A DNA stretch of 22,827 bases from a virus. The stretch spans positions 1 through 22,827 of IMG/VR virus record IMGVR_UViG_3300047310_000023; one strand, given 5' to 3'. The notes beneath the pieces are model-generated. The model saw only the letters and a list, made by a program, of their open reading frames with translations. It was not told where the DNA came from and ran no database searches. Positions 1 to 22,827 of the stretch are shown in pieces. Positions within the stretch are counted from its first letter, which is position 1. Every line of letters begins with the position of its first letter. The position numbers and the translations under genes are program-made.

Positions 1-1078
1 GCACGTAGCCGCTGGTCCCGGCGGCGATCGCGGCGGTCACGTAGGCCGTGCTGGCGACCTGGGTGGTGTTGGTGCCGGGTGCCGCTGTCGGCGCCGTCAG
101 CACACCCGTGACGGCCAGCGTGCCACAGACGGTGGCGTTGCCAGTGATCTGCACCACGCCGGCAGGCGTGCCGGTGCCGGGCTGCAGCACGATATTGCCG
201 GAGGGTCCGCCGGTGTTTTGATTGCCGGTCGAAATGGTAACCGCGCCGGTCGCCCACGGCCCAGACGGCACGGTGCCGGTCGTGATGAGAACCGGACCAG
301 ACGAAGATGTGGCGTTGCCGGTGCCGGAATAGAGGGAAATCCGGCCACCCAGTCCTGCACTACTCGACCCGGCTACCATCATCACGCTAGGAGACACGGC
401 ACCGGTGGTGGCGGCCCCCTGGAATACAAGCGTGCCGACGTAACTGACGGTCTGGTTGCTGGTCTGGGTGAGGTTGATCGTGTTGGCGAAGGTCGCGATG
501 CCGCTGACGCTCAGCGCGCTGAACGCGCCGGTCGACGGATTGACGAGGCCGATCGGCGTGCCGGTGAGGCCGTTGGCCACCGACAGGGTGTCCATCAGGA
601 AGGCGGACCCCTGCACGACGAACTGGCAGCCGACGGTGATCGTGCCGGTGCCGCCGGCGCCCTGGTCGATCGTGCCGCCGGGTAGATGCAGGTTGAGGCC
701 GGTGATGTTGCCGGAGGCCTGCACGGTGGCGCTGTAGACGCCGCCGCTGACGTGCAGGTCGCCGACCACGTTACCGGTCAGCAGCGTAGGCGCGGGGGTC
801 CAGTCGTGGTTGAGCCGGCAATAAGGTGTGCCGTCCGATGGCGCGTCGGGGATGCCGCCGCCGGCGCCGCCGACGCGCGCGTCGACATAGGCCTTCGACG
901 CGGCGTGCAGGTCGAGCGACGGCGATTGGCCGAGGGTGAGGTTGCCGACCACGCTCGGGTTGGTGAGCACACCGCTCTCGGCGTCGACCTTGCCGGCGAA
1001 CAGCCGGTTCCAGTCGTCGGCCAGCGGCACGTAGTCGGGATAGAAGTTGGCGCTGCTGTTGGGAATGACATCGCTCAT
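1..1078 (-). CDS. Tail fibre protein, partial (C-terminus beyond window)
   Basis: The reading frame starts at the ATG at 1078 and stays open for 359 codons to the left edge, so the C-terminus is missing. It overlaps the stop of the upstream gene as ATGA. The product is rich in Gly, Thr, Ser and Val with very few charged residues, as expected of a beta-rich fibre shaft. Residues 59-66 (AASKAYVD) and 333-347 (APGTNTTQVASTAYV) are connector motifs I recognise from many phage tail fibres. Residues about 245-302 contain repeated SG/TG-rich strands (GRISLYSGTG, GPVLITTG, AVTISTG, GNIVLQPG) typical of shaft repeats. It probably forms a trimeric fibre or a fibre-associated receptor-binding protein at the baseplate. 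Receptor specificity cannot be judged because the tip lies outside the window. Confidence 0.8.
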   Translation of the reverse strand, partial: MSDVIPNSSANFYPDYVPLADDWNRLFAGKVDAESGVLTNPSVVGNLTLGQSPSLDLHAASKAYVDARVGGAGGGIPDAPSDGTPYCRLNHDWTPAPTLLTGNVVGDLHVSGGVYSATVQASGNITGLNLHLPGGTIDQGAGGTGTITVGCQFVVQGSAFLMDTLSVANGLTGTPIGLVNPSTGAFSALSVSGIATFANTINLTQTSNQTVSYVGTLVFQGAATTGAVSPSVMMVAGSSSAGLGGRISLYSGTGNATSSSGPVLITTGTVPSGPWATGAVTISTGNQNTGGPSGNIVLQPGTGTPAGVVQITGNATVCGTLAVTGVLTAPTAAPGTNTTQVASTAYVTAAIAAGTSGYV

Positions 1079-1485
1079 GGCGTTCTCCCCTGGCCGATGC
1101 CGATTGCCTGGATGATGAACGGCCCGGTCCCGGCGATCGGCCCCAGCACCATGAACGAACCCGCCACCGCCTCGCACTGCACCTGACCGGTGACCACGCG
1201 GTCGCGCGTCACCGCGATGAACGCGGTGGCATACTGCATCAGCGGCACCGACAGCGCCGCGCTGGTCAGCTCGGCCTTGAGCAGCGGCAGCGGCGGGGTC
1301 TTGCCGAGGATGTCCTCGAAATAGCGCACGCCCTTGGAGGTGTCATAGTATAGCTCACCGTTGAATAGACGGATCGCACTAGCAACGTCCTGCGCGATCG
1401 AGTAAGGCTCAGCCGCGACGGCGATGTTGCCGAACGCGTCGAGCACGAGGTCCCATGTCAGTGTATCTAACAACAGAGTCTGCAT
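1075..1485 (-). CDS. Baseplate wedge protein, gp46/gp25 (W)-like
   Basis: A 136-residue protein. I chose the ATG at 1485, which overlaps the fibre stop as TGATG and follows a GGGGTGG purine stretch; a TTG one codon upstream is also in frame. The N-terminus (LDTLTWDLVLDAFGNIAVA) followed by a segment with DVASAIRLFNGELYYDTSKG and GVRYFEDILGK matches the pattern of phage Mu gp46 / P2 W / T4 gp25-like baseplate wedge proteins. In those, the conserved core places the wedge around the hub. The C-terminal half is beta-rich and hydrophobic, ending in IQAIGIGQGRTP. In P2 and Mu the equivalent gene lies just upstream of the J-like gene; here it sits downstream of the S74 fibre. The family call is from pattern recognition, so a general structural-protein label is the fallback. 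Confidence 0.6.
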   Translation of the reverse strand: MQTLLLDTLTWDLVLDAFGNIAVAAEPYSIAQDVASAIRLFNGELYYDTSKGVRYFEDILGKTPPLPLLKAELTSAALSVPLMQYATAFIAVTRDRVVTGQVQCEAVAGSFMVLGPIAGTGPFIIQAIGIGQGRTP

Positions 1486-3392
1486 CAACCACCCCGTAAC
1501 TTGGCCACCTCGGCATCCAGCTCCTTGATCGCGTTGAGCATGGCATAGATCAGCGGCGTCTGGTCGAGGCCGCGCATGTCGGTCAGCTGCAGGTCGCCGA
1601 CCACCGCCTCGGGTATGACGTGCTCGACATCCTGCACGCTGACACCGACGAACGGGCGCTCTGGCACGGTGACGTCCGGCGGTGCCATCTCCTGGCGGTA
1701 GGTGTAATAGCGCGGCGTCAGTTGCCTGACTTCGGCCAGCCCACCGGTATAGACATCACCGATGGTCTTCATTCTCTCGTCGGAATAAGTATACCACTGC
1801 CCGCCGCCATACTTCCAGGCACCCTGGGTCCACAGAAACATATCGCCGTCTTCGGCGCTGTTGAGGCGCGGATAGGTCAGCTTCATCACCGGCTTGCCGT
1901 TGCGTATCCAGGTCAGGTCACCGGCGAAGTTTTGGCCATCGCCCGAGTCGCTGCTCAGCCAGTCGAAGTAATATCCGCTATTGGCACCGGAGAACTGCAG
2001 GCGGCGGACGTTGCCGCCGGTGGTCAGGTAGAAGTCTCCCAAATTGCCGATATAGACCGGGCCGCGCGAGAAGAGATCGCCGGCAGCGAGCTGGCCGGCG
2101 ACATCGGCGTTGCGCCCGACGGTCAGATCCAGAGATACGCCAGCCGAGGCGCAAGTGACGTTGCCACTGACCGCGACCGCGCCGCCGGTAAACGCGCTGG
2201 TCGCGTTGATGTTGCCGGTCGAGTTGATGTAGCCACCGGTGATCGTGCCGGCGGCGGCGATGTTGCGCTGGGCGGTGAGGTCGAAATTGGCATTGAGCGA
2301 GCCGTTGACCTGCACGTTGCCGTCGATCTGCGCCGAGCCGGTGTCATGGATGTATGCGGTGGTGATGCTGCCGTTCACCACGAGGTTGACGTCGATCTGC
2401 GCCGAGCCGGTGCTGTGAATCCATAAACCGACCAGCGCACCAAGTGCGGTGATGTTGCCGTTGGCGATGATCGAGCCGTCGATCTGCACGTTGCTGGTGC
2501 CGTGGATGGGGCCGACGGTGATGCTGCCGGCGCTGACCGATGCGGCGGTGACGGTGCCGTCGATAGTGGCCGCGCCATGCACGATGGCGCTGCCGTTGAC
2601 CGTCAGGTTGCCGGTGCTCGCCGCGCCGTAGACCGTCAGCGTGCCGGCCTGCACGCCGAGGTTAATGGTGGCATCGCCGTGGCTGGTCAGCGAGCTGGCA
2701 GAGATCGCGCCGCCGGCGGTGATGTCGTGGACATTGGTGATGTTGCCGGTGTTGTCCACCGAGAAGATCTCGGCGGTATAGGCATCGTTGATCAGCGCGA
2801 AGGTGCCATTGTAGACGCGCAACCATTTCTTCGGACCCAGCACGGTGGTCCTGCCGTCGGCCTGGATCGTGTTGCCGGCGAACGCGATCTGCGCGCCCAG
2901 CGAGGTGTTGGTGGCCGGCGCGGCGGCGGTGACCGTCAGGCCCGGAACGATGCCCTTGCCGGAGGCGCTCACGTCGGGGAACACCGGCGTCTGCCAGCCG
3001 CCGCCCCCGGTGTCGGGGTTGGACATATTGTTGTTGGCGGTCGACTGCCAGACCAGATAGGGCGTGACGTTGGAGCCGATGCGCGCCTCGGCGGGATAGC
3101 CGCCGATCTGGCTCTGGAACAGCGGATCGAGCCGCACCGGCCCGCCCGCCTGGAACCAGCGATCCCACTCGGTGATCTGCTTGATCACGCCGTTCAGGTC
3201 GGCGCCCGACGGTGGGATGCCGCCCGCCGAGACCGGGGTGAAGTTGAGCGGAACGAAGCCATCGACAAACGACGCGGCACCATTGACCGCGCCGATCTGC
3301 GAGGCATTGGGCACGGGGTGGACGAACCCGGTCTTGGCGCCCGACGCCCAGGGCGTCGGGATCTTCAGCGGCAGGTTGGCGACGCGATCCAT
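1485..3392 (-). CDS. Tail fibre protein with C-terminal S74 intramolecular chaperone
   Basis: A 635-residue protein. The start is the ATG at 3392, preceded by GGAGG four bases upstream and 10 bases after the stop of the previous gene; an in-frame upstream extension to 3491 lies inside the previous gene and is rejected. Residues 1-135 form a typical fibre N-terminal attachment region (SGADLNGVIKQITEWDRWFQAGG, split by family as a particle-binding domain). Residues about 210-450 are a repetitive beta-rich shaft of short I/V-x-G/N-G-S/T units, with a clear 23-residue repeat around 324-369. Residues 537-635 match the Peptidase_S74 chaperone: the SDERMK motif places Ser537 and Lys542 at the expected self-cleavage site, and a predicted C-terminal helix (AMLNAIKELDAEVAKL) follows. 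Such domains trimerise the fibre and then cut themselves off. Confidence 0.85.
   Translation of the reverse strand: MDRVANLPLKIPTPWASGAKTGFVHPVPNASQIGAVNGAASFVDGFVPLNFTPVSAGGIPPSGADLNGVIKQITEWDRWFQAGGPVRLDPLFQSQIGGYPAEARIGSNVTPYLVWQSTANNNMSNPDTGGGGWQTPVFPDVSASGKGIVPGLTVTAAAPATNTSLGAQIAFAGNTIQADGRTTVLGPKKWLRVYNGTFALINDAYTAEIFSVDNTGNITNVHDITAGGAISASSLTSHGDATINLGVQAGTLTVYGAASTGNLTVNGSAIVHGAATIDGTVTAASVSAGSITVGPIHGTSNVQIDGSIIANGNITALGALVGLWIHSTGSAQIDVNLVVNGSITTAYIHDTGSAQIDGNVQVNGSLNANFDLTAQRNIAAAGTITGGYINSTGNINATSAFTGGAVAVSGNVTCASAGVSLDLTVGRNADVAGQLAAGDLFSRGPVYIGNLGDFYLTTGGNVRRLQFSGANSGYYFDWLSSDSGDGQNFAGDLTWIRNGKPVMKLTYPRLNSAEDGDMFLWTQGAWKYGGGQWYTYSDERMKTIGDVYTGGLAEVRQLTPRYYTYRQEMAPPDVTVPERPFVGVSVQDVEHVIPEAVVGDLQLTDMRGLDQTPLIYAMLNAIKELDAEVAKLRGG
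2321..2412 (-). repeat. In-frame repeat in the fibre shaft (69-base period)
   Basis: A 23-base stretch at 2321-2343 is repeated exactly at 2390-2412, a spacing of 69 bases or 23 codons. In the protein this gives two copies of a unit containing GSAQID and VNGS. The repeat keeps the reading frame and looks like internal duplication of a shaft unit, not a regulatory or mobile element. Confidence 0.8.
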
Positions 3393-3402
3393 GCAGCCTC
3401 CA

Positions 3403-4449
3403 TCATTGGACGGTCCCGTTCGCGCGCACGCTGCCTGCGCCACGGATCGGCACGCTGAATCTGGTCGAGCTGCTGGCATGCACGCCGCCACGCCCGTCGA
3501 TCATCGCGAAGGCCAGCACCCTGCGCTGGATCGAGGCGTTGGCGCTCAGGCTGCCCACGCCGCCGATGCCGGCGCGGACCTGCGGCGGACCCACGCCGCG
3601 CATGGTGCCGACGCCGTCGATGCGCGCCGCCGCCGCCAGCTTTTGGCCCAGCAGCGGCACCGCATTCGCCGCCACCCCGCCACGCCCCGCCATACCACTG
3701 CCGCGCGCGGCGACCTGGGTGGTGGCCGAGGCGCGCACCGTAGCGACCCCCCGGAGCGTCACCGGCAGGCCGACCACGTCGGCGGTGGCCTGCACGCCAC
3801 CGATGCCGCCGATGACCGAGCCGACATGGTAGGGCGCGGCGGTGCTGGGGTTGAACGAGTAGGTGACCGAGACGCCGGTCGGACGCGGGATGACGCCGGA
3901 CTGCGAGATGATCGCCGCCGTGACCGGGGTCGGTTGGAACTCAAAGATGTAGCTGATCGACATATCCTGGTTGTCGACCACGTAAGCCCGGCCCTGCGAG
4001 GCGAACAGGTTGATCAGGATCTGGTTGATCGACGGGATCGAGCCGTTGGTGATGTTGAACATCGCCTTGGCCAGGATCAGCGTGCGATAGCCCTCGTCGT
4101 TGAGCACGTAGTTCGCGGTGAGCGGCTGGTTGGAATAGAAGATGCCGCCGCCCTGCGCTGCGGTGGGCGCCACCCATGACGTGTTGAACGGCCACGCCGA
4201 TTGCACGGTCGCCTCATTGAACCCCCAATAGGGGTCGGTGGTCTGGATCTTGAGCACCCGGCCCACCGCGACGATGCGGCCCCAGACGTCGAGGCCGTAG
4301 CCCCGCGCGGTGTCGACGTTCCAGATGAAATTATAGAAGTCCTCCAGATCCTGCTTCGGGTCGATCCACTGATTGATGGCGTAGAGCAATGTCTGGATGG
4401 TCGGCGACTGATTGTATTGACTGATAACGGTGCCTTGCCAATTGATCAC
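3403..4449 (-). CDS. DUF2612-like baseplate/tail protein with glycine-rich C-terminal repeats
   Basis: A 348-residue protein starting at a GTG that overlaps the stop of the J-like gene (GTGA), implying translational coupling. Residues 1-200 resemble the DUF2612 family, found next to J-like proteins in Bcep781/AP22-type phages and occupying the place of P2 gpI. Recognisable parts are an N-terminal helix pair (LLYAINQWIDPKQDLEDFYNF split over residues 21-41), LDVWGRIVAVGR at 53-64 and a predicted-helical segment around 121-150 including LNDEGYRTLILAKAMFNITNG. Residues 209-348 differ in composition: about seven imperfect 18-24 residue units of the form G-x-G-x-V-x-A, almost without acidic residues. 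The N-terminal part probably joins the J-like wedge to the fibre network; the role of the repeats is unknown. Confidence 0.7.
   Translation of the reverse strand: MINWQGTVISQYNQSPTIQTLLYAINQWIDPKQDLEDFYNFIWNVDTARGYGLDVWGRIVAVGRVLKIQTTDPYWGFNEATVQSAWPFNTSWVAPTAAQGGGIFYSNQPLTANYVLNDEGYRTLILAKAMFNITNGSIPSINQILINLFASQGRAYVVDNQDMSISYIFEFQPTPVTAAIISQSGVIPRPTGVSVTYSFNPSTAAPYHVGSVIGGIGGVQATADVVGLPVTLRGVATVRASATTQVAARGSGMAGRGGVAANAVPLLGQKLAAAARIDGVGTMRGVGPPQVRAGIGGVGSLSANASIQRRVLAFAMIDGRGGVHASSSTRFSVPIRGAGSVRANGTVQ
3406..3825 (-). repeat. Glycine/Val/Ala repeat region of the DUF2612-like protein
   Basis: Codons for residues about 209-348 give seven imperfect units, for example IGGIGGVQATADVV, LRGVATVRASATTQ, GRGGVAANAV, GIGGVGSLSANASIQ, IDGRGGVHASSST, IRGAGSVRANGTVQ. 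Unit length is about 18-24 residues. The composition differs sharply from the preceding domain. Confidence 0.75.
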
Positions 4450-5912
4450 GGCGCCGAAACCAGTGCGATGGAGATGTTGGCCGCCGACAGGACTGGCGCG
4501 TGGGCAACGCCGACCGCCACGTCGTCCAGGGTCGGTATCATGGAGAACATCGCCTCAGAGGTAATCGCCGGGGTCGGCGCCATGTTGAGGTTGTAGGTGC
4601 CGACGCCGCCGGTGCCGGTGCCAAGCGAGACGATGCGGGTGCCGTCCATAACGACGTGAGCAGAGTCCACCGGGGCAGTAGCAGCCACGGTTTGCCCGAT
4701 GGCGATGGCGCCGGTGGTCATGGCGGAGACGGTCATCACGGTGCCGCTGATCGCGGCGGTGAACTGCGCCGCCGGTGCCACGCTCGATCCCAGCTTGATC
4801 GACACGAGCTGCACCCACGGGCCAAGCCCGGCGACCGCCGCATAGTAGCGCGAGGCGAACACCGTCGAGCCGATCCTGGCGCGCGAGCCGCCGTCGGCAC
4901 CGCTCCACGCGTTCAGCACTACGTTCTGCACCTGGATCAGCGCGTCCTGCGGGACCTGCACGCTGTTGATCAGCGTCACCAGCATGACGAAGGTCTGCGG
5001 CGCCGCGTTCTGATAGGTGATCGGGTAGCTGGGTGCGGGCGGCGAGTAGCCGCCGTTGGTGTCATACACCGTGATCGTGGTGTTGCCCGCCATGTTGCAG
5101 CCCGGCGCCTTGCGGGTGAAGATCGCATTGGCGATGTCGGCGCCGATACCACCCGAGACGCACACATAGAGCGAGTGCGGCTGCAGCGTGACACCGTCCA
5201 CGGTGACCGCCGAGCTGGTGAAGTTTTCCGTGACATAGGCGTCGAGCACGTCGTTGACGTTCAGCACGGCGCCCAGCACCGAGGCCAGCATGCCCGCCGA
5301 ATTGCCGGCCACCGAATTGAAGCGCCGGCGTTCGAACTGCGCGCGCGTCTCGACGTCCTGGCCGACCACGCCATCGGCGTTGTTGATGATGGCGTCCCAG
5401 CCGGGAATGACGTTGTAGACCCTGTTCAACGAGCCGGTCGGACACGAGATCGGCCCCATCACGTTACATTCGAATGGCACCGTCGCGGTGCCGTCGGCGC
5501 CGATCACGCCCTGCGCGGTCGAGGTATAGAAATTGCCGTCCTTCGCCAGCGCCATCACGCCGACCGGGATGACCACGCCTTGCAGGCCGATGCAGGTCGC
5601 CTGCACCGTGGTCGGCAATGCCGGATAGCGGGTCAGGAAATAGATGCGACCGATGCCGTCCTGCATGCGGCCTTGCGAATAGGCCGGGTCGACGTTCTGC
5701 GTCAGCAGCAGGAACTGATCGTTCTTGTCCGAGATGATCGCCGCCTCGGTGGTGGCGAGCTGACCCTGCGGGGTCTCCAGTGCAGGGTTCAAGGCGCCGC
5801 CGAAGCAGGCGTTCAGATCGGCCCGCACACCCTTGAGGATGTCCTGTTCGGTCGGCAGGAGAAATCCGGTGTCAGTCCATCGTGGGCGCGGAACACTTGT
5901 TGTGCCACTCAC
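4446..5912 (-). CDS. Baseplate J-like wedge protein with inserted beta module
   Basis: A 488-residue protein with GTG start at 5912, chosen because GGGAGG lies five bases upstream and the product then begins MSGT like several neighbours. Residues 10-110 (TEQDILKGVRADLN, ETPQGQLATTEAAII, NVDPAYSQGRMQDGIGRIYFLTR) and 165-255 (AIINNADGVVGQDVETRAQFERRR) follow the Baseplate_J (P2 gpJ / Mu gp47) pattern, the main wedge component that transmits the contraction trigger. Residues about 382-458 form an extra Gly/Thr-rich beta module. It interrupts the family's usual C-terminus just before the final strand (VGVAHAPVLSAANISIALV). The same kind of module occurs in three other proteins of this window. It lies between the plug gene and the DUF2612-like gene. 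Confidence 0.85.
   Translation of the reverse strand: MSGTTSVPRPRWTDTGFLLPTEQDILKGVRADLNACFGGALNPALETPQGQLATTEAAIISDKNDQFLLLTQNVDPAYSQGRMQDGIGRIYFLTRYPALPTTVQATCIGLQGVVIPVGVMALAKDGNFYTSTAQGVIGADGTATVPFECNVMGPISCPTGSLNRVYNVIPGWDAIINNADGVVGQDVETRAQFERRRFNSVAGNSAGMLASVLGAVLNVNDVLDAYVTENFTSSAVTVDGVTLQPHSLYVCVSGGIGADIANAIFTRKAPGCNMAGNTTITVYDTNGGYSPPAPSYPITYQNAAPQTFVMLVTLINSVQVPQDALIQVQNVVLNAWSGADGGSRARIGSTVFASRYYAAVAGLGPWVQLVSIKLGSSVAPAAQFTAAISGTVMTVSAMTTGAIAIGQTVAATAPVDSAHVVMDGTRIVSLGTGTGGVGTYNLNMAPTPAITSEAMFSMIPTLDDVAVGVAHAPVLSAANISIALVSAP
4539..4769 (-). other. Beta-rich module copy in J-like protein (residues ~382-458)
   Basis: The translated segment runs from FTAAISG to near EAMFSMIP. It fits a shared pattern: xxG/A-x-I-s-G-t-x-L/M-x-V, then G-x-l-x-x-G-x-x-V, then GTGTGGVGTYNLN. 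I read this as an extra domain inserted before the last strand of the J fold. Confidence 0.65.
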
Positions 5913-5942
5913 ATGGACCTCCCTTACGCCATGTGGGCGTTG

Positions 5943-6503
5943 CTATGTGGGGGCAAAGTAACCGAGGAAATACCGCGTGTTGAGTTCGGTCCAGTTGGGG
6001 TCCTCGGTGCCCTGACTATCCCAGAACGCCAGATCGCCGGTGAACCCGAGATAGGCGTCGCGCACGATCTTGCAGCGATCCAGTGCCAGCACGCCACCGA
6101 TGATCAGATTGCCGTCGCGCCCGAGATCGATGTAGAGGCCGGTGGTGCGCTGATAGACGTTGATGTTGCAGTTTATGCCGTTCAGGCTGATCGTCAGGGT
6201 CTGCGCCGGCACCGCCAGCAACGGCACGACATATCGCGTCGTCGCGGGCACCAGCAGCGAGGCCTGAGCCAGATCCTCCGCACCCGACGTCATCGGCGCG
6301 GTAGCGACGCCGAGCGGCAGGCGCCGGTTGAGCGCGTAGGTGCCCTGGGTCCCCTGGGCGGTGCCGAGTGCGGTGATGCGGACATCGGACGGCACGTGAT
6401 CGCCGTTGATGGTATGGCCGACCGCCAGCGAGCCGGCCTGCACATCGCCGACCAGCAGCGTGTTGCCGTCGATGGAACCGGTGAAGCGCGACAGGATGAT
6501 CAT
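5943..6503 (-). CDS. Baseplate plug-like protein (Pam3 gp18 / DUF6983-like) with N-terminal beta module
   Basis: A 186-residue protein whose ATG overlaps the stop of the Dit-like gene as TGATG. Residues about 6-71 are the Gly/Thr-rich beta module shared with three other proteins here (FTGSIDGNTLLVGDV, then GTYALNRR). Residues 90-186 (YVVPLLAVPAQTLTISLNG, then GLYIDLGRDGNLIIGGV, then a C-terminal NTRYFLGYF) match the small beta domain of the baseplate plug family, known from cyanophage Pam3 and DUF6983. That domain seals the tail tube near the hub or links tube to spike. The N-terminal addition is not part of that core. The family call rests on the pattern of a proline-glutamine turn, short strands and the final aromatic strand. 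Confidence 0.65.
   Translation of the reverse strand: MIILSRFTGSIDGNTLLVGDVQAGSLAVGHTINGDHVPSDVRITALGTAQGTQGTYALNRRLPLGVATAPMTSGAEDLAQASLLVPATTRYVVPLLAVPAQTLTISLNGINCNINVYQRTTGLYIDLGRDGNLIIGGVLALDRCKIVRDAYLGFTGDLAFWDSQGTEDPNWTELNTRYFLGYFAPT
6291..6488 (-). other. Beta-rich module copy in plug-like protein (residues ~6-71)
   Basis: The segment opens FTGSIDGNTLLVGDV and continues through LAVGHTINGDHV, ITALGTAQGTQGTYALN and a closing APMT. This is the cleanest of the four copies and defines the pattern used to find the others. Confidence 0.7.
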
Positions 6504-7528
6504 CAGAAGAAAAACGATGTCGGCGGCACCGTTGTGCCGTCCTGTGGTGGCACCGGCAGTGGTGGAGCGGTCTGAGTTGGTGCGTGCGGATGCGAAGCGT
6601 CTGGCATGTTGGCCGGCGGCGGCGGCGTGGTGGCATCCGTGCGCGTCGGCATGTTGGGCCTGATCGGCTGGAACGGTCCAAAATTGGGATCGGATTCGAT
6701 GGGAAGGTGCAGATCCTCCGGCTTAACCTCCTTCGGCTGCACCGAACCAACATTGGTGGACGCCGCGCCGGTCGGCGACTTGCCTGACGTGTTGTCGGTG
6801 AATGTCGCGCCGGCGCTGATGCGAACCTCCTGCACCCAGACATCCACCACCAGCAGGTTCAGCCCGCGACGGCTCTCGCGGCTATACTCCATGTGCGTCA
6901 GGTTGGCCTGCGGATAGATCGCCTCTGGCGTCACCACGACATACATATCCAGCGACGCCACCGCGCGCTCAAGCTGGGCGAGGAACTCGGTGCGTTGCAT
7001 CGTGCCGCTGCCGATCGCGAACGAGATGCGGATGTCGAAGGGGACCTGCACCTTGTTGTAGGACGCGAAGGCGCCGCGCTCGATCGGGAAATCCGCGATC
7101 TTCATTTCGTGGCGGTAGTCCACCTTGATCACGCTGTCCCAGTTCGCGACCTCCTGCATGTTCTTATCGAAGATGCCCCATATCGGCTTGCTGAACAGCG
7201 CGCCCGGTTGGTCCTCGGTCATGGGCGCCACCAGCGCGGCGCTGAGTGCCATGCCGTAGGGGCTGACGTCGCCCGCTAGCGGCCCGCTGATGCCGGGGGC
7301 GTTGACGTTGATGCCCTGGGCCATGCCGCCGGCCCCTGGTGTGATACCGGAGAACGGCAGGCCGAGGCCGGCGGATGCGTTGATGTCGCCGGCGCCTTGG
7401 GCGATGCCGATGACGTTGCCGAAGCCGCCCTGTAGCGGCGGCACACCGGGGAATTGCAGCACGCCAGGAGCGCCTGCGGTGTTGAACGATCCGTCGGGAT
7501 TGAAGCCATAGACCGGGACCAGCGGCAT
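6503..7528 (-). CDS. Dit-like baseplate/tail protein
   Basis: A 341-residue protein starting one base after the tape measure stop. Residues 1-110 are rich in Gly, Ala and Pro and look extended. Residues about 114-237 (KPIWGIFDKNMQEVANWDSV, then DFPIERGAFASYNKVQ with PFDIRISFAIG, then RTEFLAQLERAVASLDMYVVV, then LNLLVVDVWVQEVRI) match the Dit-like N-terminal domain seen in Bcep781-type myophages. In those it forms a ring linking the tube end to the baseplate hub. Residues 265-341 are a proline-rich tail ending in PPTSFFF with no family features I know. The tail codons are in the same frame with no break, so this is a genuine low-complexity extension. The domain call is strong; the function of both flanks is open. 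Confidence 0.75.
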   Translation of the reverse strand: MPLVPVYGFNPDGSFNTAGAPGVLQFPGVPPLQGGFGNVIGIAQGAGDINASAGLGLPFSGITPGAGGMAQGINVNAPGISGPLAGDVSPYGMALSAALVAPMTEDQPGALFSKPIWGIFDKNMQEVANWDSVIKVDYRHEMKIADFPIERGAFASYNKVQVPFDIRISFAIGSGTMQRTEFLAQLERAVASLDMYVVVTPEAIYPQANLTHMEYSRESRRGLNLLVVDVWVQEVRISAGATFTDNTSGKSPTGAASTNVGSVQPKEVKPEDLHLPIESDPNFGPFQPIRPNMPTRTDATTPPPPANMPDASHPHAPTQTAPPLPVPPQDGTTVPPTSFFF

Positions 7529-7529
7529 T

Positions 7530-10500
7530 TCACACCAGCCCCGTATCGACCTGCGACACGTAGTCGTAGCGCTTCAGCTCGCCCTTGATGCTCTTGGCGA
7601 TACCGGCGGCATCGGTCGCGGCGGTATGCACGTGCAGATCGCCGATATGGGTCTGTGACGACTGCGAGCGATCGACGTTGGAGGTGTTGCTCGCCATCTG
7701 GAACTCCTGCGCCGTGGTCGAGGCGCCGACCGGCGGGAGCGTCTGGCTGCCGCCGGCCCAGGAACCGCCACCAGCGCTCGCCTGAGCGGCCACCGGGACT
7801 GGGGGTGTCAGGGTAGAGACCGCCGCCGGGGATGGCGCCAGCGGTGCCCTGGGCGGCAGCGTCTGGGGTGTTGGCGGGGTCGCCGCCGACGCGACCTGGG
7901 GCGCCGGCGAGGTGCCGTAGCGTTTGTGGATGGATTCCAGCGTCGACTGATAGTTCGACGCGGTCGCGTAGCCGCTGTGTCCCTGCGCTTCCAGCCCTTC
8001 GGCGACGGTTTTCGCCGCGAGCACGGGGGCATAATGCTTCGGGTGTCGCTTGAGGAACTCGACATAGCCGGTGGCGGCTTCCTCTTTGCTGCCGAACGTC
8101 GCGAAGCTGGCATTGATGGTATACCGCCCGCCCTTCCCCTCTTCTTGCGTCGAGACCGGCGCGCCGGCACCGCCGACACCACCGCCCGACTTGATGCCAT
8201 AGACGTTGTAGCCGCCCGGCGTGTGGGCGCCGCCGCCCGATTCCAGCGTTGCCTGCGTCGCGCCGACCTCGGCGACGACCTCGGGATGTGGCAACCCAGC
8301 CTTGACCGCCGCGTCGTAGATCAGCTTCCGCTGCTCGTCGTAAAACGCGCTCTTGCCGCCGCCGACCCCCAGGGGTGCGACGGGGCCATCGGCAGCAGCG
8401 GGCGCCCCGGCGCCCTCGCCGCCACCACCGCCGCCGCCACCCTCACCCTGACCGCCACCACCGCCGCCACCGGGACCTCCCGGCCAGCCGGGAGCGTCAG
8501 CGGCAGGCGTGCCGATCGGTGGTAAAGCGCGTGGGGCGCCTTCGCCGATACCGGTGCCACGGCCCCACACCGCCGTCGAAGCGGGCATTGCGGCGGCCCC
8601 ACCGGCGGGAGTTGGCTGCGCCGCTGCGGCGGAACCACCAGCAGGAGCGGCCCTCGGTCCGCCGATGAACTCAGGCACCCAGTTCGGCATCCAGCTCGGG
8701 CGTCGACTGCTGGTGTCATCATCGCCGTGTCGAGCGGCGAATTGCTGGGTCAGTGCGGCGCTCGCGAACCCGCCACCGGCGGGCGCCACAGGCCCCTCGA
8801 CGGGCGTGCCGATCGGCGTCAGTGATGCCGAGCCGCCGGGCCTCGGTGCCTCTGTAGCAGCCGCTGCGGGCGTTGGTGTAGGCGCGGGTGTCGCGGAAGA
8901 CGTTGGGGCGGGCGCCGTGGGCGCAGCGGCGGGCGGCGTTGGTGCCGGCGCTGTGGGCGTCGTGAAGGCCGGCGCAGCGGGTGTCGTGGGCGTTGGTGCG
9001 GGCGCTGTGGGCGTCGCGGCGGGCGGTGGTGGTGCCGGCGCTAGTGGTGCCGGCGCTGGCCCGCCACGGTTGCTCGGCGCCCACCAGTCGGACGCCGGGG
9101 CCGCTGGTGCTACCGGGTGCCCTGCTGGCTGGGCGGGTGTTGCCGAGTGCGCAGCCTCTGCCGCCTTCGCCGCCTCCTCGTCAGCCTTCTTCCCCGCCGC
9201 CGCCTGCGCCGCCGCGACGCGCTTTTCCATCTCCTCGCGGCTGATGACTTCGCCGGTCTGGCGATGGCGATAGCTCGCGGCATTGCCGCCGCCCGCCTCA
9301 AATTCGCCGGTGACGTCCTTCACGTCGTAGCCCAGCGCGTCGGCGGCTTGGTTCGCGTGCCGCTCGGCGAGGATGTCGCTGCCTACGGCGATCCCCGCGA
9401 TCACGCCCACGGTGCCGGCGCCAGCGGCGACGCTGGCGGCGGTGCCGGCGACAGCGCCGGCGGCGCCCACAGCGCCAGCGGCAGTGCGGGCCGCGACGAG
9501 AGCGAGCAGCGCGTCCTTCAGCGATATGATCGTTTTGATAGCCGCGAAGATCTTGCTGCCGAGCCAGAACGTCGCGAACGCTTCCATCACCATGTGCCAG
9601 CCGCCGATCGCCTGGACGGCCTCGTTGGCGACGTGGGCGATTTCACCGATCGTCGTGGCAAACTGACCGGCGCCGCCGTTGATCAGCAGATCGAAGTCAC
9701 GCGCCAGGGCGAGGATCGCCTCGCCCAGTCGCTTGCCCCACTCGGTGGCCTTCTCGGTCAGCCAGTCGCGGTTCTTGTCGATCCAGCGCTCGATCCGCTC
9801 CACGATCTGGGTGATGCCGGGACCTAGTTCGCGCCAGAACGCCCTGGCCAGCCCCATGGCCGAGTTCTCGACCTTGTCGAGCGCCGCGCTTAGCGCCAGC
9901 GCGTCCTTGGCATCTTGCGGCGTCGTGATGTTGCCCGAGCGCTGCTGATACTCCCGTTCTTTGCGGATCTCCGCGCCACCGGAAATGACCGCCGGCGCCA
10001 AGCCGGGGACGCCCATCTGCTCGACACCATATTGCCGCTGAGCGCCGGTCATCCCCTTGCGGTCAGCAGCGTCGGCCAGTACCAGGGCGATGTCGTCTGG
10101 CGACATCATTTCGCCGTCGGGGCCGATGATGTTGGCGCCGAATATCTCGCGCGCCTGCGACGGCATGTTGGATTTGCCGGTGTAGTGCCACGCCTGACGC
10201 TCGCGCGCCAACGTCGCCAGCGCGCTGGCGGTGCCCTGCGCCGTGCCGCCCAGGCGGCCCGCCATGTTCTCCCAGGTGGTCAGCGCATCGACGTCCATGC
10301 CGATGCTGCGTGCTAAATTGGAGGCCTGCTCGTTGGTCCGCAGGATGCCGCTGAACAGCCGCTCGATCGCCGAGACCGACATCGAGATCCCGAACAGCGC
10401 CAGCAGCTCGGTGGCGACGCGCTTGACGCTGTCGGCGGTCTTTCCGTAGGCCTCCTCCGCCCGGCGCGCCGCTTCACGCTGCACCTCGGCGGTCTGCTTC

Positions 10501-10775
10501 GCCGCCTCCTGCTGCTCGTGCGCGGCCTTCTTCGCCGCCGCTTCCTGCGCCGCCGCTGTCTTCTCGGCAGAATCGATCGCCTGCTCTGCCGAACGCTGCT
10601 GGGTATGCGCGGTGTTGGTCGCGGTCTTCTCGGTCTCCTGCTCGATCCTCTGCAGGGTGGCGAGAACCTGTTGCAGGAAGCTGTTGGTGGTGGCCTTGGC
10701 CTGCTCGATCCCGTCACCGAACTCGGTGGGATCGAGCTTCAGCGTCATCGTCAGTTCATCGATGATCGTCGGCAT
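7530..10775 (-). CDS. Tape measure protein with glucosaminidase-like domain
   Basis: At 1081 residues the longest product here and placed where a tape measure is expected. The ATG at 10775 follows GAGGG four bases upstream. Residues 1-30 (LTMTLKLDPTEFGDGIEQAK) match common tape measure N-termini. Residues 35-120 are a long Ala/Gln/Glu coiled coil. Residues 400-470 are Ala/Gly-rich and hydrophobic, suiting membrane contact during DNA entry. Residues 543-805 are Pro/Ala/Thr and then Gly-rich low complexity. Residues about 807-953 resemble FlgJ-like GH73 glucosaminidases (ATQATLESGGG with candidate catalytic Glu845, NVYGIKSGGG, FATFGSKEEAATGYVEFLKRHP). This would cut peptidoglycan during injection. 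The C-terminus (LKRYDYVSQVDTGLV) is typical of tape measures. It sets tail length as a scaffold inside the tube. Confidence 0.88.
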   Translation of the reverse strand: MPTIIDELTMTLKLDPTEFGDGIEQAKATTNSFLQQVLATLQRIEQETEKTATNTAHTQQRSAEQAIDSAEKTAAAQEAAAKKAAHEQQEAAKQTAEVQREAARRAEEAYGKTADSVKRVATELLALFGISMSVSAIERLFSGILRTNEQASNLARSIGMDVDALTTWENMAGRLGGTAQGTASALATLARERQAWHYTGKSNMPSQAREIFGANIIGPDGEMMSPDDIALVLADAADRKGMTGAQRQYGVEQMGVPGLAPAVISGGAEIRKEREYQQRSGNITTPQDAKDALALSAALDKVENSAMGLARAFWRELGPGITQIVERIERWIDKNRDWLTEKATEWGKRLGEAILALARDFDLLINGGAGQFATTIGEIAHVANEAVQAIGGWHMVMEAFATFWLGSKIFAAIKTIISLKDALLALVAARTAAGAVGAAGAVAGTAASVAAGAGTVGVIAGIAVGSDILAERHANQAADALGYDVKDVTGEFEAGGGNAASYRHRQTGEVISREEMEKRVAAAQAAAGKKADEEAAKAAEAAHSATPAQPAGHPVAPAAPASDWWAPSNRGGPAPAPLAPAPPPPAATPTAPAPTPTTPAAPAFTTPTAPAPTPPAAAPTAPAPTSSATPAPTPTPAAAATEAPRPGGSASLTPIGTPVEGPVAPAGGGFASAALTQQFAARHGDDDTSSRRPSWMPNWVPEFIGGPRAAPAGGSAAAAQPTPAGGAAAMPASTAVWGRGTGIGEGAPRALPPIGTPAADAPGWPGGPGGGGGGGQGEGGGGGGGGEGAGAPAAADGPVAPLGVGGGKSAFYDEQRKLIYDAAVKAGLPHPEVVAEVGATQATLESGGGAHTPGGYNVYGIKSGGGVGGAGAPVSTQEEGKGGRYTINASFATFGSKEEAATGYVEFLKRHPKHYAPVLAAKTVAEGLEAQGHSGYATASNYQSTLESIHKRYGTSPAPQVASAATPPTPQTLPPRAPLAPSPAAVSTLTPPVPVAAQASAGGGSWAGGSQTLPPVGASTTAQEFQMASNTSNVDRSQSSQTHIGDLHVHTAATDAAGIAKSIKGELKRYDYVSQVDTGLV
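7917..8357 (-). other. GH73/FlgJ-like glucosaminidase domain within the tape measure
   Basis: Residues about 807-953 of the tape measure. The order is helix, QATLESGGG (candidate catalytic Glu845 encoded at 8241-8243), NVYGIK, a basic/Gly loop, then SFATFGSKEEAATGYVEFLK and a closing helix around SGYATASNYQSTLESIHKRY. This matches the layout of peptidoglycan glucosaminidases. Activity is inferred, not shown. Confidence 0.7.
8361..9149 (-). repeat. Low-complexity Pro/Ala/Thr and Gly coding region of the tape measure
   Basis: Codons for residues about 543-805 give alternating Ala-Pro-Thr stretches and, near 8400-8480, runs of Gly codons. On the plus strand this appears as repeats of GGCGC/GTTGGTGC and of CCGCC. 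It is an in-frame linker separating the membrane-like region from the glucosaminidase-like domain. No separate gene is supported inside it. Confidence 0.8.
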
Positions 10776-10808
10776 GCGGCCCTCGCTATCAGACCGCGTC
10801 GGTCGCTG

Positions 10809-11762
10809 TCAGATCGGGTTCACCGACGCCATGATCGTGGAGAACCACGGACCGTTCGGCATCTCGCTTTCAAGCGTGTAGGTGTATGAATAGGTCAGGT
10901 AATACCAGATGTCGCCCGGCTTGTCGGGGGTGTCGCCGCCGTTGAACAACTGGCTCTGCACGCCGATCTTCTTGCCGCCCAGCAGCACTTTGCGGAACAG
11001 GCACGTGAAGATGATGCCCTTCTCGTTGAAGGTCGGGTAATCCTTCAGGCCGTTCTGCGGAGTGAACAGCGGCACGTCCTGCCCGGCGGCGCGCTCCTTG
11101 TTGCGCTCCCAGATGGCAAGCACGTTGTTCTCCAGCGTGAAGTTGATACCGGAATGCTCGGCGATGCGCCTGATCTGCTGCAAGACCGTGCCGGGATAAT
11201 AGATATCGCGCAGCTTGGCCTGCACGCCGCCGGCGTCTTCGAAATGGGCACCCATCCGCTGGGCGAGCTGCTGCATGGTGCTCGACACGTCGACCGTGCC
11301 CTGGATGCTGACCGGCGGCGCCGGCTTGATGGCGGCGAGACCACCCTCATAACCGGTGACCTGCAGCGCCACGTCGGGCTGCGACGTGCCGTCGAAATAG
11401 GCGTCGTAGATGTTGCCGTAGAACACCTGGGTCATGCCGGCGAGATCGTCGCCCGCCTCGACAATGACGCGGTTGTCGCGGGTGCCGTCGTATTTCCGAC
11501 CGAAGGTGAGCACCTTCTGCATGTCGCTCAGCTTCATGCCCCAGATGCGAAGGTTCAGCGCCGTCTGCTGGCCGAGCGCGCCCTTGGTGATGGTTGCCTG
11601 GGCGCGATAGCCGCGCAGGGTGATGGTGTTATGGCCACTCTCGCCGAACTGTCCGGTGCCCATCGAGAAGGTGATGTCGAGCTTTCGCCTGATATAGGGG
11701 ACCGCCGATGCGAACGCCCCCTCTGTGTCGGCGGCGGTGAATTGCGCGGAGGCGTCGGACAT
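10809..11762 (-). CDS. Baseplate hub protein (gpD/gp27-like)
   Basis: A 317-residue protein starting three bases after the spike stop. No strong Shine-Dalgarno is visible, so translation is probably coupled to the spike gene. Segments such as RRKLDITFSMGTGQF near the start, VFYGNIYDAYFDG near 115-125, a central SSTMQQLAQRMGAHFEDAGG and LQQIRRIAEHSGINFTLENN followed by LAIWERNK fit the hub proteins of myophages. These form the trimer that adapts tube to spike. The C-terminal third (FRKVLLGGKKIGVQSQLFNG, then YYLTYSYTYTLESEMPNGPW) is beta-rich and fits the last hub domain. It lies between spike and tape measure, an uncommon position since hub genes usually follow the tape measure gene. Confidence 0.75.
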   Translation of the reverse strand: MSDASAQFTAADTEGAFASAVPYIRRKLDITFSMGTGQFGESGHNTITLRGYRAQATITKGALGQQTALNLRIWGMKLSDMQKVLTFGRKYDGTRDNRVIVEAGDDLAGMTQVFYGNIYDAYFDGTSQPDVALQVTGYEGGLAAIKPAPPVSIQGTVDVSSTMQQLAQRMGAHFEDAGGVQAKLRDIYYPGTVLQQIRRIAEHSGINFTLENNVLAIWERNKERAAGQDVPLFTPQNGLKDYPTFNEKGIIFTCLFRKVLLGGKKIGVQSQLFNGGDTPDKPGDIWYYLTYSYTYTLESEMPNGPWFSTIMASVNPI

Positions 11763-11765
11763 CGG

Positions 11766-12437
11766 CTACACCGTCGGTGGCGCGGTGCTGCCGAGGCCGC
11801 CCTGCACACCACCATGGACATGCGTGTTGTCGATGTGCTTGCCGTTGCTGGTGATGGTGCCGCCGGTCTGCTCGATCGGACCGACGATCTTGATCGCCGC
11901 CGCGTTGATGGTCAGCGTGCCGGTCGCGGTGATCGCCATGTCCTTCTTGGTCAGCAGCGCCATGCCGTCATCGGTGAATTGCACATACTGCTCCGGCGCC
12001 TGCTTGGCGATCACCGTGCCGATATAGAGCGCGTCGGCCAGATCGTGGCGGCGCAGCGATCCCGGCGTCGAGGCGTCGCCCTTGTTGGCCTTGACCGCGC
12101 TGATGTCGCGCGAGGCGCAGACGATGACCCCGATATCACCCACCTTGGGGTCCATGATGATGCCGTTGGCGCCGGTCTGCGCACGGTGATACGGGATGTT
12201 GAAGATCGTGCCGTGCGGATGGGCGTTGCCGTCGCCGTCGATCTGATGCACCAGCAATTGCACGTCGATCGTGCCGGGTGGTGCCACCTCGCCGTTGCTG
12301 CGCGCACTGACCACGGTGACCACCGCCGATGTCGCGACCTCGGACAGCACGCTGTCGACCATGAAGCGCAGCGCGGTGGCCTCGGAGCCGATGCCCTTGG
12401 CGCCGCGAAATCCGGTATAGCCATCCGAGCCTGACAT
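11766..12437 (-). CDS. Baseplate spike / central puncturing protein (Gp138 N-terminal-like)
   Basis: A 223-residue protein with its ATG one base beyond the stop of the -1 frame chaperone extension. Residues 25-145 match the Gp138-N oligonucleotide-binding-like domain of phage phi92-type spikes: VVSARSNGEVAPPGTIDVQL, then NAHPHGTIFNIPYHRAQTG, then IIMDPKVGDIGVIVCASRDI, KANKGDASTPGSLRRHD. Residues 150-200 are short beta repeats ending in a narrow tip. The sequence THVHGGVQGG contains an H-x-H pair (His206, His208) at the spot where P2 gpV and phi92 gp138 coordinate an iron ion at the apex. The spike pierces the outer membrane at the start of injection. Family identity is strong; the metal site is inferred from the motif. 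Confidence 0.85.
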   Translation of the reverse strand: MSGSDGYTGFRGAKGIGSEATALRFMVDSVLSEVATSAVVTVVSARSNGEVAPPGTIDVQLLVHQIDGDGNAHPHGTIFNIPYHRAQTGANGIIMDPKVGDIGVIVCASRDISAVKANKGDASTPGSLRRHDLADALYIGTVIAKQAPEQYVQFTDDGMALLTKKDMAITATGTLTINAAAIKIVGPIEQTGGTITSNGKHIDNTHVHGGVQGGLGSTAPPTV

Positions 12438-13075
12438 CTAGCGCTCCTGGTCGCGTGTCGCCCATCGCGTGGCAAGCTGATGGTTGAAGTTGTCGACCCT
12501 GATCACCTCTGACAGCTTATAGAGATCCGCAACCCCGTAGACGGTGTCAAGCTGGTTTAGCGTGGCGAGCTTGGCCGAGATCACCGCCCCGAGCGCGCCG
12601 CTGCCAAGGTTGCGATATTCTGACCAGATGGGTTGCTCGCCTCCGACGTATCCGCTGTCGAGGTCCAGAACCTGCCGCGCACGGAAAAACCCAGATGGGT
12701 GTCGAACCACGCCTCCCGCAGCGTCATCAGCGTGGTGAGTTCTTCGATGTCGTCGTTGATGATCAATTGCCGCACGATGTTGGATCGCTCGGGGTTGGGC
12801 TGGTAGGTGACGCACGCCATCATCTCGTCCAGCAGCGGCTTGCACACCGTCCAGTCGATGCCGCCGATGCCATGCACGGCGATCCACGCGGCACAGCCTT
12901 CGAAGCCCATCTGGAAGAACCCCGGCGGCACGTTGGTGTTGCCGGCAGCGAACATGGTCAGCAGCCGACCCGCCCAGTATTCCGCGTCGGTCGCGGCCAT
13001 CTCGGTGATCCAGAACACCTTGCCTTTGTCGCGCCCCTCGCGCTCGATCACCACGCGATCGCGCCGGCGCGCCAT
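12438..13075 (-). CDS. Tail assembly chaperone, -1 frameshift fusion (GT-type)
   Basis: The long form of the chaperone, made by slipping back one base on GGGTTTT at 12692-12686. It shares about 130 residues with the short form (13075 to 12686) and then reads about 82 codons in the -1 frame to the TAG at 12440-12438, about 212 residues in total. The extension (QVLDLDSGYVGGEQPIWSEYR, then LNQLDTVYGVADLYKLSEVIRVDNFNHQL) has ordinary protein composition and no start codon of its own with a ribosome site. The short form's own continuation past the slip site, by contrast, has a weakly structured, Ser/Ala-rich look. In lambda, gpG and gpGT fulfil this role: they bind the tape measure and recruit tube subunits. 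The spike ATG begins one base after this stop. Confidence 0.75.
12581..13075 (-). CDS. Tail assembly chaperone, short form (G-type)
   Basis: The 0-frame product, 164 residues, starting at the ATG at 13075, which overlaps the tube stop as TAATG. The opening (RRRDRVVIEREGRDKGKVFW, then ITEMAATDAEYWAGRLLTMF) and the central PLLDEMMACVTYQPNPER with INDDIEELTTLMTLREAWFDTHLGF resemble the tail assembly chaperone of Bcep781/AP22-type phages. There, acidic helical repeats of this kind end in an L-H-x-G-F motif at the frameshift site. The product normally binds the tape measure and does not remain in the virion. An in-frame upstream extension to 13375 lies inside the tube gene and was rejected. Confidence 0.8.
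   Translation of the reverse strand: MARRRDRVVIEREGRDKGKVFWITEMAATDAEYWAGRLLTMFAAGNTNVPPGFFQMGFEGCAAWIAVHGIGGIDWTVCKPLLDEMMACVTYQPNPERSNIVRQLIINDDIEELTTLMTLREAWFDTHLGFSVRGRFWTSTADTSEASNPSGQNIATLAAARSGR
12686..12692 (-). promoter_or_regulatory. Programmed -1 ribosomal frameshift site (GGGTTTT)
   Basis: On the coding strand the heptamer lies as G GGT TTT in the 0 frame, a canonical X XXY YYZ slip sequence. It equals lambda's GGGAAAG in type. The shifted reading continues through 83 codons with no stop until 12438. A six-pair stem with one bulge (12662-12657 with 12647-12641) lies about 24 bases downstream and could aid slipping; I cannot fold it here. Confidence 0.75.
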
Positions 13076-13539
13076 TAAAGAAGCTGCTCCACAGCCGCCG
13101 GCAGCGCGCTGAGCGGCACCGTCGTGATGCTCTGCCACGTGATCGAGAACCGGCGCGGCTGCAGGATGCGCCGCGCATCGGCCATCGGCGGATAGTTGGT
13201 GAGGAACCCTTTGACGCAGTGGAACGCCCGGGACACCGACTGCAGCGTGATATGCGCGTCGGCGACGAGCACCTCGCGTGCCGCCTCCTGCGCCGCATAC
13301 CAATTGTCGAACAGGTCGTTCGACCGGCTGTCCGCCTGCAGCGCGATGGTCTGCACCTTGGGCTGCGGCGTCCAACCGCCCGACAGGTAACCATCGACGC
13401 CCATCAACGTCTCCACCGGTGCCACCAGGGCATGCGAGAAGATGTCGTCGGCGGCGAACCCGTGCAATTGTTGCGGCGTGTCATACAGGGTCGGTATCGC
13501 GATCATGAACACCGCGTTGGCGGCAGTGATAGTTGCCAC
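13075..13539 (-). CDS. Tail tube protein (probable)
   Basis: A 154-residue protein beginning at a GTG, with a perfect AAGGAGGT ribosome site four bases upstream (about 13543-13550), which decides the start. The pattern DDIFSHALVAPVETLMGVDG with GYLSGGWTPQPKVQTIALQADSRSNDLFDNWYAAQ and the C-terminal PRRFSITWQSI resembles tube proteins that sit directly after a DUF3383-type sheath in related phages. Those lines are beta-hairpin-rich. The tube is a stack of hexamers through which DNA passes. It lies between sheath and chaperone, the usual tube position in contractile tails. The strength of the ribosome site suits a highly expressed product. An assignment as another tail structural protein is the alternative. 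Confidence 0.75.
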   Translation of the reverse strand: MATITAANAVFMIAIPTLYDTPQQLHGFAADDIFSHALVAPVETLMGVDGYLSGGWTPQPKVQTIALQADSRSNDLFDNWYAAQEAAREVLVADAHITLQSVSRAFHCVKGFLTNYPPMADARRILQPRRFSITWQSITTVPLSALPAAVEQLL

Positions 13540-13570
13540 GGTAACCTCCTTACCCGCGCGAGCGGTGCTA

Positions 13571-15397
13571 TTATTGGACCATCACTGACGCGAGGGTGAG
13601 CCGCTGGATGCTGCCGCCGTCCATATACCAGAACGTCATGGGCGGCGTGCCACGGGAGACACGAACCTCCGGCGGTGGATCGAGAACCTGCAGGTAGTAA
13701 CCGTTGGACTGGAGGATGCGATCGATCTCCACGCCCGCCATGGTGTTGACCTCGGCAACCTGCGCCTGCGACAACACCACGCCGATGCGGATCGCGCCGA
13801 AATTCACCGCGCGATTGATCACGTCCTGGCACGCCGCCTTGATCATGGTGTAGCCGACCTGATTGTAGGGGATCGACCCCGCCTGGGTGAGCAGGTCCAT
13901 CAAGGCGAGTTGGAACGCGTTGTTCATCCAGATCTGGTTGACGTAGCTGTCGATCCAGCGATAGGGGCCGGACACCAACCCGGGATACAGGAAGCGGAAC
14001 AGATCGTTCGCCGTCGTCCAGATGCCGTAGTAGTTGTAGAAATTGGATTCCAGGTTGGAGGCAACCGCACCGCTGGTGACCTCGGGCACGATGCCGGTCT
14101 GGCCACGGAACGCCAGGGTCTTGCGACCGTTGAGGCGATTGAAATCGATCGCCGCGATGGTGCCCATGGTGAACATCGCGAGGTTGCGACCATTGGTGAC
14201 CGACGTCGATGAGATCGGCACCGTGCCGGATGTCAGGTTGGTGTTGAGGATGCGCCCCAGGCTGCTCTGCGCGTTAGGCGAGACGGTCGGCGAGCGGTCG
14301 AGGTCCCACGCGACATAGAGATAGTTGTTCTGCTGCAGATTGGTCCAGGCGGCAAACTGCTGCTTGTAGGTGTTGGTGGTGCCGGCAACGGCATCAATGT
14401 CGAAGTCAGTGGTGAATGACGCCCAGTTCTGCGTCAGCTTCAGTATGTTGTCCATACAAGCCGCCACCGAATCCAGCGGGCGTCCCCCAGACGTCCACGA
14501 CATGCCCATCGGCTGCAGACGCGCGCCGGTGGACTGCGACAGGCCGATCTGGGTTGCCAGATTGCCGGACCACCCGGTCAGATGCGACATGGTCGGCACG
14601 CGCGTAGTGGTGTCGGTGTTGGGGGCCAGGAATGGTGCGACGGCGATCATGAACTGGAAGGTCGCGCTATCCCAGGTGCAGCAGTTGACATACGCTTTGA
14701 TCGTTATGGGTGTGGTAATGTTCAGCGTGCGGTTGATGGTGAAAGTGCCGGTCAACCAGTTATCCGTCGTGGCGATGCCGTTTATGATGTAGGTGCCGGC
14801 GGGAATGCCGGGACCGGTGATCGGCGATCCAGCCTGGAAACTTCCGCCGACGGCACCGTGCGAGATGATCCTGAGCGTAGTGCCACTGATCGTGCCGCTG
14901 GCTTGGGTGATCATCGGGGAGCCATAATACGGGATAGCGGCACCGATCATCTGCGCCGCCATCGAGAACGATGTGGCGCTCGCCAGGGTGATGGGCTGGC
15001 TGGTCAGGCTAACGCCGTCCATCATCAGGGTGATCGTGGAGTTCGCCTGCGTCGCCTGGAGCTGCGGCAGCGTCATGGCCGGCAATTGCGCCGATCGCAG
15101 CCACGCCGGCAGCCAACGGCCACCGCCGGTCCAGGTGGCCATCAGCAGCGCGCCAGGGCGCTTGGTGGCATTGATGTCAGCAAGGAAATACGTGCCGGCC
15201 AGCATCGAGATGTAGCTGGTCGGGCCGAAGAATGCCTGCACCGACGTCAGGTCAGGGAACGAATAGACCTGATCGATTGGAATGTGGTTATCGTAGGTGA
15301 TCACCAACCCAAGCAGATCGAGGCCGACGCCACCCGCGTTGAGAACGGACGGAACGACAGAGACGATTTGACCGGCGGGAATCGCAGAACCGCTCAT
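13571..15397 (-). CDS. Tail sheath protein (DUF3383-like)
   Basis: A 608-residue protein with ATG at 15397 and a GAGGAG site about eight bases upstream. The N-terminus (IPAGQIVSVVPSVLNAGGVG, then LGLVITYDN, FPDLTSVQAFFGP) and the C-terminal half (GPYRWIDSYVNQIWMNNAFQ, MIKAACQDVINRAVNFGAIR, YYLQVLDPPPEVRVSRGTPP) are typical of the DUF3383 sheath family. Residues 118-258 form a surface domain of that family (ITLMMDGVSL, SFSMAAQMIG, TWDSATFQFMIAV). It is itself interrupted at about 166-236 by the Gly/Thr-rich beta module seen in three other virion proteins. The sheath contracts to drive the tube through the envelope. The closing domain suggests a complete protein. It is the first gene after the longest gap in the window, which may hold a promoter. 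Confidence 0.9.
   Translation of the reverse strand: MSGSAIPAGQIVSVVPSVLNAGGVGLDLLGLVITYDNHIPIDQVYSFPDLTSVQAFFGPTSYISMLAGTYFLADINATKRPGALLMATWTGGGRWLPAWLRSAQLPAMTLPQLQATQANSTITLMMDGVSLTSQPITLASATSFSMAAQMIGAAIPYYGSPMITQASGTISGTTLRIISHGAVGGSFQAGSPITGPGIPAGTYIINGIATTDNWLTGTFTINRTLNITTPITIKAYVNCCTWDSATFQFMIAVAPFLAPNTDTTTRVPTMSHLTGWSGNLATQIGLSQSTGARLQPMGMSWTSGGRPLDSVAACMDNILKLTQNWASFTTDFDIDAVAGTTNTYKQQFAAWTNLQQNNYLYVAWDLDRSPTVSPNAQSSLGRILNTNLTSGTVPISSTSVTNGRNLAMFTMGTIAAIDFNRLNGRKTLAFRGQTGIVPEVTSGAVASNLESNFYNYYGIWTTANDLFRFLYPGLVSGPYRWIDSYVNQIWMNNAFQLALMDLLTQAGSIPYNQVGYTMIKAACQDVINRAVNFGAIRIGVVLSQAQVAEVNTMAGVEIDRILQSNGYYLQVLDPPPEVRVSRGTPPMTFWYMDGGSIQRLTLASVMVQ
14690..14902 (-). other. Beta-rich module copy in sheath protein (residues ~166-236)
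   Basis: The segment runs ASGTISGTTLRIISHGAVGG, then FQAGSPITGPGIPAGTYI, TGTFTINRTLNITTPITI. It aligns with the plug copy position by position, including the I-x-G-x-x-L start and the G-T-F/Y-x-I/L-N turn. It sits within the sheath's outer domain, between a helix and the following strand. Confidence 0.65.
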
Positions 15398-15457
15398 GGC
15401 GCGAGGCTCCTCTGGTATGTCGGGGAAATACGCGCGGCGTGACGCGACGCGGTCGGA
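15398..15457 (-). other. Longest intergenic gap, upstream of the sheath
   Basis: Sixty bases between the neck terminator stop and the sheath start. It holds the sheath ribosome site (GAGGAG). A weak GC-rich self-pairing patch (GCGTCGCGTCACGC on the coding strand) is present but has no T-run, so I do not call it a terminator. A clear -35/-10 pair is not visible. Confidence 0.4.
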
Positions 15458-16198
15458 TCAGGGGGTGTGCGGGGTCACTTGCGGCATCGTCACCACATCG
15501 ACCGAATAGATGCCGAGCCTCAGTTGGTCGGCGAACTCCTGATCGAGCGAGACGACGAGATTGACCTGGGTGTGCAGATCAACGATCCAGCGGTCTTCCC
15601 ACTGTGACTCGGCATTGGGGAACGGCACCATGCGCGGATCTTCGGCATAGAGCGGTGTCATGCCGTAGGGTTGCGACGCCTGCGCCAGGAGCTGGCAGCC
15701 CCGTTCGTCACGCCACGTGGTCTGGATCGCCAGCGCGTTCATGTTGCCGTTGGGACCATGCACGTCGCACTGATAGACCACGTCCATCGGCTGCAGCATG
15801 GTGTGCCGCCCGGCATAGATATTACTGCCTGCCGCGACCATCTGCGGCGGCGCCACGGTGTAGCTCCCGGGGGTCTCCAACACGGCGGTGACCACGCTGC
15901 CAGGAACCATCACCGAGCCGTAGAGCAGGTATCCCGGCAATAGCTTTGGGCCGGAGGTCACGGTCAGCGTGTCGTTGACGATGCCACCGATCAGATGAAG
16001 ATCCGCGTCGGCGTCGACATTGGTCGACAGCCGTTCGCGTCGCAGCGTGGTCAGCACGCAGAAGTCCGGCGACAGCGGTTCCGGCACCCGGTTGCCATAG
16101 GCGCGGATCACCTCGACGCCGGTTGGCAGGATGCCGAGCAGCACCGCGCGCACCGCTGTCATGATCTCGGTGTCGCCGATACTGACCAGGGCTGGCAT
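15458..16198 (-). CDS. Neck / tail terminator-like protein (gp12-like) with inserted beta module
   Basis: A 246-residue protein whose ATG overlaps the upstream stop as TGATG. The N-terminus (LVSIGDTEIMTAVRAVLLGI, then GVEVIRAYGNRVPEPLSPDF, LTTLRRERLSTNVD) and the C-terminal half (YQCDVHGPNGNMNALAIQTT, TPLYAEDPRMVPFP, QWEDRWIVDLHTQVNLVVSL, QEFADQLRLGIYSVDVV) follow the gp12-like neck terminator family of Bcep781-type phages. These cap the tail and join it to the head. Residues about 66-130 are an extra Gly/Thr/Val-rich beta module splitting the family core between two strands. The same kind of module recurs in sheath, plug and J-like proteins. The gene sits just upstream of the sheath, its usual place. 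Confidence 0.8.
   Translation of the reverse strand: MPALVSIGDTEIMTAVRAVLLGILPTGVEVIRAYGNRVPEPLSPDFCVLTTLRRERLSTNVDADADLHLIGGIVNDTLTVTSGPKLLPGYLLYGSVMVPGSVVTAVLETPGSYTVAPPQMVAAGSNIYAGRHTMLQPMDVVYQCDVHGPNGNMNALAIQTTWRDERGCQLLAQASQPYGMTPLYAEDPRMVPFPNAESQWEDRWIVDLHTQVNLVVSLDQEFADQLRLGIYSVDVVTMPQVTPHTP
15809..16003 (-). other. Beta-rich module copy in neck protein (residues ~66-130)
   Basis: The segment has GGIVNDTLTVTSGPKLLPGY, then LLYGSVMVPGSVVTAVLETP and GSYTVAPPQMVAAGSNIY. It matches the pattern I-x-x-x-x-L-x-V, G-x-x-x-x-G-x-x-V-x-G, G-x-Y-x-V, but is the most diverged of the four copies. Confidence 0.55.
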
Positions 16199-16455
16199 CA
16201 GTCCTCGTCGTCGCGCTTGGTAGTGGCGAAGCCGGGGACCGCCGCATTCGGCGTGGTCACCAGCATTGGCTGCTGGTCCTTGGCACCGTAGTAGATGTCC
16301 TTGCCGCGTTTGGCACCGTAGAGCGGACGGATGGAATCGACGCCCGAGATGGTGCCCTTGTTGCGCGACGCATAGAACACCTCCTCGCCCTTCTCGGGTC
16401 CGTAGGTGTCTTCCATGTTCGCCTTGATCTTGGCGCCCTTCTCGGTCAGCGGCAT
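16198..16455 (-). CDS. Small conserved phage protein of unknown function
   Basis: An 85-residue protein with ATG at 16455, two bases after the previous stop. The N-terminus (MPLTEKGAKIKANMEDTYGP, then GEEVFYASRNKGTISGVDS) resembles a small conserved motif I recognise in many phage genomes, without an assigned function. The rest is charged and ends in KRDDED. It lacks a signal peptide or membrane segment. Its place between accessory head proteins and the neck terminator suggests a minor virion or assembly role, but nothing in the sequence proves it. Confidence 0.7.
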   Translation of the reverse strand: MPLTEKGAKIKANMEDTYGPEKGEEVFYASRNKGTISGVDSIRPLYGAKRGKDIYYGAKDQQPMLVTTPNAAVPGFATTKRDDED

Positions 16456-16457
16456 CG

Positions 16458-16895
16458 CTACAGCTTCAGCCGGATCGCGCGGCGCAGGCCGTCATCGAGA
16501 TGGCCGACCAGACGTGGTCGCGGGAAGTAAAGCGGATTGACCACAGGCGTGTCATCCGGCACCACCGGCGGTGCCTGCATGACGATCTCGGACGCCCAGG
16601 CCGGACCCATCCGCAGCCAGTGATAGATCAGCCGCTGCTTGATGTCGTCCGGCACATAGTCGTCCGCCGCGAAGTCCGCCGGCCACTCGGGAGCCGGTGG
16701 CGCTTCGACCTCGACCGCCGTCACCTCTGGCGCCGCCTCCACCACCGGCGCGGGGGCTGGCGCGGGGGCGACGTAGACGACCGGCAGATACTCGACCTTC
16801 GCCTCGGTGATGAGCCTCAGGTCAAGGAAGTCCTGGGTCGCCTCCTTGAGCTGGACGACCGGCTCGACCGGCTCGACCGGTGCGGTGTCGCTCAC
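16458..16895 (-). CDS. Hypothetical structural protein with Pro/Ala-rich segment and HW motif
   Basis: A protein of about 145 residues. I chose the GTG at 16895, which follows the previous stop by four bases and gives a start (VSDTAPVEP) like neighbours; an in-frame ATG at 16925 overlaps the previous gene by 26 bases and remains possible. The first 70 residues are acidic and rich in Pro, Ala and Val, with an APAPAPAP stretch. The C-terminal half holds VPDDIKQRLIYHWLRMGP, closely paralleled in the 65-residue protein at 17238-17435. It ends in a basic tail (LRRAIRLKL). I do not recognise a known family. Confidence 0.65.
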   Translation of the reverse strand: MSDTAPVEPVEPVVQLKEATQDFLDLRLITEAKVEYLPVVYVAPAPAPAPVVEAAPEVTAVEVEAPPAPEWPADFAADDYVPDDIKQRLIYHWLRMGPAWASEIVMQAPPVVPDDTPVVNPLYFPRPRLVGHLDDGLRRAIRLKL

Positions 16896-16899
16896 GAGG

Positions 16900-17211
16900 T
16901 TATCCGAGCACGGTCCACGTGCCATCGCCGCCCGAGAGATACAGCACCGCGCCTACCGTGCCGCTGGAATCGGTGTAGAGCGAGCCGATCTGATCGAACC
17001 CCGGCGTCGCGCCACCGGGCGCGCCCTGGCCGACCGAGATCACCATCGAGATCGGCGGCGTGCCGATGTTCACCGCACCGCTGGCTGATGCGGCACCGAC
17101 GGTCTCCTGCAGCGCGGAAATTTCGCCGGCGATGGTTGTGAAATTGGCGCGGACATCGGCGGTGTAGGCCTCGCCGCTCGCCGGCTTGGTAACGTCGACC
17201 ATGGAAGGCAT
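16900..17211 (-). CDS. Small structural protein, head-fibre-like N-terminus
   Basis: A 103-residue protein. The ATG at 17211 has GGAG seven bases upstream; a second ATG at 17202 is less well placed. The opening (VDVTKPASGEAYTADVRANF, then TTIAGEISALQ) is a common start in phage fibre-type and head-fibre proteins, where it forms a short attachment and coiled coil. The end (GSLYTDSSGTVGAVLYLSGG, then DGTWTVLG) resembles a short beta motif widespread in phage surface proteins. The middle is Gly/Ser/Pro-rich. It may decorate the capsid or neck. The exact location in the virion cannot be decided from sequence. Confidence 0.65.
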   Translation of the reverse strand: MPSMVDVTKPASGEAYTADVRANFTTIAGEISALQETVGAASASGAVNIGTPPISMVISVGQGAPGGATPGFDQIGSLYTDSSGTVGAVLYLSGGDGTWTVLG

Positions 17212-17237
17212 TGCTGTTCTCCGTTGCTACAGGATGG

Positions 17238-17435
17238 TCACGCGGGCCAGATCGTCGCGCCGTCGTCCCAGGTCGTGCCGTCGTCGTCCCACGACGTCAG
17301 CGGCACGATGGCGCCGTGGTTGGGACCAAAGCGCCGCCAGTGCTCCATGAGCTGCGCCTGGACATCGCTCGGCACCGAGGTATCCACCGGCGTCGAGGCG
17401 TCGAAGACCACCGGGCCGCTACCGCTTCCACTCAT
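17238..17435 (-). CDS. Small hypothetical protein with HW motif
   Basis: A 65-residue protein with a strong AAGGAG site six to seven bases before the ATG at 17435, which supports it being real. Residues 21-38 (VPSDVQAQLMEHWRRFGP) match the motif in the neighbour at 16458-16895. The C-terminus has a repeated Trp-Asp-Asp turn (SWDDDGTTWDDGATIWP). No transmembrane segment or signal is visible. It is in the neck-gene block and may be a minor structural or assembly protein. I do not recognise a known family. Confidence 0.65.
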   Translation of the reverse strand: MSGSGSGPVVFDASTPVDTSVPSDVQAQLMEHWRRFGPNHGAIVPLTSWDDDGTTWDDGATIWPA

Positions 17436-17448
17436 CGCAGGCTCCTTT

Positions 17449-17865
17449 TCAGACGGGGGACGGAGGGGGTGCCACGAATGGCTGCGACGGCTTCGGCGAC
17501 TGCAGCGTGACGATCACCTTGCACCAGTCCGGCCACTGCTCGGACACCATCGTCACCAGCCACTCGTAGCCGTCGAACAGGAACACATCGCCGCCGGTCT
17601 CGTCGGCGCGGACGATCCCTGACCAACTGCCGTTGATGTAGACCGACAGGCGGTTCGCCTGGACGTTGAAGCCGACATCGGCCAGCAGGCGCAGCTCGTC
17701 CGATGTCAGGTTCTGCACCTGTCCAGGCCCCGACAGCAGCTCGTAATTTGGCACGCGCGAGCCGTCGGGGTTGGTGGTGTAGCCGGCGGTGGCACGACGG
17801 ATCTGGATGGTGCGGAACGGATTGACGATGCCGATCAGCGGCGCCGCCATTTGGTGGAGGTTCAT
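17449..17865 (-). CDS. Neck / head completion protein (conserved)
   Basis: A 138-residue protein starting at an ATG that overlaps the upstream stop as ATGA. The pattern (MNLHQMAAPLIGIVNPFRTI, then QIRRATAGYTTNPDGSRVPN, LSGPGQVQNLTSDELRLL, NRLSVYINGSWSGIVRADET, GGDVFLFDGYEWLVTMVSEQ, WPDWCKVIVTLQ) is a well-conserved phage protein that I associate with the neck gene set of AP22/Bcep781-type phages. There it precedes the terminator. It may be a head-tail joining component. The final Pro-rich stretch (QPFVAPPPSPV) is an addition. Its exact place in the connector stack is an inference from position. Confidence 0.65.
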   Translation of the reverse strand: MNLHQMAAPLIGIVNPFRTIQIRRATAGYTTNPDGSRVPNYELLSGPGQVQNLTSDELRLLADVGFNVQANRLSVYINGSWSGIVRADETGGDVFLFDGYEWLVTMVSEQWPDWCKVIVTLQSPKPSQPFVAPPPSPV

Positions 17866-18308
17866 CCCTCGACCACTTCGTGCTCGACGCTCTTGACCAT
17901 CAGGCTCGTTTCGATGAGCGGCTTATCAAACCCCTTCCGGTCGATCGTGCTCTGCGCCAGCGGGGGTTCCATCAGCGTGTTGATCGACTCGCGCACCCGC
18001 CCGGCGATCTCCTGACCCAGCGTGTCCAAGGTCGCGTCAACGTCGAGGTCGTTACTCTTCAGTATCACCGACGCCATCTTGCCCCACTTGGGCGACTGCG
18101 CGGCGATCATGTTGCGGAAGAACGGGCGCGGTGGCTGGCCGTGCTTGGCGATGCCGAACTCATTCCACGCCGCGACCTGCGGCACCGAGGTGCCGTCGGG
18201 GTAGGTGCCACCCTTCAGGAACCCGACCTTCAGCGTGCGCGGGTGCTCGGCGATCTTGCGCCGCAGCTCGTCCAGCGCCCCGGAGTTTTTCCTTACCAGT
18301 GCCGCCAT
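17862..18308 (-). CDS. Neck / tail completion protein, HK97 gp10-like
   Basis: A 148-residue protein. I chose the ATG at 18308, inside the end of the previous gene (16-base overlap); a longer in-frame extension to 18731 lies within the DUF4054-like gene and is rejected. The core (VRKNSGALDELRRKIAEHPR, then LKVGFLKGGTYPDGTSVPQV, AAWNEFGIAKHGQPPRPFFR, LDTLGQEIAGRVRESINT, LAQSTIDRKGFDKPLIETS, LMVKSVEHEVVEG) matches the gp10-like family. In many tailed phages this helps complete the tail end or neck, with the same NEFG-x-x-x-PPRPFF motif. It is coupled to the next gene by ATGA. This family call is one of the firmer ones. Confidence 0.8.
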   Translation of the reverse strand: MAALVRKNSGALDELRRKIAEHPRTLKVGFLKGGTYPDGTSVPQVAAWNEFGIAKHGQPPRPFFRNMIAAQSPKWGKMASVILKSNDLDVDATLDTLGQEIAGRVRESINTLMEPPLAQSTIDRKGFDKPLIETSLMVKSVEHEVVEG

Positions 18309-18796
18309 GCGCCGAGCCTGCCGGTGAAGGTGTTGGCCTCGGGGAAGGGCTGCGGCCCGATATGGTATTGCCACGTGCGATACTGCGCGGTGGCCGCCCA
18401 GTAGAGCGCGCCGTATGGCGTTTGTGTATACCACGCCTCGCTCGGTCCGCCGCTGCCGGCGGAACCGTAGTCGGAGGTGATCGACACCGAGCCTTCGGTG
18501 GCGGAGTTGATTCGCCCGACCATGCCGACACCCTGGCCCGGCGTGACGAACCCGCACGCCGTCAGTCCGCCGTTCAGTGCCGCGATGTGGGCGGTCAGCA
18601 TGTCGAGGTAGCCGGCGCGCGGCTGCTGCGCCGGCACCGGCGAGCACGGCGAGTTGTCGCAGAACATCGTCGCCTGATTGAAGAACATCTGCGCGCGCGG
18701 TTGGGTGACCGCCTGAAACTCCGGATAGCACGCCATCCAGTGCGGGTAGTCGAACACCACGACATTGGGATCGACCGGGACGATGACGTCGCTCAT
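18293..18796 (-). CDS. DUF4054-like head-tail adaptor protein
   Basis: A 167-residue protein with ATG at 18796, three bases after the previous stop. The sequence (VVVFDYPHWMACYPEFQAVT, then RAQMFFNQATMFCDNSPCSP, AGYLDMLTAHIAALNGG, GMVGRINSATEGSVSITSDY, SEAWYTQTPYGALYWAATAQ, YRTWQYHIGP) matches the DUF4054 family. It is a small helical protein in the head-tail adaptor position of myophages. It likely forms a ring beneath the portal. The end is partly shared with the start of the gp10-like gene in another frame. Residues 135-167 contain clusters of aromatic residues, usual in this family. Confidence 0.8.
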   Translation of the reverse strand: MSDVIVPVDPNVVVFDYPHWMACYPEFQAVTQPRAQMFFNQATMFCDNSPCSPVPAQQPRAGYLDMLTAHIAALNGGLTACGFVTPGQGVGMVGRINSATEGSVSITSDYGSAGSGGPSEAWYTQTPYGALYWAATAQYRTWQYHIGPQPFPEANTFTGRLGAWRHW

Positions 18797-18799
18797 GGG

Positions 18800-19402
18800 T
18801 TACGCCGGATACTGCGTCGGATACTGTTGCGGCGGCTGCTGCACTGGTTGCGCCACGGGCTGCTGTGGCGGCGGCGCCATCGGGCGCTCCTGCTGGCGGC
18901 GCTCCACGATCGCCAGGGCCTGCTGCTGCGCCTGCTCTGCCGCGCCACGCTCGGCTGTCGCCGCCTCGGCCTGCGCATCGGCCTGCTTGCGCAGGATCTC
19001 GGCCTGCCGGATCTGGGCGTCGGCCTGCCGCACCCGTTGGGCGGCCACCTGGGCGGCGGTGCGCGCCGCGTCCAGCGGGGTGTCCTCGGCGAGCGCGCCG
19101 CCGGTGTCATCCTCCAGCCCTAGCTCAAACCCGTATTCGTCCTGCGTATCTTGCATGGCATCCACCTCGGCCTGGGTGACCGGTCTAACGGTGTCCAGCA
19201 GCGCCGGGTTCGCGGTCATCCACTCGTTGAACGCCGCGAGATCGACGTCATAGGTGATGCCGGTGCCATGCACCGCGCCGGGGTCGCGCTGGCCGACGAT
19301 GGTGACGGAATAGGGGTCGACCCCCTCCGGGTGCGTCGTGGCCGAGCATAGCACCGAGACCGGCAGGGTGCTGGCGACGATCGTGGTGGTTGATCCGGAC
19401 AT
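18800..19402 (-). CDS. Tandem paralogue C: virion-type protein with coiled coil and Gln/Pro tail
   Basis: A 200-residue protein with ATG at 19402 and GGGAG eight bases upstream. Residues 1-98 resemble the two upstream genes: TIVGQRDPGAVHGTGITYDV, DLAAFNEWMTANPAL, DEYGFELGLE. Paralogue B has TIVGQRDPSAVNGWGLTYDV and QWMVAHPQ, YGLENGFE. Residues 110-172 are a predicted coiled coil rich in Ala, Gln, Arg and Glu. Residues 173-200 are almost wholly Gln, Pro, Tyr and Val. No known family is recognised for the N-terminal domain. The set lies between major capsid and adaptor genes, suggesting a capsid-surface or assembly role. The tail is a low-complexity addition. Confidence 0.7.
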   Translation of the reverse strand: MSGSTTTIVASTLPVSVLCSATTHPEGVDPYSVTIVGQRDPGAVHGTGITYDVDLAAFNEWMTANPALLDTVRPVTQAEVDAMQDTQDEYGFELGLEDDTGGALAEDTPLDAARTAAQVAAQRVRQADAQIRQAEILRKQADAQAEAATAERGAAEQAQQQALAIVERRQQERPMAPPPQQPVAQPVQQPPQQYPTQYPA

Positions 19403-20365
19403 GGAGAGAACTCCCTTCTATGGTGTGCCGTCGATTCCTTGCACGGTGATCGCGCCGACCGACTGGCGCAGTCGCATGGAGATCGACAGATCCTGGGTTG
19501 GTCGGGCGAACGCGTCGCCATTGCGGAAGCCCATACTGGCCATCAGCGCCGCGACGGACCCTGCCTGTGCGGCGGTGCTCGGCGCCGACGCGTAGGAGAT
19601 GGTCGAGGTGATGCCGGTGGTGTTGCTGTGGATGAGAAACTGCCACGGCGCGGCTGCTGACACGGACGCCGTCAGATAGGCGCCAAGATCGGCATTGATG
19701 CCGGCACAGATATCGTCGGCGCTGGCGACCGTGCCGAACACCCGCGCCAGCTTCAGGGTGAGGCCGTCGACCACGATGTCGAACCCGAGGGGAAAGAGGG
19801 AATTGTTGTTGAACAGGGCGAGCAGATCGAGCACGTCCTGATCGCTGAAATCGCCACTGATCAGCAGTGCCGATGTCGCTTCAACCGGCGCGGTGTAGAG
19901 CACGCTGTTGGAGGGCGGCGCCTCGGTGGCGCCGCTGGCATTACTTGCGGTGACGACGCAGCTTATCGTGTGGCCGTCATTGCTCGCCAGCAGCGGCAAG
20001 GTGTCACCGTTCGGGCCGATCGGCAGCGTGTCGTCCTGCATCCACTGGTAATCATAGTGGGTTGGGACATTGGTCCAGTTGCCCATCGTGCAGCGCATGC
20101 GCTGCTCTTCCTGCCAGACATAGGGCACGTCGACATTGACCGGCGGCAGGAGCGGGTCGATCGGCGGTGCCGGCTCGAAACCATTCTCCAACCCGTAGGT
20201 CTGCAAGGGATCGCCGTTGGCGTCGAGCTGCTCCTGGGTCGCGTCGGTGATGAACGGGGTGAATTGTGGGTGCGCTACCATCCATTGGTTGAACAGCGCG
20301 CTATCGACGTCATAGGTCAGGCCCCAGCCGTTGACGGCGGACGGATCGCGCTGGCCGACGATGGT
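19241..20365 (-). repeat. DNA identity patches between paralogues B and C
   Basis: A 20-base identity links 19284-19303 with 20346-20365, and a 15-base identity links 19241-19255 with 20303-20317. Both pairs have the same 1062-base offset, so they mark aligned parts of a tandem gene duplication rather than isolated repeats. Confidence 0.8.
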
Positions 20366-20458
20366 CTGCGAGATCTCCATGCCACCAGTGGTGCCGTGCG
20401 GCCCCTGCATCAGGACCGAGGTCTCCATTTTCGACGCGACGGTCACGGTGCCTGACAT
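19418..20458 (-). CDS. Tandem paralogue B: virion-type protein with Ig-like and sheath-like domains
   Basis: A 346-residue protein with ATG at 20458, nine bases after the upstream stop. Residues 1-98 are the N-terminal domain shared with neighbours (GTVTVASK, TIVGQRDPSAVNGWGLTYDV, YGLENGFE). Residues about 104-187 look like a bacterial Ig-like domain: Cys123 in MRCTMGNW, Trp139 in DYQWMQDD, Cys167 in TISCVVTASNASG, a spacing typical of the fold. Residues about 198-315 resemble the outer domain of DUF3383 sheaths (FDIVVDGLTLKLARVFG, then ASADDICAGINADLGAYL, then FLIHSNTTGITSTISYASAP). Ig-like domains on virions commonly decorate surfaces and bind carbohydrates weakly. This suggests a capsid or tail surface protein, but its partner is unknown. 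The three-part layout is unusual. Confidence 0.7.
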   Translation of the reverse strand: MSGTVTVASKMETSVLMQGPHGTTGGMEISQTIVGQRDPSAVNGWGLTYDVDSALFNQWMVAHPQFTPFITDATQEQLDANGDPLQTYGLENGFEPAPPIDPLLPPVNVDVPYVWQEEQRMRCTMGNWTNVPTHYDYQWMQDDTLPIGPNGDTLPLLASNDGHTISCVVTASNASGATEAPPSNSVLYTAPVEATSALLISGDFSDQDVLDLLALFNNNSLFPLGFDIVVDGLTLKLARVFGTVASADDICAGINADLGAYLTASVSAAAPWQFLIHSNTTGITSTISYASAPSTAAQAGSVAALMASMGFRNGDAFARPTQDLSISMRLRQSVGAITVQGIDGTP

Positions 20459-20467
20459 GCTGACCCC

Positions 20468-20896
20468 TCACACCGCGTCGGCGGTCGCGATCTTGCGCTG
20501 GAACTCCGGCGGCAGATTCTTCGGATCGATCGGCTCGAAACCGCTCTTCTCGTTACGGTGGTCGTTGGCCTGGGCGATCGTGTCACCCACCTTGGCCTGG
20601 GCGAATATCAGGCCGTTGCGCACGATGTCGGCGTCCTTGTATTGCTCCAGCCACTGCGCGAACCGGTCGGCATCGACGCCATGGGTCAGCGCGGCGCCGT
20701 GGGCGATCTGATAGGGCGCGTCCTGTCCGAGCTTGCGTGCCGGGCCGTTGATCTTGTGCTGCCACGGCAGCGCCTTGGCGATCTTCATGTCCTTCACGCC
20801 GCCGGTCATCACCGGCACGCTGATGGTCTCAAACTCGTAGACCTGCAGCACGAGGCCGTTGGGGATCTTGCAGGCGACGGTGACGGTTCCCGGCAT
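20468..20896 (-). CDS. Tandem paralogue A: small virion-type protein
   Basis: A 142-residue protein with ATG at 20896, four bases after the major capsid stop. It opens MPGTVTVACKIPNGLVLQVY, close to paralogue B's MSGTVTVASKMETSVLMQG. It also shares the order (small domain)-(GLT/LTHGVD)-(FAQWLEQ)-(SGFEPID). It has a longer central loop (residues about 30-60) with KINGPARKLGQDAPYQI, and lacks the added C-terminal domains of B and C, so it is probably closest to the ancestral form. In related phages a small protein is often found just after the major capsid gene. A role as capsid decoration or head completion is likely, but no family is recognised with confidence. Confidence 0.7.
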   Translation of the reverse strand: MPGTVTVACKIPNGLVLQVYEFETISVPVMTGGVKDMKIAKALPWQHKINGPARKLGQDAPYQIAHGAALTHGVDADRFAQWLEQYKDADIVRNGLIFAQAKVGDTIAQANDHRNEKSGFEPIDPKNLPPEFQRKIATADAV

Positions 20897-20900
20897 CGCC

Positions 20901-21956
20901 TCAAACCCCGATCATACCGGCGATCGCCAGCGGGTAGCGAATGATCGCACCCCAGGTGCCGCCGGTCTTCTTCTGCGCGTAGCTCGACAGGCTGCGCACC
21001 AGCGCGTGGTCGCGGCTCTTCTCGTTGAAGCCGCAATAGCCGGTCTTGTTGCCGTCGAACTCCTTGGCGATGAGCTGCACCAGATTGCCGCCGGCCACCG
21101 CCGAATAGCGCGGGTCGGTGACGTAGGAGATGTTCGGGAAACTCTCCTTGATAAACGCCTTGATGGTGATGCCGAACGAGTTAATCGCGGTCAGCGCCGA
21201 GGCGACCGTGTTCGGATACACCAGGGTCATCGCGGTGTCCTGCGTGATGTAGCCCTGCGAATTGGAGGTGAGCTGATTGAACATCAGCTGGAAATCCTTG
21301 TAGATCTCCTCGGCGGTCGCGGTCACCGCGCCGTTGAACACCCACTTATTGGCGTTGCCCGCCGCCTTCAGGGTCGGCAGCAGATTGGCCGGCAACGACG
21401 GATCGTTGGTGATGCCGTAGTTCAGCAGCCCGCTGACCCCGAAGTGATAGGTGAGGTCGAGGAACTTATCGAGCGTCTTGGCAGCGCTCTGCTGCTTCTC
21501 GCTGACCAGCTCCAGCTTGGCCGCGCCGGCGCGCTCGACCTCCAGATCACCGTATTCGATGATGGTCTGGAACAGATAGGCCTGCCGCTGCTCCCACTGC
21601 TCGTTGACGTCGGAGCGGCCCATCGTGTTGTAGTCGCCGTATGACGACACTTCGCCGGTGTTCTCGACCACCGGGATGAAGATCGTCTGGTCGACCCACG
21701 AGCCTTTCTTCTGCTCGCCGAGGATCTCGGCGCCCTTGTTGGGCGCCTGCAGGATACGCACCACCTCGGAGTCTACGAGCTGGGTAAAGAACGCCGGAAT
21801 GCCCGCGTTCGGCAGCGTGACCAGCCCCGGCTGCGCGTCCATGCCCAATGGCACGCGCATGTCATCTGGCATGTAGTCGTAGGTGAAGGGCATGTGGATG
21901 CCCCACTCCTCGGCAAGGCGCTGGGCGTCACGGGCGAACTCGGAACTGCGTTGCAT
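20901..21956 (-). CDS. Major capsid protein (DUF2184-like, HK97 fold)
   Basis: A 351-residue protein with ATG at 21956 and AGGAG about eight bases upstream. The pattern (GLVTLPNAGIPAFFTQLVDS, then KGSWVDQTIFIPVVENTGEV, SSYGDYNTMGRSDVNEQWEQ, RQAYLFQTIIEYGDLEVERA, QQSAAKTLDKFLDLTYHFGV) and the C-terminal QAGITQDTAMTLVYPN-like part with YVTDPRYSAVAGGNLVQL, RYPLAIAGMIGV match the DUF2184 group of major capsid proteins from Bcep781-type phages. Length and central helix-beta order suit the HK97 fold. No separate scaffold domain or delta domain is visible in this gene. It forms the capsid shell and should be among the most abundant products. Confidence 0.88.
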   Translation of the reverse strand: MQRSSEFARDAQRLAEEWGIHMPFTYDYMPDDMRVPLGMDAQPGLVTLPNAGIPAFFTQLVDSEVVRILQAPNKGAEILGEQKKGSWVDQTIFIPVVENTGEVSSYGDYNTMGRSDVNEQWEQRQAYLFQTIIEYGDLEVERAGAAKLELVSEKQQSAAKTLDKFLDLTYHFGVSGLLNYGITNDPSLPANLLPTLKAAGNANKWVFNGAVTATAEEIYKDFQLMFNQLTSNSQGYITQDTAMTLVYPNTVASALTAINSFGITIKAFIKESFPNISYVTDPRYSAVAGGNLVQLIAKEFDGNKTGYCGFNEKSRDHALVRSLSSYAQKKTGGTWGAIIRYPLAIAGMIGV

Positions 21957-21998
21957 AGCGGCTCTCCTACAGCTCAGCTTGAGGGGGTTGTTGCTCGT

Positions 21999-22559
21999 TT
22001 AGCCGAGCGGCTGGCTGGTCATTTTGATCAGCTCATTGGCGAGGCCGGGAGTTGCTGCCCACCACTTGGTCTCGGTGAACCCGGCGATGGTGGCGCCGGT
22101 GGCACCGAACTGGATCGTGCCGCCATCCATCACCGCGCCGCTGGTGTGGGCGTTCTTGGCGAACGCCCGCTGGCCGACCGCGACGGCGCCCGCGCCGGTG
22201 TTGCGCACGAAGAAGGTGCCGCCGGTGAACACCTCGCCCACCGGGAAACCCGCCGGGATGAAGAACGAGGTCGAACTCGGCGTGGTGAAATAGATCAGGT
22301 TCAGTCCGTTCATGTCGCGGTGCAGGAAGCCGCTGGGCACGCCGCTGCCGGTGTTGAGCACCAGCGTGTTGGTGGCGACGTCGGCCCACACGAAGCGCGC
22401 GATGAACACCCCGGCTGCCGCCGGTGGCACCGCACCCTGCGTGCCGCCCGCCTTGAACCCGCCTTCGACCGACGGCAACGACCAGCGCGGATCTTCCGAC
22501 GCGAAGTCACCCTCGACGCCGATCGCCTGGGTGATGTTGATAACAGTTTGAAACGTCAT
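21999..22559 (-). CDS. Capsid cement / decoration protein
   Basis: A 186-residue protein with ATG at 22559 and GGGAG about nine bases upstream. The start (MTFQTVINITQAIGVEGDFA) resembles structural cement proteins of the phage Gp24-like group, which begin with a similar extended arm. The remainder (IARFVWADVATNTLVLNTGS, then GLNLIYFTTPSSTSFFIPAG, GGTFFVRNTGAGAVAVGQRA, TETKWWAATPGLANELIKM) is beta-rich with many Gly, Thr and Ala. These proteins trimerise on the capsid surface and strengthen the shell. It sits directly before the major capsid gene, the usual place for such genes. The extended GAVAVGQRAFAK repeat-like strands suit a beta-sandwich core. Confidence 0.75.
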   Translation of the reverse strand: MTFQTVINITQAIGVEGDFASEDPRWSLPSVEGGFKAGGTQGAVPPAAAGVFIARFVWADVATNTLVLNTGSGVPSGFLHRDMNGLNLIYFTTPSSTSFFIPAGFPVGEVFTGGTFFVRNTGAGAVAVGQRAFAKNAHTSGAVMDGGTIQFGATGATIAGFTETKWWAATPGLANELIKMTSQPLG

Positions 22560-22577
22560 CTCGCTGGCTCCCTGGGA

Positions 22578-22827
22578 TTAGTGGCTGTGCAGGCGGTTGG
22601 CGTTCGGGAACCGCTGGAGGTATTTGTCATTGCCCGCCCGATCCATCGCGAGCGGTCGTGATGGCTGCTCGCCCGGCTTCGGGATGCGCGACAGCAGCGC
22701 CTTGTAGGCGCTGGGATGGATGTCGGTGACATCCTCGCCGGCCTGCTCCAGCGCGAACCTGTAGACCTCCTGCGCGCTGTCCATCGCGCCGAGGATGTCG
22801 CCCACCCAGGGGCGCACGAACCGCTTC
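22578..22827 (-). CDS. Probable prohead protease/scaffold protein, C-terminal part (DUF2213-like)
   Basis: Only the last 82 codons lie in the window; the frame is open to the right edge (a GTG at 22817 is internal, not the start). The visible part (GDILGAMDSAQEVYRFALEQ, then AGEDVTDIHPSAYKALLSRI, PKPGEQPSRPLAMDRAGNDK) resembles the C-terminus of DUF2213 proteins. In Bcep781-type phages these sit upstream of the cement and capsid genes and include the protease or scaffold. It ends NANRLHSH. The catalytic region, if any, is outside the window, so the call rests on context and this short pattern. Confidence 0.45.
   Translation of the reverse strand, partial: KRFVRPWVGDILGAMDSAQEVYRFALEQAGEDVTDIHPSAYKALLSRIPKPGEQPSRPLAMDRAGNDKYLQRFPNANRLHSH

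Follow-up and report, generated by a model that had tools for sequence, protein, structure and literature searches.

Four virion genes and the module they share

The window, by which we mean the whole stretch of 22,827 nucleotides analyzed here (IMG/VR virus record IMGVR_UViG_3300047310_000023), encodes a neck terminator, a tail sheath protein, a J-like baseplate wedge protein and a Pam3 gp18-like plug, and the family matches (PF23961; phrog_205 and PF11863; PF04865, Baseplate_J; PF22479, respectively) agree with the identities given to these proteins in the original prediction. Each carries one copy of a module of about 64 residues (Table 1). The module is poor in charges, with 3.4% charged residues against 12.4% in the remainder of the same host proteins, and most of its conserved columns hold Gly, Thr or hydrophobic residues instead of forming a polar site.

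Table 1. Window positions of the four host genes and of the profile-matched cores of their module copies
Feature	Position	Strand	Basis
J-like baseplate wedge gene, 488 aa	4446..5912	(-)	PF04865, 2.2e-12; phrog_6
J-like wedge module copy near the C-terminus, core residues 384-452	4557..4763	(-)	profile match
Pam3 gp18-like plug gene, 186 aa	5943..6503	(-)	PF22479, 7.2e-17, residues 92-183
Plug module copy, N-terminal, core residues 7-61	6321..6485	(-)	profile match
Tail sheath gene, 608 aa	13571..15397	(-)	PF11863 DUF3383, 5.6e-94; phrog_205
Sheath module copy, core residues 168-228	14714..14896	(-)	profile match and hhalign
Neck terminator gene, 246 aa	15458..16198	(-)	PF23961, 5.2e-21
Neck module copy, core residues 71-123	15830..15988	(-)	profile match and hhalign

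Two module profiles were used, both free of the virus's own loci: a first one built from 186 unique copies, and a wider one built from 313, from which own-virus loci were removed via shared 40-mers. The first ranked exactly the four named proteins ahead of all others among the 245 stop-to-stop ORFs of the window (E-values of 5.8e-17 for the plug, 1.9e-16 for the J-like wedge, 2e-4 for the sheath and 6e-3 for the neck, with the next ORF at 0.16); the wider profile gave 1.5e-17, 1.6e-15, 6.4e-6 and 1.2e-6 in the same order, with the next ORF at 0.35. The matches of the neck and sheath copies are weaker than those of the plug and J. Among 1,000 shuffles of each ORF, the best score was 6.1 bits for the neck, against 21.9 bits for the real ORF (622 shuffles reported, the others falling under the reporting limit), and 7.8 bits for the sheath, against 20.3 (920 reported, the others likewise under the limit); shuffled ORFs of all loci gave no module match with E < 0.05. 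In profile-profile comparisons (hhalign) against a generic module profile, the neck family reached 96.1% (2.9e-9) and the sheath family 96.0% (3.8e-9), and the two matched each other at 78.3% (1.8e-5).

Plain pairwise alignment was beyond chance for plug and J (score 96, reached by none of 500 shuffles) and for sheath and plug (score 64, 0/500), weak for sheath and J (score 39, 66/500), and at chance level for the neck against the other three copies (203 to 327 of 500 shuffles). It is therefore insufficient as proof of the neck copy, for which profiles are needed. In a longer record of this virus, of 44,769 bases, there are four module copies, the same four. The proposal that one homologous module recurs in four unrelated virion proteins is thus sustained by the profile ranking and, for neck and sheath, by hhalign; as judged from sequence comparison, the four segments share common descent.

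Insertion sites, predicted fold and spread

Relatives devoid of the insert offer clean empty sites in the sheath, J and neck proteins. In the sheath, 16 of 43 relatives are filled and 27 are empty, three sheaths bear tandem copies, and the whole extra stretch relative to empty relatives covers residues 159-239 (window 14681-14923). For J, neck and plug, the relatives were drawn from records picked with and without copies, and the following ratios are not frequencies: 12 of 18 J relatives have a copy and 6 do not (10 filled and 6 empty among the 16 aligned, both omitted ones carrying copies); the neck alignment has 8 filled and 8 empty sites among 16 relatives, the insert spanning approximately residues 66-130; and the plug copy, an addition ahead of the normal start of the family, is present in 1 of 18 aligned relatives (out of 21 matches, three from the second round having been dropped by eye as non-plugs). 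The second-round lists of J and neck relatives were contaminated by the module itself, and only rows with the host core were kept, again by eye. The J-like copy has an extra turn of 7 residues, and in relatives of the neck and the sheath protein the corresponding site holds strong module copies (best 3.5e-20 for the neck and 3.7e-17 for the sheath). The four copies are therefore distributed as originally described, three inserted and one N-terminal, and the possibility that each segment is simply part of its family's normal core is answered for sheath, J and neck by alignments that place it outside that core.

The predicted sheath model matches the Pa193 sheath with Z 35.1. In the sheath of E217/Pa193 the insertion site lies near residues 150-158 (counted by hand), and so falls inside the stretch, residues 91-210, described for Pa193 as a flexible domain outside the core (PMC11042391). 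AlphaFold predicts the plug module alone as a compact beta domain (pLDDT 87.1, pTM 0.76). In the whole-sheath prediction the insert has strands at 162-184, 192-195, 203-211 and 216-236, and its strand order is the same as in the plug module prediction, these being the two copies modeled. In the PDB the fold has weak matches, at Z 7.3 or less; the 50 listed are mostly small barrels, none being an Ig fold. Phage Bridgette supplies the best of those listed, a 124-residue chain (Z 7.3); others cover nearly the whole module, namely eEFSec (7.2), IF2 (6.8), Uba1 (6.5) and F1 (6.4). A search by sequence for solved homologues returned none that was credible (best E 0.23 to 1.5).

The wider profile detected 442 module copies in 313 ORFs belonging to 51 host clusters, commonly in environmental tailed phages, and 105 of these ORFs hold tandem arrays of at least two copies. 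Where a host has a named function, it is that of a particle protein, and the range runs from capsid to fiber: head closure Hc3, head-tail adaptor Ad3, minor head and head proteins, sheath, wedge, tail fibers and a phage capsid protein. Some of the hosts encoded in bacterial contigs are not evidently viral. When one natural copy was compared by tblastn with named phages, seven records matched at E up to 10, of which five reached 3e-6 or better, and Sinorhizobium phages phiLM21 and phi3LM21 (tail fiber) were among the matches; other tblastn runs of the module against named phages gave none, perhaps owing to the low-complexity filter. The module has thus been added to virion proteins of several kinds; the earlier remark that similar segments occur in other phage proteins is borne out, and the term 'mobile domain' is supported.

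Family scans covered 46 of the 51 host-cluster representatives, the five omitted being frames of extreme length, long or short. In neither Pfam nor NCBIfam did a family match the module, and among lectin and carbohydrate-binding profiles there was likewise no match to the module itself. It sits unnamed within two PHROGs which, among the best 25 of 83 families matched, align over the module: 21413 (unknown function), found in 39 of the 46 host proteins, and 38233 (tail fiber protein), found in 33. All matches of the window to phrog_38233 stem from the module. Among the papers listed by word searches of the literature, none named it.

Age and co-occurrence of the copies

Among 65 full copies from 19 genomes, no two in different host families exceed 69% DNA identity, and just one of the 65 has its closest counterpart in a different gene of its own genome; the window's four copies share 46-59% DNA identity with each other. 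There is a small excess of DNA identity within genomes (2.8 points, 0/500 permutations), which shared base composition can cause, and copies in different genes of one genome are slightly more similar as proteins than expected (6/500 permuted labels), with equal plain means. The module copies are old, and are not recent DNA duplications; mean identity between copies across sites is 46%, and the sequence pattern is kept. The presence of the same module at several places in one genome might suggest a DNA-level mobile element, that is, an insert that copies itself recently and happens to keep an open frame, but the low DNA identities and the solitary case of a nearest copy in the same genome make this very improbable.

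On the module tree, host labels cluster (19 label changes versus 42.4 in shuffles), and on the sheath tree the insert state changes five times. In a count of 47 records (for the 17 outside the 43-row alignment, sheath state was taken from match length or from a copy found), further copies occur elsewhere in 12 of 12 records with a sheath copy versus 7 of 35 without (Fisher 9.6e-7, ignoring kinship). Only three independent pairs on firm branches of the sheath tree differ in the insert, the other trait differing in one or two of them, which makes a kinship-corrected test of co-occurrence impossible.

Possible roles and likeness to known systems

We somewhat favor the interpretation that the four segments are copies of one self-folding beta domain, placed in loops of virion proteins and most likely used for surface decoration. 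Phages would have taken up this domain, about 64 residues long, time and again in loops of virion proteins that are themselves unrelated. Its fold is predicted to have a pair of long outer strands enclosing short strands and Gly-rich turns; because both ends are long strands that probably pair, the module could take the place of a hairpin tip, or of a loop between helix and strand, and leave the host core undisturbed. Presumably exposed, it would project from the particle as a nearly uncharged knob of Thr, Ser, Gly and Ala, and could alter the virion's encounter with its surroundings through weak, many-copy adhesion to cell-surface or matrix polymers. Such adhesive decoration seems most likely from the placement and composition of the module and by analogy to proposals for phage Ig-like domains; weak glycan binding, as originally suggested, may be proposed by analogy. 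In its favor are the sheath site in a flexible domain, the low charge, the virion hosts from capsid to fiber, and the tandem copies, as in adhesive chains; against it stand the Gly/Thr/hydrophobic character of the conserved columns, the lack of a lectin profile match, PDB matches all below Z 8, the hosts in bacterial contigs that are not evidently viral, and the plug and neck positions, which are also plausible for subunit contacts and would favor cementing.

Cementing, in which copies contact neighboring subunits or one another and stabilize capsid, neck, sheath and baseplate, adhesion not being the point, is possible but doubtful. Many hosts are indeed particle joints (head closure, head-tail adaptor, terminator, wedge, plug), stability has also been offered as a role for extra sheath domains (PMC9230969), and the best listed PDB match comes from Bridgette, a phage reported to have dimeric capsid cement proteins (PMC13033339), of which the matched chain may be one. 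However, the module of the sheath occupies the flexible domain and not the core, 27 of 43 sheath relatives do without it, and the sheath tree shows five changes of insert state. These same five changes, together with its presence in a single plug out of 18 and the absence of a conserved polar site, speak for a passenger, a fold that loops tolerate and that is gained or lost with little benefit, its spread reflecting ease of insertion rather than function. We consider this unlikely, as the copies, though old, still share a sequence pattern (46% mean identity across sites), host labels cluster on the module tree, and records with a sheath copy all have others (kinship ignored).

It is conceivable, though quite unlikely, that the module forms a particle-wide common interface, one neutral module at many virion sites presenting or docking to one shared partner, which may be a polymer of the host or the matrix, a small protein that decorates the particle, or a sugar carried by the Thr/Ser-rich surface. 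This would explain why most records with a copy have several, in different proteins, as well as the many-or-none tendency in related phages. As for a chance resemblance of Gly/Thr-rich low-complexity beta segments, or a normal core in each family, the biased composition and the chance-level pairwise scores of the neck speak for it, but it is already contradicted by the clean empty sites in relatives, by the profile-profile matches of neck and sheath, and by the shuffled ORFs, none of which fell below E 0.05; its probability is negligible.

What a phage gains from extra surface domains is an old question, and it becomes directly testable here, since sheath, wedge and terminator each offer clean sites, filled in some relatives and empty in others, as natural, tolerated insertion points. 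Should the many-or-none pattern survive kinship correction, selection would seem to act on the particle surface as a whole and not on single proteins. Moreover, this study defines, across environmental phage virions, an unnamed domain that Pfam and NCBIfam scans miss, and which can mislead annotation because it joins unrelated proteins, as with the 'tail fiber protein' label of phrog_38233.

The domain is new in being unnamed; promiscuous phage virion domains, such as Ig-like ones, are already known. PHROGs 21413 and 38233 contain the module as an internal part, yet they are whole-protein clusters whose labels are those of one carrier protein. Small barrels (translation factors, the F1-ATPase crown, E1 FCCH) match it weakly over nearly its whole length, with low sequence identity and Z 5.7 to 7.2, short of the level at which a shared fold stands out from common arrangements. 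The FCCH profile PF16190 was dropped as the module's own family, having no match in the window proteins (E up to 1) or in any of 19 module-bearing records. PF16190 did match 2 of the 46 host proteins, somewhere along their length. A study of phage mosaicism (PMC10684548) describes domains common to functionally different phage proteins, as the module is, and names an N-terminal Ig-like domain as one of those tied to contemporary mosaicism; its passages on this do not name the module, and 'sheath' does not occur in its main text. Ig-like Pfam families were absent, at E up to 1, from the segment in the four window proteins and from eight relatives, and the module differs from phage Ig-like domains in being shorter, with listed fold matches that are weak and mostly to small barrels. 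Both are nevertheless small beta additions outside the conserved core of sheath and other virion proteins, spread between phages, and for the extra domains of sheaths a 2022 study proposed adhesion or stability (PMC9230969).

One module in four virion proteins

Our main finding is that a beta domain of about 64 residues, hereafter the module, recurs in four unrelated virion proteins of the window, an IMG/VR virus record whose minus strand encodes the structural genes of a contractile-tailed phage; a longer record of the same virus (L004, which is also G001) has 44,769 bases. These proteins and other features of the window are listed in the table.

Module-bearing proteins and other features of the window
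Feature	Position	Strand	Family or domain	Remark
Neck terminator		(-)	PF23961	
Tail sheath		(-)	PF11863, phrog_205	
J-like baseplate wedge		(-)	PF04865, phrog_6	
Pam3 gp18-like plug		(-)	PF22479	
Tail fibre-like protein	1485-3491	(-)	Peptidase_S74, residues 570-630	C-terminal intramolecular chaperone domain
DUF2612 protein	3403-4449	(-)	PF11041, residues 6-197	C-terminal tail (about 150 residues) is rich in Gly/Ala and shows faint 40-residue periodicity (25/113 positions)
Tape-measure-like protein	7530-10775	(-)	PF01832, residues 833-953	Glucosaminidase domain after a long Pro/Ala-rich stretch
Three successive genes	18800-20896	(-)		N-termini look like tandem paralogues
Putative paralogue	18800-19402	(-)		
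Putative paralogue	19418-20458	(-)		47% identity to 18800-19402 over 97 residues (9e-21)
Third putative paralogue	20468-20896	(-)		Weaker: 28% over 83 (2e-4)
Rank 5 ORF in both module searches	22002-22577	(-)		Partial match, probably chance

Plain Smith-Waterman alignment with 500 shuffles per pair supported the plug-J and sheath-plug pairs and, barely, sheath-J, and gave no support to the neck copy against the other three. The plug segment matched seven viral loci, five from the same virus plus L008, which has two copies in tandem, and L009. A first profile was built from the copies of these last two and of 80 more loci (the best 80 of 425 relative-encoding loci among 600 pattern matches listed), own-virus loci being excluded. 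Among the 245 ORFs of the window, it ranked exactly the four named proteins on top (E 5.8e-17, 1.9e-16, 1.6e-4 and 5.9e-3), followed by an ORF at 0.16. With a wider profile, built on 313 unique copies, the values were 1.5e-17 for the plug, 1.6e-15 for J, 1.2e-6 for the neck and 6.4e-6 for the sheath, the last two leaning on homologous sites since the set contains neck and sheath copies of other viruses; the next ORF scored 0.35, and shuffled ORFs of all loci gave nothing below 0.05. Four-row neck and sheath families each aligned to the generic module profile at 96% in hhalign, and to each other at 78%. The ranking and the hhalign scores confirm the original prediction that the four proteins share one module.

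Insertion sites and spread of the module

The module was also said to be inserted in the sheath, J and neck and N-terminal in the plug, and relatives with filled and empty sites bear this out. Across 43 aligned sheath relatives, the loop between the 'ATSFSNAA' helix and 'VTYDS' is 3 residues long in 27 and 72-149 residues long in 16, three of which (L109, L114 and L124) hold two modules; on a sheath tree computed with insert columns removed, the insert state switches five times, in at least three cases on well-supported branches. In J, the insert lies directly N-terminal of the last core strands, and 12 of 18 relatives carry one or more copies, the other six (415 to 432 residues long) having none. 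The neck insert occupies one loop and is present in half of the 16 relatives, with several strong copies (E 3.5e-20 to 2.6e-13). The plug copy precedes the family's normal start and was found in 1/18 relatives; in L186, a virus whose J is 68% identical, the plug is devoid of it.

Overall, 442 copies (E <1e-3) were detected in 313 ORFs across 241 loci, own-virus loci included, with two or more copies in 105 ORFs. With modules masked, 256 distinct host ORFs fell into 51 clusters, a few being short fragments. Among the hosts are head closure Hc3, head-tail adaptor Ad3, minor head, head and capsid proteins, sheaths, baseplate wedges and tail fibres. The module is contained in PHROGs 21413 and 38233, and Pfam and NCBIfam scans assigned no family over it, the family listing of 46 hosts giving no positions. 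Within bacterial and archaeal genome contigs, 55 of 181 pattern matches encode a relative. Some of these copies reside in long proteins whose viral nature is not obvious: a DUF6701 protein with a lectin-like domain (L206), a TadE/G-like protein (L229) and a 1905-residue frame on a Nitrosarchaeum contig (L208). The reading as a mobile domain is supported by the occurrence of the same module in unrelated hosts, by the 51 host clusters and by the filled and empty sites.

Among 65 full copies from 19 genomes, protein identity between different genes averaged 46.1% both within one genome and between genomes, and was higher, 54.1%, when copies from different genomes shared a host site. DNA identity between host families reached 69% at most, and the nearest copy lay in another gene of the same genome for only one of the 65. 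Same-genome protein similarity was slightly high compared to permuted labels (6/500), and same-genome DNA identity showed an excess of 2.8 points (0/500 permutations), which shared base composition can produce. The module tree, with few columns and three firm branches, groups host labels (19 changes versus a shuffled mean of 42.4), the sheath being an exception (8 changes for 8 rows). From these identities and this clustering, the insertions seem to be old, to have been passed on mostly in place, and to have been gained or lost repeatedly.

Nineteen records chosen for having a copy contain 2 to 8 each, and seven insert-free sheath relatives contain none. Sheath relatives occur in 47 records of 20 kb or more; the 12 whose sheath carries a copy all had further copies elsewhere, versus 7 of the 35 without a sheath copy (Fisher 9.6e-7, kinship ignored). 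A single copy is present in one record, G054. That records carry many copies or none is only suggestive, because related records are not independent, some may be incomplete, and a tree-based pair test was without power.

Predicted fold, presumed exposure and possible role

The AlphaFold model of the plug copy, based on 90 aligned copies, had a pLDDT of 87.1 and a pTM of 0.76, with strands at 2-20, 28-30, 38-42 and 50-71; the same order recurs in the sheath insert (162-184, 192-195, 203-211 and 216-236) of a whole-sheath model (43 rows, pLDDT 83.7), whose core matched two sheaths that lack the insert, that of Pa193 at Z 35.1 and that of E217 at 33.6. The top PDB matches listed for the module were a 124-residue chain of phage Bridgette (Z 7.3) and eEFSec (7.2), then Pbp11 and IF2 (6.8 each), phage Mystique tail tube and Uba1 (6.5 each) and F1 ATPase (6.4); as every Z is below 8, these hint at a small barrel and classify nothing. 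In Foldseek, 12 viral models matched with E <=0.001 and a TM by query length of 0.77 to 0.88; these include an HK97 capsid protein, P22 gp10 and a pectate lyase-type protein. Collagen-repeat proteins of the giant virus Indivirus ILV1 (BFVD A0A1V0SCQ2 and A0A1V0SDM6) also match the fold (TM 0.77-0.78, 23-32% identity).

Sequence alignment and a hand count put the sheath insert site at about residues 150-158 of the E217/Pa193 sheath. This falls within the flexible domain described for Pa193 (91-210; core 23-90 and 211-491; PMC11042391), which places the sheath module, as judged from the alignment, outside the conserved core; we infer that it is exposed in the neck, J and plug.

Charged residues make up 3.4% of the module versus 12.4% of the rest of the same hosts, and Thr, Ser, Gly, Ala and Val 69% versus 45%; Trp, His and Cys are virtually absent, and conserved columns are mostly Gly, Thr or hydrophobic. 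These sequence features disfavour a catalytic or fixed-chemistry site and favour what would be a robust neutral knob. Weak adhesion or stability has been proposed for extra sheath domains (PMC9230969). In our ranking, the module is somewhat more probably a decoration with weak adhesion than anything else; that it cements the particle comes second and seems doubtful, and that it is a mere passenger comes third, as improbable.

The putative decoration is an unnamed module of a kind already known, the promiscuous phage virion domains. Its sequence sets it apart from these, as do its spread across the entire particle and perhaps its fold.
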